A stretch of 64,000 bases of DNA, from assembly GCA_937958265.1 (NCBI GenBank), contig CALGNX010000005.1, positions 62,001-126,000 of the forward strand. Reading direction: 5' to 3'. Under the pieces are notes generated by a model. It was given only the letters and a program-made list of their open reading frames with translations, made no database searches and was not told the origin of the DNA. Source of the DNA: an uncultured Algibacter sp. (lineage in GTDB: Bacteria > Bacteroidota > Bacteroidia > Flavobacteriales > Flavobacteriaceae). The position numbers were made by a program, and so were the translations under genes. Positions 1 to 64,000 of the stretch are shown in pieces; positions within the stretch are counted from its first letter, which is position 1; every line of letters starts with the position of its first letter.

Positions 1-2643
1 AAAACCATAGCTACTTATTACATTAAGCATATTTAATTTAGCTCGTGAAGTCTCAAAAGCCCTAGCATTACTTTTAATTAAAAACCCCTTAGTGACTTCT
101 AAATCGTTTTCATTGTAATTCTTAGCATAGTTTTCTAAAATTTGTTTTATTAAGGAAGTCGCCTCAAAAGTAATATTGGACCGTACACTGCTGTTTACAC
201 TAAAAGTGCCCTTCACATTAGATCCTGAAAAATTAGAATAAATACCATAAGTATACCCTTTTCCTTCCCTTAGTTGCTGTGTAAACTGCGATGCAAAACC
301 GCCACCACCTAAACGGTAATTCATTATTGTAGCCGGGTAGTAATCCAAGTCTGTAAACGCTAATGCAGGATACCCAAAACGTAAAACAGATTGCTTAGCA
401 CCTGGAACATCATAAAAATAAACTTGAGACTGCATTGGCACCTTTAACTTTGGTAATTTAGGAAATAATACTTCTTTCGGCTTCCAGTTTTTATCGATAC
501 CAGATAACGATGCCACAACTTGATCTTTAGAAATATTCCCAACAACATGAAATTTTGAGACCTTTGGTGATATATTATTTCTGTAAAACAACTTTAAATC
601 TTCTATAGCAATACTCTTAACAGAAGATTCTGTACCCATAACAGGTTTTGATAATATGTGATTCTTGCCATAAATAAGCTTAGAAAAAGTGATATCTGCA
701 ATAGCACCTGGACTTGCCTTTTGTTTTTCAATTTTGCTTAATATACTTTGTTTTACTAAGTTAAATTGCTTTTCGTCCCAACGCGGTTCTAATAAAATCT
801 CTTTTACCAGAGCCATAGTTTCTGTATAATGTTTGGCTAAAGTTTTTCCTGAAATTATAAGAGCCTCATTTGTAGCAAACACATTAATTGATGCGCCTAG
901 ACTTTCAATCGCTTCTTCTAAATCTTCCGGTGTTCTATTTTTAGTACCTTTAGTTAATAGATTAGCTAATAAATTAGAAACACCAACCTTATTTTCATCT
1001 TCTAACAACAAACCACCTTTAATTTTCATTTGAAATTCTACCAATGGAACTTCATTATTTTCTATTCCATAAAGCGCTATACCTGCGGGTAGTTTCTCCT
1101 TCCATACCTTTGGTATGGTTACCGCTAAATTTTCGCCATAAGGTGGTTCCAAACTTCTATCAAAACTAGACGGCGTTTTTTTATAAGTTGCCACAACACC
1201 AGCGTCAAATTGTTCCTCAACGCCCTCAATAATCTGCTCTTCCACAATATTTGCTACAATTGAATTCTCTAAAGCTAAATTAATTTCATTCTTAGGCACA
1301 AAACTTGTGGCCACATAGTGCTTACCTTTAATATAAGTATTATACACCCGCATAACATCCTGGGGAGTAACAGCTAAAATATTTTGAACGTCTTGATTAC
1401 CAAAACCAGGATTACCTGCAAACATGTTATACTGCGTTAATTGTACTCCTTTTCCTAAAACACTAGAAAAACTTTTATAGAAATCTGTTTCTTGCCCCGC
1501 TTTAATACGTTTTAAATCTTGTTGCGATATACCATGAGTTTCAAACTCTGAAAGCGCTTTAAAAATAGCATCTTCTATTATATCTAAATCTACTTCTGAA
1601 AACGCTGTAACTTGTAACATAAACTGCCCAGCAATTTCAAAACCATTTTGATACATATCAACCCTGTCTGTAACCTGCTTATCCTCCACAAGTAGTTTGT
1701 AAAGAGGCGCCTTTTTACCTTGGGATAAATACCTTGCTAAAACATCCAAACTATAAGCATCTGGATGATATTGGTGTACTGATGGCCACGCTATACTTAA
1801 TTGTGGTAAACGTGCAAAATTATCTTCATAATACAACTTTTTTGTTTTATTTAGAACAACCGGCTGTTTCTCCATACTTGGAATAACCTCACCACGTTTT
1901 ATATCGCTAAAATACTTTTTAACCCACTTTTTAGCCTGTGTAATATCAAAATCTCCGGCAATGGTAAGCGTAACATTATTTGGAACATACCATTTATTAA
2001 AAAAATCTTTTACATCTTGTAGCGTAGCATTTTGTAAATCCTCTAACGAGCCAATAACCGTCCAACTGTACGGGTGTCCTTTCGGGTATAAATTATCACC
2101 AATAACTTTATAAGTATGGCCATAAGGCCGATTATCTACACTTTGTCTTTTTTCGTTTTTAACCACTTGCTTTTCCTTGGATAGCACTTCATCGGTTACC
2201 GTATTTATAAAGTAGCCCAATTTGTCTGCTTCTGCCCAAATCATTTTTTCCAATGCATCTTTAGGAACCGTTTGCAAATAATTTGTCCGATCTCTATTCG
2301 TTGATCCATTGGCTCCAGAACCACCAATACGTGCACTCATTTTATCAAGGCCACCCTTACCCAAATTTTCAGATTCAAGAAATAATAAATGTTCAAATAA
2401 ATGTGCAAAACCTGTACGCCCCTCTACCTCTCGAGCAGAACCAACGTGGCTAGTTAACGACACTGCAACAACAGGGTCTGATTTATCAATATGAAAAATA
2501 ACCTGTAATCCATTATCCAAAGTAAATTTCTCAAAATCTATTTTAAAAGCTTCATTTTCAACGCTACGAACATCTTTTTCAGCACATGCTATAACTACTA
2601 TAACAACACATAGTTTGAATATTATCCTTTTTAAAAATTTCAT
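1..2643 (-). CDS. M16 family zinc peptidase lipoprotein (3' end beyond window)
   Basis: The reading frame is open from an ATG at 2643 to the window edge (881 codons seen), so the C-terminus is missing. The N-terminus is a short hydrophobic stretch ending in a lipobox with Cys20, indicating an envelope lipoprotein. The inverted zinc motif HxxEH of M16 (pitrilysin/insulinase) peptidases is at residues 81-85 (HLFEH), with a candidate third ligand Glu164 in a KNEKRQ context. A second M16-like half starts near residue 500, where the HxxEH position is replaced by a non-metal-binding sequence. One active and one inactive half is usual for this family. It probably degrades peptides in the periplasm; the substrate is unknown. 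The family assignment is firm. Confidence 0.93.
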   Translation of the reverse strand, partial: MKFLKRIIFKLCVVIVVIACAEKDVRSVENEAFKIDFEKFTLDNGLQVIFHIDKSDPVVAVSLTSHVGSAREVEGRTGFAHLFEHLLFLESENLGKGGLDKMSARIGGSGANGSTNRDRTNYLQTVPKDALEKMIWAEADKLGYFINTVTDEVLSKEKQVVKNEKRQSVDNRPYGHTYKVIGDNLYPKGHPYSWTVIGSLEDLQNATLQDVKDFFNKWYVPNNVTLTIAGDFDITQAKKWVKKYFSDIKRGEVIPSMEKQPVVLNKTKKLYYEDNFARLPQLSIAWPSVHQYHPDAYSLDVLARYLSQGKKAPLYKLLVEDKQVTDRVDMYQNGFEIAGQFMLQVTAFSEVDLDIIEDAIFKALSEFETHGISQQDLKRIKAGQETDFYKSFSSVLGKGVQLTQYNMFAGNPGFGNQDVQNILAVTPQDVMRVYNTYIKGKHYVATSFVPKNEINLALENSIVANIVEEQIIEGVEEQFDAGVVATYKKTPSSFDRSLEPPYGENLAVTIPKVWKEKLPAGIALYGIENNEVPLVEFQMKIKGGLLLEDENKVGVSNLLANLLTKGTKNRTPEDLEEAIESLGASINVFATNEALIISGKTLAKHYTETMALVKEILLEPRWDEKQFNLVKQSILSKIEKQKASPGAIADITFSKLIYGKNHILSKPVMGTESSVKSIAIEDLKLFYRNNISPKVSKFHVVGNISKDQVVASLSGIDKNWKPKEVLFPKLPKLKVPMQSQVYFYDVPGAKQSVLRFGYPALAFTDLDYYPATIMNYRLGGGGFASQFTQQLREGKGYTYGIYSNFSGSNVKGTFSVNSSVRSNITFEATSLIKQILENYAKNYNENDLEVTKGFLIKSNARAFETSRAKLNMLNVISSYGF

Positions 2644-3075
2644 GTTTTTCGAGAGTTAATTTTATTTAATGCATAGTTTTACCCACGCGCATCATGCCTG
2701 TTGCTTAATTAAGTACCAAAATAAGCAAATAAACCAGATGTAGAAAATAGGTAAAGGCTTTTAACAGCAGACAATAACTAGAAATTAAAAATGCACTATT
2801 AAAAATTATTGTTTGTACATGTATTATTTTAATAGTGGTGCAGTAAAACTACTACTTACAACGTCGCAAAAAACAAACATTTTATTACAACGATATATTT
2901 TTTTACAATTTTTATATATTTCATTCCAACTATAAATTTTCCGAAAAATTATCGCAGTGCATTGTAAGCCATTACACTTAATTTAAAACCTTAATTTTAT
3001 TTTTAAAACGATAAATTAGCTATGCAAGATGTTTTTTGTAGGCTACCGGCTAAATATTCGTAATATAAAAACATA
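2644..3075. other. Intergenic region, nothing recognised
   Basis: About 430 AT-rich bases separate the M16 peptidase start from the stop of the EnvC-like gene. I see no convincing gene, RNA or strong hairpin. Promoter signals for the M16 gene probably lie here, but no clean TTTG / TAnnTTTG pair was found. Confidence 0.5.
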
Positions 3076-4305
3076 CTACATTTTATAAATCCATCGTGCA
3101 GGGTTTTCGGTAGATACACCTTTTGATAATGTAAAACTTAAAATTGTTTCTCCACTAGATGGGTTTGTAAAAACTTCACCAATAGTTGCTTTGGTTTTTA
3201 CTTTATCGCCTTTTTTTACGTAAACCTCCGATAAATTTTTATAGATGGTCAAGTAATTTCCATGCCTTATCATAACAATAGGGTTAACATGCTTCATTTG
3301 TAAAATCTCGCTCACCTCCCCATCAAAAACAGCTCTTACTTTAGCGCCCTTTTCAGTAGCAATGCGCACACCGTTACTTTTTATAGTTAACGACCTATCA
3401 ATAGGGTGTGGCTGGCTGCCATAACCCAAACGTACCAAACCCTTTTCTACAGGCCAAGGTAACTTACCTTTATTTGATATGAAATTAGATGCTAACACCT
3501 TTTCTTCCGCCGTTAAGGCAAAAACTGCCGAGCCCTTCTTTTTACCTGCTTTTTTATTGGACTTTGCTATGGCCGCTTTAATAATACGGTCTATTTCTTT
3601 ATCTATTTTATTGGCCTCGCGTTGCTTTTGTTTAATTTGCGCAGTGTAACGCGACAAATTCTTTTTAATGGAAAACATAAGCGTTTGTTGTTCCTTACGC
3701 TCTACCTCCAGAGTTTTTTGTACTACGCGATTCTCTGCAATAAGCTTCTTTTTTGCCTCTTGTTGTTTTAACAAACGTGTGTTCGTATCTTGCAAGTCCA
3801 AAGCTTTAGCCTTTATTACAAGACCTTGTTTTTCCTGATGTTCTGCGTATTGCTTAATATATTGTAAGCGTTTGTAAGCTTGCTTAAAATTATAGGAAGA
3901 AAGCAAAAACATAATTCTACTTTGCTTGTTCTTACTTTTATAAGACTTAACAATCATGGCAGCATAATTTGCCTTAAGCTGCTTTAATTCGTCTCGCAAA
4001 TTAGAAATTCTTTTTTGGTTAGCGCTAATTTCACGCGTTAGTAAATTGGCTTGTTGATTCGTTACCTTGATTAAGTTAGAAAGTACGTTAATTTTATAAT
4101 TAAAATCTTCAATTAAAGTTAATTGCGATTTCTCTTTAGATTTATTGTCTAAACGTAATGCATTAATTTTTTTTATTTCCTGGCGCAATTCTTGCCTTCT
4201 AGACTCTAACGCCTTTTGCTTATTACTTTGCGAAAAGCCTAAACTATTACATAGTAAAAAAACAATACCGAGAATAATTTTATATGTAACAGTATTTATT
4301 TTCAT
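3076..4305 (-). CDS. EnvC-like murein hydrolase activator (coiled coil plus degenerate LytM domain)
   Basis: 409 residues. There is a signal peptide (about 1-25), then a long Lys/Glu/Gln-rich coiled coil (about 27-250), then a C-terminal LytM/M23-type domain (about 300-409). The zinc ligands of an active M23 enzyme are not there: the HxxxD region reads NGVRIATEKG, and the HxH near the end is replaced by a TILSFTL segment. This matches EnvC, which activates amidases instead of cutting peptidoglycan. Annotation pipelines will often call it an M23 peptidase. Its ATG immediately follows the TAA of the upstream DUF4292 gene, so it is the last gene of the 9.7-3.1 kb operon. Loss of activity is inferred from the residues. 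Confidence 0.88.
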   Translation of the reverse strand: MKINTVTYKIILGIVFLLCNSLGFSQSNKQKALESRRQELRQEIKKINALRLDNKSKEKSQLTLIEDFNYKINVLSNLIKVTNQQANLLTREISANQKRISNLRDELKQLKANYAAMIVKSYKSKNKQSRIMFLLSSYNFKQAYKRLQYIKQYAEHQEKQGLVIKAKALDLQDTNTRLLKQQEAKKKLIAENRVVQKTLEVERKEQQTLMFSIKKNLSRYTAQIKQKQREANKIDKEIDRIIKAAIAKSNKKAGKKKGSAVFALTAEEKVLASNFISNKGKLPWPVEKGLVRLGYGSQPHPIDRSLTIKSNGVRIATEKGAKVRAVFDGEVSEILQMKHVNPIVMIRHGNYLTIYKNLSEVYVKKGDKVKTKATIGEVFTNPSSGETILSFTLSKGVSTENPARWIYKM

Positions 4306-5073
4306 TTAGAGCTCAATTGCTTTAAAACCACTTGGTATTTTAAAAGGAAATCTTAAATTTTCATTTAAGGATACACCTTTCATTTCAAGCTCTATAACCA
4401 CTTCCTCGTCTGCCTCAACCGCCATAACTTTAATACGCTCTGGTATAATTTGCGCTTGAATAGTCTGATAATTCAAATAATCAATTTGTAGGTGCCTAAA
4501 TTCCTTAGGCTGTGAAATTTGTTGCGACTTTACTTTAAAATTATCCGGATTTAATAAAAAGAATATTTCAAATAAATCCCGCTGATCTTTTGGCTGAACG
4601 ACATACATATCTGCATCCACAGAAGATTTATAATTATTAGTATGTAAAGAATATAGGGTTTCACCCAATAATAAATTCTGGACTTTTTTAAAATCCAATT
4701 CAGTACCCAATAAATCGCTCAAATATTTATAATCACCATCAAAATACGTTCTATCCAGTTTATTGTAAAAACTCACCTTTTCTGGTGTTACTAACGCTCT
4801 AATTACCGAAAAAGGTGCATTTATCCATAGCGCTTTGTCTTTATCGATGCGAAACGAAACCGTATAACTTTGAGATTTATTTTTTTCGGTATATGTAATT
4901 TTAAGCCTCGATTGCAAGGTTTTAAATTCTGCAACCTGCTTGGCATTATACGCTATTAATTGTCTGGTAGACAACTTATAATTAGAACCTCCCTTATCAA
5001 TAGTTTTTAAAGATTTACAGTTAAAAACAAAAATAAATAATACGCCTAAAGTAAATTTTAATGTTTTCTGCAT
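4306..5073 (-). CDS. DUF4292 lipoprotein
   Basis: 255 residues with a hydrophobic N-terminus and lipobox (VFNC, Cys19), so probably anchored in the outer membrane or facing the periplasm. The rest is beta-rich and resembles the Bacteroidetes family DUF4292, whose fold is related to the LolA/LolB lipoprotein-handling superfamily. A role in lipoprotein or lipid handling is therefore possible but unproven. The start overlaps the stop of the upstream TPR gene by one base (TAATG) and the stop abuts the EnvC-like start, so the three are translationally coupled. Confidence 0.82.
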   Translation of the reverse strand: MQKTLKFTLGVLFIFVFNCKSLKTIDKGGSNYKLSTRQLIAYNAKQVAEFKTLQSRLKITYTEKNKSQSYTVSFRIDKDKALWINAPFSVIRALVTPEKVSFYNKLDRTYFDGDYKYLSDLLGTELDFKKVQNLLLGETLYSLHTNNYKSSVDADMYVVQPKDQRDLFEIFFLLNPDNFKVKSQQISQPKEFRHLQIDYLNYQTIQAQIIPERIKVMAVEADEEVVIELEMKGVSLNENLRFPFKIPSGFKAIEL

Positions 5074-6434
5074 TATTTTTTTTGTTGTATTTGTTTCACC
5101 TTATTACTAAACGTTTTTGCTTTATCCGTATTGTTTAATAACGTATAAGCTTTACTCATTTGGCTATAAAAATCGGCCTCCATTTTAGCATCGTCAATAA
5201 TATTATCTAAACCAATTTCCAATGTTTCCAGGGCTTCTTTTGGCTTATTAAGTTGGTTTAATGCGACACCATTAATTAAATATATAACAGGCTGCGAAGG
5301 GTAAACCTCAAGCGCCTCGTTACTTTTAACTTCTGCCAAATTGTATTTTTTCAAATCTAAATATAGTAACATAACGTTACGTAAAAATCCAAAATTATTA
5401 GGTTCCAACAATAAAGCTGCCTCAAAATTTTCAAGTGCTTTTACCTTATCATTTTTAGCTAAATAATAGTGCGCTAACTCGGCCACAGATTTACTATTAT
5501 CCTTATCGCTTACCAACGCTGTAGCTTCAATTAAATCGGATTCGTATTCTGGATTTCCCTTAACAAAACTTACAAAATCCTTAAGTACTTTAACCTTGGC
5601 TTCTGGTTTAACCTCAATACTTTGCACAACAATTTTCATAGATTCCACAGCCTTTTCCGCATCGTTATCATTCAAATAAAACTTATATAAAGCCAGGTGT
5701 GCCAGTTTAGAGTTTGGATTTACTTTTAAAAGTTCTTTAGCGATTGTAAAAGCCTTTTCGACCTGGTTATTTTCGCTATACCTGTAAATAAGTGCTAAAT
5801 AATTAGACTCTTTATTGGGGTTGTTCGCTACACGCGTTTCTAAATTTTTAATTTGGTCTTTTTTACGCCCACTTGCCTCATAAATCCGACTTCGCATTAA
5901 ATCTCTGGTTGTCGAAACACCAAAATCCTTATCCAAAGTATCCAAAATGCTTAAGGCATCATCATACTTCTTAGTTTTAAAATAAAGCGATGCTAAATCT
6001 TCTTTATAATCCGGATGAAAGTTAACCAACTGTTTAATGGTTTTTATAGCTTTATCGTACTCTTTTTTAGAGGCATAAAAATCGTAAAGCGCATCCAAAA
6101 ACCATTCGTTGTCGGGGTCCTTATCCACTGCATTTTTAAATGCGTCTTCGGCCAATCCAAAGTTTTTAAGTTTATTAAAACATTTCCCAAGTTCAAAATA
6201 CAGCACTGGTACAGCATTATCCAAAGCAATTGCTTTCTGAAAAGCCTCGGCAGCTCTATCAAAATTACCAACACCTTTATGCTTTAAAGCTTCGTAAAAT
6301 AATTCCTGAAACGCATCCTCATTATTACCCAAATCATCGTCTGGTGTTTTATTAAAATCTACCTGAGCATAATTAATTTGCGGCATCAAAAATATTCCGA
6401 AAAGCAAAAAAAAGATATAAATTTTATGTTTCAT
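5073..6434 (-). CDS. Periplasmic tetratricopeptide repeat protein
   Basis: 453 residues: a signal peptide (1-23) followed by TPR units through most of the protein. The pattern of small residues and Ala/Tyr/Leu spacing of 34-residue repeats is clear, for example in the stretches beginning near residues 46, 80, 245 and 330. It is a scaffold or interaction protein in the periplasm with no catalytic motif. It lies between the nucleotidyltransferase and the DUF4292 lipoprotein. This order recurs in Flavobacteriaceae as far as I recall, suggesting an envelope role for the set. Confidence 0.85.
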   Translation of the reverse strand: MKHKIYIFFLLFGIFLMPQINYAQVDFNKTPDDDLGNNEDAFQELFYEALKHKGVGNFDRAAEAFQKAIALDNAVPVLYFELGKCFNKLKNFGLAEDAFKNAVDKDPDNEWFLDALYDFYASKKEYDKAIKTIKQLVNFHPDYKEDLASLYFKTKKYDDALSILDTLDKDFGVSTTRDLMRSRIYEASGRKKDQIKNLETRVANNPNKESNYLALIYRYSENNQVEKAFTIAKELLKVNPNSKLAHLALYKFYLNDNDAEKAVESMKIVVQSIEVKPEAKVKVLKDFVSFVKGNPEYESDLIEATALVSDKDNSKSVAELAHYYLAKNDKVKALENFEAALLLEPNNFGFLRNVMLLYLDLKKYNLAEVKSNEALEVYPSQPVIYLINGVALNQLNKPKEALETLEIGLDNIIDDAKMEADFYSQMSKAYTLLNNTDKAKTFSNKVKQIQQKK

Positions 6435-6449
6435 AAATTATCATTTTAT

Positions 6450-6545
6450 TTGGGCGTTACCACAAGGGTCGGGCTTTACGCTACAAGTCCGCGCTCCTCC
6501 TAAAGTCGGGCTGTGGGCTATCCGCTGCAATCCCTAACGCTAGTT
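6450..6545. repeat. GC-rich intergenic repeat (flavobacterial REP-like element)
   Basis: About 95 bases of strikingly GC-rich sequence sit in an AT-rich genome, between the nucleotidyltransferase stop and the TPR start. The ends carry GCGTTA in inverted orientation (GGGCGTTACC at the left, CCCTAACGC at the right), and several CGGGCT / AGCCCG-like words can pair internally. It resembles dispersed intergenic elements I remember from many Flavobacteriaceae genomes that open GGGCGTT and close CCCTAACGC. There is only one copy in this window, so repeat status rests on that recollection. Confidence 0.6.
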
Positions 6546-6628
6546 GGCAAATAAACGAGTATAATTACTATCTAATAAAAATCACTTTAAAACTATACAA
6601 CATCAAGTTGCTTTTTAAAACCTAAGTA

Positions 6629-7648
6629 TTATTCCAAAACAGAATAATCGCCAATACTAATACTTGTAAATTCCCCATTATATTTAACATGGTTACCAAT
6701 CATTGCATTATCTAATGTTGCATTTTTAATTTCGGTATGCATTTGAATTAAACTATTTTTTATAGTTGAATTTTCAATTACAGTACCCTGCCCAACAGAT
6801 ACAAAAGGGCCAACAGTTGTATTTTTAAGCACAACATTTTCGCCTATAAAACACGGTTCGATAATATTAGAATTTTCAAGTTTAACAGATCCTGCTACCA
6901 ACTGCTCCATGCCATCTGCCTTTAAAAAGCCAAGCATGCGTTGGTTCGTTTCAATAGTAATGGTTTTATTACCACAATCCATCCACTCATCCACCGTTCC
7001 TGTTTTAAATACTTTACCCGCGGCCATCATACGTTTAATACCATCGTTAATTTGGTATTCGCCACCGTTCATAATATTTTCATCCAAAATTTCTTGTAGC
7101 TTCTCTTTTAAAACAGCTACATCCTTAAAATAGTAGATACCAATTACGGCTTGGTCTGATATAAATTGTTCTGGCTTTTCTACCAACTCAATAATTTCTT
7201 TGCTGGCGTTTAATTTTACAACACCATAGGCTTCTGGGTTATCCACTTTTTTTGTCCAAATTACGCTATCTGCACTGGCATCCAAATCAAACTCCGCTTT
7301 AATTAAAGTATCGGCATAAGCAATAACAGCCGGGCCAGATAGTGATGGCTTTGCACACATAATAGCATGACCTGTACCTAAAGGTTTATCTTGGCGATAA
7401 ATAGAAGCCTTAGCACCCAAACCTTCGGCTAAAGCCTTTAAACTAGAAACCACATCGTCTCCAAACCATGCCGGATCGCCTAAAACAAAAGCAATTTCCT
7501 CTATTGGCTGTTTTAAAACCTTAACAATATCTTTTACCAAACGGTGTACAATGGGTTGGCCTGCAACTGGTATTAATGGTTTTGGTACAGTTAAACTATG
7601 TGGGCGTAAACGAGAACCACGTCCTGCCATTGGTACTATTATTTTCAT
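6629..7648 (-). CDS. Sugar-phosphate nucleotidyltransferase with left-handed beta-helix tail
   Basis: 339 residues. The N-terminal nucleotidyltransferase domain begins with the NTP-binding signature MAGRGSRLRPHS, followed by PKPLIPV. The C-terminal third has hexapeptide-type repeats (V/I-G-x-x-x positions from about 265) typical of a beta-helix. It probably transfers a nucleotidyl group onto a hexose-1-phosphate to make an NDP-sugar; the base and sugar cannot be read from the sequence. The next gene upstream is dut (88-base gap), and the GC-rich repeat separates it from the TPR gene downstream. Confidence 0.87.
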   Translation of the reverse strand: MKIIVPMAGRGSRLRPHSLTVPKPLIPVAGQPIVHRLVKDIVKVLKQPIEEIAFVLGDPAWFGDDVVSSLKALAEGLGAKASIYRQDKPLGTGHAIMCAKPSLSGPAVIAYADTLIKAEFDLDASADSVIWTKKVDNPEAYGVVKLNASKEIIELVEKPEQFISDQAVIGIYYFKDVAVLKEKLQEILDENIMNGGEYQINDGIKRMMAAGKVFKTGTVDEWMDCGNKTITIETNQRMLGFLKADGMEQLVAGSVKLENSNIIEPCFIGENVVLKNTTVGPFVSVGQGTVIENSTIKNSLIQMHTEIKNATLDNAMIGNHVKYNGEFTSISIGDYSVLE

Positions 7649-7736
7649 ATGTGTGCCCAGTAAAGAGCTATTTTTTAAAATTAAACTTATTTTTATATCG
7701 AATAAATGACATCTAGCATGTATATACTAGCACCAG

Positions 7737-8171
7737 TTATTTTGTGCCTGTACTACCAAAACCGCCAGCGCCTCTATTCGTTTCAGATAATTCTTGAACA
7801 GAACTCCATTGTACACGTTCGTGTTTTGCAATTACTAATTGTGCAATACGTTCGCCGTTATTAATGGTAAAATCTTCATTGGAAATGTTAACTAAAATAA
7901 CTCCTATTTCACCTCTATAATCCGCATCTATAGTTCCAGGTGCATTAAGTACTGTTACACCATGCTTGGCCGCTAAACCACTTCTTGGACGCACCTGCGC
8001 TTCCACACCAATAGGTAGCTCTATAAACAAACCTGTACCTACTATAATGCGCTCCAATGGTTTTAACACCTTCGATTCTAATAAATTTGCACGTAAATCC
8101 ATACCTGCAGAAGCTATAGTTTCGTAATGCGGCAAGGCATGACCTGATTTATTAATTATTTTTATTTCCAT
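7737..8171 (-). CDS. dut: dUTP diphosphatase (dUTPase)
   Basis: 144 residues, normal length for the homotrimeric dUTPase. All five family motifs are visible: SAGMDLRA near the N-terminus, RPRSGLA, the [12 protein letters not shown] motif with the catalytic Asp, RIAQLV, and the C-terminal [11 protein letters not shown]-loop-like arm. It hydrolyses dUTP to dUMP and PPi, keeping uracil out of DNA and feeding dTMP synthesis. It sits between the flippase and the nucleotidyltransferase genes in the same direction with short gaps. Confidence 0.97.
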
Positions 8172-8210
8172 ATCTATTAGCGTTATTAAAGCTTACAAAA
8201 TAACTGTAAG

Positions 8211-9671
8211 CTATCTTATTTTAAGCAATCTTTTAATCTCATTTTTTTCAACAAGACATACAACAACCAAAAATACTAAAACTAAAATTGATGAAATATA
8301 ATAATTTGCCCTAAAACCATCAATAAACGATATAAAACTTAATGCAGCAGCTAAGCCCAAATAAAGCAACACGCTTTTAACGTTATAAGGTACGTTATAA
8401 TGTTTTTTTCCAAAATAATAAGAAATACACATCATACTCCCATAAGCAATTAAAGTTGCCCATGCAGAGGCCATAAAACCTAAAACAGGTATCATTACCG
8501 TGTTAAAGACTATAGTAATTACAGATCCAAAAATAGAAATATACATACCATATAATGTTTTGTCTGTAAGTTTATACCATATTGAAAGGTTGTTATAAAT
8601 ACCCAGACATAAGTTGGCTAATAAAATTAATGGTACAATTTTTAAAGCTTCAAAATACTCTGCTTTACCAAGTAAAATACTTGCAAATATATCAATATAG
8701 CAAACTACAATTAACATGAATATAGCGCCTAAAACTGTAAACCATTTTAAAATAGTAGCATAATTATGTTTGGCATTTTTTTCTTTTGCATGATTAAAAA
8801 AAAACGGCTCTGCACCAAGCCTAAAGGCCATAATATAGAGCGACATAAAAACCCCTAATTTATAGCAAGCAGCATAAATACCCATTTGTTTGTTACCAAG
8901 CTGATCGCGCAGAAATAATTTATCAATATTTTCATTAGTAACATACGCCAAACTCCCAACCATAATAGGTAAACTATACTTTAAAAGTTTTTTTAAAACA
9001 AAACGATCTACCTGCCAATGAATTTTAAAAATAATAGGGAGCAAAAGTAATAACGTAACTAAACTAGCTGTGCCATTAGCTAAAAATATATAAATAACAG
9101 CAGGGTTTCCGTTAACGTAAAAATTAAGAAATTTTGGAATAATAGTTTCGACAACATGACCCTTAGGAATACCCCATAAAAACAAGATATTTAATACCGC
9201 AAAAACTAAAATATTCAATACTTTTATTAAAGTAAACTTTATAGGCCTATTGGTTACACGTAAATAAGCAAAAGGTATAACCACAATAGTATCCAAAAAT
9301 ACAGTCCAGATTAATATTTTAACGTGAAGAAGACTTTCAAACCCAAATAAATTTCGAATACTATGCGCATAAAATAGGGCTATTATTAAAAAAATAATAG
9401 TGGTGCCAAGCAATGTAACAAAAGATGTTGATATTACTTTTCCTTTATCTTGTTCCTTGCTAAAAAACCTAAAAAAAGCGGTTTCTAAACCGTAAGTAAG
9501 CAGGGCATTAAGGTATGCTGCATAAACATAATAATCTGTATTTACAGCATAACGTTCCGCACCAAATACACTGGTGTGTAACTTTACTAAACCAATATTA
9601 ATTGCTCTTGGCAAAATAGCTGCGATACCGTATATAATGGTATCTTTAAAAAACGCTTTTAAACTACTCAA
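8211..9671 (-). CDS. Polysaccharide flippase (MATE/MOP superfamily, Wzx-like)
   Basis: 486 residues with about 12-14 predicted membrane helices. The N-terminal region (FFKDTIIYGIA...LPR) is the typical opening of RfbX/Wzx-type polysaccharide transporters of flavobacteria. It probably flips an undecaprenyl-linked glycan or a cell-wall precursor across the inner membrane. The only start that keeps this conserved N-terminus is a TTG at 9671; an in-frame TAG lies two codons upstream. First gene of the 9.7-3.1 kb operon. It is distinct from the second flippase inside the polysaccharide locus at 42.7-43.8 kb. Confidence 0.86.
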   Translation of the reverse strand: MSSLKAFFKDTIIYGIAAILPRAINIGLVKLHTSVFGAERYAVNTDYYVYAAYLNALLTYGLETAFFRFFSKEQDKGKVISTSFVTLLGTTIIFLIIALFYAHSIRNLFGFESLLHVKILIWTVFLDTIVVIPFAYLRVTNRPIKFTLIKVLNILVFAVLNILFLWGIPKGHVVETIIPKFLNFYVNGNPAVIYIFLANGTASLVTLLLLLPIIFKIHWQVDRFVLKKLLKYSLPIMVGSLAYVTNENIDKLFLRDQLGNKQMGIYAACYKLGVFMSLYIMAFRLGAEPFFFNHAKEKNAKHNYATILKWFTVLGAIFMLIVVCYIDIFASILLGKAEYFEALKIVPLILLANLCLGIYNNLSIWYKLTDKTLYGMYISIFGSVITIVFNTVMIPVLGFMASAWATLIAYGSMMCISYYFGKKHYNVPYNVKSVLLYLGLAAALSFISFIDGFRANYYISSILVLVFLVVVCLVEKNEIKRLLKIR

Positions 9672-9735
9672 ATACTATTTTTTAAAACATTAAAAATAAG
9701 TTTTTTTAGACGAAAAAACCAACTCGTTAAAGTTA

Positions 9736-9893
9736 TACCAATTAAAATTGAAAAGAAGGCTAATAACGCGTTTCTATCGCACCTTTATTTCAAGATAAAA
9801 TAAAACCGTAGCTAAGGCTATGCTTTAATTTTATTTCTCATATAGGCCCGATATAATTCAAGTTCTTTAGCCTAATTTTAAATCATATTTGGT
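9736..9893 (+). mobile_element. MITE-like repeat, copy A
   Basis: A 158-base non-coding sequence that occurs again in inverted orientation at 23337-23494; by hand alignment about 16 of 158 positions differ (near 90 percent identity) with no gaps, and the last 46 bases are identical. The ends form imperfect terminal inverted repeats (TTATACCAATT at the left; the complement of the right end reads TAATACCAAAT). It has no coding capacity. Size, inverted ends and intergenic placement fit a miniature inverted-repeat element mobilised in trans, but no parent transposase is in the window. Confidence 0.72.
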
Positions 9894-10045
9894 ATTAGGT
9901 TTATATTTTGTAATAAGGGTTGAGTATATTAAGAGTAGTTGAATAAAAAACCAATATTTTTAGTTTAACAATACAGATAGCAGAAAAACACAAACTTTTT
10001 AGTTTGCACTTTACTAGTATTTTTTATTTAGCTTATTATGGGCTT
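9894..10045. other. Intergenic remainder downstream of the broken lipoprotein
   Basis: AT-rich sequence between MITE copy A and the stop of the frameshifted lipoprotein gene. No gene or clear hairpin recognised. Confidence 0.4.
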
Positions 10046-10590
10046 TTAATAGTAAAAAGCAAAATGAGTAATAATTGCTCCCGTTGATTTATTTATACCA
10101 AACAGAACCTGGTTATCAAAATTCTGGTCAGAATAAACTGAAGCTGCTTGTCCAAGTTGAACATCTTTAGCTGCTTCAATTGTATATGTGTGAGTTGAAG
10201 TTCTTGTTACTGTATTACTAAAATATGCTCTAGTATTAAAAGTTTCTCCTATTTTTTTTTTACTATGTGCAGTTTTGTAAGAAAGTATTCCTTTTTTAGC
10301 TGCATACAAAAATTCTATAGTTTCATTATTATCGACTAATTTATACAAGAAGTCTCTAGCATATTCTTTATCAGAAATAAGTAAATTCTCTAAAGATTCA
10401 CCTAAAGTTATTTTTAATTGATCCTCTTCTGAAAAAGAATTAAATCCTATATCGTTTCTAGTTTATGAATCTCAAAATCTTTGTTTTGTAAATCAGGTGA
10501 ATTGTCACCAACGTTTTCTGTAATATCATTTTCACAGGAAACCATAGTTCCTATTAAAAGGAGAGTTAATAAAAATTTTAATTTTTTCAT
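10046..10590 (-). pseudogene. Frameshifted lipoprotein gene of unknown function
   Basis: An ATG at 10590 opens a lipoprotein signal peptide (MKKLKFLLTLLLIGTMVSC, lipobox Cys19), which runs into a TAG after 47 codons near 10450. In the next frame, coding sequence resumes just upstream of that stop (words such as NSFSEEDQLKITLGES) and continues without a stop to TAA at 10046. Restoring one missing base between about 10450 and 10480 would give a single protein of roughly 180 residues. I read it as one lipoprotein broken by a one-base deletion, or a sequencing error. The C-terminal part has no family I recognise. The next gene upstream is another orphan lipoprotein. Confidence 0.7.
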
Positions 10591-10926
10591 TTTAATTTGT
10601 TCTAATATTTTACACATTCAGCCTTTTAGGAGTGCTGAATACTTGTAATTTTACCTTCTTTTTCAAGAAAATCCGTTTATGAACAATTCAAAATTTTAAC
10701 CCTTTTCTATTTTTCTCCCAAATAAAGTCTTTTCTTAGATTGTGTTGATGTCCCTATTAATAACCCACAACTATCCAAGCTATGATTATTGCGATGCGGA
10801 GGTTCCGCGAACATCAAGCCAGCATAAGCAGACCCTTTTACCGTTTTTTAGTTTAATGTATTAAAAGAAAAAAGGGTTTGCAATAATGCAAATCAGCCCA
10901 CATTTCGGCTCACACCAAATTACGCA
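10591..10926. other. Intergenic region with inverted-repeat structure
   Basis: The 336 bases between the two lipoprotein genes contain no gene I can support. They hold a GC-richer block (about 10760-10920) with a small hairpin at GCGGA/TCCGC (about 10795-10810) and the larger imperfect inverted repeat listed separately. Words in this block (an ACAACACGGGCTATAATTAATGC-like motif at its right edge) resemble recurrent intergenic sequences I recall next to orphan genes in Bacteroidetes. Confidence 0.5.
10822..10889. repeat. Imperfect inverted repeat with long arms
   Basis: The left arm (GCATaaGCAgACCCTTTT, from 10822) pairs with the right arm (AAAAGGGTtTGCaataATGC, ending 10889), with extra unpaired bases and a loop of about 28 bases. 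The bulged, imperfect arms recall recombination-type folded sites more than a terminator, but a terminator or decayed element is also possible. It lies directly downstream of the orphan lipoprotein gene at 10927-11442. Confidence 0.5.
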
Positions 10927-11442
10927 TTAATTATAGCCCGTGTTGTGTATCGTTTTTATTTCGGCTCCTTCTGAGATTATTTGATTTTTTTCAGAAACAT
11001 ACTCATCTTTTGAAATTGATTCAAGAGATTTAAATTCTCCATTTTTATCAAGTTTTACCCTTCCATATTCAATATACGAAGTTGTTGTCGATTTTGTGCT
11101 AGGATCTATTAATGGAGTTGCCTCAATTACAAATTTTTGTTCTCCGTAAATGTATGGAATCCACCAATATTTGGAATATACAACACCATCTAAAAGTGCA
11201 ACACATCCAGGAATTCCATCAATAGTATTAGTTATTGCTTGGTCTATTTTAATATTTTTTGTCGGTATAAAAACAATAATACTTGCTTTATCCTCTCCTC
11301 TTGTTTTTTTATCAGATTTTTCTAACAAACTAAGTTTGTTAAATTCAATATTTTTCGTAGAAATCAAAGTGAAGTTAAATAAACTTTGAGAACAACTTGT
11401 TAGAAGTAAAAAAAGAATGGGAGTTAAGATAATTTTTTTCAT
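10927..11442 (-). CDS. Orphan lipoprotein, function unknown
   Basis: 171 residues with a clear lipoprotein signal (MKKIILTPILFLLLTSC, lipobox Cys17) and no domain I recognise. A central segment (GIPGCVALLDGVVYSKYWW) looks structured. It sits just downstream of atpG on the same strand (63 bases between) but belongs to no known ATP synthase operon, so it is probably an accessory insertion. The gene is flanked by similar words: TGTGTATAATTATAA about 30 bases before the start and CGGGCTATAATTAATGC at the end. The latter supplies the last codons and the stop. That arrangement suggests insertion as a cassette. Confidence 0.72.
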   Translation of the reverse strand: MKKIILTPILFLLLTSCSQSLFNFTLISTKNIEFNKLSLLEKSDKKTRGEDKASIIVFIPTKNIKIDQAITNTIDGIPGCVALLDGVVYSKYWWIPYIYGEQKFVIEATPLIDPSTKSTTTSYIEYGRVKLDKNGEFKSLESISKDEYVSEKNQIISEGAEIKTIHNTGYN

Positions 11443-11505
11443 ATTTAGCTTTTTTCACTGTTTTTTATAATTATACACAGCACTAACATACATTTAGTCT
11501 TATAC

Positions 11506-12366
11506 TTAATTATTTAAGGCTTCTGCACCACCAACAATCTCTAAAATTTCGTTAGTAATAGCTGCCTGCCTTGCTTTGTTATACGTTAATTTAAGTTGAT
11601 CTCTTAATTCTGTAGCATTATCTGTGGCCTTGTGCATAGCCGTCATACGTGCCCCATGCTCTGATGCAAATGAATCTCTAATCCCTTTATATAATTGCGT
11701 TTTTAAAGACTTTGGAATTAATTCTTCTATAATCTCTAATTTGGATGGTTCGAATATGTAATCCGAACTTACCGCCTCAGAACCCGCAATAGGTACAATA
11801 GGTAAAAACTGCTCCGTCATAACTATTTGTGTTGCAGCATTTTTAAACTTGTTATATACAATTTCAATTTTATCGTACTCGCCAGAAACAAATTTATCCA
11901 TTAAAAGTTGTGCGATTAAAGCAACATTATTAAAAGTCAAATTGTCGTAAATAACACTTTTATTATCAATTATGCTATTGGTTTTTTTAAAAGCATCGTT
12001 AGCCTTCTTTCCAATAACCAAATACGACACCTCTTGGTTTGCATAGGTTGAATTAGTCAACCTATGAACCTCTTTAATAATATTTGAATTAAAAGCACCA
12101 GCTAAACCTCTGTTAGATGTAATGGGTACAATAAGCACCTTTTTTAATTCCCGTTCCTCTGCATATGCACTGCCAGATTCAGCATCCAAAGTAGCACTTA
12201 AACTTTGTAAAAGTTCAGTTAATTTATCCGCATAAGGACGCATTGCAGTAATAGCATCTTGCGCTTTCTTCAGTTTAGCAGCAGATACCATTTTCATGGC
12301 ACTAGTGATTTGCATCGTTGAAGATACAGATGCTATTCTGTTACGTATTTCTTTTAAATTTGCCAT
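11506..12366 (-). CDS. atpG: F1F0 ATP synthase subunit gamma
   Basis: 286 residues. The N-terminal helix MANLKEIRNRI and the C-terminal helix with NKARQAAITNEILEIVGGA are the two halves of the central rotor shaft. The gamma subunit turns inside the alpha3-beta3 head and couples proton flow to ATP synthesis. An in-frame start 8 codons upstream exists, but the conserved family start is the ATG at 12366. It is the last gene of the atpB-E-F-H-A-G operon; atpD and atpC do not follow. Confidence 0.97.
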   Translation of the reverse strand: MANLKEIRNRIASVSSTMQITSAMKMVSAAKLKKAQDAITAMRPYADKLTELLQSLSATLDAESGSAYAEERELKKVLIVPITSNRGLAGAFNSNIIKEVHRLTNSTYANQEVSYLVIGKKANDAFKKTNSIIDNKSVIYDNLTFNNVALIAQLLMDKFVSGEYDKIEIVYNKFKNAATQIVMTEQFLPIVPIAGSEAVSSDYIFEPSKLEIIEELIPKSLKTQLYKGIRDSFASEHGARMTAMHKATDNATELRDQLKLTYNKARQAAITNEILEIVGGAEALNN

Positions 12367-12458
12367 TTTTCCTCTTCTAACCTCTCCCAAAAAGAGGGAT
12401 TGATTCGTTAAAACATATTATACCATTTCTTATTAGCCTTTAGGCCACTAAGAAGGGA

Positions 12459-14039
12459 TTAAGCTTTATACTTTGCCGATAAATCTTTAGCTACAAGCGA
12501 TAATGTGTCTGTAACCTTATCCGTTAATTTACCTGCTTTTAATGTTGCTAGAACATCGCTATGTTTTGCTTTTAAAAACTCTAAAAAGTCTGTTTGAAAT
12601 TCTTTTACTTTTTCAACAGGTACATCTTTTAATAAGTTTTTAGAGCCGGCATAAATAATCGCGACTTGATCTTCAACTTTAAAAGGATCGTTTTGCGCTT
12701 GCTTTAAAATTTCAACGTTACGCTTACCTTTATTAATTACATTTAAAGTAACAGCATCTAAATCTGATCCAAACTTAGCAAACGCTTCCAATTCGCGATA
12801 TTGAGCTTGATCTAATTTTAAAGTACCAGATACCTTTTTCATAGATTTAATTTGTGCGTTACCACCAACACGAGATACAGAAATACCAACGTTAATTGCA
12901 GGACGTACACCAGAGTTAAACAAATCTCCATCTAAGAAAATTTGACCATCTGTAATCGAAATTACATTAGTAGGAATGTAAGCAGAAACATCACCCGCTT
13001 GTGTTTCAATAATTGGCAAAGCCGTTAACGATCCTCCACCCTTTACAATGGACTTAAGTGCATCGGGTAAATCATTCATTTCCTTAGCAATTGCATCATT
13101 ATTAATAATTTTTGCAGAACGCTCTAATAATCTTGAGTGTAAATAAAATACATCTCCAGGATATGCTTCACGTCCTGGTGGACGTCTTAATAATAAAGAT
13201 ACTTCTCTATATGCCACTGCTTGCTTTGATAAATCGTCAAATACAATTAAAGCAGGACGACCGGTATCTCTAAAATATTCTCCAATAGAAGCTCCTGTAA
13301 ATGGTGCATAAACTTGCATTGCAGCCGGATCTGATGCGTTTGCAGCCACAATAGTTGTATAAGCTAAAGCGCCTTTTTCTTCTAAAGTTTTAGCAATAAG
13401 AGCTACTGTAGAAGCTTTTTGACCTACTGCTACATATATACAATACACAGGCTCCCCTGCATCGTAAAATTCTTTCTGATTTAAAATAGCATCAATACAA
13501 ACCGCAGTTTTACCAGTTTGTCTATCTCCAATTACCAATTCTCGTTGGCCTCTACCTACAGGAATCATAGCATCAATAGCTTTTATACCCGTTTGTAATG
13601 GTTCTGTTACCGGTTCTCTAAATACAACACCTGGTGCTTTACGCTCCAAAGGCATCTCATAAGTTTTTCCTGTAATAGGACCTTTACCATCTATAGGGTT
13701 ACCCAAAGTATCTACAACACGGCCAACAATACCCTCACCAACCTTAACAGAAGCAATACGGCTAGTACGTTTTACAGTTGAACCTTCACGAACACCTACA
13801 GACGTTCCTAAAAGTACAATACCAACATTATCTTCTTCAAGATTAAGTACAATACCTTCTAAGCCGCCTTCGAACTCTACTAACTCACCATATTGAGCGT
13901 TAGCTAATCCATAAGCACGAACAATACCATCACCTACAGTTAATACAGTACCTACTTCATCTAATGAAGCGCTAGCCTCAAAACCTGAAAGTTGTTTTTT
14001 TAAGATTGCTGATATTTCAGCTGGGTTTACTTCTGCCAT
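12459..14039 (-). CDS. atpA: F1F0 ATP synthase subunit alpha
   Basis: 526 residues, normal length. Walker A is at residues 171-178 (GDRQTGKT), and the alpha-type regions [19 protein letters not shown] and the C-terminal helical domain are present. The subunit alternates with beta in the F1 head and carries the non-catalytic nucleotide sites. It lies between atpH (gap 63 bases) and atpG (gap 92 bases) in the operon. Confidence 0.99.
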
Positions 14040-14102
14040 CTTTATTTAGTATTTAGATTTTTAAACGATAATAGCTATAAAAGCATTATCATTTAGAAAG
14101 CT

Positions 14103-14639
14103 TTAATTTATTGTAAATTCTTGTTTTAATTTATTTAACTGATTCGCAATGCTTGCATCATATTGCACATCGCCAATTCGTAAAATGAAACCACCTAAAA
14201 TATTTGCATCAATAATATTAACAACATCAACATTTTTATTTGTAAGCGTTTTTACTTTTGCTAAAACCTTATCCTTTAAATCTGCTGTTAACGCTATCGC
14301 TGTAGTTACTGTGGCAATTTCAACACCTTTAGACGCATCAAAAAGCGAACTGTAATTAGTAGCTACATGCCCCAAAATATTAATTCTGTTATTGGCCACT
14401 AAAGTGTCTAGTAATTTGTAAGTTGAATTATCTGCATTTTGAAAAACTTCCAAAACAATAGCCTTTTTAACAGAAGTAAGAACCACCGGGCTTTGAAGCG
14501 CGTCTCTTAAATCTTTACTTTCAGCTAAAGTATCGGTGATTAACTTCATATCCTTATTCACAACCTCGGCTGTGTTAAGCTCTGTAGATAAACTCAATAA
14601 TGCCTTTGCATAACGTATTGCTGCTCTTGCTCCCGCCAT
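14103..14639 (-). CDS. atpH: F1F0 ATP synthase subunit delta
   Basis: 178 residues, typical OSCP/delta length. The helical N-terminal domain (ARAAIRYAKALLSLS) and the C-terminal segment with GGFILRIGDVQYDASIANQL are family hallmarks. It links the peripheral stalk (subunit b) to the top of the F1 head. Between atpF and atpA in the standard order. Confidence 0.97.
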   Translation of the reverse strand: MAGARAAIRYAKALLSLSTELNTAEVVNKDMKLITDTLAESKDLRDALQSPVVLTSVKKAIVLEVFQNADNSTYKLLDTLVANNRINILGHVATNYSSLFDASKGVEIATVTTAIALTADLKDKVLAKVKTLTNKNVDVVNIIDANILGGFILRIGDVQYDASIANQLNKLKQEFTIN

Positions 14640-14695
14640 TTTTTCTAATTATCTTTAAATTCCCTTAATATTCCCTTAGACTGAGAACGAACCTA

Positions 14696-15196
14696 TTAAT
14701 TTAATGATTTTTCAGACAACATCTTTTCAACCAATTGTAACTGCTTGTCGTTGTTTGATAATTCAGTTCGTAGTACTTTTTCAGCAATTTCCAAAGATAA
14801 CCCAGCTACTTGGTTTTTAAGTTCAGCCAAGGCCGCTTTCTTTTCACCTTTAATAGCTGCTTGCGCTTGCTCAATCATAATATCTGCCTGACTTTGAGCT
14901 TCTAACTTAGCATCATCAATCATTTTACTTTTAATATCACGTGCTTCTTTCAGCATTGTTTCGCGCTCCAATCGTGCCTCTTTTAATAACCTTTCGTTAT
15001 CGGCATTAAGATTTTGCATTTCTAGCTTTGCCTTTTCAGCAGCATCTAATGCATTTTGAATACCATCTTCTCTTGTTTGTAAAGCCTCTAATATTGGTTT
15101 CCATGCAAAGGCTCTCATTAATAAAATTAATATTAATAAAATAACGGCTTGCATAAAAAATAAACCGGGCGAAAAATCATTTAATAACTGATCCAT
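14696..15196 (-). CDS. atpF: F1F0 ATP synthase subunit b
   Basis: 166 residues: one N-terminal membrane helix (about 11-31), then a long charged, Ala/Glu/Lys-rich helix forming the peripheral stalk dimer. It holds the alpha3-beta3 head still against the rotor. Between atpE and atpH. Confidence 0.97.
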   Translation of the reverse strand: MDQLLNDFSPGLFFMQAVILLILILLMRAFAWKPILEALQTREDGIQNALDAAEKAKLEMQNLNADNERLLKEARLERETMLKEARDIKSKMIDDAKLEAQSQADIMIEQAQAAIKGEKKAALAELKNQVAGLSLEIAEKVLRTELSNNDKQLQLVEKMLSEKSLN

Positions 15197-15297
15197 GTAG
15201 AGATATAAATAAGTTGTTTTTTGTTTAATTTTTTAAAAACAGGTCCTGTAACCAACCGTTACAGGATACTGTTTCTTTTTACTGTTTTAGGAATTTC

Positions 15298-16655
<1,358 letters not shown>

Positions 16656-16695
16656 TTTTTTTGACTAATGAATTTTCTGCTTCGTAAAATTTTGG

Positions 16696-16725
16696 CAAAT
16701 CTACGGAATAATTTAAAATATCAAA
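16696..16725 (-). promoter_or_regulatory. Promoter of the atpBEFHAG operon
   Basis: On the minus strand, a -33 TTTG (16722-16725) is followed after 18 bases by an exact -7 TAGATTTG (16696-16703), the Bacteroidetes housekeeping consensus TTTG / TAnnTTTG. The atpB ATG lies 40 bases further on. The upstream genes run in the same direction, so this gives the ATP synthase genes their own start. Confidence 0.7.
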
Positions 16726-16773
16726 CCTTTTTTCGTTTAGTATTTTAGAGAAAATTATAAGCCATGCTAAGCA

Positions 16774-17148
16774 TTAATTATTAGTACTTAATGTTTTGTA
16801 AACAAAAAAAGCTTCTGCTATTAAAAAAATAAATAATGGAGCCACCAAACCAATACGGTCGGCCTTAGTTAAGGCATCTTTTAAAAAAACAGATTCTTGA
16901 AATATAATTACAAAACCACCAATTTTAAAACACATAAGCATTAAATAAGTGTACCCTGCCTGATCTGGTAATTGACTTGCCACAAGCTCCATAATAATAC
17001 AGATAAATGCCGCAGCAATGGCATGAAATAAATAAACGTGTACAAGCGAATAACTTAATACACCTTTGTTTAAAAACTCATGTAGATTATAAGCTAATAA
17101 AAAAACAAGTAATACAGTGCTAACTGCATACAAAATACGTTTTACCAT
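16774..17148 (-). CDS. Small four-helix membrane protein next to the ATP synthase operon
   Basis: 124 residues with four predicted membrane helices (about 5-23, 36-57, 68-86 and 97-116) and no catalytic motif. Its place between the AtpI/AtpZ-like gene and atpB, and its size, are those of the second AtpI-like/assembly-associated protein found here in Bacteroidetes. A role in ATP synthase assembly or magnesium handling is inferred from position only. Confidence 0.75.
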   Translation of the reverse strand: MVKRILYAVSTVLLVFLLAYNLHEFLNKGVLSYSLVHVYLFHAIAAAFICIIMELVASQLPDQAGYTYLMLMCFKIGGFVIIFQESVFLKDALTKADRIGLVAPLFIFLIAEAFFVYKTLSTNN

Positions 17149-17163
17149 TACAAGGGAATTAAT

Positions 17164-17406
17164 TTAACTATTATTAGAAATTTTGGTAACTTGATTTATT
17201 ACCATATAGATGGCTAGAAAAACAGAAAACAACGTAACAGAAGGCTTACAAAAGGTTGTGGAGAATTTAAAATCTAACCAATCACCTAATTCACTTCCTA
17301 AATAAATAGTAAGTCCCATTTGAAGGGCCAGTGTTGTAAACTTCAAATAAGGACTAAGCCGTTTTACTGATCTCCTGTTTTTTTTGTCTTGGTTTGTTTT
17401 TTCCAT
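17164..17406 (-). CDS. AtpI/AtpZ-family ATP synthase accessory protein
   Basis: 80 residues from the ATG at 17406 (a start 19 codons upstream is possible but lacks conservation). Two membrane helices flank the motif GSELGDWLDFKF, typical of the AtpZ/AtpI family (glycine-rich helix, conserved GxWLD), which helps c-ring assembly or divalent ion supply. The start lies inside the 3' end of the bactofilin gene (53-base overlap in another frame), so translation of the two is probably coupled. Confidence 0.85.
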   Translation of the reverse strand: MEKTNQDKKNRRSVKRLSPYLKFTTLALQMGLTIYLGSELGDWLDFKFSTTFCKPSVTLFSVFLAIYMVINQVTKISNNS

Positions 17407-17785
17407 TACTATTACCTTCTTGCACACTGCCTTTAATAGCACAACTAACGTTAAATTTAGCACCAGGCTCTACTGCTAATTTTCCTATTAAAACCTCTCC
17501 CTCTATATCTGCTGTTGATTTTAAAGTTAATGTACCTGAGAGCACTAACTTACCTGAAAATGTACCTTCAAAATAAGCATCTGTTGCATTTAAAGAGCCT
17601 TGTAATAGACCGGTTTTACCTACCACTACCTTGCCAGACGCCTCAACATGCCCCTCAATAATACCATCTATTCTTAAATTACCTTCACTATTAAAATCCC
17701 CCACTATTTTAGTGCCTTGCGCAATAATATTTTGATGTGATGAGTTTTCTGTTGTTTGTTTATCTTTTGATTTATCGGAGAACAT
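17354..17785 (-). CDS. Bactofilin family cytoskeletal protein
   Basis: 143 residues. The core (about 22-115) is a run of short beta repeats with regularly spaced Gly and Val/Ile (GDFNSEGNLRIDGIIEG, VVGKTGLLQG), the right-handed beta-helix of bactofilins (DUF583). It is flanked by short disordered Lys/Gln/Ser-rich tails. Bactofilins form nucleotide-independent filaments that organise envelope proteins and cell shape. It starts 7 bases after the porW/sprE stop and overlaps the AtpZ-like gene. Confidence 0.93.
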   Translation of the reverse strand: MFSDKSKDKQTTENSSHQNIIAQGTKIVGDFNSEGNLRIDGIIEGHVEASGKVVVGKTGLLQGSLNATDAYFEGTFSGKLVLSGTLTLKSTADIEGEVLIGKLAVEPGAKFNVSCAIKGSVQEGNSNGKNKPRQKKQEISKTA

Positions 17786-17792
17786 AATACAT

Positions 17793-20354
17793 TTAATTAT
17801 TATAAAAGTTTAGGTATGCATCCAAATTTTTATGAATCTGAATGATTTGATAATTTGGAGAAGCCGCCACAAAGTATGGAGCTACAATTTTCTTTTGATC
17901 TTCTATAGTTAGCAATTGGTTAAAAGTTTTGGCTACTTGTATAGATTTTAAGCCATGTACAACCACAAACTTTGTGTTTTCATCATAAACATCCAACGAT
18001 GCTTTTAAATTATAGTACTTTACATTTTTCAAAACTTCACTCAACGTATCTTTAAATTCTAAAACCTGTTTAGCATTAATATCTTCAAATTTATAAATAA
18101 TCTTATAATTAACCGCAACAGTATCTGCTTCTTCTATAAATTCTTTATTAGATAATTTTGGCAATATATTAGCTTCTATGTTTTGTGCTTGCTTCCCTTC
18201 CAGAGTATTTGCGTAGGTTATTGCGACATGATTTATTGCTTTTTTATAAGCTTCATACCCATGCAAACGAGCTGTTGCTGTTGCTTTTAATAATTCCAAT
18301 TTTGGAACAATAGCATCACCATCGAACGTTTTAATAAGACCCTCACTTTCAGAAATTACTTGGGCGTATTCTTGGTTTTGATGCTTCTCATACAAACCTT
18401 CGTACAAGCTTTGTGGACTATTTTTGTCACGCTCTGAAACCAAATCTGGATTTTTTAAAATAGTGGCATATCTAGACTCAGGATAGGTCTGTATTATTTC
18501 TTTTTTAATATTGGCAGCCTTAACATTTTCACCCAACAACTCATAAATTTTGAATAGGTTATATTTTGATGGCAAAATAAGCCTTTCTTCAGGACTACTA
18601 TTTAATAAATTTTTAAATTTCCGTTTTGACAAATCATACTCTTTAAATTTCTCCTTATAAATTAAGCCCAACTGATAATATGCATAATTACGCGCTTTAG
18701 AAATACTATCCACTACTTTTTTCGTGGTTGGGATTTTAGAAATATAAAAATCCGTGCTAAAACGCTCGTCTTCCGTAGCAACACTTAAAGGGTCTGCAAT
18801 TTGATTATTTTGATTTGAACCGGCTAAAACACCTCGACTAGACCACCTCCAATTATCTGCTAACTTCCTATCGCCCCAGATTTTTACAAATTCGTTTTTT
18901 CCATAAGCCACCGTGGTTGCATTATAAAAATAAAATTTATTTGATACCTCTTGATTATTGGCTCGGGATTGTTGAGCACCTATGGTATTATTTGATGTTG
19001 ACAATCCTGTATTGCGTTCTGCTGCTTCTTTTTTTTCTCTTTCAATTTCTGCTTTAACCTTTAAATCTTCAATAATAGAATTAAAATAAGCGAGACGTTC
19101 TGGCTCGGATAAATTGACCAACCTCAAAATACTATCGTTTTCCTTTGCAATACCCTCATAATAAATAACATCTTTTAAGTTATCGCGCTTTCGTTTTATA
19201 ACCCGGAATGGTTTGGAGTTTAATGTTAAATTACTCATCGTGCTATCGTAATACTTACCTGCAACAGCATAAATAGAAGCATCAAAATTAATGTCGCCTA
19301 ATGTTTCATAATTTTTAGCTTTAAGCAACTTATCTTTAGTATTGGTTCTTAACGACTTATTGTAATAGGACACTGCTAACGAATCCCAATCATTAGTCAA
19401 ATGGTACGCCCCTATTTGGTGGTAAATCTTATCTAAATACGGTCGATTCTCTCGGTCTTCCTCAAGTTTGGTAAGGAGCTTAACCATTTCTAATTTATCA
19501 CCATTTTGAAAATCGAAGTTTTTAACCTTCTCCAAATAGGCCGAAATCAAATAAATTCTTGGGGTTCTTCTGTTAAGTTTAATCACTTTATCGAAAACCA
19601 TATTTGCACTATCTTTATAACCCAATTGATTGTAAAGTTGGCCTTGGATAAACCTGTACCGGCCGCGCTCGTCGTTATTTTTAGTCGCATTGGATGCTAT
19701 TTGTAACTGCGTAATGGCTGTGTCAATAATTTTAATATTTAAATAGGCCTGCGCTAAAATAGAAGTAGCATCTGCTAAATCTTGCCCTTCTAAATCTTCT
19801 TGCTTTAAAAGACGCTTTAAATTTTCAATAGCTAAATCGTTATTATCTAACCTGATGTTAGCTTTTTCTCGCCACACCTTAGCTTGGTTAATTTTATCAC
19901 TAGCAGGATATTTATAAAGTATATAATTAAAAGCTTCTAGGGCTGGCACAAAACGCTGATCGAAATATCTAGCTTTGCCTAAAAGTAAGTAAGCTTCATC
20001 CATTTGTGGGTCGCGCTCCTTACCGTCAATATTCATACTATGCTTCTGTATGGCTTTGGCAGCCTTCTCTTCTGCCCTATTGAAGTTTTCATTTTTTGAT
20101 TGACTTGGTAGAACTATATCCTCAGTAACCTGCATACGCTCTATAGGTAAGACTTCCCAATAATTATCGAAATATGCCTCGTTTAAAGTTTCCTTTCCCT
20201 GCTCCAGAGCATTATACCCATTAAATAATGGATTGAACTCTGCAGTTAACGCATGAAAATTTCTATTTATAAACTTATCCTTTTTTCTAGAACAACTAAG
20301 CCCCAAAAAGAGTGATAAAATAAAAACAAGTATAGTTTTATATGGTGTTTTCAA
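17793..20354 (-). CDS. porW: Type IX secretion / gliding motility lipoprotein PorW/SprE
   Basis: 853 residues beginning with a lipoprotein signal (lipobox LSC, Cys21), followed by TPR-type helical repeats over most of the length. The opening after the Cys (SRKKDKFINRNFHALTAEFN) and the overall layout match SprE of Flavobacterium and PorW of Porphyromonas, periplasmic lipoproteins needed for type IX secretion and gliding. The start is a TTG at 20354; an in-frame TAA lies 12 codons upstream without any ATG between. Bactofilin follows after 7 bases, then the ATP synthase genes. The symbol is given from sequence resemblance, not a search. Confidence 0.88.
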   Translation of the reverse strand: MKTPYKTILVFILSLFLGLSCSRKKDKFINRNFHALTAEFNPLFNGYNALEQGKETLNEAYFDNYWEVLPIERMQVTEDIVLPSQSKNENFNRAEEKAAKAIQKHSMNIDGKERDPQMDEAYLLLGKARYFDQRFVPALEAFNYILYKYPASDKINQAKVWREKANIRLDNNDLAIENLKRLLKQEDLEGQDLADATSILAQAYLNIKIIDTAITQLQIASNATKNNDERGRYRFIQGQLYNQLGYKDSANMVFDKVIKLNRRTPRIYLISAYLEKVKNFDFQNGDKLEMVKLLTKLEEDRENRPYLDKIYHQIGAYHLTNDWDSLAVSYYNKSLRTNTKDKLLKAKNYETLGDINFDASIYAVAGKYYDSTMSNLTLNSKPFRVIKRKRDNLKDVIYYEGIAKENDSILRLVNLSEPERLAYFNSIIEDLKVKAEIEREKKEAAERNTGLSTSNNTIGAQQSRANNQEVSNKFYFYNATTVAYGKNEFVKIWGDRKLADNWRWSSRGVLAGSNQNNQIADPLSVATEDERFSTDFYISKIPTTKKVVDSISKARNYAYYQLGLIYKEKFKEYDLSKRKFKNLLNSSPEERLILPSKYNLFKIYELLGENVKAANIKKEIIQTYPESRYATILKNPDLVSERDKNSPQSLYEGLYEKHQNQEYAQVISESEGLIKTFDGDAIVPKLELLKATATARLHGYEAYKKAINHVAITYANTLEGKQAQNIEANILPKLSNKEFIEEADTVAVNYKIIYKFEDINAKQVLEFKDTLSEVLKNVKYYNLKASLDVYDENTKFVVVHGLKSIQVAKTFNQLLTIEDQKKIVAPYFVAASPNYQIIQIHKNLDAYLNFYNN

Positions 20355-20793
20355 TGCTAGTATTTTGGTCTCAATTAAACTTTTAACTTATCTATTTATT
20401 ATTTTGATATTCTTAATAAATATAAAAGGCTACAGAAGCTGCAGATTTATTTGATTTTTAAACCAAAACTGTTTAATCTTATTTATCGCATAGCTTTGTA
20501 AAAATAAGCAACTTTTTGAATATAGCTATAAGTTGATGCATAAAATGGCTGTGAGGCAATACGTTTATACTATATTTTGAGTTCCGCTTAAAATTTGCGC
20601 GCAATTAATTTAAAATAACAACTTGTAAACTTCTCTTTAACGAAGACACTTATAAGCGCTTTTCTAGGCACTTTTGCATAAAATTATTCTAGGTATGACA
20701 TCGCACAAAGTTTTTTTCGCCCTTCAAACATCGTACTTACAAAGTAATAAATTACAAAGCGTAAGCTCTTTAGTTAATTTTAAGGATAATAGG
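20355..20793. other. Intergenic region, nothing recognised
   Basis: About 440 AT-rich bases between porW and the PadR-associated membrane protein gene. No gene, RNA or strong hairpin seen. The porW promoter and the end of the upstream transcript should lie here. Confidence 0.5.
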
Positions 20794-21489
20794 CTATAAT
20801 GCAAGGTTATATTCCGGGTATTGTTTAATGAAATTGGCTTTAAATTTCTCGGGAACAGTTTTAGTAGAAACGTAAAATAATAAAACGAATAAAACAATAG
20901 CAATTGCAGCCAATAGGTTAATTGTACTAGACCAGTTATCCTCACTAACAAACAGGTGAATATGTACCATATTGTTAAAAATAATACCTAGTCCTCCCAT
21001 TTCAATAATACTAGTATCAAACAACCACTGTTTACCTGTTTTTACTTTGCGATGCCTAATTAGGCGTTTCAAATTTATAATCTGATAAAAATACGCCACA
21101 TTTAATAGGACAAAAAGAGGTATTAACACATACATTTTTTCAGGTATGCTATTTAACAAAGTACACAAGAACCAAACAGAAAAAAATATTAAAATTGCTT
21201 TTGGAAACACAAAACACCCCTTAAAACAAGACCAAATTTCTTTTCTATATATGATGTTAAGGGCTTTTATTTTTTGTTCTACCAAATCCTGAAATCCAAA
21301 AACACCAAATTTTTTAAATTCAATACGCAAGGCTTCTTCAAATGGTACACTGTTATTAATTAACCACTGTTGCTCTATACCGTTTGCTAAATGATCCACC
21401 AATTCTACTTGCACATCGTACCATTCCACGAAATGCTGCTGCACAAACAGGTAAATTTTTTCTATATGGTTTTCTGTTAATTTAGTCAT
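20794..21489 (-). CDS. PadR-associated four-helix membrane protein
   Basis: 231 residues. A soluble N-terminal part (about 1-75) contains VEWYDVQVELVDHLANGIEQ-like sequence common in Bacteroidetes proteins encoded beside PadR regulators. Four membrane helices follow (about 83-107, 112-130, 155-175 and 190-212). The gene is 95 bases downstream of the PadR gene in the same direction, a pairing also seen for DUF1700/DUF1129-type membrane proteins. It probably responds to membrane or envelope conditions; no catalytic motif. Confidence 0.75.
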   Translation of the reverse strand: MTKLTENHIEKIYLFVQQHFVEWYDVQVELVDHLANGIEQQWLINNSVPFEEALRIEFKKFGVFGFQDLVEQKIKALNIIYRKEIWSCFKGCFVFPKAILIFFSVWFLCTLLNSIPEKMYVLIPLFVLLNVAYFYQIINLKRLIRHRKVKTGKQWLFDTSIIEMGGLGIIFNNMVHIHLFVSEDNWSSTINLLAAIAIVLFVLLFYVSTKTVPEKFKANFIKQYPEYNLAL

Positions 21490-21583
21490 ACATACTAGAA
21501 TTATTTTATAAATACAGTTTTGGGTCTAGCTTTAATACAGGGCACTCTATATAAGCCCACTAACGCTTAAATCAAGTTTAAAT

Positions 21584-21916
21584 TTAAGTAAACTTAGGAT
21601 TAACCAACGCCCGCATTGTCGCAATATACTGTTCCAACTCTGTAATTTTATTATTAGTTTCCTTTACTCCTTGCTTTGTTAGCTTATAGTATTTTCGCAA
21701 TCTGTTACCAACTTTAATAACTTCAACATCTAAAAATCCTTCAGCCTCTAACTTATGTAATGCTGGATAAAGAGCACCTTCTGTAATTTTAAACGCTCCT
21801 TTGGTAAGCATTTTTACCTTTTGTGTAATTTCATAACCGTACATTTTATCATGCTCACTTAAGAGTTTTAAAATTATTGTGGTTAAACTACCTTTATACA
21901 GACTAGAATTCTTCAT
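21584..21916 (-). CDS. PadR family transcriptional regulator
   Basis: 110 residues, the size of a minimal PadR winged-helix repressor. The signature LLSEHDKMYGYEITQKV, then EGALYPALHKLEAEGFL (recognition helix and wing), and a C-terminal dimerisation helix are all present. A near-perfect palindrome lies just upstream of its -7 element, so autorepression is likely. The membrane protein gene downstream is the probable co-regulated partner. Confidence 0.94.
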   Translation of the reverse strand: MKNSSLYKGSLTTIILKLLSEHDKMYGYEITQKVKMLTKGAFKITEGALYPALHKLEAEGFLDVEVIKVGNRLRKYYKLTKQGVKETNNKITELEQYIATMRALVNPKFT

Positions 21917-21923
21917 AATAAAA

Positions 21924-21954
21924 CAAATATACCTAAATTAGTTATGCATAAGTA
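21924..21954 (-). promoter_or_regulatory. padR promoter with candidate PadR operator
   Basis: The minus strand carries an exact -7 TATATTTG (21924-21931) 7 bases before the padR ATG. Just upstream, 21939-21954 reads TAGTTATGCATAAGTA, a palindrome matching at 14 of 16 positions (core TTATGCATAA perfect). Bound there, a repressor would cover the spacer and -33 region. The site assignment is inference. Confidence 0.6.
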
Positions 21955-22006
21955 TTCTATGTAGTATTTTTAAGAAAAAAACCGCAGGTTTATATACAGG
22001 CTTCAC

Positions 22007-22014
22007 TATTTTTG
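22007..22014 (+). promoter_or_regulatory. -7 promoter element of the ferredoxin reductase gene
   Basis: TATTTTTG matches TAnnTTTG exactly and ends 14 bases before the ATG at 22029. No TTTG is seen at the expected -33 distance, so only half of the consensus is supported. Confidence 0.45.
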
Positions 22015-22028
22015 TAAAAAAAACTTGT

Positions 22029-23090
22029 ATGTCATCATTTCACAAACTTTCGGTAAAAAACATAGAAAGAGAGACTAGTAAAGCAGTCAGTATCACCTTT
22101 AACGTACCCGAAAATCTTAAAAATACTTTTAAGTTTAAAGCAGGCCAATATATAACATTAAAAACCCAAATAGATGGCCAAGAAGTACGTCGAGACTACT
22201 CCCTTTGTGCACCCCCAAAAAGTAACACTTTAAAAGTAGCTATTAAAGAAGTTGAAAATGGCACCTTTTCTATTTACGCAAATAACACCTTAAAAACTGG
22301 CACTACACTCGAGGTAGGGACGCCAAAAGGCCGATTTGTTTTTGAACCTAACACTGATAAAACAAAAAATCTAGCTCTATTTGCAGCAGGTAGTGGAATT
22401 ACACCCATTTTAAGCATAATAAAATGTGCTCTGGAAGAAGCGGTAAATAATAAAGTTATATTGGTTTTTGGTAATAAAACACCTAAAGACACCATGTTTA
22501 AAGACGAACTTTTAGCTTTACAAGAAAAATATAATGATCGCTTTTCAATTCAGTTTGTATTTAGCCAACAAGATGAAGATGATGCTATTTTTGGTAGAAT
22601 AGAGGAAAGTACGGTTAATTACGTGATAAAAAACAAGCATAAAAATACAACTTGGGATGCGTTTTACCTCTGCGGTCCTGAAGCCATGATTTATACCGTG
22701 AAAGATGTTTTAACAGCCCACGGTATTGATGATAATCGTATTCACTTTGAGCTTTTTAAGGCTTCAAAAACTAATGATACACCAGAAGAAGTAAGCACAG
22801 TAGCACTAGGTAACACAGAAATAACTATTACAGTTGATGATGACACTACTGCCTTTACCATGCCACAAAACCAGACCATTTTACAAGCGGCACTTGACAA
22901 AGACTTGGACGCACCCTATTCCTGCCAAGGTGGTATTTGCAGCAGTTGCTTAGCACGCGTAACGGAAGGCAAAGCGACTATGACGCAAAACAACATACTT
23001 ACTGAAAGTGAAATAGCAGAAGGCTTAATATTAACCTGCCAAGCACATCCAACAACAGCAAAAATAGCAATTGATTATGATGATGTTTAA
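22029..23090 (+). CDS. Ferredoxin-NADP reductase with C-terminal 2Fe-2S domain (PaaE-like)
   Basis: 353 residues in three domains: FAD-binding barrel (about 1-105, RDYSLC flavin motif), NAD(P)-binding domain (about 108-235, AAGSGITP and LCGPEAMI), and a plant-type 2Fe-2S ferredoxin (about 265-353) with Cys299, Cys304, Cys307 and Cys337. This is the architecture of oxygenase reductases such as PaaE of phenylacetyl-CoA epoxidase. The gene stands alone with no oxygenase beside it, so its partner is unknown. Divergent from padR and followed by its own terminator. Confidence 0.92.
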   Translation: MSSFHKLSVKNIERETSKAVSITFNVPENLKNTFKFKAGQYITLKTQIDGQEVRRDYSLCAPPKSNTLKVAIKEVENGTFSIYANNTLKTGTTLEVGTPKGRFVFEPNTDKTKNLALFAAGSGITPILSIIKCALEEAVNNKVILVFGNKTPKDTMFKDELLALQEKYNDRFSIQFVFSQQDEDDAIFGRIEESTVNYVIKNKHKNTTWDAFYLCGPEAMIYTVKDVLTAHGIDDNRIHFELFKASKTNDTPEEVSTVALGNTEITITVDDDTTAFTMPQNQTILQAALDKDLDAPYSCQGGICSSCLARVTEGKATMTQNNILTESEIAEGLILTCQAHPTTAKIAIDYDDV

Positions 23091-23165
23091 AATAGTTTTA
23101 ATCATTTAATTACCACAATAATTGATGAGATAGGGTAAATAAATTACTTTTTCTATTATTTATAT

Positions 23166-23202
23166 AAAAAAGCGACTATACCCTGTATAATCGCTTTTTT
23201 TT
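23166..23202 (+). terminator. Rho-independent terminator
   Basis: AAAAAAGCGACTATA pairs with TGTATAATCGCTTTTTT around a short loop, ending in a T run. It lies 75 bases after the ferredoxin reductase stop. The A-rich left side would let it act on the opposite strand too. Confidence 0.82.
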
Positions 23203-23336
23203 GTAAAATTTACGGCTACAAGCACTCATTTACTACTTTTCAAATTTAAATGTTAGCCACATTAAGGCTAATGCATAAAAGAGAAAAACTATATTTATTC
23301 CTAAAGCCAGCGAAGGAAAACGAAAAATTAAATAAC

Positions 23337-23494
23337 ACCAAATATGATTTAAAATTAGGCTAAAGAACTTGAATTATATTGTGCCTATATGAGAAAAAAA
23401 ATCAAAGTATAGTTTTAGCTACGGTTCTATTTTATTTTGAAACAGAGGTACGCTAGAAACGAGTTATTAGCCTTCTTTTAGATTTTAATTGGTA
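23337..23494 (-). mobile_element. MITE-like repeat, copy B (overlaps the end of a glycosyltransferase gene)
   Basis: Inverted copy of the 158-base repeat at 9736-9893, same length, about 90 percent identical by hand alignment. Its right end runs 17 bases into the coding strand of the GT9 glycosyltransferase gene and supplies the final codons (PIKI) and TAA. The match to copy A continues through the stop codon, so the gene's present C-terminus derives from the repeat. Confidence 0.72.
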
Positions 23495-24506
23495 CAATAG
23501 ACCTAATTTTATCTACAATAGTTTGGGGCGAAATACTAGCCGAAGCATTTTTATAATTTTCAGGAAATTTATTACCATAAACAGAAGTTGGAATTAAAGG
23601 ATATTTTTCTCTATTAGCCATTAATGCGTATTCCGCCGGCTGATTAAACGGGGAAAAACCAGCATAAGGATGTGTAACACCCCAAATTGTAATCACTTTA
23701 ACGCCAAGCATAGCTGCAATATGTGCATTTCCAGAATCCATAGCAACCATAAGATCGAGGTTCGAAATAACATCCATTTCTTCGGCTAGCGAAACTTTAC
23801 CAGCTAGACTAATAACAGAATCAAATTTATCTTGGAATTCTTTAATTTTTTGAGTCTCAAAATCACCAGCTCCAAACAAAATGATTTTATAGTCTTGATT
23901 AAGCATTTCTAGCACTATTTCCATTAAATCTAAAGGATACATTTTCCCTTCGTGTGCTGCGAACATGGCAATTCCTATCCATTTTTTAAAATCGTTTCCT
24001 AAACGCTTTTGCAAACCTACATTTAGTTTACAGTTTTTTGGAAACTTAGGACTCGATAAATCAATTTTATAACCTAATTTTCCAAAAACATCTGCATACC
24101 TATTATGCGTTGTTTTAAGCGGTTTAAACAATGCCCCAGATGTTAATAATTTCTTTTCTTTTCTACCCTTATCAATCGCAACAAATTGTTTGTAGGTCAA
24201 CAAACTTTTAAGTATTTTACTCCTAAGTACGTTATGTAAATCTGCTACCGCTGAAAATTTCTTTTTATTAAGTGCCTTCGCTAATTTATAAAGTCCGAAA
24301 ACACCTTTATGCACGCCTTTCACATCAGCGTGAAAAACCTCAACGCGCTCTAAATCCCTGAAGAAAGGAGAAAGAAAAGCGCGTGTTAAAATAGTAACTT
24401 TCAGTTCGGGATGTTGCTGCGTTAATGCGCGTAAAACAGGAACTACCATAGCAACATCTCCCATTGCTGAGAGCCGAATTACTAAAATATGTTTTTGTTT
24501 TGACAT
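23478..24506 (-). CDS. Glycosyltransferase family 9 (heptosyltransferase-like)
   Basis: 342 residues with a GT-B fold. The N-terminal IRLSAMGDVAMVVPVLRAL and the C-terminal DLMVAMDSGNAHIAAMLGVKVITIWG are the two signatures of ADP-heptose:LPS heptosyltransferases (RfaF/WaaF-type). It probably adds a sugar to the lipopolysaccharide core in the cytoplasm. DUF4254 lies just upstream in the same direction, a recurrent pairing in Bacteroidetes. The last residues and stop are contributed by a MITE-like repeat, so the tail may be altered from the ancestor. Confidence 0.9.
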   Translation of the reverse strand: MSKQKHILVIRLSAMGDVAMVVPVLRALTQQHPELKVTILTRAFLSPFFRDLERVEVFHADVKGVHKGVFGLYKLAKALNKKKFSAVADLHNVLRSKILKSLLTYKQFVAIDKGRKEKKLLTSGALFKPLKTTHNRYADVFGKLGYKIDLSSPKFPKNCKLNVGLQKRLGNDFKKWIGIAMFAAHEGKMYPLDLMEIVLEMLNQDYKIILFGAGDFETQKIKEFQDKFDSVISLAGKVSLAEEMDVISNLDLMVAMDSGNAHIAAMLGVKVITIWGVTHPYAGFSPFNQPAEYALMANREKYPLIPTSVYGNKFPENYKNASASISPQTIVDKIRSIVPIKI

Positions 24507-24544
24507 TTAAACGTGTATATGCAGCAGCTCCCCTAAAGTTTTTT

Positions 24545-25150
24545 TTACTTTTGAGAACGAAGTACAGGGTTTAGCTCATCATCATTATACATTTTCATTT
24601 GCTTATACACTTTCATATATTTTTCTCCGGCATCAATATCATTTAAAAGTGTATCGATAGCTGTTGATAAATCCACACGCTGTTCTAATAGAACATCTAG
24701 TTTTTTCTGGCAAGCTGTTTTATGTTCAGCTGAAGCATCGTTACGCGTTGCTTCCTCCTTCATATGAAATACCTTTAATGCTAAAATAGACAAACGATCT
24801 ACCCCCCACGCCGGACTCTCTGTATTTATAGTTGCCCCAGGTTTTACAGCTGCATTTTTATATTTTTCTAGAAAATAACTATCAATGTATTCAACCATAT
24901 CTGTTCTGTCCTGGTTTGAAGCATCTATTTTTCGTTTTAACGTTAAAGCTGCTACCGGATCAATTTGTGGGTCTCGAATAATATCTTCGTAATGCCATTG
25001 CACCGTATCGATCCAACATTTTCTATAAAGTAAATGATTTAATAAATCACTTTTATCGTATGGGTTTTCAAAAGGCTGATCTACTGTATTTATAATATGA
25101 TACTTTTCAATAACATCTTGAAAAATTTTATTGGCTTTACTTGCAAACAT
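24545..25150 (-). CDS. DUF4254 protein
   Basis: 201 residues from the ATG at 25150; a TTG 7 codons upstream overlaps the promoter and is unlikely. All-helical and soluble with no signal peptide. The segments NPYDKSDLLNHLLYRKCWIDTVQWH and PAWGVDRLSILALK are typical of DUF4254, a Bacteroidetes family next to LPS glycosyltransferase genes. The biochemical function is unknown; a link to LPS core synthesis is inferred from the adjacent GT9 gene (38 bases downstream). Confidence 0.85.
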   Translation of the reverse strand: MFASKANKIFQDVIEKYHIINTVDQPFENPYDKSDLLNHLLYRKCWIDTVQWHYEDIIRDPQIDPVAALTLKRKIDASNQDRTDMVEYIDSYFLEKYKNAAVKPGATINTESPAWGVDRLSILALKVFHMKEEATRNDASAEHKTACQKKLDVLLEQRVDLSTAIDTLLNDIDAGEKYMKVYKQMKMYNDDELNPVLRSQK

Positions 25151-25168
25151 AATTATTAATTTAGAGGG

Positions 25169-25201
25169 CAAAAATAAGCAAATTATACAGAAATTTTCAA
25201 T
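25169..25201 (-). promoter_or_regulatory. Promoter of the DUF4254-GT9 pair
   Basis: An exact -7 TATTTTTG (25169-25176, minus strand) has an ATTG at 25198-25201, 21 bases upstream, close to the -33 TTTG. The ATG follows 18 bases after the -7 element. Confidence 0.5.
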
Positions 25202-25622
25202 AAAACCTAAGGCCTACGCTTCATATTACAATAAATTACAAACACTGTTGCAATTGCGATTCCAACAAGAAAGCCACTTTAAATACAAAACCTCCTTTAG
25301 AATCAACTTTATATGGACAAAACATTAAAGAAATTAACTTAAAAACACCCAAAACATCTTATTAATTACAGTTTCGTTTAACTTTGAAATGAAGACGTTT
25401 ATTCTCTGTTTATTTTATTTAAATACCGTATTGTTTTTATAACCCCGACACCTAGATTTATTTCAATACATAAAAATTGTACAGTGCAATTTACAATCAT
25501 CCATATTACATAAAATTTAAATTATGCATCGCTAATAGCGACTTAAAACCATAGAATACCACATAAGTTAGTGTTTAAGTTTATTAATGAAACAGTAACA
25601 AAACCTTACATAATATACCAAC
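25202..25622. other. Intergenic region, nothing firm
   Basis: About 420 bases between the DUF4254 promoter and the end of the DUF6427 gene. A plus-strand TAACTTTG near 25379 is followed by a 17-codon reading frame from an ATG at 25389; I do not consider this a gene. No hairpin or RNA recognised. Confidence 0.4.
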
Positions 25623-26546
25623 CTAAAGCAATAATAGCAAAAAAGGAGCTACTAACAATACACCTAAAAACAGCTCTTTAAACCAATAATCTTTAATTAT
25701 GGCAATATAATTAGCTATGATAACAGATAAAGGTGCAAATAAAAACAAGAACTCGCTACCGTTTTTATTTGAAACTAAAACCACAATAAAAAAACTTATT
25801 ACAGCAGTAAAAACCATAATTTTAAGGCCTATTCTAATTTCTTTTTTCTTTTTCTTTAAATTTTGTAAAATATAAAAAGAAGACCATATACCAAATGAAA
25901 ATAATAACGTTGTGGCTAGTAAATAAGATGTTGAATTATAGCCAGTATAATCGAAACTAATTTGACTAGAAAAATGAAGTAAGTCAAAAAAACTGTGATC
26001 CCATATTATAGATACCATACTATAAAGCAAGAATACACAAGCAAAACCTAAGAATGGAATAACCCAGTGCCTTATGTTATTGTCTGTATAAAGCACAAGC
26101 GACAAGGGGATTAAAGCAAAAAACAAGATAGACCAAAAATAAAATAATGCAGCTACAGCAAACCAAAAACCAACATCAAAAAGTTTTTTCTTAGTGTTTT
26201 TTACCCCCCTTAAACTAACAATACGCCTTAGCCCTAAAAGCATAAAAAAATTGGAACATAACACATTCGAGTAACTTGTAGCTTGAGTTATGAACAGTAA
26301 AAAAACAGCAAATAAAACAATTTCAAAGTTACTCTTATTTGTTAAGTTGTTTTTATTTACAATAAAATTTAAAAGTAGCATAGATGCAAAAACAACAACA
26401 AGAAGTGCTAATTCCTTTAAAATAAACATTAGGTCGCATCCCGCACTTAATTTATTTATTCTCGCTACAATAAAAGCTAAAAGCGTAACAAAAAAAACAA
26501 ATGCAAAATATATTGGCTTAGATTTATTAAAAAAACTTGTTATCAT
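25623..26546 (-). CDS. DUF6427 integral membrane protein
   Basis: 307 residues with about nine membrane helices, very hydrophobic, with no soluble domain. The N-terminus (MITSFFNKSKPIYFAFVF) and size fit DUF6427, a family I know only from Flavobacteriia. It is divergent from the small DUF6341-like gene, a neighbour pair that recurs in the group as far as I recall. Function unknown. Confidence 0.78.
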   Translation of the reverse strand: MITSFFNKSKPIYFAFVFFVTLLAFIVARINKLSAGCDLMFILKELALLVVVFASMLLLNFIVNKNNLTNKSNFEIVLFAVFLLFITQATSYSNVLCSNFFMLLGLRRIVSLRGVKNTKKKLFDVGFWFAVAALFYFWSILFFALIPLSLVLYTDNNIRHWVIPFLGFACVFLLYSMVSIIWDHSFFDLLHFSSQISFDYTGYNSTSYLLATTLLFSFGIWSSFYILQNLKKKKKEIRIGLKIMVFTAVISFFIVVLVSNKNGSEFLFLFAPLSVIIANYIAIIKDYWFKELFLGVLLVAPFLLLLL

Positions 26547-26566
26547 TAACTGTTTTTGTATTTTTG
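26536..26566 (+). promoter_or_regulatory. Promoter of the DUF6341-like gene
   Basis: CTTG (26536-26539), a 19-base spacer, then an exact -7 TATTTTTG (26559-26566) on the plus strand. The ATG at 26604 gives a leader of about 30 bases. The -33 element overlaps the first codons of the divergent DUF6427 gene. Confidence 0.6.
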
Positions 26567-26603
26567 TTAACTAATGTACTTAGTATTTAATAAATAACTC
26601 GAC

Positions 26604-26831
26604 ATGACAGATTTTTTTCACGCTATCCAAGATTTATTCGTAAATGTTGTTTTCGCTCCTTTTGATGCCTTAAGAGCCTTAGAACTTGAAAGTTGGTTTA
26701 CAGCCAACGCCGTGTCCTGGCTATTCATACTTATAGGATTTGTTGCCATGGTATACTGGATGCTTCAACTTAAAATATTTGATGCAAATAACGAAGAAGA
26801 CAAAAGTATTTCGGCGCATTCCTATTTATAA
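26604..26831 (+). CDS. DUF6341-like small membrane protein
   Basis: 75 residues with one strong membrane helix (about 36-58) after an amphipathic N-terminus with FAPFDALRALELESW, and a short acidic tail. This matches a conserved small flavobacterial protein (DUF6341, sometimes mislabelled uracil phosphoribosyltransferase). Function unknown. The last codons overlap the convergent purD stop by 6 bases. Confidence 0.8.
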   Translation: MTDFFHAIQDLFVNVVFAPFDALRALELESWFTANAVSWLFILIGFVAMVYWMLQLKIFDANNEEDKSISAHSYL

Positions 26832-28097
26832 ATCAAACCCGATATCCTTACGATAATTCATCTTATCAAAATGTAGTTTATCTATACTTTGGTAAGATTT
26901 TTTTATAGCCTCTTGGTACGTATTCCCATAAGAAGTTATCGCCATAACTCGGCCTCCTGAGGTTATAATTTCGCCATCCTTGATCTGGGCACCTGCATGA
27001 AATGCAATAGAATCTGTGATGGATGCAACACCTGTTATTAGCTTTCCTTTTTCGTAAGTTTCTGGATAGCCACCCGAAACCAACATTATGGTTGTAGCTG
27101 CACGTGAATCAATCTCAATATCTATAGTGTTTAAAGCCCCTTTACCCATAGCCTCCAATATATCAACAAAATCATTTTTTAACCTTGGCAAAACAACTTC
27201 GGTTTCCGGGTCTCCCATTCTCACATTATACTCAATAACTTTAGGCTCGTCACCCACTTTTATAAGTCCAATGAATACAAAACCAACGTAAGGTAGTTTG
27301 TCTTTTTTTAACCCACTAATAGTTGGCTTTACAATGCGCTCTTCAATTTTACTTAAAAATTCTTCTGTTGCAAATGGCACTGGAGAAACCGCTCCCATAC
27401 CTCCTGTATTTAACCCTGTATCGCCTTCGCCAATACGCTTGTAATCCTTTGCTGTTGGTAAAATTTTGTAATGCTCTCCGTCTGTTAAAACAAAACAGCT
27501 TAACTCAATACCATCCAAAAACTCTTCAATAACCACTTTATTACTTGCCATACCAAATTTAGCATCAACCAGCATACTTTTCAATTCTGCTTTAGCTTCC
27601 TCTAAATCTTTTAAAATAACAACACCTTTTCCCGCTGCTAATCCGTCTGCCTTTAAAACATACGGTGGGCTTAAAGTTTCTAGAAAAGTATACCCCTTCT
27701 CAACAGTTTCTTTAGTAAAACTCGCATAAGCCGCGGTTGGAATATTATGGCGGTATAAAAACTCTTTGGCAAATTCTTTACTACCCTCTAACTCTGCTGC
27801 TGCTTTTTGAGGTCCAATAACCAGCACGTGTTTTATTTCACTATCATTCAAAAAATAATCATGAATACCGTTTACTAAAGGGTCCTCTGGCCCAACAACC
27901 ACTAAATCAATTTTATTTTCTAATACAATTATTTTTATTGCCGGAAAATCTGTAACACCAACATTTACGTTTGTAGCAATTTCAGCAGTTCCAGAATTTC
28001 CTGGTGCCACAAAAAGTTTTTCGCATTTTGGACTTTGAGCAATTTTCCAAGCAAAAGTATGTTCTCTTCCGCCAGAACCAAGTATTAAGATATTCAT
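26826..28097 (-). CDS. purD: Phosphoribosylamine-glycine ligase (GAR synthetase)
   Basis: 423 residues. The family start MNILILGSGGREH is the ATG at 28097; a frame-extending start 7 codons upstream is rejected. ATP-grasp domain features (VLKADGLAAGKGVVI, GFVFIGLI, NVRMGDPETEVVLPRL) are complete. It catalyses the second step of purine synthesis, joining glycine to phosphoribosylamine with ATP. Single gene, not in a pur operon here. Confidence 0.98.
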   Translation of the reverse strand: MNILILGSGGREHTFAWKIAQSPKCEKLFVAPGNSGTAEIATNVNVGVTDFPAIKIIVLENKIDLVVVGPEDPLVNGIHDYFLNDSEIKHVLVIGPQKAAAELEGSKEFAKEFLYRHNIPTAAYASFTKETVEKGYTFLETLSPPYVLKADGLAAGKGVVILKDLEEAKAELKSMLVDAKFGMASNKVVIEEFLDGIELSCFVLTDGEHYKILPTAKDYKRIGEGDTGLNTGGMGAVSPVPFATEEFLSKIEERIVKPTISGLKKDKLPYVGFVFIGLIKVGDEPKVIEYNVRMGDPETEVVLPRLKNDFVDILEAMGKGALNTIDIEIDSRAATTIMLVSGGYPETYEKGKLITGVASITDSIAFHAGAQIKDGEIITSGGRVMAITSYGNTYQEAIKKSYQSIDKLHFDKMNYRKDIGFDL

Positions 28098-28115
28098 AGT
28101 TATACAGTGTTTTAG

Positions 28116-28123
28116 CAAAAATA
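28116..28123 (-). promoter_or_regulatory. -7 promoter element of purD
   Basis: TATTTTTG on the minus strand is an exact TAnnTTTG match, 18 bases before the purD ATG at 28097. No clear -33 TTTG. Confidence 0.45.
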
Positions 28124-28276
28124 AAATTATTGATATGAATACACCACTATTTTTTATTTACTTTACCGAACATATCACATTTAAACCAAAATTTTGCTAA
28201 TTCGTTTTTAAAAATCATAAAATTGAAATTACTTATATTACATTTAAGTTTATAATTGATCTTCTATAATTTTAAT

Positions 28277-29593
28277 ATGAATTTGTTTAATTTTTCCTTG
28301 CAAATAAACGGCTTCCCCATTAAGAAGGCTAACCACGTATTAAAAACTATTGAAAACTTAAGTGAGAATGATTTTGATGCCTATGTGGAAAACAAAAAAA
28401 ATGAGATTTTTAATTACCACTTAAAATTTAATACGTTTTACAAATCGTTCGCTAATAATGCGCATAGTTCCGTTTGGAGTAGCATTCCTATATTAACAAA
28501 AAAAGATTTACAAAAACCGCTTAAAAAAAGGCTTTCTAAACATTATAAAATAAAAGATGTTTACGTTAATAACACATCTGGGGCGTCTGGAATTCCTTTA
28601 ATTTTTGCAAAAAACAAATTTTGTCATGCCTTAACTTGGGCCATTATTCAAAACCGTTTTGGTTGGTATAATATCGATTTTAATCGTGCTAAACAAGCAC
28701 GTTTTTATGGCATTCCTTTAGATACCAAAAACAATTTTAAAGAGCGCTTAAAAGATAAATTAAGTAATCGTATTCGGTTTTCGGTTTTCGACTTAAGCGA
28801 TACGGCTTTAAAAAAAATATTGGAAACTTTCAAATCTAAGCCCTTTAACTATATCAATGGCTATACCAGCGCTATTGTGCAGTTTGCCAAATTTTTAAAA
28901 AATGAAAATATTATTTTAAAAACCATTTGTCCTACTCTAAAAGCATGTATGGTTACTTCAGAAATGGTTTTTGAAGATGATAAAACCCTTATGGCAAGCC
29001 AATTTGGGATACCGATAATTAATGAATATGGCGCATCCGAATTGGATATTATTGCCTTTGAAAATCCAAAAGGCGATTGGCAGGTTAATAGCGCATCAAT
29101 ATTTGTAGAAATTATAGATAATAACAACCATGTTTTGCCTTACGGAGAACCCGGACGCATTGTAATTACATCGCTTTACAATAAAGCACACCCCTTTATT
29201 AGATACGATATTGGAGATATTGGCATACTATCAAAAAAAAGTACTACTAAAAACCCTATTCTTAAAACCTTAATTGGCCGAAATAACGACATTGCTATTT
29301 TACCTAGTGGAAAGAAAACTGCTGGTTTAACCTTTTATTATATTACTAAACGTATTATTGAAGATGGTACTAATGTGAAAACCTTTGTAATTGAACAGAC
29401 AAAACTAAATACTTTTAAAATTATTTATGTGAGTTCCAAACTACTTTCTGAAAGGAAAAAGAAAATAATTACTGCCGAAATGGAAAAATATCTTGAAAAG
29501 GGACTTACAGTTATATTTGAAAAACAGGTACATTTAATAAGAACTAAACATGGCAAATTGAAACAGTTTACATCTTATACTCCCAAAACATGA
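28277..29593 (+). CDS. PaaK/CapK-like adenylate-forming enzyme, polysaccharide locus
   Basis: 438 residues from the ATG at 28277; an in-frame TTG 7 codons upstream is less likely. Related to phenylacetate-CoA ligases: VNNTSGASGIPLIF is the phosphate-binding loop, NEYGASELDIIAFE the adenylate motif, and RYDIGDIG the hinge Asp region. CapK-type members occur in capsule clusters and probably activate an acyl or amino group donor for glycan decoration. First gene of the plus-strand trio; its stop overlaps the wecB start (ATGA). Confidence 0.83.
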   Translation: MNLFNFSLQINGFPIKKANHVLKTIENLSENDFDAYVENKKNEIFNYHLKFNTFYKSFANNAHSSVWSSIPILTKKDLQKPLKKRLSKHYKIKDVYVNNTSGASGIPLIFAKNKFCHALTWAIIQNRFGWYNIDFNRAKQARFYGIPLDTKNNFKERLKDKLSNRIRFSVFDLSDTALKKILETFKSKPFNYINGYTSAIVQFAKFLKNENIILKTICPTLKACMVTSEMVFEDDKTLMASQFGIPIINEYGASELDIIAFENPKGDWQVNSASIFVEIIDNNNHVLPYGEPGRIVITSLYNKAHPFIRYDIGDIGILSKKSTTKNPILKTLIGRNNDIAILPSGKKTAGLTFYYITKRIIEDGTNVKTFVIEQTKLNTFKIIYVSSKLLSERKKKIITAEMEKYLEKGLTVIFEKQVHLIRTKHGKLKQFTSYTPKT

Positions 29594-30681
29594 AAATTAC
29601 AATAGTTGCTGGCGCAAGACCAAATTTCATGAAAATCGCTCCTATAATTGAAGCCATTCTTAATAAGAAAAAAGAAGGTTTTAATATTAATTATAGGCTT
29701 GTGCATACAGGACAACACTATGATAAGAATTTAAGTAGCACTTTTTTTGAAGAACTTAACATCCCACTTCCTGACAAGAATTTAGAAGTAAGAAGTGGTA
29801 CCCCAGCCCAACAAACTGGAGCCATTATGATTGGTTTTGAAAATGAACTAAAACAAAATCCGTGTGATTTAGTTATAGTTGTTGGCGATGTTACCTCAAC
29901 TATGGCTTGCACCATTGTTGCTAAAAAAGCACATATTAAGGTGGCTCATGTTGAAGCCGGAATACGATCTGGCGATATAAAAATGCCTGAAGAAATTAAT
30001 AGAATTGTTACAGATAGTTTAACCGATTATTTCTTTACAACATCCAAGCATGCCAACGAAAATTTAATGAGGTTAGGCGTTCCCACCGAAAAAATATTTT
30101 TTGTAGGTAATGTTATGATTGATACGTTGCGCAAAAATGAAAATAGATTTAAACAGCCAGACCTTTGGAACGCTTTACATTTATCTGAAAAAAAATACAT
30201 GGTTATAACATTACATAGGCCAGGCAATGTGGATGAAGCACAACAATTACAACAACTCATTATCCAAATTGCAACATTAGGAAATAAATACCCTATTATT
30301 TTTCCTGTTCATCCCAGAACGCAGAAACTTTTAAGTCGTTTAAATTTAAATTTTGAAAATCTACATTATGTAAAACCTATGGGGTATTTAGAGTTTAATT
30401 ACTTAGTAAAAAATGCTTTTGCCGTAATTACAGATTCCGGCGGTATTACTGAGGAAACTACAGTTATGAATGTGCCTTGTATAACACTTCGAGATAACAC
30501 AGAACGCCCTGAAACTTGTGTTATAGGAACAAATATGCTTGTTGGTAGCGACCCCTTAAAAATAGAAAAAGCCTTTAATATTTTAGTTTCAAATCGTTGG
30601 AAAACAGGCTCAATTCCGCAATTATGGGATGGGCAGGCAGCAAAACGAATTGTAAACCATTTAGCTTCTATTTATAGTTAA
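29590..30681 (+). CDS. wecB: UDP-N-acetylglucosamine 2-epimerase (non-hydrolysing)
   Basis: 363 residues, GT-B fold. Residues used by WecB are present: Asp in VVGDVTST, Glu in HVEAGIRSGD, the PEEINRIVTD motif (Glu and Arg) and His in TLHRPGN. The usual HRREN motif reads HRPGN. The enzyme interconverts UDP-GlcNAc and UDP-ManNAc. It overlaps the CapK-like gene by 4 bases and is followed by a glycosyltransferase, so UDP-ManNAc or a derivative may be a residue of this glycan. It lacks anything pointing to the hydrolysing NeuC form, but that cannot be excluded without alignment. Confidence 0.92.
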   Translation: MKITIVAGARPNFMKIAPIIEAILNKKKEGFNINYRLVHTGQHYDKNLSSTFFEELNIPLPDKNLEVRSGTPAQQTGAIMIGFENELKQNPCDLVIVVGDVTSTMACTIVAKKAHIKVAHVEAGIRSGDIKMPEEINRIVTDSLTDYFFTTSKHANENLMRLGVPTEKIFFVGNVMIDTLRKNENRFKQPDLWNALHLSEKKYMVITLHRPGNVDEAQQLQQLIIQIATLGNKYPIIFPVHPRTQKLLSRLNLNFENLHYVKPMGYLEFNYLVKNAFAVITDSGGITEETTVMNVPCITLRDNTERPETCVIGTNMLVGSDPLKIEKAFNILVSNRWKTGSIPQLWDGQAAKRIVNHLASIYS

Positions 30682-30682
30682 A

Positions 30683-31846
30683 ATGAAGGATATACTTATT
30701 ATTACCAATTACTTTCCGCCTGAAACAGGAGCCGCATCAAATCGTATTTATCAATTAGCGGAAGGCCTTAAAAACGCAGATTACAACATTTCTGTTGTTA
30801 CACCACTACCAAATTACCCAACAGGCCAAATTTTCACAGGCTATAAAGGCCGTTTTAAACATACTTTAAAAGAGAATGACATAGTTATTAATAGACTCTG
30901 GATTTATGCCAACAATTCCAAGCATAAGTTATTACGCCTTCTTGCTATGTTATCTTATAGTTTTAGTTTAATATGGTTTTTTATTTGGCATAAAATTCCT
31001 AAAAGGGTAATTATACAATCGCCTCCGCTATTAGTGGCTTTTACGGCAATATGCCTACTGCGCTCTAAAAAAAGAAAGCTGATACTGAATGTTAGTGATT
31101 TGTGGCCACTAGCCGGACTGGAATTGGGTGTCTTAAAAAAAAATACAAGCTTTAAGTTATTAGAACGCATAGAACGCTTTAATTATAAACATGCCAATTT
31201 AATTTTGGGCCAAAGTGAAGAAATACTAACCCATGTAAAATCGATTTTTCCTAGAAAAGAAACCTTCTTATATCGCAATTTTCCAGATTTTGAAGCTCCT
31301 ATACCTAAAGACACTGCTAATTCTTCAAAAAAAATACAATTAGTCTATGCGGGCTTATTAGGGGTTGCTCAAGGTATTTTTAAGTTATGTAACGCATTAG
31401 ATTACTCCAATATTCAATTTCATATTTATGGCGCTGGTACAGAACAAAATAGTATTGAAAATTTAATTAGAACTAACCATGAATTAGATATTATTTACCA
31501 CGGCGAAGTTTCTAGACAGCAATTACACAACGCATTAAGATCTTATGATATTACTTTAGTCCCTTTAACACAAAGAATTTATGGCTCTGTGCCATCGAAA
31601 ATTTTCGAGTATGCGCGTTTGGGCCTACCCATATTGTATTTTGGTGGTGGTGAGGGTGAACACATTATTAAAAAATATGAATTGGGCTGGATTGCAGAAG
31701 TTAGCAATTACAACCTTTTAAATGCAATTATTGCCAAAATAAGTACTTCGAACTTAACTGTTAAAAATAAACTTAATATACAAAAAACAGCTTTTAAACA
31801 TTTCGATTTCGAAAAGCAATTAGAAGCCCTAATAAAGGTTGTTTAA
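30683..31846 (+). CDS. Glycosyltransferase family 4 (WbuB-like)
   Basis: 387 residues, GT-B fold. The N-terminal ITNYFPPETGAASNRIYQLAE and the C-terminal YGSVPSKIFEYARLGLPILYFGGGEGEHI are typical of WbuB/GT4 enzymes. A hydrophobic stretch near 90-130 suggests membrane association. It probably transfers an N-acetyl sugar onto the lipid-linked chain. It starts one base after the wecB stop and overlaps the converging initiating transferase by 4 bases. Confidence 0.9.
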   Translation: MKDILIITNYFPPETGAASNRIYQLAEGLKNADYNISVVTPLPNYPTGQIFTGYKGRFKHTLKENDIVINRLWIYANNSKHKLLRLLAMLSYSFSLIWFFIWHKIPKRVIIQSPPLLVAFTAICLLRSKKRKLILNVSDLWPLAGLELGVLKKNTSFKLLERIERFNYKHANLILGQSEEILTHVKSIFPRKETFLYRNFPDFEAPIPKDTANSSKKIQLVYAGLLGVAQGIFKLCNALDYSNIQFHIYGAGTEQNSIENLIRTNHELDIIYHGEVSRQQLHNALRSYDITLVPLTQRIYGSVPSKIFEYARLGLPILYFGGGEGEHIIKKYELGWIAEVSNYNLLNAIIAKISTSNLTVKNKLNIQKTAFKHFDFEKQLEALIKVV

Positions 31847-33195
31847 TATGCCTTTTCCTCTCCTTTTATCGCGTTTGAAACCGTTTGTATAATAATTTTA
31901 GCATCTAACAGCAGAGACCAGTTTTCAATATAAAAAATATCGAATTTTACACGGTTTATAATATCTTCATCCGTTTCAACTTCACCTCTAAAACCACTTA
32001 CTTGTGCTAACCCTGTAATACCAGGCTTAACAAAATGGCGTACCATAAACTTATCAATTCTCCTGGCATACATGTTGGTATGACTTACCATATGTGGTCT
32101 AGGGCCAACAACAGACATATCACCAAATAGCACATTAAAAAACTGCGGTAGCTCGTCCATACTAGTTTTTCTTATAAAGGCTCCCATTTTTGTAATTCTT
32201 AAATCGCCTTTAGTAGCTTGTTGAGAATGAGCATTTTTATTAGGTGTCATAGACCGGAATTTATAACAATAAAATTCTTTATAATTAAACCCATTTCTAG
32301 ACTGTTTAAAGAATACAGGGCCCTTAGACTCTAATTTAATTAAAATAGCTAAAATTGGTGTTAACCAGGACAAAACAAAAATAATAACAAACAAACTAAA
32401 CACAACATCAAAAGACCGTTTAATAAACTGATTTACATGATCTTGTAACGGTATTGACCGTATGGAAAGTATTGGAATATAATCGTAATACTCATACTTT
32501 AATTTTTTAGAAAAAATATCTTTATTATCGGGTATAAACTTTAATTCACGAAGGTTGTTATCTGCAAAATCAATTAACCTATTTATTTGCTTATTAGAGA
32601 GTTCTGCTACAGAGAAGTAAATCTCATCTATACTATTCTCGATAATATAATTAAAACAATTATTTAAAGAAAAGTCTTTGTCTTTCGAGCTAAAGCTAGC
32701 ATCAAACTTATATCCAAAATCTGGTCGTTGTATAAACGTTTTAATTAATTGTCTTGATTTTTGGTTACCACCAATTACAATGACTTTTGTAATATTTCCA
32801 CGAAAAACTGTTCTATATTTTCTTAATAAAAAAACAGTTAAAAACTTAATGAAACATAACACAACAAAAATTGATACTAAGTAATGCCCCAATGTCAACC
32901 TGCTAATATGAGGATGTTTAAAAAAACCTATAAAAGCATAAAGCACAATAGCAAAAAACATAATTTGTCTAAATAAAAGTGGGCCTAATCGAATTAATCG
33001 CGTATGCCTTTGTACTTCGTAAAACCCATTCTTCACTGCAATTAAAATCCATGAAATGGTAATGTATAAACAAAAAATGTAAACGTTTGTTAAATTTATT
33101 TCAAACAAATAAACAGCTGCATTAATAACAGCTAGATCTATCAGCCCGAATAAAGGTTTCATATACCCTGAATATCTTCCTTTTTTATAATTCAC
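31843..33195 (-). CDS. Initiating polyprenyl-phosphate sugar transferase (WcaJ/WbaP family)
   Basis: 450 residues: N-terminal membrane helices (four, about 15-120), a cytoplasmic Rossmann-like domain, one more helix (about 270-292), and a catalytic bacterial sugar transferase domain with KFRSM, DELPQFFNVLFGDMSVVGPRP and KPGITGLAQVSG. It moves a sugar-1-phosphate from an NDP-sugar to undecaprenyl phosphate, the first step of repeat-unit assembly. The start is GTG at 33195, directly after the TAA of the upstream gene. It ends in a 4-base overlap with the converging GT4 gene, so no terminator separates them. Confidence 0.94.
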   Translation of the reverse strand: MNYKKGRYSGYMKPLFGLIDLAVINAAVYLFEINLTNVYIFCLYITISWILIAVKNGFYEVQRHTRLIRLGPLLFRQIMFFAIVLYAFIGFFKHPHISRLTLGHYLVSIFVVLCFIKFLTVFLLRKYRTVFRGNITKVIVIGGNQKSRQLIKTFIQRPDFGYKFDASFSSKDKDFSLNNCFNYIIENSIDEIYFSVAELSNKQINRLIDFADNNLRELKFIPDNKDIFSKKLKYEYYDYIPILSIRSIPLQDHVNQFIKRSFDVVFSLFVIIFVLSWLTPILAILIKLESKGPVFFKQSRNGFNYKEFYCYKFRSMTPNKNAHSQQATKGDLRITKMGAFIRKTSMDELPQFFNVLFGDMSVVGPRPHMVSHTNMYARRIDKFMVRHFVKPGITGLAQVSGFRGEVETDEDIINRVKFDIFYIENWSLLLDAKIIIQTVSNAIKGEEKAY

Positions 33196-34182
33196 TTATT
33201 TCTTTATATGTTCTTTAAAATTTTTGTGTTTGCTTTTATAAAGCGCTTCTTTTGGTAAGGTCTTAAAATAATTATACGTTATCTTCATACCCAATTCTCT
33301 ACTCGTTTTTGGTTCCCAATTTAATATTGTTTTTGCCAACGTAATATCTGGTTGCCTTTGTAACGGATCGTCTTGTGGTAAATCACGATATATTATTTTT
33401 TGCGCTGTTCCTGTTAACTTTATAATTTCCTCTGCAAATTGCTTTATTGTTATTTCATGAGGGTTACCAATATTTATTGGATTTGTATAATCGCTTAATA
33501 ACAACCTATAAATACCCTCCACCTGGTCATCTACAAAACAAAACGAACGGGTTTGAGAGCCATCTCCAAAAACTGTTAAATCTTCTCCCCTAAGCGCTTG
33601 ACCAATAAATGCAGGAATCACTCTGCCATCGTTTAAACGCATTCTAGGCCCATAGGTGTTAAATATACGCACAATTCTTGTTTCTAAGCCATGAAACCGG
33701 TGATATGCCATCGTTATAGACTCCTGAAAGCGTTTGGCTTCGTCGTAAACTCCACGCGGACCAATGGTATTTACATTACCATAATAATTTTCTGTTTGTG
33801 GGTGTACTAAAGGGTCTCCGTAAACTTCGGAGGTGGATGCTATAAGCATGCGTGCATTTTTCGCTTTAGCAAGCCCTAAGAGGTTGTGCGTGCCTAAAGC
33901 CCCTACTTTTAAAGTTTGTATGGGTATTTTTAAATAATCAATGGGGCTTGCTGGTGATGCAAAATGTAAAATATAATCTAAACGTCCTTGTAACTCTATA
34001 AAATTAGTAACATCGTGTGTTATAAATTCAAAATTATCTAAACCTTGTAAATGTTCAATATTTTTTTCATCACCCGTTATAAAGTTATCCATGGCCACAA
34101 CATGATAGCCTTCCTTTATAAAACGATCGCACAAGTGCGAACCCAAAAAACCGGCGGCTCCTGTAATTAGGATTTTTTTCAT
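33196..34182 (-). CDS. UDP-glucuronate decarboxylase / UDP-xylose synthase (SDR)
   Basis: 328 residues from the ATG at 34182. Rossmann motif [11 protein letters not shown], catalytic YDEAK, and UXS-type sequence ([39 protein letters not shown]). It should convert UDP-glucuronate to UDP-xylose (or the 4-keto form) with bound NAD. No UDP-glucose dehydrogenase is in the window, so the substrate must come from elsewhere in the genome. Last enzyme gene before the initiating transferase. Confidence 0.92.
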
Positions 34183-34290
34183 GTAAACCAATTTACTTTT
34201 TTATATGCTTATAATTTAGTACTCAAGTTAACTTTTACGCAAAAGAAATTAATGCATGTATTTCATACAACTAAAAAATATAATATTATT

Positions 34291-35187
34291 TTAATCTAGA
34301 TACATTTTTTGTAATGTATGCTCAATGGTATTTTCGTTAGAAAGGTCACCTAAACTAGCCATTAATTTTTTTGTTGAGCCCTTAAGCATTTTAATTTCAT
34401 TTTTTCTTACAAAATCAGGATTTACCGTTACCTTAATTTTATACTTGGCCAAACGATTCATTTCACTAATTATATGCTTAATGTTTATTGCCGTGCCACT
34501 ACAGACATTAATTATTTCAGACTTTATGTTAGACGTTAAAAGACGTGTATAACATGCTACTACATAATCAACATCGTTAAACTCTCTGTATACGTCTATA
34601 TTCCCTAAGGCAATTTCCTTATAATTTTTCTTATAATGAGAAACAATTTTTGGAACTAAGAAATGTGATTCTTGGCCTGCACCAGTATAATTAAAGGGAC
34701 GAGTTATAATTATATTTTGATTATCAAAATACAATTTTGACATATTTTCCATAACCAATTTACTATTGCCGTAGTGGTTTACGGGTTGCGGACACATTGT
34801 TTCGTCCAACTCGCCCTCAATATTTCCGTAAACCGCAGCACTACTAGCAATTAAGATTTTTTTAGGTGTATAATCTAGTCTGTTTATAGCCTCTAAAAGA
34901 TTTGTTGTTCCAAGAATATTTACATTGTATATCTTTAATTTGGCCTCTGATGCTACGAATGAAATGGCTGCTAAATGAACTATGTAAGCTGGCTTAATAT
35001 CTTTTAAAATCGCGTACAAAGCATCTTCTTCAAGAATATTACAATTAAAGTGGTTCGAACTCTTTGGTTCTTTTAAGGTCGTTCCAAAAACTTCGAACCC
35101 TTTTTCGGTAAGGTATTTTTCTAGATATATTCCTGTAAACCCAGAAATACCAGTAATAAATACGCGTTCTTTAAAAACTGCCTCCAT
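34291..35187 (-). CDS. GDP-6-deoxy-D-mannose reductase-like SDR
   Basis: 298 residues from the ATG at 35187; a start 5 codons upstream is also possible. Rossmann motif [11 protein letters not shown], catalytic YGNSK, and [10 protein letters not shown] as in Rmd. Following gmd with a 17-base overlap, it probably reduces GDP-4-dehydro-6-deoxy-D-mannose to GDP-D-rhamnose. An NDP-sugar epimerase/reductase giving another 6-deoxysugar is an alternative. Confidence 0.82.
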
Positions 35188-36205
35188 TTTGATTTCTTTC
35201 AATATCCTTTTTAACCATCATGTCGCACAATTCTTCGAGCGTTGTTTTTGGTTTCCAATTTAATTTATCGTTCGCTTTAGATGCGTCTCCAATTAATAAA
35301 TCTACTTCTGCTGGACGATAAAACTTAGGGTTTACTTTAATTAACTCTTTTCCTGTTTTATCATCAAAACCAATTTCCTTTTCGCCTTTACCTTTCCAAG
35401 TAATATCTACTTCTATTGCCTTAAAAGCTAACGATACAAAGTCTCGTACGGTTTGTGTTTTATTGGTTGCCAAAACAAAGGTTCCTGGCTCATCAATTTG
35501 TAACATCCTATACATGCCATCCACATATTCTTTAGCGTATCCCCAGTCTCTCTTAGCATCCATATTACCAAGTTCTAATAGATCTTGTTTACCCAAATGA
35601 ATTTTTGCTACTGCATCTGTTATTTTTCTTGTAACAAACTCTTTTCCTCTTAAAGGAGACTCATGATTAAACAAAATACCACTGGTAGCAAACATGTTAT
35701 AAGACTCTTGATAATTAAGTGTAGCCCAATGCGCAAATACTTTTGCTACCCCGTAAGGACTGCGAGGATGAAAAGGCGTGTCTTCGCTTTGCGGTATAGC
35801 ATGTACTTTACCAAACATTTCTGAAGTTGATGCTTGATAAAATTTAATTTTAGGGTTAATGCTTCGTATCGCTTCTAATAAATTCATGGCGCCAATACCA
35901 GTAATTTCAGCTGTTGCTATGGGCTGGGTAAAAGATACACCTACAAAACTTTGAGCAGCTAAATTATAAATTTCATCAGGCTCAACTTCAGAAATAATTC
36001 TGTATGCGCTTGATAAATCTATAAGATCATATTCCAACAATGTTAAGTTCGGATGCTTATCAACTCCTAATTCTTCAATTCTCCAAAAATTAGTTGAGCT
36101 TGTTCTTCTATATGTACCAAAAACATGATAACCCTTGTCTAGTAGAAGCTCTGCTAAATATGCAGCATCTTGGCCAGTAATACCAGTTATTATAGCTTTT
36201 TTCAT
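35171..36205 (-). CDS. gmd: GDP-mannose 4,6-dehydratase
   Basis: 344 residues with [16 protein letters not shown] at the N-terminus, catalytic Thr/Ser region [15 protein letters not shown], and the [17 protein letters not shown] and [16 protein letters not shown] motifs specific to GMD. It makes GDP-4-keto-6-deoxymannose, the branch point to GDP-fucose and GDP-rhamnose. Coupled to the Rmd-like gene by overlap. Confidence 0.97.
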
Positions 36206-36227
36206 TTTACGTAAACTTTATTAATTA

Positions 36228-37172
36228 TTATATCAAATTATTATGCTTAAACCACTCTATACTTAGTTTAAGTCCTTTTTTCAAATCAATTTTAGGTTCA
36301 AACCCCAAATCTTGCTTGATAAAATCGATAGATCCTGTCATATTAGATATATCGCCCTTCCAACTTTGATTAGTATAAGAAATTTCAGGATCGATATTTA
36401 ATTCCTCACAAATTTTTGCTACCAACTCTTTTATAGATGTTTGCTTACCACCTGAAACATTATATATTTTACCTCTACTTTTAGGATTAGTAAATGCCAT
36501 AAAAAAAGCATTAACAGTATCTGAAATATAAGAATAATCTCTTATTTGCTCTCCTGTGCCTAAGACCTCTAACTGCTTATTATTAGCACTTAATTTCCTT
36601 ATAAGATCGTAAAGAACGTAACGCGATTGCCTTGGGCCATACGTATTAAATATTCTTATACCTGTAAAATCTAAATCGTAAGTTTTCTCATAGGCTAACC
36701 CTAACTTTTCACCATAAAGTTTTGTTACGCCATAATTTGATCTTGGTAACAACTCATGCTTTTCATCCATAGGTGTGTATGCAGGTTCTCCATATATCGC
36801 AGCTGTACTTGCAAAAAGAATTTTTTTAACATTATACTTCACACACAGATTTAAGATATTAAACGTGCCTAATGCATTACTACTAAAATCTACCTCTGGA
36901 AATTTACTGGAATATGGTACGTTAGCATTAGCGGCAAGATGAAACACATAATCAAATTTTTCCTCCTCAAATAGAGTGTCTAAAAATTTATAATTTGCGA
37001 TATCTGCATACTGATACTCACAGTGTTCATTTTTTGAAAAATTAGCATTAGCACCCATCAAATTATCAATAGATAATATATTATTAAAACCTTCTTCAAC
37101 TAGTTTGTCGATAAGGTGAGAAGGTATAAAACCACAACCTCCTGTCACTAATATTCTAGACTTCTTATTCAT
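36228..37172 (-). CDS. NAD-dependent sugar epimerase/dehydratase (extended SDR)
   Basis: 314 residues. The nucleotide-binding loop reads TGGCGFIPSHL: the last glycine of GxxGxxG is Pro17, found in a subgroup of these enzymes. The catalytic YGVTK and NTYGPRQSRYVLYDLIRKL are intact. It acts on an NDP-sugar (UDP-Glc/GlcNAc 4-epimerase-like or a dehydratase); the exact reaction cannot be read. It lies between gmd and a GT4 gene in one direction. Confidence 0.85.
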   Translation of the reverse strand: MNKKSRILVTGGCGFIPSHLIDKLVEEGFNNILSIDNLMGANANFSKNEHCEYQYADIANYKFLDTLFEEEKFDYVFHLAANANVPYSSKFPEVDFSSNALGTFNILNLCVKYNVKKILFASTAAIYGEPAYTPMDEKHELLPRSNYGVTKLYGEKLGLAYEKTYDLDFTGIRIFNTYGPRQSRYVLYDLIRKLSANNKQLEVLGTGEQIRDYSYISDTVNAFFMAFTNPKSRGKIYNVSGGKQTSIKELVAKICEELNIDPEISYTNQSWKGDISNMTGSIDFIKQDLGFEPKIDLKKGLKLSIEWFKHNNLI

Positions 37173-37176
37173 TATT

Positions 37177-38256
37177 TCAATTAAAAAATTTATTGATTGT
37201 TTTAGTCAAATCATAATTAGATTTAACTGTTTTTATATTTTTTACGTAATATTCTCTATTATTTTCAATTTTGTTTATGCCTTCAACGATGTCAAATATA
37301 TCTTTACCTGTAACTTCACCAACCTTCTCTTCTACCACAAAATCTTTAGAATTATTATTTAAACCATTGGTTGTTAGTATAGGTAAATCTGATCCTAAAG
37401 CCTCAATAAATACTCCTGGAAGCCCCTCTCTGTCTGATGGGAATACGAGAAGTCTTCCTCTAGAAAGAATGCTTTTCTTTTCGTGTTCGCTTACAAAACC
37501 ATGGAAAACAACTTCTTGATTGCTTTTGTGCTCTTCCTTTAAGTGTTCAAACATACTACCATCCCCAACAACATGCATTTGACGTGCTTTATCTGGGTAC
37601 CTTCTATTAAATTCTAAAACAGCTAAAATTGCTTTATCTGGATTTTTATGCGGTTCTAATCTACCAACAAATAAAAAATAGTCATTAGATACATTCTCAA
37701 AATCTTTCATATCTAAAGAGTTTGGAATAGAAATTACATTATTAGAACTTAAATTCTTATGTTTTTTAAGGATTTTACGTTGAACACTGTTACTTATACA
37801 AGATATCTTATCTGTTGAATTTAATATCAAAGGGTTAATAAATTTCCATAATAACGAATGACGATATTCTACAAAATCGATAAATGTTATAGCGTTTCTT
37901 TTAAAAAGAGTTTTTGAAAAAATTAATGGTACTATTACAAATTGTCCAATAATTATAAAATCATATTCTTTATTTTTCAGAGCGTTTTTAATAGCAAAAT
38001 AAAATTTAAACATTGTAGAAACTTTTCTACCCAAAACACCTTTTTTATAGTGCGAAGAATCTGTCAAAACTCGATTTACGCCTACTCCATTGATAACTTC
38101 CTTATGCGGCAAGTTTTTATCATGGGCGATACACATGACATCAACAGAATGGCCAAAAAAAGATAATTTTTCAGCTATTCTTTTAAACCGAAATTCCATA
38201 CCACCTATAAATGGGTAATAAAATTCATTAATAATCAAAATACTTTTAGTGTTCAT
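37177..38256 (-). CDS. Glycosyltransferase family 4
   Basis: 359 residues, GT-B fold. The N-terminal NEFYYPFIGGMEFRFKRIAE and the C-terminal donor site with FVGRLEPHKNPDKAI and FPSDREGLPGVFIEALGSDLPIL (EX7E motif) are clear. Retaining transferase, probably adding one residue of the repeat unit. The start overlaps the end of the ligase/polymerase gene by 11 bases. Confidence 0.93.
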   Translation of the reverse strand: MNTKSILIINEFYYPFIGGMEFRFKRIAEKLSFFGHSVDVMCIAHDKNLPHKEVINGVGVNRVLTDSSHYKKGVLGRKVSTMFKFYFAIKNALKNKEYDFIIIGQFVIVPLIFSKTLFKRNAITFIDFVEYRHSLLWKFINPLILNSTDKISCISNSVQRKILKKHKNLSSNNVISIPNSLDMKDFENVSNDYFLFVGRLEPHKNPDKAILAVLEFNRRYPDKARQMHVVGDGSMFEHLKEEHKSNQEVVFHGFVSEHEKKSILSRGRLLVFPSDREGLPGVFIEALGSDLPILTTNGLNNNSKDFVVEEKVGEVTGKDIFDIVEGINKIENNREYYVKNIKTVKSNYDLTKTINKFFN

Positions 38257-39439
38257 TTTTTAGGGAATATTGAGTAAAAGTTTCCTTTGTAAAGAGACTT
38301 ATAAAAAAACCGTAAAAGAAAATTCCATATCTTCTTCTCATATAATTTTCTACAAGCCCAAAGGATAAAATAATTATTAAAAAAAACAAAAAATTGTAAT
38401 TTTTACAACTAATGGACATGTACAAAAAACGTAAAAGTACAAAAATAATTACAGCAGCCGGCAAATATCCAAAGTCCAAAACATATCCCAAAAATTGATT
38501 ATGAGAATGTAAGCCTACCCAATATTTCCTACTATTCGTAATTAAACAGTTATCTATTTTTTCCTGAGCATTACCCGCTCCCAATCCGGTAAGCAAGGTA
38601 GCCTCTTTATCAATAATTTCAAGTGTACATCTCCAAATAGAATATCTTGGACTTCTGTCTTCGACTTTTAACTTTTCAAAACGTTGTAAGGTGTTTGTTG
38701 AAAAGACTAAAAACACAGATGCGAAACTGCCCAATAAAAGAACGATTAAAGAATTTCTTCTGTTTTTTTTATCGAAAAGAGAAAAAATTAAATAAGAAGC
38801 TGTGAGAATAAATATTAAAATAATCGAAAACCTAGACGATATCAAAATTATAAATCCTATTATCAAAAAAATACAACATGAATTTATTACATACCTTAAT
38901 CGTTTCTTACTTTTTACCATATCCACTAACAATATATAGGCCGAAAATACGCCATATATAGAAAGATAATTGTGCTGAATTTCTAAAAATGAATTAGAAT
39001 ACTTATGATCAAAAAAAGACCCCGTGTTGAAGTAGTATATAATACCATTGATAATGGAAAGCAGATAAAGAATTACAGTTATATAAGCAAAGATTAGTAA
39101 AATTGTTTTTAAATTTAATTTATTTCGATTTTCAAGAAATAATATTGAAAATACTGTTAAAACAAAGAAGGATAATTTTTCAATACTATATAAATTTTTA
39201 GTAAAACTTTCAGAAAATAAAAGAGAATAAACTGAGAAAAGAAAAGGGGAAATAATGGCAATAAAATATAATAACTTTTTCTTTGTAAACACTTGTTTCT
39301 TACATGTAAAAATACTTACAAATGCAGTGAGAAAAGCTATTGCACTAGTTATATAGGATAATGCCATAGAAAAACCAAGACATAAAAAACTTACTAAAAA
39401 TGCGATATAAACGTAATCGTTGATATAGAGTTTTTTCAT
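38246..39439 (-). CDS. O-antigen ligase/polymerase family membrane protein
   Basis: 397 residues with about 11-12 membrane helices. A large external loop near residues 270-330 ends in VGLHSHNQFLGYVLDFGYLPA, the Wzy_C/WaaL (PF04932-type) signature with the conserved His. It either polymerises repeat units or ligates them to lipid A or protein. It is one of two such proteins in the locus (the other at 41416-42669), so one may be the polymerase and the other the ligase. Confidence 0.85.
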   Translation of the reverse strand: MKKLYINDYVYIAFLVSFLCLGFSMALSYITSAIAFLTAFVSIFTCKKQVFTKKKLLYFIAIISPFLFSVYSLLFSESFTKNLYSIEKLSFFVLTVFSILFLENRNKLNLKTILLIFAYITVILYLLSIINGIIYYFNTGSFFDHKYSNSFLEIQHNYLSIYGVFSAYILLVDMVKSKKRLRYVINSCCIFLIIGFIILISSRFSIILIFILTASYLIFSLFDKKNRRNSLIVLLLGSFASVFLVFSTNTLQRFEKLKVEDRSPRYSIWRCTLEIIDKEATLLTGLGAGNAQEKIDNCLITNSRKYWVGLHSHNQFLGYVLDFGYLPAAVIIFVLLRFLYMSISCKNYNFLFFLIIILSFGLVENYMRRRYGIFFYGFFISLFTKETFTQYSLKNEH

Positions 39440-39444
39440 TAAAG

Positions 39445-40506
39445 TTACTTTTTTATAAATTTATACCCCGTGTTTATAAATTTCTCCTCTACGAATTTAA
39501 AACCAATTATTGAAACTAGCGTGGTTAATAACAAGCTTGATAAAGTAAATAATACATTATTAATAAAAGTTGGTTCCAAGTTTAATTGTCCAACCACATG
39601 AATAACTATCACATGAAATAAGTAAAACGAATAGCTTATTTTACCAAAATAAGCCAGTAAATTACTTTCTATTTTAAACTTACTTGTTAATAGTAAAAAT
39701 AGCACAAATGCAATTAAATAGCTTAAGAAGTACCTATACCAAACTTCATTGTGACCATAATTTTTATTGTATGCTAAAAATGATATTGCTAACATAACTA
39801 AACAAAAAACGATAGGGAATACTTTAACAAATACTTTATTTTTTGATGTAATAAAACTAAACTGACCACTAGTATATAATAGGTATGATTTAAACACATA
39901 ACCGTAAAACATCAAGGATAGGGCTAAAAACAATGCTATTGGCAACTTAATTTGTAAATAGAATCTAATTACTGATGCTAAAAATGCGATTATTAAAAAG
40001 CCAATTGATGATAGAATAACACCAGTAAATTTATGTAAAAAGTTAGCCAAAAATAATATTACACAGAAACCATAAAAAATAAGTTCAATTTGAAGTGTCC
40101 AATATATACCGATAATGCTCTTGGCTCCCAATATTTCGGGAACCATAGTAATGTTTGCTAAAATAGTTTTAATACTCGGGGGGCTGTTTAACAAAAAAAC
40201 TACACCCAAAAGTATCGAAACCCAAAATACGGGATACAAGCGAAAAAACCTTTTGATTAAAAAATTTCTAACAGTAGTATTTTTTTTTAAACTAAATGGG
40301 ATTAAAAAACCACTGAGCATAAAAAAAAGTACAACACCGATTTTACCAAAATCTAAAAAATCAACAGTCCAGAAAGTTAATTTTTCAAAAAATGGATTTA
40401 TACCTTCTTTTCTTCTCAAATAAAGAACAACGTGCTGGACAAAAACTAAGATAGCAGCAATACCTCTAATCGAGTCTAGATAATTAAGTCTTTTTTTATT
40501 TGACAT
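39445..40506 (-). CDS. Acyltransferase family 3 (OafA-like)
   Basis: 353 residues, ten or so membrane helices. The N-terminal NYLDSIRGIAAILVFVQH carries the family's conserved Arg and His; FFMLSGFLIPFSLKK and YWTLQIELIFYG follow. It transfers acetyl or another acyl group to a sugar of the glycan. It overlaps the following putative sialyltransferase gene by 11 bases. Confidence 0.93.
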   Translation of the reverse strand: MSNKKRLNYLDSIRGIAAILVFVQHVVLYLRRKEGINPFFEKLTFWTVDFLDFGKIGVVLFFMLSGFLIPFSLKKNTTVRNFLIKRFFRLYPVFWVSILLGVVFLLNSPPSIKTILANITMVPEILGAKSIIGIYWTLQIELIFYGFCVILFLANFLHKFTGVILSSIGFLIIAFLASVIRFYLQIKLPIALFLALSLMFYGYVFKSYLLYTSGQFSFITSKNKVFVKVFPIVFCLVMLAISFLAYNKNYGHNEVWYRYFLSYLIAFVLFLLLTSKFKIESNLLAYFGKISYSFYLFHVIVIHVVGQLNLEPTFINNVLFTLSSLLLTTLVSIIGFKFVEEKFINTGYKFIKK

Positions 40507-41419
40507 TTTTTAAACTATTAACAACATTAATTGGTAGGAAACTTAAATTATTTAATAGCTTAAAAATATGTGTTAAACCGAAATATATAGGTATATAAAA
40601 TGATTTTCTGTCTTTATTTATATTTAACAGTGTTGTTGAAAAAGCACTAAGATAATATTTATAACAATTATTTACACAGTAAGATTCAGCATCTGTATCT
40701 ATATTAAGAACACTTACAGATGTACCCTTATACTTCGACAAATCCTCCCGAGGGTGTGGCAAATAAACAACTTTAGTATTAAAAAACTTATCTAAAAATA
40801 ACAATCTATTTATATATACTTCACGACTAATATACCCGTCTTCCACTAAGGGTTGACCAATAAAAAGAATTTCATCAAAAACAGTAATAGCCTTACATTC
40901 CTCGCTTTTACTTTGATATACTATATTTTTCTTGTCGAACCTATTTTTTATAGTTAGACTATCTCTTTTGTATGTTTCCTTTAAAATACCTTTTCTATAA
41001 AATCCAAAAAGAAACTTTATAGCGTTTTTAATTATGGTTTTTTTTGTACCAGAACCAATATAATGCCCTAGTCCGTCTTCCCATAACTCAATTTTTATTT
41101 TTTCAGATAAACAAAAATCAATTAAAAATTTATCGTAAGGTTTGTTATCTGTAAAAAGTATTAAACAATTAAAATCTAATTTTATTAGCTTCAATTTTAA
41201 TTGTTTATATACCTTTCGATTATGCGCATAAACTTGGAATAAATTCCAAGACATTTTTTCCTCCTCAAAAATAATTACTTCAAAATCCTTAAAATAATTA
41301 TTTAAAATAGGTATTAATTTGCTAGATCTACTACTAAGTAAAAAGAACTTAGGTGAAATTCCATTTTGATGTAAAAGCTCTATATGGTAAGTGCTAATAA
41401 CCTTAGCTATAATTCTCAT
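40496..41419 (-). CDS. Putative GT52-like sialyltransferase
   Basis: 307 residues from the ATG at 41419, fixed by an ATGA overlap with the upstream wzy-like gene. No signal peptide or membrane helix. Three short motifs occur in the order and spacing of bacterial sialyl-/polysialyltransferases (GT38/GT52/GT80 type): Glu-Asp-Gly at 114-116 (LWEDGLGHY), His-Pro at 222-223 (YLPHPRED) and Ser-Thr at 261-262 (SAFSTTLLN). The rest has no strong resemblance I know. The neighbouring neuA-phosphatase and neuB genes make a CMP-activated nonulosonic acid, so a transferase using it should be in this locus and this is the best candidate. The family call is inference. Confidence 0.62.
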   Translation of the reverse strand: MRIIAKVISTYHIELLHQNGISPKFFLLSSRSSKLIPILNNYFKDFEVIIFEEEKMSWNLFQVYAHNRKVYKQLKLKLIKLDFNCLILFTDNKPYDKFLIDFCLSEKIKIELWEDGLGHYIGSGTKKTIIKNAIKFLFGFYRKGILKETYKRDSLTIKNRFDKKNIVYQSKSEECKAITVFDEILFIGQPLVEDGYISREVYINRLLFLDKFFNTKVVYLPHPREDLSKYKGTSVSVLNIDTDAESYCVNNCYKYYLSAFSTTLLNINKDRKSFYIPIYFGLTHIFKLLNNLSFLPINVVNSLKNVK

Positions 41420-42669
41420 GTTAATATTTCGTATTTCCTGTAAAGTATACCCATATAACACCAAACAAACAAATAATGAAAGTTACTTTGCGTCATTCCA
41501 ATGAGGATTATAAATATGAGAAAATACTTTAATTCGCGTCTATTTTGAATCAAATATAGTACAAATAAAACTAAAATAAAAAAGCCCAAATATCCTATTG
41601 AAATAAGAATATTTACCAACATTATAGAAGGCCGATCAGTCCCTATACCTAAACCGAAAATAGGCATTTTAGATAACGCTTCTAAAGGTAGGGTTATACC
41701 ATGTCTTAATCGCTCTCTAAAAGACCCTGCTTTAACGGTAATTATATCCTGTACTAAATCATTAAATAAAAAAGCTAAAACAAATACAACGATGGACAGA
41801 ATAAAAATCCATATCATCATTTTTAAGCCTTTTTTATTATATACCCTCGTTAAAATAAATAAATAAACAACCCCTAAATACCCCGTAAAAGATGTAGATA
41901 TAAGCAATAAAAATCCAGATATATACAAGACTATTTTTTGCGTTTTTGAAAACTTTACTTTTAATAAAAAAAGTGTTAGGTAGGTAGTTGTTAGATAATA
42001 GCCGTAAATTGAAGTTTCGTTCTGTACAGAATTTATTCTTTTTACATTATTAAATATAGCTTGAAAGGCAGTTACCGAGTACTTTCCAAATTCATCAATA
42101 CTATAAAAGTAATGCATATAAATATCATAATTATTACTGTAATATAAAACGAGTTGCAAAACAGCAATAGTATTAACAACTATAAGCCCTGTAAACAATG
42201 CTTTAACTAACAATACTTTATTAGCTTTTATAGAGCTAACCACGACAAAAACTAAAGCACCTAATACAACATATAATAACTGTGTAAAATTAGTTAAGGA
42301 CACGGCTGTCTTAACAACTGTTTTGGACCATTTTCCTGCACGTTTAGAATCTTCGACTTCCCATACCTTAACTGGCTCAAAATCAAATAACCTAACTACA
42401 AGGCTAATAGATAATACAAAAATGAGCATCATTAAGTAAACCAGTGGCTTCTTTGCAGCTCTTTTATTACTTATTAGGAATACTAAAAGAAGTAGAATAG
42501 CTACGTATTCTGGAATTTTTAAATGAAATGTAATTTGTTGAACTTCTAATAATGATACCGTATAAAAGGAAGAAAATACGACTAAAGTATAAAGTAAACT
42601 ATCTATAACAGTATGTCTTTTTATATATATACCAAATAGTATGACGATATTTATAACTAAAAACCACAC
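41416..42669 (-). CDS. Wzy-like polysaccharide polymerase
   Basis: 417 residues with about 12 membrane helices and a loop containing FGLGIGTDRPSIM before the last helices, typical of O-antigen polymerases. The start is GTG at 42669, overlapping the flippase stop as TAGTG. Placed between the flippase and the putative sialyltransferase, it is the likelier repeat-unit polymerase of the two candidates in the locus. Confidence 0.78.
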   Translation of the reverse strand: MWFLVINIVILFGIYIKRHTVIDSLLYTLVVFSSFYTVSLLEVQQITFHLKIPEYVAILLLLVFLISNKRAAKKPLVYLMMLIFVLSISLVVRLFDFEPVKVWEVEDSKRAGKWSKTVVKTAVSLTNFTQLLYVVLGALVFVVVSSIKANKVLLVKALFTGLIVVNTIAVLQLVLYYSNNYDIYMHYFYSIDEFGKYSVTAFQAIFNNVKRINSVQNETSIYGYYLTTTYLTLFLLKVKFSKTQKIVLYISGFLLLISTSFTGYLGVVYLFILTRVYNKKGLKMMIWIFILSIVVFVLAFLFNDLVQDIITVKAGSFRERLRHGITLPLEALSKMPIFGLGIGTDRPSIMLVNILISIGYLGFFILVLFVLYLIQNRRELKYFLIFIILIGMTQSNFHYLFVWCYMGILYRKYEILT

Positions 42670-43826
42670 TATACTTTACTTTCTTTTAAATTAAATAAAA
42701 ACATGAAATATAAACTCCCTCGTGTTATAAAAAATACAGGAGCGAAAACAAAAAAATCATATGTAAAAAATAAAGAAATACATATAGTCAATATATTTAA
42801 AATAAGCATCCTATTAATATTTACATACTTTATAATAAACGATTTTGAAATAAAAAAGATAATTGAAAAAAATACAACAATAAAACTTAAGCCAGAAAAC
42901 TCATCTAATAACATGTTTAAAGGGTAAAATATTTTGATCAAAAAAGGTGCTAAAAAAGTAAAAATTAAGCCCGATAACAAACCAATTAGAATTATAGCAA
43001 CAATAATTTTTATCTTAATCTTTACAAAAACAGAGATATCCACTTTTGTTAAAATACTCAATAAACTAGAAGATGTTACCAAAACTATTGGATTAACACC
43101 TATTAGAAAAATTGACACTATTTGGTAGTAATTAACATAGTTATCAAAAAAGAAATGCTCAATAACAAACATGTCCATGCGTTGAACCAAAGCAAAAGAC
43201 AAATAAATGAACACAAACTTTAAAATATTTAAGTCGTTTTCCTGTTTTATTTTTGCTGTGTTAAACCCTAATTGAATATTGCCTTTATACAAGACAAAAA
43301 AAGCAATAAGTTCAGATATTAACAATAAGGTAATAAAAATATCAATACTACTTATATCAAAAAATAAAGTTAATACTAATAAAACAAGGTAAGGTATTAG
43401 TCGAACAAAAACATAAAAATAATTTTTCTTGAAGATTAAAAAATTAAAATACACTTTCAACTGCAGTGTATTGGCTGAAAAGACAACCATATATGCTCCT
43501 AATAAAAAACTTTTAAGAACAGAAAATTCCTGTACAAAAAATATTATTGCAGTTAAAAATGAGAACAAACTAAGTTTGAACAAAAATTTATACTTATTTT
43601 TTTGAAGATCTGTTTTAGTTACTAATCGAACATAGTAGTCGGCTAATGAAGACCCAAAAGTATAAATTAAAAAATCTATTGTAATTAATAAAAAGCTTAT
43701 TTTTCCGAAAAGTTCAGGAGAGTGCTTCTGTATTAATGGAAAAAAAACTATTTGTCTTATTATAGAAAAAATAAAGGCAGATCCAGCATATACAAACGAA
43801 CCTTTGATAAATGTTTTAATTGACAT
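42669..43826 (-). CDS. Wzx-like polysaccharide flippase
   Basis: 385 residues, about 12 membrane helices, with the N-terminal FIKGSFVYAGSAFIFSIIRQIVFF of RfbX/Wzx transporters. A little short for the family. It probably flips the lipid-linked repeat unit to the periplasm. The ATG overlaps the end of the neuA fusion gene by 11 bases. Confidence 0.82.
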   Translation of the reverse strand: MSIKTFIKGSFVYAGSAFIFSIIRQIVFFPLIQKHSPELFGKISFLLITIDFLIYTFGSSLADYYVRLVTKTDLQKNKYKFLFKLSLFSFLTAIIFFVQEFSVLKSFLLGAYMVVFSANTLQLKVYFNFLIFKKNYFYVFVRLIPYLVLLVLTLFFDISSIDIFITLLLISELIAFFVLYKGNIQLGFNTAKIKQENDLNILKFVFIYLSFALVQRMDMFVIEHFFFDNYVNYYQIVSIFLIGVNPIVLVTSSSLLSILTKVDISVFVKIKIKIIVAIILIGLLSGLIFTFLAPFLIKIFYPLNMLLDEFSGLSFIVVFFSIIFFISKSFIIKYVNINRMLILNILTICISLFFTYDFFVFAPVFFITRGSLYFMFLFNLKESKV

Positions 43827-44979
43827 ATATATTGATCAAGCGTTCAGCAAATTCTCTAAAAACTCCCGTACCACCTTTTTGTTCTAGGACTGCTATACTA
43901 TCAATATTTTTTATTTTTTTAATGGCATCTTTTGGACAAGCAGCAAAACCGACTTGAGATAATAGTTCAAAACAATTAACATCATCACCGATATAGGCTA
44001 CTTCACTCAAATCAATATTTTCTTTTGCACAAATTTCAATCGCAGCCTCTAATTTTCCCCCATGTTTTTTTGATTGAAAAAGATAATCAGCCTTAACTTT
44101 CTTTGCTCTATTTGAAACAATTTTAGTGTTTTCAGAAGTTATTATACCTGTTAAAAAACCATTTTCTCTTAACAATTGAAACCCCATGCCGTCTCTCGTG
44201 TTAAACTTTTTCAATTCATCTCCGGCTTCTGTGTAATACATCCCTGCGTCTGTTAAAACACCATCTACATCCGTTAACACTAGCTTAATTTTTCTGCTTT
44301 CTTTAGGTATGTTAATAAAGCGTTTCATCAAAGCTTCAGCTATAATCCAATCTTCAGGTTCATCTATTTCAACGGCGGTATATTCTTCCATTAAAGAAAT
44401 ACCTATATTGCCACTTAATCTATTTCTGTATTTCAATATGTTTTCAACCGAGTTAATATAAAAAGCCCCATTTTCCATTAACATTCCAGAAAAATCCTGC
44501 CTTCTTGGCCTATTATTGTATTCGTAATTAAGAGGAACACCCTTTTTATCCCAAAAAAAACGTTTTGTCTCGACACAAGACAATACGCTGTCATACTCAG
44601 TATCATTAATTATTTTAATACCTTTTTCTATATCGTTTGTAGTCAATAAAGGAGAAGTAGCTTGAATTAAAATAAATCGATCTTCATCGTTCAAGCTACT
44701 TTTCTTTATATACTCTAGCATAACACTTTCAGTGGAAGAATGATCTTGCGCATTTAAATCGTCTCTTTTATACAGACTAACTTTGCTAAACGCTAAGTTT
44801 TTAACTACATTTTCTATTTCTAAACTATCTGTAGCTACTATTATTTCGTCGATATCTTCTACTTTATTTACTGCATTCAAAACCCAATAAATTAGTGGTT
44901 TTCCACAAAATAATTTAAGGTTTTTTAATGGAATAGATTTACTACCGCCTCTTACAGGTATGAATGCAATTTGCCTCAT
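43816..44979 (-). CDS. CMP-nonulosonate cytidylyltransferase fused to KdsC-type HAD phosphatase
   Basis: 387 residues in two domains. Residues 1-225 are an acylneuraminate cytidylyltransferase (NeuA): VRGGSKSIPLKN nucleotide loop, ATDSLEIENV, QATSPL. Residues 230-387 are a HAD phosphatase of the KdsC/KDN-9-phosphatase group: LTDVDGVLTDAG with both catalytic Asp, TSEN and YIGDDVNCFELL. The phosphatase residues are intact, unlike the vertebrate CMAS C-terminal domain as I recall it. One protein could therefore dephosphorylate a 9-phosphate sugar and activate it with CTP. It follows neuB after 3 bases. The exact acid (Neu5Ac, KDN or other) is unknown. Confidence 0.9.
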   Translation of the reverse strand: MRQIAFIPVRGGSKSIPLKNLKLFCGKPLIYWVLNAVNKVEDIDEIIVATDSLEIENVVKNLAFSKVSLYKRDDLNAQDHSSTESVMLEYIKKSSLNDEDRFILIQATSPLLTTNDIEKGIKIINDTEYDSVLSCVETKRFFWDKKGVPLNYEYNNRPRRQDFSGMLMENGAFYINSVENILKYRNRLSGNIGISLMEEYTAVEIDEPEDWIIAEALMKRFINIPKESRKIKLVLTDVDGVLTDAGMYYTEAGDELKKFNTRDGMGFQLLRENGFLTGIITSENTKIVSNRAKKVKADYLFQSKKHGGKLEAAIEICAKENIDLSEVAYIGDDVNCFELLSQVGFAACPKDAIKKIKNIDSIAVLEQKGGTGVFREFAERLINIYVN

Positions 44980-44982
44980 AAA

Positions 44983-45855
44983 CTATTTTTTTCTAAATTT
45001 CAATTTATCTCTTTGTACTTTTTCTATATCTAGAATTTCTGAGCCTTTAGGGTTTAAAGCATCATAAGTAGCTTCAAGGTCTCTACATAATTTTTTTAAC
45101 CCATTAGGTTCTAAAGATGCTGCATGATCTGTTCCTTTCCACGTTCTATCAATAGTGAAATGTCTCTCTACCCATGTTGCTCCTAGGGCTACAGCGGCAT
45201 TATCTATAGCTATTCCTAAATGATGTCCAGAAAAACCAACCTCTTTAACACGGTTTCCATATTCTTTCTTCAGCCTTACTATTTCCAATAAGCAAACATC
45301 CTTAAATGGTACGGGATAACCTGAAGTACATGAATATATTATCAGTCTATTTTTAGCTTGATCCTTTTTTTCAAAAAATTCAATTATCTCTCTTTCTTCT
45401 TCTTGGTTGGTCATACCAAAGGATAAATGAACTTCTCCTTTATAATCGTCTCTCAGGACCTTTAACATTTCAAAATGATTATTACACGCGGAAGGTACTT
45501 TTAAAAGTCCGGGGTTAAACGTTATCATTTCTTTTGCAGAAGTAACATCCCAAACCGAGGTAGAATACTCTAAACCTATCGCATCACAATGCTCTTTTAA
45601 TTTACGGTGTTGATCTACATTAAATTCTAAAAATTCTCTATGTGCCCCGTATGTATCACCGTAAGAATTCGATTGATTTGGGTGAGGCGCCTTATATTGC
45701 TCTTCTGTTAACAACTCTTTATTATTCCGCTTCTGGAACTTAGCAACATCTGAACCACATTCTTTGGCTTTATTTAACAAATCGATAGCTATATTAAAGT
45801 CGCCTTTATGGTTGCATCCAATTTCAGCTATTACTTTTGGTTTTTTAAATTTCAT
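44983..45855 (-). CDS. N-acetylneuraminate synthase family protein lacking the SAF domain
   Basis: 290 residues. The NeuB TIM barrel is present (VIAEIGCNHKGDFNIAIDLL, KFQKRNN, SACNNHFEMLKVL, SGYPVPFKDVCLLEI, FSGHHLGIAID, ERHFTIDRTWKGTDHAASLEP). The protein stops at the linker where the usual C-terminal antifreeze-like SAF domain (about 60 residues) would begin. It should condense phosphoenolpyruvate with an N-acylmannosamine or mannose, or the 6-phosphate form. With the fused phosphatase next door, the 6-phosphate substrate and a 9-phosphate product are likely. It overlaps rmlD by 4 bases. Confidence 0.9.
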   Translation of the reverse strand: MKFKKPKVIAEIGCNHKGDFNIAIDLLNKAKECGSDVAKFQKRNNKELLTEEQYKAPHPNQSNSYGDTYGAHREFLEFNVDQHRKLKEHCDAIGLEYSTSVWDVTSAKEMITFNPGLLKVPSACNNHFEMLKVLRDDYKGEVHLSFGMTNQEEEREIIEFFEKKDQAKNRLIIYSCTSGYPVPFKDVCLLEIVRLKKEYGNRVKEVGFSGHHLGIAIDNAAVALGATWVERHFTIDRTWKGTDHAASLEPNGLKKLCRDLEATYDALNPKGSEILDIEKVQRDKLKFRKK

Positions 45856-46640
45856 TTTATATTTTTTAAGGTACTGTTTTTGGGTCTTATGGCAAATGTA
45901 TGATATTTTTCACTTTTAACAAGATTTGTTTGACGTAACAATTTGTTTTCTTGCAAGATTTTAACTGCAAAACTATACCATGTCATGATGTCATTATCGG
46001 AAAAATGAATCAATCCAAAATTATCACTTTCATTACCGATTAAAGAAATAATATATTTTGCCAAATTTTCGGCATTTGTTGGGCAACTTTTTTGCCTGTT
46101 AGTTACGAATAATGATTGCCCTTCGCTAGCTTTCTTTAATATACTTCTATAAAAATTATTACCATATTTTTTACTGTATAACCAAGAGGTTCTTATAATA
46201 AAATATTTGGTCATTATAGATTGAATGTACCCTTCGCCAAGCAATTTAGACTTTCCGTACTCATTTAACGGATTCGCTCTATCCGTTACTAAATAAGGCT
46301 CTTCCTTTTCTCCGTCAAAAACATAGTCTGTAGAGATATGTATTAATGTAATATCTTTTTCATAACATTTTTGAGCTAAGTTATTTACTCCATTGGCGTT
46401 TATTTTAAATGCAATTTCAGGCGTCTTTTCCGCCTGTTCTACATTAGTGTATGCCGCACAATTTATACAATAATCATAACTGTTTCTATAAAAAAAAGCT
46501 AAAAGTTGCTCTTTATCTGTGATATCTAAATCTTCCTTAGAAACAAAATAAAAATCTAAATCAATTGTGTTTTTTTTGTAAAGCTCCTTAATTGTTCGCC
46601 CTAATTGGCCATTGGCACCTGTTACCAAAATTTTTTTCAT
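45852..46640 (-). CDS. rmlD: dTDP-4-dehydrorhamnose reductase (C-terminally short)
   Basis: 262 residues with TGANGQLGRTI, STDYVFDG, catalytic YGKSK and RTSWLYS as in RmlD/RfbD. Family members usually run 280-300 residues. Here the protein ends at RPKNSTLKNIK, about where a final 20-30 residue segment should start, and the TGA overlaps the neuB ATG. It makes dTDP-L-rhamnose with NADPH. Whether the short form is active is open; the truncation coincides with the junction to the nonulosonate genes. Confidence 0.9.
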   Translation of the reverse strand: MKKILVTGANGQLGRTIKELYKKNTIDLDFYFVSKEDLDITDKEQLLAFFYRNSYDYCINCAAYTNVEQAEKTPEIAFKINANGVNNLAQKCYEKDITLIHISTDYVFDGEKEEPYLVTDRANPLNEYGKSKLLGEGYIQSIMTKYFIIRTSWLYSKKYGNNFYRSILKKASEGQSLFVTNRQKSCPTNAENLAKYIISLIGNESDNFGLIHFSDNDIMTWYSFAVKILQENKLLRQTNLVKSEKYHTFAIRPKNSTLKNIK

Positions 46641-47185
46641 AATTCAAAACAGTCTTCAAAAGTTAATAGTTGCGTATCTTTATCAGATATAATGATTTCT
46701 TCTTCATTAAAGTTCCAATCAATATTTAAATATTTATCATTGAATAGAATACCTGATTCCGAAGCTTTATTATAAAAATTATCACACTTGTAAGAGAAAA
46801 TAGTATTATCCATTAACACTATAAAACCATGAGCAAAACCTTTGGGTACATAAAGCTGTTTTTTGTCTATATCATCTAAAAGTATTGAAAAATAGTTACC
46901 AAATGTTTTGGAATCCTTTCTAATATCTACGCAAACATCTAGAACTTTTCCGCTAATAACTTGAACTAATTTAGCTTGTGCATTATTACCTTTTTGAAAA
47001 TGTAAGCCTCTTAAAACACCTCTAGATGATTTTGATAAATTGTCTTGAACAAACCGTGTTTTAATACCTGTTTTATCGAAAAATACTTGTTCATTAAAAG
47101 TTTCAAGAAAATAACCACGTTCATCATTAAAAACTTTCGGCGTAAGTACATAACACCCCTTTAGATATGTTTCTTCAACTACCAT
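46637..47185 (-). CDS. rmlC: dTDP-4-dehydrorhamnose 3,5-epimerase
   Basis: 182 residues, normal length. Cupin core with FNDERGYFLETF, FVQDNLSKSSRGVLRGLHFQ (catalytic His) and the PKGFAHGFIVL motif. Converts dTDP-4-keto-6-deoxyglucose to the 4-keto-rhamnose form. It overlaps rmlD by 4 bases and follows rmlA after 4 bases. Confidence 0.97.
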   Translation of the reverse strand: MVVEETYLKGCYVLTPKVFNDERGYFLETFNEQVFFDKTGIKTRFVQDNLSKSSRGVLRGLHFQKGNNAQAKLVQVISGKVLDVCVDIRKDSKTFGNYFSILLDDIDKKQLYVPKGFAHGFIVLMDNTIFSYKCDNFYNKASESGILFNDKYLNIDWNFNEEEIIISDKDTQLLTFEDCFEL

Positions 47186-47189
47186 ACTA

Positions 47190-48047
47190 TTAAATTATAC
47201 GCTTCAAATAATCTCCATAACCACTTTTAAGAAGTGACTGAGCTAAATTTATTAATTGTGATTTATTTATAAAGCCCATCTTGTAAGCTACTTCTTCAAT
47301 ACACCCTATTTTCAAACCTTGGCGTTCTTCGATTACTTGTACAAATTGAGAAGCTTGCATTAATGATGAAAATGTTCCTGTATCCAGCCACGCTGTACCT
47401 TTATCCAAAATTTGGACATTCAAGTTACCGCGATGTAAAAACACCTTATTAACATCTGTAATTTCTAACTCTCCGCGTTTACTTGGTTTTATATTCTTTG
47501 CTACTTCTATTACAGAATTATCATAAAAATAAATACCGGGTACTGCAAAATTAGATTTAGGTTTTTCTGGTTTTTCTTCAATGGAAATCGCTTTACTATT
47601 TTTATCAAATTCCACAACACCATAACGCATTGGATCTTGCACGTGATAAGCAAAAATAACCCCACCTTTAGGGTTTATATTATTTTGGAGAGTCTTGTTT
47701 AATCCTGACCCATAAAATATATTATCGCCTAAAATTAAAGCCACACTGTCCTTTCCTATAAATTTTTCTCCAATAATAAAAGCTTCCGCTAAGCCTTTTG
47801 GTTCATCCTGAACAGCGAAATCAAACACACAGCCATAATCTGTACCATTACCTAAAAGTAGCTTAAACCGCGGCAAATCGATTGAAGTTGATATGATTAA
47901 TATATCTCTAATACCGGCAGATAAAAGTGTAGTTAAAGGATAATAAATCATTGGCTTATCATAAACAGGCATTAATTGTTTACTTACAACTTTTGTAAGT
48001 GGATAAAGCCTAGTTCCAGACCCGCCTGCTAATATAATTCCTTTCAT
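47190..48047 (-). CDS. rmlA: Glucose-1-phosphate thymidylyltransferase
   Basis: 285 residues, normal length. [18 protein letters not shown] and [16 protein letters not shown] are the nucleotide- and sugar-binding signatures, with LGDNIFYG and EEKPEKPKS. Makes dTDP-glucose from dTTP and glucose-1-phosphate, the first step to dTDP-rhamnose. Confidence 0.98.
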
Positions 48048-48061
48048 TACTAATTCTTATC

Positions 48062-49105
48062 TTAGTTATATTGGTTTTTGAAATAAGATTGATATTGCCC
48101 ACTCGTTACATTATCTAACCATTCTTCATTGGTTAAATACCATTGAATTGTTTTTTCTAATCCCTGCTGAAAGGTAACAGAAGGCTCCCAACCTAAATCT
48201 TTCCTTATTTTTGAAGCATCGATGGCGTATCGTAAATCATGCCCAGGACGATCTTTTACAAAGGTAATTAAACGTTCGGATGTGTTTTTTGGGCGCTTTA
48301 ATTTAATATCCATTTGTTCGCATAATAACTTTACCAAATCAATATTTTTCCACTCGTTAATACCACCTATATTATACATTTCGCCATTTAAACCTTTATG
48401 AAACACTACATCTATAGCTATCGCATGGTCTTTTACATACAACCAATCTCTTGTGTAATTACCATCGCCATAAACAGGCAATGGTTTATTATTTATAATA
48501 TTATTTATAAATAAAGGTATTAATTTTTCAGGAAACTGATTCTGCCCATAATTATTTGAACAATTTGTTATAACGTATGGTAACTTATATGTTTCGCCAT
48601 AAGCCCTTACAAAATGATCTGAGCTTGCTTTAGATGCTGCATATGGGGAATTAGGATCGTAAGCTGTTTTTTCTGTAAACAAACCTGTTTCTCCTAAGGA
48701 GCCATAAACCTCATCGGTACTAACGTGGTAAAATCGCTTATTTTCAAAATTATGGCTCCAACATTTTTTAAAGGCATTTAAAAGAATCATTGTACCAATA
48801 ACATTAGTTTTCACAAAAGCTAAAGGCTCCTTAATAGAACGATCCACATGCGACTCCGCAGCTAAATGTATTACACCATCGAATTTATACGTGTTAAAAA
48901 GGCTGTTTACAAAATTTTCATCTGTTATATCTCCTTTAATAAAAGTATAATTCGGCTTATTTACAATATCATTCAAATTTTCCAAATTTCCAGCATAAGT
49001 TAATGCGTCCAAATTATAAATATGATAATTTGGGTATTTTTCAACAAACAATCGAACCACATGCGAACCAATAAACCCTGCGCCACCAGTTATTAAAATA
49101 GTCAT
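48062..49105 (-). CDS. rmlB: dTDP-glucose 4,6-dehydratase
   Basis: 347 residues. TGGAGFIGSHVVRLF, HLAAESHVDRSI, STDEVYGSLGE, YAASKASSDH and TNCSNNYGQNQFPEKLIP are RmlB hallmarks. Produces dTDP-4-keto-6-deoxyglucose. First of the rmlBACD block, directly after the Wzz-like pair. Confidence 0.98.
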   Translation of the reverse strand: MTILITGGAGFIGSHVVRLFVEKYPNYHIYNLDALTYAGNLENLNDIVNKPNYTFIKGDITDENFVNSLFNTYKFDGVIHLAAESHVDRSIKEPLAFVKTNVIGTMILLNAFKKCWSHNFENKRFYHVSTDEVYGSLGETGLFTEKTAYDPNSPYAASKASSDHFVRAYGETYKLPYVITNCSNNYGQNQFPEKLIPLFINNIINNKPLPVYGDGNYTRDWLYVKDHAIAIDVVFHKGLNGEMYNIGGINEWKNIDLVKLLCEQMDIKLKRPKNTSERLITFVKDRPGHDLRYAIDASKIRKDLGWEPSVTFQQGLEKTIQWYLTNEEWLDNVTSGQYQSYFKNQYN

Positions 49106-49108
49106 ATT

Positions 49109-50179
49109 TTAAACTTTACCTTTATACTGTTCCATAAATTTATACACGCGAGAGCCTAGTAAAAAACATAACGTAGCCAACATAAAACAAATACCGAAAT
49201 ACACTTTATCACTTAACCCTAAGCCAAACAGATATTTTCTATTATATACCGAACCACTATCCTGCTTACCGGAAACAATTTCTACTATTTTCTCTTTGTC
49301 AGCTATTCTCCTTTCAATCTTTACAATCTCGCTACTCAACTCAATATCATTTAAATATAAATCATATTCTTTAGTTTTAGACTTTTTACTACTTGCTTCA
49401 AAACTTATTCCTATTTCTGTTCCTTGTGCATTTTGGCTTTCTTCTAAAACCTTCCTATAAGTGGTCTGCAAAACCTGCGAACTACTTAAAGCTTTTTCTA
49501 ATGCTAATTTCTTGCTATTTAATTCTGCCAAATCCTTAGCCTGTTCACTTAAAAAATATTGGTTACCATTTAATAAACTCACTATTTTTTTGAACACCAA
49601 ATTAAAATTATTTCTTTCTTTAGCAATAATAATAAGCTTCTGAAATTGGTAGCTAGGCTCTTTATAGCGTAACACAAAATCATCATAACTTACTTTGGAA
49701 GCTATAGTCGTATCTAAGGTTTTTCTATAATCATTAAATTCTTTAAAATGCTCATTTTCAATAATTACAGATTGGATATCAAATTTTAATATCACTGCCG
49801 CCTGTTTAGCACTAATACCAAGCACATTACCCAATTGTAAGGTATCTTCCTGCGAAAGTAAATCGTTGAAATAATCGACAGAATTATACAAATCTTCCCC
49901 CGTATTATAGTTTTGTTTTATTGTAATATGCGATCTGTATACAGGGTCTGCAGTTTTTTCTTTGTATATACCATAAGAAATACCCAATGCTACTGAAATT
50001 AAAAGCTTGATACCATGCTTTTTTACAAAAAAAACACACCATATTAACGCTAAAAAAATGTGATTTAATAAATTACCTATAAACCTAAAAAAACTATAAA
50101 TTAAGTCACTTATAAGCATAAAAAGTTTTCCTAAATCTACTTCTTCAGACGAATGAGGTTCTGGTGAGTTTTTACTCAT
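49109..50179 (-). CDS. Wzz-like chain-length/polysaccharide transport protein (paralogue 2)
   Basis: 356 residues. Membrane helices near 50-75 and 325-345 bracket a large periplasmic domain with a coiled coil (about 200-300), the topology of Wzz-type proteins. The N-terminus (SSEEVDLGKLFMLISDLI) matches the neighbouring paralogue, and the whole layout is shared. It lacks the cytoplasmic kinase of BY-kinases. It probably sets chain length or assists export of the locus polysaccharide. Confidence 0.75.
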   Translation of the reverse strand: MSKNSPEPHSSEEVDLGKLFMLISDLIYSFFRFIGNLLNHIFLALIWCVFFVKKHGIKLLISVALGISYGIYKEKTADPVYRSHITIKQNYNTGEDLYNSVDYFNDLLSQEDTLQLGNVLGISAKQAAVILKFDIQSVIIENEHFKEFNDYRKTLDTTIASKVSYDDFVLRYKEPSYQFQKLIIIAKERNNFNLVFKKIVSLLNGNQYFLSEQAKDLAELNSKKLALEKALSSSQVLQTTYRKVLEESQNAQGTEIGISFEASSKKSKTKEYDLYLNDIELSSEIVKIERRIADKEKIVEIVSGKQDSGSVYNRKYLFGLGLSDKVYFGICFMLATLCFLLGSRVYKFMEQYKGKV

Positions 50180-50236
50180 AATTTTGATTTAAAATTTATT
50201 TAGTTAAAAATTAAATTACGCAACATTACATTCCTA

Positions 50237-51289
50237 TTAACTCTTTTCTTGATAAGCGTTAAGATAATTATTTAACGAAAATAATCCGAAAAATAATAAG
50301 CTTAAAGTTAGTAGCAATGCAGGGATACGAAACTTGTAACTTTTTAAAACTTGAAGATCTTTAAGTCCTTTATCTGGGAAATCGGAAATAACATTTATAA
50401 TATCAAGCTTATTTACACGCATTATATTAAGTTCTAGCACCTTTGATTGTATCTCTTCCTTTTTATTAATGAGTATAAATTCTTTGTTTTCCTTATTAAC
50501 ATTATCTCCTAAACTTATATTGGTTCCTGCAACAGGACGATCGACTTGCTTAAGCATTATATTTTTATAAAGTGTTTGTAAGGAGTCGATTTCTGCCAAT
50601 TGCTTGGTATAAAAACTAGTTTTTAAAGCTATGTTTATATTATTAATTTCTTTTTGTTGATTAAAATAAACATTACGTTTAATAGCCTCTATTATAACAG
50701 GTTCTATTTTTTTTGCTACACTGTTATCTGTAGCTGTAACGGTTAATAAATGGAAGCGTAAACTAAGGGTATTAAAATTATTTAAAAATTTTTCTGGATT
50801 TGTAGATTTTACTGTAATAGTATCTAAGTCTTTAACAAAATTATCAAACAACTTTAACTTTTGATTTTTATCTGCATAAGCATTAACTTTAAATTCCTTT
50901 AGAGACCTAGCCTCTTTTTTAGAGATACCTAAAATTTCTGATAAGGCTACCGAATCTTTAGCTTGTACTAATTCGTTATATACATGCATGTTTTTGTAAA
51001 GCTGTTCTACACTGTTAAAATTTGGCTCTACCAGCATAGTAGAAATATATTTAGGTCCTTCTACAATATCTGTAAAAATGCCGATTACAAAACCTACAAT
51101 TACAATAACTACAATTTTTACAAAATATTTTCTGATAAAAAGTAAAAATAAAATAACAAAATTAAAAAGCGATTTTAATGTGCTCCCTATAAAATTAAAA
51201 AGTCTATTAAAAGCATTTCCAATTAACTTAAATAATTGGCTTAAATCCACTTCTTCAGATTGCTTTGGTTGAGGCAAATCTTTACTCAT
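50237..51289 (-). CDS. Wzz-like chain-length/polysaccharide transport protein (paralogue 1)
   Basis: 350 residues with the same plan as the next gene: a short cytoplasmic start (QSEEVDLSQLFKLIGNAFN), one membrane helix (about 52-72), a long periplasmic helical domain and a final helix (about 325-345). The two are tandem paralogues separated by 57 bases. Both follow a DUF6909-like gene and precede rmlB, so they open the polysaccharide block on this strand. Confidence 0.75.
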   Translation of the reverse strand: MSKDLPQPKQSEEVDLSQLFKLIGNAFNRLFNFIGSTLKSLFNFVILFLLFIRKYFVKIVVIVIVGFVIGIFTDIVEGPKYISTMLVEPNFNSVEQLYKNMHVYNELVQAKDSVALSEILGISKKEARSLKEFKVNAYADKNQKLKLFDNFVKDLDTITVKSTNPEKFLNNFNTLSLRFHLLTVTATDNSVAKKIEPVIIEAIKRNVYFNQQKEINNINIALKTSFYTKQLAEIDSLQTLYKNIMLKQVDRPVAGTNISLGDNVNKENKEFILINKKEEIQSKVLELNIMRVNKLDIINVISDFPDKGLKDLQVLKSYKFRIPALLLTLSLLFFGLFSLNNYLNAYQEKS

Positions 51290-51296
51290 AATATAT

Positions 51297-52985
51297 CTAA
51301 TTTAATATTTGTTTTAATATTGTTCTTGTTATCAGGTAGGTTGGCTTAACTCCTGAAGTTCCTAAGCCACCAGAAGCTAAAGTAGCGCCAGTCTCCAAAG
51401 GATTATCACTAGCATAATATGCATATCTTACCTTTACATTTTCTCCTATACTCCCGCGTACTTTTGATGCCGCTTGAATGGCTTTTTGGTAGTGTGCACC
51501 TTCCATTTCTAACCCAATAACATTCCAAGTAGAATTATAAAAGAATTTTAAAATGTCCTTATTTTGAAGTGATGTGCCTAAAACTGTTATCATGGCACCT
51601 TCATAAACTTGAACACCTTGACCTTGTAAATCCTCTATTTTTAATTCGTTTTTAAATGGATAATTATCAGCTGTACCTTCAAAAATATGAGCAGAAGGAA
51701 TCATGATATCCCCTTTACTACCTTCTAAAATACCTGCCTTACCCATAATAGAAACAGACTCGATATTTAAATGTGTATTTTTTCCTTTTTGCTTGTAAGG
51801 TTTTAAAAGCTCATCAATAGTTTCATAAGCCTGCTCTCCAAAAGCATAATCCATAACCAAGATAACAGGCTTGTTTTTCTTCAGGTTTGTCTCATCGACA
51901 GGGATGTCTAGTTTTGAAACATCAATTTTACTACTATCGAATATTTGTACATCAATATTAGCCCCAGAAGTATCTTTAATATAAAGCATACCTTTAACTA
52001 ATGCTTCCTTTTTAACTTTATTACGTAGCTCGCTATTTCCGTTGTCGCTTAAAGTTTCATATACTTCAAAAATATCCTTTTTAGAGACCAATGCTTTTAA
52101 TGCTGTTGGTGTAAATAGCGTATTCATAACGCTGTGCATGTTAGCACTTATAACATGAATAGGTCGCTCTAACAAATTATTATTAACTAGCGCTTCCTTG
52201 ATGTTATCTGCCCAAATTTCGCCATGTATATGATGCCCTATTCGCTCTCTTAAAACCGGGCTAAAAGTAACTGTGCGTTTGTTATTATTTATAAGCTCTT
52301 CAATAGCCAATTTGCCTAACCAATAAACAATATGTAGTAATCGGTCGGGTTGAGCTTGTGTTGCAAAATCCTCGTAAACACTTACTAACTCATTAAACGT
52401 TCGTCCTAAAATATTTGCTAAGTGTGTAATAGCAACTTCGCGTGCTTCTTGCGTTAATTTGGACTTAGAGGCTACCGCTTTTTCTAACTTAATCCAATCT
52501 CTGGTCGTTTTCCCCTTATCATCAATAAGAACGCGCTTACTAATTTTGTGCGATTCGATAAAAAGAAAAGTAAGGTGGGTAAGAATGTCGTAAACTTCAG
52601 AACGTCCCCGCGTAATTTCTATATTCATTTGATCATTATCAATTCGATAACAATTACGCCTACGTTTTGCTGGAATTATAGTTTTAAAATGGGAATTAGA
52701 ATAACCTTCATCACTTGTTAAATTAATAAAAGTACACTCTTCTATACCTTGTGGTAAACGATCAATAACATAAAGTAAACCTTGAATTTCTGCTTTTTCA
52801 TCGCTAATAGAACCATATATCTCAGGTTGTAATAGTAGTAAGGCTTGCCTTAAAGTTTCGCCAGAAATTCCCATAGGCTTATAAAAACCTCTATTAAACA
52901 AATGACGTATTGTGACATACATACGCTCTATGGCATTCGAGCTTTCCTGTGCGCGTGTTCTAGCGTGTTGTTTTTTATTACTCAT
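51297..52985 (-). CDS. DUF6909-like protein with nucleosidase/nucleoside-phosphorylase-like C-terminal half
   Basis: 562 residues, soluble. The N-terminal half (about 1-270) has no fold I recognise. The C-terminal half (about 275-562) resembles the PNP/AMP nucleosidase family: IMGKAGILEG-type glycine loop (413-422), GDIMIP (425-430), and the GLEMEGAHY motif (491-499), close to the MEx(A/S) ribose-binding motif of that fold. I recall it as DUF6909 in Flavobacteriia, beside GH3 genes as here. Activity on a nucleoside or nucleotide is inferred only. Confidence 0.68.
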   Translation of the reverse strand: MSNKKQHARTRAQESSNAIERMYVTIRHLFNRGFYKPMGISGETLRQALLLLQPEIYGSISDEKAEIQGLLYVIDRLPQGIEECTFINLTSDEGYSNSHFKTIIPAKRRRNCYRIDNDQMNIEITRGRSEVYDILTHLTFLFIESHKISKRVLIDDKGKTTRDWIKLEKAVASKSKLTQEAREVAITHLANILGRTFNELVSVYEDFATQAQPDRLLHIVYWLGKLAIEELINNNKRTVTFSPVLRERIGHHIHGEIWADNIKEALVNNNLLERPIHVISANMHSVMNTLFTPTALKALVSKKDIFEVYETLSDNGNSELRNKVKKEALVKGMLYIKDTSGANIDVQIFDSSKIDVSKLDIPVDETNLKKNKPVILVMDYAFGEQAYETIDELLKPYKQKGKNTHLNIESVSIMGKAGILEGSKGDIMIPSAHIFEGTADNYPFKNELKIEDLQGQGVQVYEGAMITVLGTSLQNKDILKFFYNSTWNVIGLEMEGAHYQKAIQAASKVRGSIGENVKVRYAYYASDNPLETGATLASGGLGTSGVKPTYLITRTILKQILN

Positions 52986-53024
52986 TATCCTCGTTTAAGT
53001 TAAACAAATATAGTACTAATTGTT

Positions 53025-54518
53025 TTAGTTGACGTAAGGAATGTTGTCAACTATTTTTCTGTCGTTAGATAATCTTGGCAGCTTATTCTGTCCGCCTAAC
53101 TTTCCAATAGATTTCATGTATGTACGAAAACCACCTATCTCTACTTTTTTAATTTTAAGCGGTTGTAAAACTTTACCTGCTATTAAATCGAAATAATAAG
53201 AATTTTGCTTCTGTAGGGCATTATCAATTTTTGTTGCTAAGTCGGCCAAATTTTTTGGTTCATTTTCAAATTCAATAAACCATTCGTGGTAAGGCAAGCC
53301 ATTTTCAGGGTTTATTTGTGGTGCAACTGTAAACTCTGTAACTGTAGTTTCAGAATTAAGAATAGCATCTTGCATGGCCTGCTCCACCTCCTTTCCGATA
53401 ACGTGCTCTCCAAAAGCAGATATAAAGTGTTTTATTCTACCTGAAACAATAAGCCGGTATGGTTGTATTGAAGTAAATTCTACTGTATCTCCTAAATTAT
53501 AGGCCCATAATCCAGCGTTTGTTGAAATAATCATCACGTAATTTACGCCCAATTCAACATCGGCTATGGTAATACGTTTTGGGTTTTCGCTAAAAAAATG
53601 TTCGGCCTTTATAAACTCGTAAAATATACCAGAGTTAAGTTGCAATAACATGCCTTTTTCCCGCTGCTTATCTTGAAAAGCAAAAAACCCTTCGCTTGCT
53701 GGATACAACTCGATACTATCTACTTTTCTTCCTATAAGTTTCTCAAATTTTGCTCGATAAGGTTCGTAATTTACGCCTCCAAAGATAAATAAATTAAAAT
53801 TTTTAAAAATATTACCAACGTTCTGTCCTGTTTTTTGTTGAAGTTTTTCAAAATACATTTGTACCCAAGAAGGAATACCTGAAATAACACTCATGTTTTC
53901 TAAAACAGTTTCTTCAACTATAGCATCTACCTTAGTTTCCCAATCATTAATACAATTGGTTTCCCAAGAGGGCAGTCTATTTTTCTGTAAATATTTAGGC
54001 ACATAATGTGCAACTATACCTGAGAGTCTGCCAAGCTGAATACCGTTTTGTTCGTTTAAAACAGGGCTACCTTGAAGAAAAATCATTTTCCCATCAACAA
54101 AAGCACTATTACCCGTTTCATGGATATATAAAAGAATAGCATTTCTAGCCGCCTCAACATGGCTTGGCATACTTTCCTTAGTAATAGGAATGTATTTTGA
54201 ACCAGAAGTTGTTCCACTAGTTTTTGCAAAATAAATAGGTTTACCAGGCCATAATATATCTTTATTTCCTGCTACTACTTTTTCTACATAAGGTTTTAAG
54301 CCTTCGTAATCTCTTACAGGAACCTGCTTTATAAAATCTGTATGGTTCTTTATATTTATAAAATCGTGATCCTTACCAAACTGCGTATTGGTTGCTTGCT
54401 TTATTAATTGTAGAAACACTTTATTTTGTGTAGCAACAGGATTACTTGCCCATTTCTGTACTTTCTTATTTATATATTTAGCAAACGGTTTTGCTAAAAA
54501 AGATTTTAATGAAGCCAT
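53025..54518 (-). CDS. GH3 family acyl-adenylate enzyme
   Basis: 497 residues. Named after plant GH3 auxin-conjugating enzymes: the phosphate loop FAKTSGTTSGSKYIPIT, YPASEGFFAFQ (adenylate motif) and a Tyr-Asn-Leu-Gly-Asp segment (YNLGDTVEFT) are present. It should activate a carboxylic acid with ATP and join it to an amine or another acceptor; the bacterial substrate is unknown. It starts 3 bases after the M23 gene stop and precedes the DUF6909-like gene. Confidence 0.92.
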   Translation of the reverse strand: MASLKSFLAKPFAKYINKKVQKWASNPVATQNKVFLQLIKQATNTQFGKDHDFINIKNHTDFIKQVPVRDYEGLKPYVEKVVAGNKDILWPGKPIYFAKTSGTTSGSKYIPITKESMPSHVEAARNAILLYIHETGNSAFVDGKMIFLQGSPVLNEQNGIQLGRLSGIVAHYVPKYLQKNRLPSWETNCINDWETKVDAIVEETVLENMSVISGIPSWVQMYFEKLQQKTGQNVGNIFKNFNLFIFGGVNYEPYRAKFEKLIGRKVDSIELYPASEGFFAFQDKQREKGMLLQLNSGIFYEFIKAEHFFSENPKRITIADVELGVNYVMIISTNAGLWAYNLGDTVEFTSIQPYRLIVSGRIKHFISAFGEHVIGKEVEQAMQDAILNSETTVTEFTVAPQINPENGLPYHEWFIEFENEPKNLADLATKIDNALQKQNSYYFDLIAGKVLQPLKIKKVEIGGFRTYMKSIGKLGGQNKLPRLSNDRKIVDNIPYVN

Positions 54519-54521
54519 AAT

Positions 54522-55391
54522 TTATTTAAAATCTATAAAATTTGTAGGATTTATTGGGTAACCATCGTTCCACAACTCAAAATGTAAATGCGGTCCTGTA
54601 GTTAATTCTCCTGTATTACCTGCTGTAGCGATAACTTCTCCTGCCATAACCAAATCGCCCTGTCGTTTAGTTAAGGCTGCATTGTGCTTGTATATTGAAA
54701 TAAGCCCATAACTATGCTCTATAATTATTACAAAACCAGTACTTGCTGTCCATTCTGAAAAAATAACAATACCATCTGCCGTAGCTTTTACAGGTGCATT
54801 TTTAGCAACAACCACATCTACCGCGTAATGTTTGTCTTTTGCATTGTAAGGCTCACTAATTATGCCATTTACTGGCGGAAATAAAACAAAATTTGTGGCT
54901 GATGTGGCCGATTCAAAAAGATTATACTTATCCTCTTCATCTACTTTTTCTCGTAATAACGAGTCCTCTGCTATTGGGTTTAAATCGACTTCGCTAGCCT
55001 CTAATTTAACAGCCTTAACAATAGAATCCTTATTAAATTCCATAGCATTAACTTCGCCTTTTAACACCTTTTTAATAGATTCGAAATACCTATCATTCAT
55101 AGAAATTATACGTTGTAATGAATCTGTTTTAAAGCTTAACTCGGTTGCTTTTTTCTTTAATGCCGTAGATGAGTACCCCGGAATAAACTCCCGAAGCGGC
55201 GTAAGTGCAATTAATAAGTATGTAAGCGTTACTAAAAAAACAATTAATAGCGAGCTAAACACGAAAACATTTAAGCGGTTTAACCTAAAGGATAATCGCT
55301 CTTCAAAAGTGTTTTCGTTAAGTATCATTAAACGAAACTTATTTAAAAGCTTTCGTTTAATTCGTTTTGGTTGTTTATTATCGTTTGGCAT
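54522..55391 (-). CDS. M23 family peptidoglycan endopeptidase, membrane-anchored
   Basis: 289 residues: an N-terminal cytoplasmic stretch, one membrane helix (about 41-63), a linker, and a C-terminal LytM domain (about 165-285). Zinc ligands are intact: His188 and Asp192 (HYAVDVV) and the HLHFE motif (His268, His270). Unlike the EnvC-like protein at 3.1 kb it should cut peptide cross-links in the periplasm. First gene of the run that continues through GH3. Confidence 0.94.
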   Translation of the reverse strand: MPNDNKQPKRIKRKLLNKFRLMILNENTFEERLSFRLNRLNVFVFSSLLIVFLVTLTYLLIALTPLREFIPGYSSTALKKKATELSFKTDSLQRIISMNDRYFESIKKVLKGEVNAMEFNKDSIVKAVKLEASEVDLNPIAEDSLLREKVDEEDKYNLFESATSATNFVLFPPVNGIISEPYNAKDKHYAVDVVVAKNAPVKATADGIVIFSEWTASTGFVIIIEHSYGLISIYKHNAALTKRQGDLVMAGEVIATAGNTGELTTGPHLHFELWNDGYPINPTNFIDFK

Positions 55392-55398
55392 GCAAGGG

Positions 55399-55406
55399 CA
55401 AAAATA
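55399..55406 (-). promoter_or_regulatory. -7 promoter element of the M23-GH3 operon
   Basis: TATTTTTG on the minus strand is an exact TAnnTTTG match, ending 7 bases before the M23 ATG. That would give a very short leader. No clear -33 element at the usual distance. Confidence 0.4.
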
Positions 55407-55638
55407 AATAAATTTATTAAACGACTTAAAAATCTATATACTAAAATTAAACTCATTTGTTTTGTTTACATACAAACAAAAAACAGATTCTTTTGAATAG
55501 ATTAAAGTATACTAAAATTATTATTATATCAAAGAACAAAACAAACATTTAAGGAATAAAAAGGAATACGTTTTAGTTAAATGAAAAAGTATAAATGAGT
55601 TCATTACTGTAGAAGCCATTATATTAAACTTTAATTAT

Positions 55639-55646
55639 TAACTTTG
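55639..55646 (+). promoter_or_regulatory. -7 promoter element of tatA
   Basis: TAACTTTG matches TAnnTTTG and ends 18 bases before the tatA ATG at 55665. No -33 TTTG at the expected spacing. Confidence 0.45.
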
Positions 55647-55664
55647 TAATCTAAATTAATTATT

Positions 55665-55847
55665 ATGAGCACATACATGTTACCTCTTATGATCGGGCCT
55701 TGGCAAATAGCCGTAATTGTTGTTATGGTATTATTATTGTTTGGAGGAAAAAAAATCCCTGAACTAATGCGCGGTCTAGGTAGTGGAATTAAAGAGTTTA
55801 AAGACGCCAGCAAAGACGAAGAAACGAACAAAGAAAATAAAGAGTAA
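55665..55847 (+). CDS. tatA: Twin-arginine translocase subunit TatA/TatE
   Basis: 60 residues: one N-terminal membrane helix (about 11-27), the hinge [21 protein letters not shown] amphipathic segment, and a short charged tail. Forms the pore of the Tat pathway that exports folded proteins. Complete for a minimal TatA. Single gene with its own terminator; TatC is not in the window. Confidence 0.96.
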
Positions 55848-55866
55848 TTTTATTATTACCGCAATT

Positions 55867-55895
55867 AAAAAAACAGCGCTAGTCGCTGTTTTTTT
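55867..55895 (+). terminator. Rho-independent terminator, usable from both sides
   Basis: AAAAAAACAGCG pairs with CGCTGTTTTTTT around a 5-base loop, with a T run on each strand. It lies 20 bases after the tatA stop and also downstream of the converging DUF4837 gene. Confidence 0.9.
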
Positions 55896-56028
55896 GTTTA
55901 AATAATTTTATAAAACATATAATTTTACTTCATTATTCCATTTAAAGCCGAGTAATAAATTTTCTTGGTTTTATAAAAAGGCTAATCGTACTTTAATTAC
56001 CCTATAATATTTTACTATTAACCAAAAT

Positions 56029-57006
56029 TTATTCTATAGTAACAGATCTAATAATAGCCTCAAGTTCTAACATATAATTTCTTTTTTCTACAGATGGTGC
56101 AAACGCAAAACCCTCTAAAATCACCCAGCGCCTATTAATTTTATCGTCGATAGCATAATGAATAAACGGACCTGCCATAAAAGCATTTTTAACATCCCAG
56201 ATACCTTTTGTTTCAAACGTTGGTTTGTTATCAATAATAATTTCGCTAATATAAGGTGCATATGCCTTTTCCGTAACTAGGTAAGAGCCCTCTACCGGGC
56301 CCTCAATGTGCGCCATTCCAATAGAGTCTCTAATTCGGATTATTTGATTTACCACACTGTCGTTACGCTTAATAGCAGTATATGGCAGTGTATAAATCAT
56401 TATATTACTAGTTCCTGTTGCTATGTCTTTTCTAAACCAAAAGAAGTTTTCTGTATCCTTGGCCATTCTATACACAGAGGAAAGCGCAATGGTTAACCCC
56501 AATTTTTGTTTAATACCATCAAAGGTATGTGGCGCTTTTGCCATTTGGCGTAATCGCTCATTAAGCTCTTCCCTTCTAAAAGTGTTTATTATTTTTAAAT
56601 CATTTTCCTGCAATATTTCGATAATATCCTGCTTTGTTTTACCAGATACAACAATAACCTTTTGGGGTTTCGCATAAACATTATTAGAAATTTTTACGCC
56701 TAACTCTTTCCCCATTTCAATTTTTAAAACAGTTCTATTTTTAGTCACAAAACCAGAAAAAACCGAAGGTGGAATTTGGCTAATAGTAAACGTAGGTTCA
56801 TCTTGTGGCAAACCATATATTGGCTGTGTTAAACAGTTTCTTATAGCCTTACCTACAGCGCTATCCCATAAATCGTTTTCTACTACTACAGAAACATTAT
56901 TAATAGCTCCAGAGGCATCAGGAAGATACGTTTCGTTATTTGCTTTCTTATTATCGCAGGATACTAAAAGAATACATACTGTTATTGAAAAAAAGATAAA
57001 TTTCAT
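56029..57006 (-). CDS. DUF4837 lipoprotein
   Basis: 325 residues with a lipoprotein signal (lipobox LVSC, Cys17). The body matches the Bacteroidetes family DUF4837 (NNVSVVVENDLWDSAVG, FTKNRTV-like and YTLPYTAI segments). Function unknown. It follows the MltD-like gene after 25 bases in the same direction, so it is probably co-transcribed; an envelope role is inferred. Confidence 0.82.
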   Translation of the reverse strand: MKFIFFSITVCILLVSCDNKKANNETYLPDASGAINNVSVVVENDLWDSAVGKAIRNCLTQPIYGLPQDEPTFTISQIPPSVFSGFVTKNRTVLKIEMGKELGVKISNNVYAKPQKVIVVSGKTKQDIIEILQENDLKIINTFRREELNERLRQMAKAPHTFDGIKQKLGLTIALSSVYRMAKDTENFFWFRKDIATGTSNIMIYTLPYTAIKRNDSVVNQIIRIRDSIGMAHIEGPVEGSYLVTEKAYAPYISEIIIDNKPTFETKGIWDVKNAFMAGPFIHYAIDDKINRRWVILEGFAFAPSVEKRNYMLELEAIIRSVTIE

Positions 57007-57031
57007 AATATGTTTTATGTTTTTATACGGG

Positions 57032-58651
57032 TTAACCCTTAGCTATTTTAAGCGTTTTTCCTGGTTTTAAATTTGTACCGCTAATACCGTTCCAATCTTT
57101 AATATTTTGCACCGAAACCCCAGAAAATTTTTGAGCAATACTCCATAGCGAATCTCCATTTTTTACAGTATAATTAATAACCTCACCAGAAATAGGTTTA
57201 ACCTTTACTAGTGCTTTGGCGGAAGAAGACCTGTTTACATTTGGTGTTCTAGGGTATATAATAAGGCGTTGGCCTATTTTTAAATTATTACCCCTTAAAC
57301 CATTCCAACGTTTAATATTACTAACTCGAACGCCATAAAGCCTTGATATTTTTCCTAAATAATCACCAGACTTTACACGGTATGTTATTTTAGCTTTGGC
57401 GTTGGATAGTTGCGGCATTGGTTTTTCGCGCTTATCAAATTCCGCTTTAGCAAAGGCATAAATTCTATCTTCGTTATTTACGAACTTACCTACTACATCG
57501 CGCGGCAATCTTAACACGTATTTTTCTCCTTTTACAAAAGGAATAATATCCAACTTGTACGATGGGTTTAAAAACTGAAGCTCCTCAATAGGTGTTCCCG
57601 TTGCTTCCGAAACTTGATCGAGCGTAATCATTTGTTTTATACGAATAGTATCTGTTTCAAAATATGCTAATTCTGGTTTGTATTTTTTAAAACCATGAGC
57701 TTCAGCATATTCAAAAATATACATGTTTGCTAAAAAGGCCGGTAAATATCCTGCCGTTTCCCGCGGTAAGTTGTGCCTAATATTCCAATAGTTTCTATAA
57801 CCTCCAGAACGCCTAATAGCCTTGCCAACATTTCCCGGACCAGAATTATACGCTGCTAAAGCCAAATCCCAATCGCCAAATATTTTATATAATTTCGACA
57901 GGTATTTTGCAGCAGCTTCTGTCGATTTTATTGGGTCGCTACGTTCATCTACATAACTACTCACATCCAAACCGTATTCCTTACCTGTGGCGAACATAAA
58001 TTGCCATAACCCTGTTGCCCCCACCCTAGATCTTGCTCGTGGTTTTAAGGCCGACTCTACAATTGCTAAATATTTAATTTCCAAAGGTATGTTATGCTTA
58101 TCTAGTTCTGCCTCGAACATAGGAAAATAAAAAGCGCTTAACGTTAGTAATTTTTGAATAGAATTTTGTCTGTTTTTTAAATACGATTTAATCACATTTT
58201 CTAACGACGGATTATACGCTACATTAAACGGAGTTTTAGCATCTAGAGCTTTTAATCGCGCCTTTAACGTATCTGTAGATAGTTCTGGATAATACACCGG
58301 TTGATAATCTAGATCTGTTACCGATTTATATATTGTATCGAATAAATGATTACTATACAACTCTTCAAACCAAGCTTTATCGAATTGTAAAACGTAATCA
58401 TCGTCTTTTAAATTAGAAATAGTAGTACTATCTGTAACTGCTGCAATAGCCTTAACGTTTTCGGTATTACTTTCAATTAAAGAATCCTTAAAAACTAAAC
58501 CTTGCTCAACCTTGGTTTTTGTAATAGTTGGGTTTTGAGTATTTATTGTATCCTTAATAACAGTGTTTGGCACTGCAATAGAGTCTTGTGTTTGAGAAAA
58601 ACAGAAACTAATGTTTACAAAACAGAGCGCTATAAAAAAACGAAAAATCAT
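57032..58651 (-). CDS. Membrane-bound lytic transglycosylase with two LysM domains (MltD-like)
   Basis: 539 residues: signal peptide (1-19), a linker, an SLT domain (about 185-300) with catalytic Glu199 in YLAIVESALKPRARS and the GATGLWQFM and AYNSGPGNV motifs, then two LysM peptidoglycan-binding domains (about 424-469 and 492-539; GDYLGKISRLYGV, GDSLWSIAQKF). It cleaves the glycan backbone of peptidoglycan to 1,6-anhydro products. Confidence 0.95.
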   Translation of the reverse strand: MIFRFFIALCFVNISFCFSQTQDSIAVPNTVIKDTINTQNPTITKTKVEQGLVFKDSLIESNTENVKAIAAVTDSTTISNLKDDDYVLQFDKAWFEELYSNHLFDTIYKSVTDLDYQPVYYPELSTDTLKARLKALDAKTPFNVAYNPSLENVIKSYLKNRQNSIQKLLTLSAFYFPMFEAELDKHNIPLEIKYLAIVESALKPRARSRVGATGLWQFMFATGKEYGLDVSSYVDERSDPIKSTEAAAKYLSKLYKIFGDWDLALAAYNSGPGNVGKAIRRSGGYRNYWNIRHNLPRETAGYLPAFLANMYIFEYAEAHGFKKYKPELAYFETDTIRIKQMITLDQVSEATGTPIEELQFLNPSYKLDIIPFVKGEKYVLRLPRDVVGKFVNNEDRIYAFAKAEFDKREKPMPQLSNAKAKITYRVKSGDYLGKISRLYGVRVSNIKRWNGLRGNNLKIGQRLIIYPRTPNVNRSSSAKALVKVKPISGEVINYTVKNGDSLWSIAQKFSGVSVQNIKDWNGISGTNLKPGKTLKIAKG

Positions 58652-58812
58652 AATTCTTTTTGTTATTTATCAAACATATTTACCTTACAGTAAAGCATTT
58701 TAAAGTATTGCTACGCGCTTAAATTTACATAGTAGAGCTAAAATCGTGTTTTTTAAGCGATTTTAAAAACTTAATTTACTTTTATTAAGTAACAACAGAT
58801 CTATCCTACAAA

Positions 58813-58846
58813 AAAACCATAGCATTTAAATGCTATGGTTTTTTAT
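58813..58846. terminator. Bidirectional terminator, perfect 34-base palindrome
   Basis: AAAAAACCATAGCATTT is followed immediately by its exact complement, ending in six Ts. It lies 37 bases past the pgk stop on the minus strand. The same hairpin would stop plus-strand transcripts. Confidence 0.9.
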
Positions 58847-58882
58847 ATTAACATATGTATTTTAAACTGTAAACTAGCTATT

Positions 58883-60070
58883 TTATGCTAAAATCGCAGC
58901 AATACCAGGCAGTGTTTTACCTTCTAAACTTTCTAGCATAGCACCACCACCAGTACTTACGTAGCTTACTTTTTTCTCAAAACCAAACTGCTTTACTGCT
59001 GCAACAGAATCGCCTCCGCCTACTAATGAGAACGCACCGTTTTTAGTTGCTTCTGCAATTGAATTTCCTAACGCAATGGTACCTTCAGCAAAACTTTCCA
59101 TTTCAAAAACACCTAGTGGCCCATTCCACAAAATTGTTTTACATTGCATAACCACATCGTGAAATAATGCTCTAGATTTTGGTCCTGCATCAACACCTTC
59201 CCAACCGTCTGGGATATCAGTAATATCCACTGTTTTTTTATTTGCATCGTTACTAAAATCATCTGCAGCAATAGTATCAACAGGAATATGAATTTGTACA
59301 TTTTTAGCCTTAGCTTGTTCTAATATCTCTAAAGCCAAAGGCATTTTATCATCCTCACATATTGAATTCCCTATTTTACCTCCTTGGGCTTTTACAAATG
59401 TAAACGCCATACCACCACCAATTATTAAATGGTCTACTTTATCTAAAATATTTTCAATAATAGTTATTTTTGAAGATACTTTTGCACCACCTAAAATAGC
59501 TAAAACAGGCTTTTCACCAGTCTCCATAACTTTACCAATACTTTCAATCTCCTGTGCTAGTAAATTTCCGAAACATTTTTTACCATCAAAAAAATCTGCA
59601 ACAATAGTGGTTGATGCATGTGCCCTGTGCGCTGTACCAAAAGCATCGTTAACATAAACATCGCCTAATTTGGATAGTTGCTCTGCGAATCCTTTATCAC
59701 CAGCAGTTTCCTCACTGTAATAACGCAAATTTTCTAATAACAAAATTTGACCTGGTTTTAAATTTGCTGCTGCAGCCTCTGCCTTTGCTCCTATGCAATC
59801 TTCAACAAATTTAACCTCTACACCTAAAACGTCTTCAACTTTATTCACAATATGTTTTAATGAAAAAGCGTCTTCAAATCCTTTTGGGCGCCCTAAGTGG
59901 GACATTAAAATACAACTCCCGCCATCTTCTAAAATTTTAATAATTGTTGGTTTTGCAGATACAATTCTTGTAGCATCCGTTACTTCAAACCCATCATTTA
60001 AAGGTACATTAAAATCCACACGGATTAGTGCTTTTTTGTTCTCAAAATTAAAATCCTTAAGCGTTTTCAT
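58883..60070 (-). CDS. pgk: Phosphoglycerate kinase
   Basis: 395 residues, normal length. RVDFNVPLNDG, HLGRPKG, ENLRYY, NDAFGTAHRAHAST, ILGGAKVSSKI, NGPLGVFE and GGGDSVAAVKQFG are all PGK signatures. It interconverts 1,3-bisphosphoglycerate and 3-phosphoglycerate with ADP/ATP in glycolysis. Single gene with promoter upstream and terminator downstream. Confidence 0.99.
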   Translation of the reverse strand: MKTLKDFNFENKKALIRVDFNVPLNDGFEVTDATRIVSAKPTIIKILEDGGSCILMSHLGRPKGFEDAFSLKHIVNKVEDVLGVEVKFVEDCIGAKAEAAAANLKPGQILLLENLRYYSEETAGDKGFAEQLSKLGDVYVNDAFGTAHRAHASTTIVADFFDGKKCFGNLLAQEIESIGKVMETGEKPVLAILGGAKVSSKITIIENILDKVDHLIIGGGMAFTFVKAQGGKIGNSICEDDKMPLALEILEQAKAKNVQIHIPVDTIAADDFSNDANKKTVDITDIPDGWEGVDAGPKSRALFHDVVMQCKTILWNGPLGVFEMESFAEGTIALGNSIAEATKNGAFSLVGGGDSVAAVKQFGFEKKVSYVSTGGGAMLESLEGKTLPGIAAILA

Positions 60071-60108
60071 TATAATTATATTTTTGATTTCTTAGTAATT
60101 GTTATTCA

Positions 60109-60116
60109 CAAATGTA
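60109..60116 (-). promoter_or_regulatory. -7 promoter element of pgk
   Basis: TACATTTG on the minus strand is an exact TAnnTTTG match, 38 bases before the ATG. The -33 position, about 19 bases upstream, reads TTTT rather than TTTG. Confidence 0.5.
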
Positions 60117-60603
60117 ACTAATTATAAATCTAATTAAAACGTGTTTGTTAACGAAACCTATTTAATTTTAAAATAATATAGCTATTATTACTCCTGTATA
60201 ATATTCTTGTAATATTAATAGTCTCATAAAAAAATATCTTTTACCAAACCAATGTTAGCACTTTACAAAAACCTAAAATAATCAATAAAGAGACTTAATA
60301 CTACATACGTTTCCAATAAAACAGTAATTACAGCTTTAATACTACCTTTTTTTATTATTAAAAACCAATTTAAATTAAACATATCTGCATGAAATGCATA
60401 AGCCTTTGTACATGTTTAGTAGATAAACAAAAAATATTTTAAGCTAGTATCACACTTACAAAATTTTGAAAAAAAATAGGAGTATATTTTTCTACCTTTT
60501 ACATGTATTTGATTTAAACACTTATTTTTTGGCTGGAGTCTAAAAAGTTAAACGATCCTTAATTTTATACTTTTTGATACGTAAATTTTTGTACGTTTGT
60601 ACT
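60117..60603. other. Intergenic region between divergent pgk and the delta-prime gene
   Basis: About 490 AT-rich bases with no supportable gene. A TACGTTTG (60592-60599), an exact -7 match, ends 4 bases before the plus-strand ATG at 60604. If used it would give an almost leaderless transcript; a weak TTTG lies only 15 bases upstream of it. Confidence 0.45.
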
Positions 60604-61761
60604 ATGCTTTTTGAAGATATTTTAGGACAAAATCACATTAAAAAACACCTCACGCAAAGTGTAGATAACGGCCGTATACCACACGCACAATTATTTATTG
60701 GGAACGAAGGCTCGGGCACATTACCAATGGCTTTAGCTTATGCACAATATATTTTGTGCGCGAATACTAATGCAGAAAACAATACTGGCAACACGAGTTG
60801 TAATTTAAAGTTTAAAAACTTCTCTCACCCAGACTTACATTTTGCTTTTCCCGTAACCACAAGTGATAAGGTGAAAAGCAAACCTGTATCTAGTTTTTAT
60901 TTAGAAGAGTGGCGTAAACTCTTAAAAGAACAGCCTTATGGCAATTTATTCGATTGGTATAAAATACTTGGTGTAGATAACAAACAAGGACTAATTAGTG
61001 TAGAAGAAGCGCAAAATATTGTAAAATCACTAACTTTAAAATCTTATGAAGGAGGCTATAAAGTTATGCTTATTTGGATGGCTGAAAAAATGCATACCGC
61101 TTGCGCCAATAAATTACTAAAACTTATTGAAGAACCGCCTAACAACACTATTTTTTTACTTATTGCAGAAGATGAAGAACAGATTATAAATACTATAAAA
61201 TCGCGTTGCCAAATACTTCATTTCCCTCCATTAGCAGAAGACGTTGTAAGAGATGGCTTAGTAAAACACTATAATGCTGACTTAAGTGTGGCCACAAAAA
61301 TCGCGCATCAATCCAATGGCAATTACAATAAAGCTTGTGATTTAGTTTATAAAGACTCCGAAGATATTCAATTTGAAACTTGGTTCATATTTTGGATTAG
61401 AAGTGCATTTAAAGCGAAGGGGAACAAATCTGCTATTTTAGATTTAATTTCATGGAGTGAAGATATTGCAAAAACAGGCCGAGAAACCCAAAAGCAATTT
61501 CTAAATTTTTGTCTTGACTTTTTTCGCCAAGCCTTAATGTTAAACTACCAAGCAACAGACCTTGTATTTTTCGAACCTAAAACCGACAAATTTAAACTTG
61601 AAAATTTTGCGCCCTTTGTGCACGGCAATAACATTATGGATATTAGTAACGAACTACAAGATGCTATTTACCATATTGAACGTAACGGTAATTCTAAAAT
61701 TATACTTACTGATTTATCTATTAAATTAACACGATTATTACATAAAAAAGAGGAGTCTTAG
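60604..61761 (+). CDS. DNA polymerase III delta-prime-like clamp-loader subunit
   Basis: 385 residues from the ATG at 60604 (a longer start 10 codons upstream lacks conservation). AAA+ clamp-loader features: DILGQNHIKKHLTQSV, RIPHAQLFIGNEGSGT (Walker A without the Lys, as in delta-prime subunits that do not bind ATP), KLLKLIEEPPNNTIFLLIAED and the sensor motif SRCQILHF. It helps load the sliding clamp for replication. Confidence 0.93.
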   Translation: MLFEDILGQNHIKKHLTQSVDNGRIPHAQLFIGNEGSGTLPMALAYAQYILCANTNAENNTGNTSCNLKFKNFSHPDLHFAFPVTTSDKVKSKPVSSFYLEEWRKLLKEQPYGNLFDWYKILGVDNKQGLISVEEAQNIVKSLTLKSYEGGYKVMLIWMAEKMHTACANKLLKLIEEPPNNTIFLLIAEDEEQIINTIKSRCQILHFPPLAEDVVRDGLVKHYNADLSVATKIAHQSNGNYNKACDLVYKDSEDIQFETWFIFWIRSAFKAKGNKSAILDLISWSEDIAKTGRETQKQFLNFCLDFFRQALMLNYQATDLVFFEPKTDKFKLENFAPFVHGNNIMDISNELQDAIYHIERNGNSKIILTDLSIKLTRLLHKKEES

Positions 61762-61801
61762 ATTATTACCCCTTCTTTTATGATTTATTAAAGTTATATT
61801 G

Positions 61802-61939
61802 TTATTTTACAATTAATAGCTTTGTAACGTTTTGATTGCTATAACTTAATTTTAGTATATGCGTACCTGGCGGTAGTGATGGTAGTATAAACAAACTCAT
61901 GTTAGTTACTATTAAAGATAAATGATATTTGTTTTTATT
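61802..61939 (-). pseudogene. Remnant of a type IX secretion C-terminal sorting domain
   Basis: On the minus strand a frame of about 45 codons ending in TAA at 61802 reads like the last part of a T9SS type A sorting domain: LPSLPPGTHILKLSY, then a short turn and VTKLLIVK at the end. In intact proteins this follows hundreds of residues, but an in-frame stop lies about 138 bases upstream and no start is present. I take it as the 3' scrap of a decayed secreted-protein gene. Confidence 0.6.
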
Positions 61940-62185
61940 TAAAGTTACTTAATTAAAATGACTTAGTGTTGCGGTTTTTTCTCAGTTGAAGTTAAGTTTC
62001 TGTTAGGTTTTAATTATAACCATTGCGTTTACTGTGATGAATTTGATTTGTTCGTTTTTTTATACTGAAGCTCTCGAAACTTCGGGGATGAAGATGTTGA
62101 TGATTAATACTACTATTGACAAATCAAAAAACGAAGGGTTGTATCTAAATAAAAATCATTTTTTATTTTTCAGTTTAAAGCATAA
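61940..62185. other. Intergenic region upstream of the sorting-domain remnant
   Basis: About 245 bases with stops in the remnant's frame and no supportable gene. It may hold further decayed sequence of the lost T9SS substrate. Confidence 0.4.
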
Positions 62186-62212
62186 AAAAGCCAAGCTATT
62201 TACTTGGCTTTT
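62186..62212 (-). terminator. Rho-independent terminator of the OmpH-like gene
   Basis: AAAAGCCAAG pairs with CTTGGCTTTT across a 7-base loop; on the minus strand it ends in a run of Ts. It starts 23 bases after the OmpH-like stop at 62235. Confidence 0.85.
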
Positions 62213-62234
62213 AATTATTTGTGTTTTTTTTATT

Positions 62235-62762
62235 TTATTCCTTTTTATAACCTGCATTAAGCGCATCCAAAATAGTTTGCGTTAAATCCCCTTGTTCTGC
62301 TCCATACATAATAGTAGCAGCTGCATCACTCGTTCCTAAAATATAATCATAACTGTTAGTTTTTCCATAATTCTTAACAAAATCCTTTACAGTTACTATA
62401 ACAGAATCAATTTCCGATTGAAATTCCTTTGTTATTTTTTGTTGTTCTGTTTGCATTTGTTGCTGTAATTTTTGCTGTTTTTGCTGTAAACCAACCATAA
62501 GCTCCTCTGCCTTTTTCCTGTTACTCTTTGCTATACGTTGCGCTTCTTTCTGTGCTTTTAATGCTTCTGCCTGAAATGCCTGGCTAATACTATCTGCTCT
62601 TTTTCTAAAAGCTTCTTCCTTTAATTGGTAACGAGCTTCAAGATCCTTCTTTTCTTGATAATCATTAATTAAAGTACCATTATTTACAAATGCTATTTTG
62701 TTCGACTTTTCACAAGATGCGAAAACTAATAGTACTAAGGCTGCGTAAATTACATTTTTCAT
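62235..62762 (-). CDS. OmpH/Skp family periplasmic chaperone, lipoprotein form
   Basis: 175 residues with a lipoprotein signal (VFASC, Cys17), a short beta start (KIAFVNNGTLINDYQEK), and a long Lys/Gln/Glu/Ala coiled coil (about 45-130) forming the tentacles of Skp/OmpH, then a C-terminal segment. Skp escorts unfolded outer-membrane proteins; the membrane anchor is an unusual feature common in Bacteroidetes copies. Monocistronic, with its own terminator. Confidence 0.9.
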   Translation of the reverse strand: MKNVIYAALVLLVFASCEKSNKIAFVNNGTLINDYQEKKDLEARYQLKEEAFRKRADSISQAFQAEALKAQKEAQRIAKSNRKKAEELMVGLQQKQQKLQQQMQTEQQKITKEFQSEIDSVIVTVKDFVKNYGKTNSYDYILGTSDAAATIMYGAEQGDLTQTILDALNAGYKKE

Positions 62763-63093
62763 AAAAATTGATTATTTTGATTTTTTTTTAAATCCGGACA
62801 AAAATAATAAAGTAAAGATTAATAGTGCTTCAAATTATTTTGATTTTAACACATAACATATAACTTTAGTTTATTTTATCAATTCCTATTTCTGTAATAT
62901 ATTTTATTAAATATTAAAAGGTAACTTGTTTTAAAAAATTAAAAAATCAGGTTTATAACTAAAAATTATAATAAAACATACTACAATAGTTATCTGTTAT
63001 AAAAAACAAGGCTCTAGGAGTCGTTTTAAAGGCTATTATAAAAAATACAGACATAGTTTATCACTAAACAAACAAAACACCACCAAACACCTT
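62763..63093. other. Intergenic region
   Basis: About 330 AT-rich bases. An exact -7 TATTTTTG for the OmpH-like gene lies at 62799-62806 (minus strand, 36 bases before the ATG), but the nearest TTTG upstream is 24 bases away, too far for a standard -33. Nothing else recognised. Confidence 0.45.
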
Positions 63094-63942
63094 TTAAATT
63101 TGGTTTTTAACATTTTTAATAATATAAATTAAAGAAGAAGCCTCTTTAGAGCTTAATGCTTTAATATTTGATAACAATCCACGCCATACACCCTGTATAG
63201 GTTTTAACGTTCCTGTTTTATATTTCTCTGAAAGCATACTTACGTAAAAAGCATCGAACCACATAGGCTTAACTTTATTTACCTTTAAGCCTTCTTTTAA
63301 AACTAGCTTAGCAATTGAATCTTGATTAAAATGATAAAGATGCCTTGGCACATCAAAAGCAGCCCAATACTGCTTGTAATATTCAGCATCGTAACTTTTA
63401 TAATTAGGCACCGCAATTATTAAAGTACCATTTGGCTTTAACAACTTTTTAATAATAGAAATGTGGTTTTCCAAATTTGGTAAATGTTCCAAGACGTGCC
63501 ATAAAGTAATAACATCAAAACTATTTGGTTTTAAGGTAAAAAGCTCTTCAGCATCAAAAACTACATTATTTGTTTTTTTATTGGCAAGTGCTCTAGCTTG
63601 TTTATTTGGTTCAATACCCGACACCTTCCAGTTATTTCGCAACGCTATTTTTAGAAAATCTCCTGTACCACAACCAATATCTAAAAGACTTTTGCCATCT
63701 AAAACACAAGTATTAATTAATTTTAATTTATTTTTTAATGATAGCAATCTTACCAAATGATAGACCTTTTCAAAAAGATTTCTTTTAGAATCGGTATGTG
63801 AAATATAATCTTCACTTTCATAATATCGGGGTAATTTATCATCTAAAGGCTTTGGAGATGTTTCTAAAAACCCATATTCCAAATTCTTAACTAGCGTAAA
63901 CTCTTCTCCTGAAACCGAATAATCTTTTACTTTTAATAGCAT
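63094..63942 (-). CDS. Class I SAM-dependent methyltransferase
   Basis: 282 residues from the ATG at 63942 (a TTG 4 codons upstream is possible). Motif I LDIGCGTGDFLKIAL, acidic loop after strand 2 (SGIEPN), and WHVLEHLPNLENH are typical of the Methyltransf_11/23 group found with LPS and secondary-metabolite genes. An N-terminal segment (about 1-80) with YESEDYISHTD is common to the sugar- or polysaccharide-linked subgroup. The substrate is unknown. Confidence 0.88.
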   Translation of the reverse strand: MLLKVKDYSVSGEEFTLVKNLEYGFLETSPKPLDDKLPRYYESEDYISHTDSKRNLFEKVYHLVRLLSLKNKLKLINTCVLDGKSLLDIGCGTGDFLKIALRNNWKVSGIEPNKQARALANKKTNNVVFDAEELFTLKPNSFDVITLWHVLEHLPNLENHISIIKKLLKPNGTLIIAVPNYKSYDAEYYKQYWAAFDVPRHLYHFNQDSIAKLVLKEGLKVNKVKPMWFDAFYVSMLSEKYKTGTLKPIQGVWRGLLSNIKALSSKEASSLIYIIKNVKNQI

Positions 63943-64000
63943 TTTTATAATCAATTAATATTTTAATACTCTTTTTTTTATTTAACTAAAAACAAAGCTA

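Follow-up and report, generated by a model that had tools for sequence, protein, structure and literature searches.

The stretch of DNA analysed here (64,000 nucleotides, hereafter the window) carries on its minus strand two neighbouring genes, one for a NeuA-type cytidylyltransferase fused to a HAD phosphatase domain and one for a NeuB-family synthase devoid of SAF domain. The features that matter for what follows are these:

35171 to 36205, minus strand: Gmd, GDP-mannose 4,6-dehydratase (TIGR01472, 474.2 bits, cut-off 415).
40496 to 41464, minus strand: protein of the PF07388 alpha-2,8-polysialyltransferase family (2e-9, 37.9 bits, cut-off 23.3).
42669 to 43826, minus strand: membrane-protein-like ORF with no Pfam match, sharing 11 nt with the fusion gene at the 3' end of the latter.
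43816 to 44979, minus strand: fusion protein of 387 aa, N-terminal NeuA-type cytidylyltransferase and C-terminal HAD domain of the KDN-9-P phosphatase type (ORF, domain search, AF2, Foldseek).
43831 to 44289, minus strand: HAD domain of the fusion, about residues 231-383, with D237, D239, T281, E283, R291, K294, K309, D332 and D333.
44347 to 44979, minus strand: NeuA-type domain of the fusion, about residues 1-211 (PF02348 at 4-209, sequence and structure matches).
44983 to 45855, minus strand: NeuB-family synthase of 290 aa without SAF domain (ORF, PF03102 alone, AF2).
45852 to 49105, minus strand: RmlD-type gene (PF04321) with rmlC-, rmlA- and rmlB-like genes (these three by inspection only).

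The fusion and NeuB genes are separated by 3 nt and lie inside a run of polysaccharide genes, the first gene of the rml-like run overlapping NeuB by 4 nt. The PF07388-family protein, for which no NCBIfam match was found, is a candidate CMP-nonulosonate transferase, and the ORF at 42669-43826 is flippase-like by appearance.

An earlier note on this DNA had described the module at 43816-45855, and both its coordinates and its architecture are as described there when examined by ORFs and by Pfam and NCBIfam domain searches. In the fusion (43816-44979, minus strand), Pfam places CTP_transf_3 (PF02348) at residues 4-209 (8.2e-24), and the KdsC-type HAD model TIGR01670 matches residues 231-382 (121.7 bits, cut-off 106.95). 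The claim of a complete C-terminal HAD domain with DxD and GDD motifs agrees with this search and with the residues themselves, D237/D239 for DxD, K309 for the lysine of motif III and G331-D332-D333 for GDD being all intact; the AF2 model has a mean pLDDT of 94.8 and a pTM of 0.76. The neighbouring NeuB indeed lacks the SAF domain, since PF03102 is its sole domain and no SAF was found in it at E <= 0.001, nor even at E <= 0.1 (AF2 model: mean pLDDT 93.9, pTM 0.90). On NF058599, the KDN-9-P phosphatase model, the window fusion scores 172 bits, just below the cut-off of 180, and it is thus not filed as an equivalog of that model, a shortfall of 8 bits that we counted against a KDN assignment. 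Other fusions also stay below 180 bits (B. faecis, 172.6; Flammeovirga, 169.8; the C2 copy, 137.3).

The uniqueness of the fusion had been overstated. At least 65 fused NeuA-HAD loci were collected (the window, L012, 10 from one search and 53 from the best 80 of 306 relatives), in Bacteroidota as well as a few records from other phyla, and the domain order, cytidylyltransferase then KdsC-like module, is also that of vertebrate CMAS. This count includes two copies from the source genome, two from genome G219 and two contigs of one Phocaeicola genome; one organism is possibly present under both a handle and a name, and among the records from outside Bacteroidota several are metagenome bins, possibly with mis-binned sequence. 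SAF is absent in 61 of 61 NeuBs, taken one per locus from 61 of the 65 collected loci; the count omits L053 (truncated NeuB at the edge) as well as L071, L095 and L121, from which no NeuB was obtained, and the second NeuB of L099, to which Pfam gave no SAF, stands outside it. Because at least 65 loci are fused and their NeuBs so uniformly lack SAF, the architecture of the window is not due to chance. In titles and abstract openings, with subscription papers mostly outside reach, we found no work on NeuA-HAD fusions whose phosphatase functions.

A single origin of the fusion, taken as a simple story, is not supported: the fused NeuA domains need 8 changes in the NeuA-domain tree (24 of the 65 collected), Desulfovibrio L121 is a KdsB/KdsC-like fusion, and genome G219 has two divergent fusions. 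Vertebrate CMAS may or may not derive from this clade, mouse CMAS having no settled place in that tree.

All nine catalytic and binding positions checked are intact in 61 of 65 fused proteins among the matches listed, the window included. This bears on the idea that the HAD domain serves for structure alone, holding an oligomer together as in vertebrate CMAS, while a separate phosphatase, KdsC for example, does the work. In favour of such an idea, a separate KdsC-family phosphatase does exist in the source genome (TIGR01670 above cut-off, the narrower NF007019 below), and the two divergent fusions of G219 (L053 and L054) have lost HAD active-site residues. Vertebrate CMAS itself, according to the part of PMC8636478 at hand, has a C-domain that assembles into a tetramer and was without phosphatase activity in vitro; that source gives the same order of cytidylyltransferase and KdsC-like HAD module, but the vertebrate module is reported as inactive whereas the catalytic residues of the window HAD are intact. 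Given the conservation of the nine checked positions, we consider a purely structural role highly improbable.

The solved sequence closest to the window HAD is BT1713 (3e81), at 3e-40 and with 49% identity in the Foldseek match. BT1713 is reportedly the phosphatase, acting with its partners, of the KDN pathway of Bacteroides thetaiotaomicron, and its active sites are reported to lie where the subunits of an oligomer meet. In a HAD tree of 61 rows (for which 24 of the 65 collected fused proteins were chosen and one was dropped, the HAD of L054, which is without the motif used for cutting), BT1713 falls in a starred set of 15 rows (97/92; bootstrap not settled), in which its companions are the window domain, a further 12 domains from fusions and a single standalone one. 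Residues E56, R64 and K67 of BT1713, which are said to bind the sugar, have their equivalents in E283, R291 and K294 of the window HAD, and the mutants E56A and E56A/K67A of BT1713 appear in titles of PDB entries. The same E/R/K residues are seen by eye in the clade II phosphatase L057; this too we counted against the KDN reading. The module resembles the BT1713 pathway in the grouping of its HAD, in the sugar-binding residues and in bringing synthase, phosphatase and cytidylyltransferase together, but BT1713 is a PDB chain of 164 residues without cytidylyltransferase part, whereas the window phosphatase is fused to one. At E <= 1e-25, BT1713 found a counterpart in 72 of the 79 genomes searched in one family, with at most 46% identity in the matches listed; at E <= 1e-40 it did so in 0 of 86 genomes of another family. 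That the HAD is a misplaced KdsC was rejected, as the genome has its own KdsC-family phosphatase and KdsB and as the HAD tree puts the window domain with BT1713 and apart from that KdsC.

For the NeuA domain, the top Foldseek match is 9t4z, entitled "PpNeuA CMP-Kdn synthetase" (36% identity), a match that alone does not fix specificity; we take PpNeuA to be the Prymnesium parvum enzyme. The second is mouse CMAS 1qwj, a Neu5Ac enzyme, also at 36% identity, and the C-domain of mouse CMAS (3ewi) was matched as well. The small margin by which the CMP-Kdn synthetase surpasses mouse CMAS as a match for the NeuA domain was counted against the KDN reading. In Prymnesium parvum the route is reported to run from Man-6-P to Kdn-9-P, Kdn and CMP-Kdn, with a CMP-Kdn synthetase of 273 residues that ends in a C-terminal transmembrane segment, and the portion of PMC6200933 available to us states that a phosphatase homologue was not found in the transcripts. 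The route that we propose for the window would be the same, and 9t4z tops the structure matches; the window cytidylyltransferase, however, carries a fused HAD. In Leptospira, a NeuB with a fused C-terminal domain led to the proposal of an animal-like phosphorylated route via gene fusion (PMC3438082, seen in part); there the synthase is joined to an endonuclease-like domain, whereas here a cytidylyltransferase is joined to a KdsC-type HAD. Finally, Arg314 in the SAF domain of N. meningitidis NeuB is reported to help place the N-acetyl group of ManNAc, R314A being inactive (PMC6795526, in the part consulted), and a SAF-less enzyme is for this reason compatible with a substrate that has no N-acetyl group.

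The assembly of the source genome has a completeness score of 99.83%. The earlier note had named a SAF-bearing NeuB, a NeuC and a standalone NeuA as genes that would undo its proposal; sought genome-wide, none was found. SAF gave 0 matches in the source genome (as a control, the profile matched in 8 of 14 genomes), and the three PF02348 proteins are two fusions and one KdsB. No clear NeuC was found there, PF02350 giving a WecB-like epimerase and one partial match of 33.2 bits, and neither NanE nor the PF07221 GlcNAc 2-epimerase had a match, so that the animal-type sources of ManNAc or ManNAc-6-P (NeuC/GNE, NanE, GlcNAc 2-epimerase) were not found in this genome. The standard Neu5Ac route was accordingly rejected for the source genome, SAF, NeuC, NanE and PF07221 being all missing. 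ManA is present (PF20511 at G000:C8, G000 being the source genome; 48.2 bits, cut-off 22), and ManA together with Gmd implies a supply of mannose-6-P. Among 11 genomes checked (10 with the fusion, and G190 with an unfused set), PF20511 is absent in 4, for the PF20511 type of mannose-6-P isomerase only; PF07221 occurs in 6, the source genome not being among them, and NanE lies above cut-off in one, G069. These three observations were counted against the KDN reading.

An animal-like Neu5Ac route, in which the synthase would use ManNAc-6-P, the HAD would act on Neu5Ac-9-P and NeuA would yield CMP-Neu5Ac, has the same reaction types, and it gains from the second place of the mouse CMAS N-domain among the structure matches and from the PF07221 epimerases just mentioned. 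We nevertheless think it unlikely for this genome, which is without NanE and PF07221 and has nothing but the WecB-like protein and the partial match for PF02350, all the more as the HAD groups with a KDN-9-P phosphatase and as the SAF arginine for N-acetyl placement is absent.

The source genome also contains, on another contig, a second pair of fusion and SAF-less NeuB. Identity between the copies is just 41% for the fusion and 61% for NeuB, the HAD tree places their phosphatase domains in separate clades, and each pair lies in a glycan gene run of its own. This would suit the production of another 9-phosphorylated 5-hydroxy nonulosonate, an epimer that derives from some other hexose-6-phosphate, and the copies may differ in the sugar that they make; as the nearest solved structures of both domains are named as KDN enzymes, we regard this as improbable.

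In a wider sample of Bacteroidota, a HAD lies within 3.5 kb of 34 of 40 SAF-less NeuBs, versus 1 of 38 SAF-bearing ones, and the locus holds a WecB-like epimerase gene for 0 of 40 and 12 of 38, respectively (both among the matches listed). The sample comprises 77 loci with 78 NeuB ORFs, namely 75 regions plus L057 and L058, the 75 being hand-picked as about every second row among the matches listed, with G107 added as odd-looking; ORFs below 600 nt were dropped, and the SAF profile used for scoring was one that we built from three seed sequences. As the WecB-like protein of the window was the only query for epimerases, distant NeuCs may have escaped. The 6 SAF-less NeuBs without HAD within 3.5 kb come from genomes that each have a HAD match elsewhere; these were also counted against the KDN reading, together with possible shared descent. 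Indeed, the SAF-less NeuBs form two strong clades in the NeuB tree (where the 331-aa protein of L099 is labelled SAF though Pfam gave none), and the link between SAF and HAD may for this reason largely reflect shared descent.

Two loci of the NeuA tree, L108 and L111, have standalone NeuAs nested among the fused ones; there, NeuB bears a SAF, a LegC-like aminotransferase is present below the cut-off of that model, and no HAD was found. These near relatives of the window NeuA in a Leg-like cluster, and the fact that the NeuA and NeuB families serve such routes too, could suggest a pathway for a 9-deoxy nonulosonate (Leg or Pse) with an incidental HAD. Yet 9-deoxy sugars cannot carry a 9-phosphate, the very relatives in question combine a SAF-bearing NeuB with no detected HAD, and two genes of the window reach just 92.7 and 84.2 bits on LegB (TIGR04180), for a cut-off of 475; we give this pathway almost no credence.

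We therefore return to KDN. Judging from sequence, the two genes probably form a KDN module of the phosphorylated kind, leading to CMP-KDN via KDN-9-phosphate, a reading favoured by the grouping and residues of the HAD, the 9t4z match, the pairing of SAF loss with HAD, the contrast with L108 and L111, the absence of the ManNAc routes that were sought, and ManA with Gmd. The SAF-less NeuB would condense PEP and mannose-6-phosphate into KDN-9-phosphate; the HAD domain, to go by its intact catalytic residues and its grouping with BT1713, would take off the 9-phosphate; the NeuA domain, by its family and nearest structure, would convert KDN and CTP into CMP-KDN; and CMP-KDN would then serve to build a surface polysaccharide, with the PF07388 protein of the same gene run as a possible transferase. 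The 9-phosphate route put forward in the earlier note is thus supported, inferentially, by synthase plus phosphatase and by the absence of the genes that would speak against it, and it can be sharpened, KDN-9-P being favoured over Neu5Ac-9-P. The channelling of the sugar that the note expected from the fusion is still hypothetical.

Bacterial KDN itself is not new: it is reported in Serratia capsules (PMC12077157) and in an Accumulibacter enrichment (PMC8053191), and is widespread in bacterial glycans according to a table of PMC7845648, as far as the portions seen of these sources go. More tentatively, and well aware that this may prove wrong, we suggest that the fusions are recurrent, undescribed bifunctional KDN-9-phosphatase/CMP-KDN synthetases which work with a SAF-less synthase and are the active equivalent of vertebrate CMAS; the C-terminal phosphatase module of the latter would be this design in inactive form. 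In bacteria, the loss of SAF and the gain of this phosphatase would mark a switch from free-sugar to sugar-phosphate chemistry, the route being predictable from the architecture. If so, these proteins would offer a ready bifunctional enzyme for CMP-KDN production and, for the phosphatase module that is inactive in vertebrate CMAS, an active model from bacteria; the role of the vertebrate module is described as unclear in the part of PMC8636478 at hand. A SAF-less NeuB together with a phosphatase of the BT1713 type, either fused or separate, would then point to a phosphorylated nonulosonate route, even where automatic models fall short, as NF058599 does for the window, and would help to tell which bacteria make KDN, and how.

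The NeuA-HAD fusion and its SAF-less NeuB partner form a real and well conserved module. In the window, it consists of two genes:

43816-44979, minus strand: NeuA-HAD fusion gene, 387 residues
44983-45855, minus strand: NeuB gene, 290 residues, with PF03102 as its sole Pfam match

The earlier note had proposed that a cytidylyltransferase and a HAD phosphatase are joined in one protein, next to a NeuB without SAF, and domain searches confirm this architecture. Residues 4-209 of the fusion correspond to the Pfam cytidylyltransferase family PF02348, and residues 231-382 to HAD enzymes of the KdsC/KDN-9-P phosphatase group (TIGR01670 above cut-off; NF058599 below, at 172 bits for a cut-off of 180). 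The AlphaFold2 models are confident, both for NeuB (mean pLDDT 93.9, pTM 0.90) and for the fusion (mean pLDDT 94.8, pTM 0.76, the arrangement of its two domains being tentative). Only 3 nt separate the two genes, the NeuB gene shares a 4 nt overlap with an RmlD-type gene, and a membrane-protein-like ORF overlaps the fusion gene by 11 nt; given this tight spacing, both genes seem to belong to a single transcription unit for a polysaccharide. Further along the window, a pair of adjacent genes whose N-termini closely resemble each other (49109-50179 and 50237-51289) looks, by inspection, like duplicated chain-length regulators.

Some match to the fusion occurs in 250 of 296 Bacteroidota genomes; among the matches listed, most concern the HAD part, and the top of the listing holds 12 full-length fusions from 10 genomes. 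Together, the G-numbered genomes and a scan of named genomes (best 80 of 306 relatives) gave at least 65 fused loci, including Bacteroides faecis, Phocaeicola, Prevotella, Paraprevotella, Flammeovirga and many Flavobacteriaceae and, outside Bacteroidota, Clostridium caldaquaticum and records of Thermosipho, Bdellovibrionales and Planctomycetales, some of them metagenome bins. SAF is absent from all 61 NeuBs, taken one each from 61 of the 65 loci; none came from the other four, which are L071, L095, L121 and L053, where the locus edge holds just a truncated NeuB. A different type of fusion, a HAD phosphatase followed by a SAF-less NeuB in a single protein of 475 aa, is encoded at L058 (8811-10238).

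Aligned with BT1713, the KDN-9-P phosphatase of Bacteroides thetaiotaomicron, the fusion has D237, D239, T281, K309, D332 and D333 as catalytic residues, whereas E283, R291 and K294 occupy the positions of BT1713 E56, R64 and K67. These three were reportedly found by Lu in 2009 to bind the sugar, E56 and K67 being said to mark KDN-9-P specificity; BT1713 mutants E56A and E56A/K67A are named in PDB titles. All nine positions are intact in 61 of the 65 fused proteins, the window's included. Among the exceptions, L075 shows a single change (D333 to E) and L121, from Desulfovibrio, two (E to R, K to D), the latter being KdsB/KdsC-like on the trees. The other two, both from genome G219, have lost active-site residues:

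L054, 9115-10338: NeuA-HAD fusion with damaged phosphatase domain
L053, 9378-10544: NeuA-HAD fusion with damaged phosphatase domain

In this they bring vertebrate CMAS to mind. In PDB entries 3e81, 4hgq and 4hgr, the KDN-9-P phosphatase carries the molecule name "Acylneuraminate cytidylyltransferase", so that names in this enzyme family are unreliable.

The Algibacter assembly (31 contigs, 2,888,248 bases, completeness score 99.83%) contains a second copy of the module:

Contig C2 (locus L012), 5528-7573: second fused NeuA-HAD and SAF-less NeuB pair, in another polysaccharide gene run

The two pairs are 41% (fusion) and 61% (NeuB) identical. On the trees, the C2 copy falls in a large Flavobacteriaceae clade, and the closest neighbours of the window copy are G088, another member of that family, and Flammeovirga, suggesting that the window copy may have arrived with its polysaccharide locus. 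On C2, NeuB is followed by a 464-aa protein (7580-8974), weakly similar to BFO_1060-family glycosyltransferases (44 of 200 bits) and with relatives in 35 of 65 fused loci, which is a candidate nonulosonate transferase.

The genes that the earlier note had named as evidence for another route (a SAF-bearing NeuB, NeuC, a standalone NeuA) were sought genome-wide and not found. The genome gave no SAF match, its three PF02348 proteins are the two fusions and one KdsB, and its KdsC-family phosphatase is a separate protein. Epimerase_2 matches are limited to a WecB-like protein (window 29590-30681) and a partial match of 33 bits, with no clear NeuC among them; neither NanE nor a GlcNAc 2-epimerase (PF07221) was found in this genome. 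From gene content, the ManNAc and ManNAc-6-P routes, as far as sought, appear to be absent. A mannose-6-P isomerase is present and Gmd is encoded within the window; mannose-6-P should be available.

We favour KDN as the sugar of the window module. In the tree, BT1713 and the window domain share a starred set (97/92) that comprises 15 HAD domains. For the NeuA domain, Foldseek ranks 9t4z, "PpNeuA CMP-Kdn synthetase" (36% identity), first, followed by mouse CMAS (also 36%) and N. meningitidis NeuA; we take PpNeuA to be the Prymnesium parvum enzyme. A pathway from mannose-6-P to Kdn-9-P is described for this alga in PMC6200933, which also cites B. thetaiotaomicron as the source of the known KDN-9-P route. 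Other bacteria are also reported to contain KDN, an example being the Serratia KL1 and KL2 capsules, of which it is the main sialic acid (PMC12077157).

The NeuB sequence points the same way. Using the N. meningitidis residues of PMC6795526 as reference, Glu25, Gln55, Lys129, Tyr186, Ser213, His215 and Glu234 align with E11, Q41, K119, Y180, S209, H211 and E230, invariant across 61 NeuBs, and Asn74 with the nearly invariant N63; Thr110, Phe112 and Asn184 are replaced by S100, W102 and S178. Since SAF is missing, Arg314 has no counterpart. In the meningococcal enzyme this residue contributes to positioning the ManNAc N-acetyl group, and the R314A mutant has no activity (PMC6795526); its absence makes more sense if the substrate lacks that group, as we infer for the window NeuB. 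Against KDN, type I mannose-6-P isomerase is missing in 4 of 11 genomes checked, a PF07221 epimerase is present in 6 and a NanE match above cut-off in one, so that the picture could differ in other members.

A wider sample (roughly one in two of the PF03102 matches listed in 198 Bacteroidota genomes, with their surroundings) gave 78 scored NeuB ORFs at 77 loci. The HAD lies within 3.5 kb of 34 of the 40 SAF-less NeuBs and near 1 of the 38 SAF-bearing ones, counts that are not independent because the SAF-less NeuBs fall in two strongly supported clades of the 82-row tree: clade I, which holds the window NeuB, and clade II, in which the phosphatase is mostly a protein of its own. The single SAF-bearing case, L248 (3870-5615), a region added for its odd look, encodes a 581-aa NeuA-NeuB-SAF fusion, and its HAD gene is a separate one close by; the remaining six SAF-less NeuBs (L224, L227, L230, L235, L238, L240), with no HAD in that range, all come from genomes with a HAD match elsewhere. 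A WecB-like epimerase is found in the locus of none of the 40 SAF-less NeuBs versus 12 of the 38 SAF-bearing ones. Clade II NeuBs next to a KdsC-type phosphatase encoded by its own gene (L202-L234 and others) are common in the sampled genomes of the Bacteroidota families f12, f16, f17 and f34.

A natural contrast helps to support this link. The NeuAs of L108 and L111 nest among fused NeuAs in the tree without having a HAD domain, their NeuBs carry SAF, a LegC-like aminotransferase (TIGR04181, below cut-off) is encoded nearby, and no 9-phosphatase (HAD) was found at either locus; a 9-deoxy sugar does not need one. AP_endonuc_2 (xylose-isomerase-like) genes also lie near these NeuBs (L108 8341-9204, L111 8329-9186). 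In Leptospira, for which an animal-like route through a different fusion was proposed, the C-terminal domain of NeuB was interpreted as a phosphatase (PMC3438082); it may be of AP_endonuc_2 fold.

Among the full-text matches listed, in a literature that mostly leaves subscription papers outside, we found no study of a bacterial NeuA-HAD fusion as an enzyme. The fusion is most likely a bifunctional KDN-9-phosphatase/CMP-KDN synthetase, working with a mannose-6-P-using synthase, and the module represents a known pathway in fused form. Vertebrate CMAS has the same domain order, its C-terminal domain forming tetramers and having no phosphatase activity in vitro (PMC8636478). The interest of the finding lies in the rule linking SAF and phosphatase, and in the bacterial fusion being a probable active equivalent of the layout seen in vertebrate CMAS.
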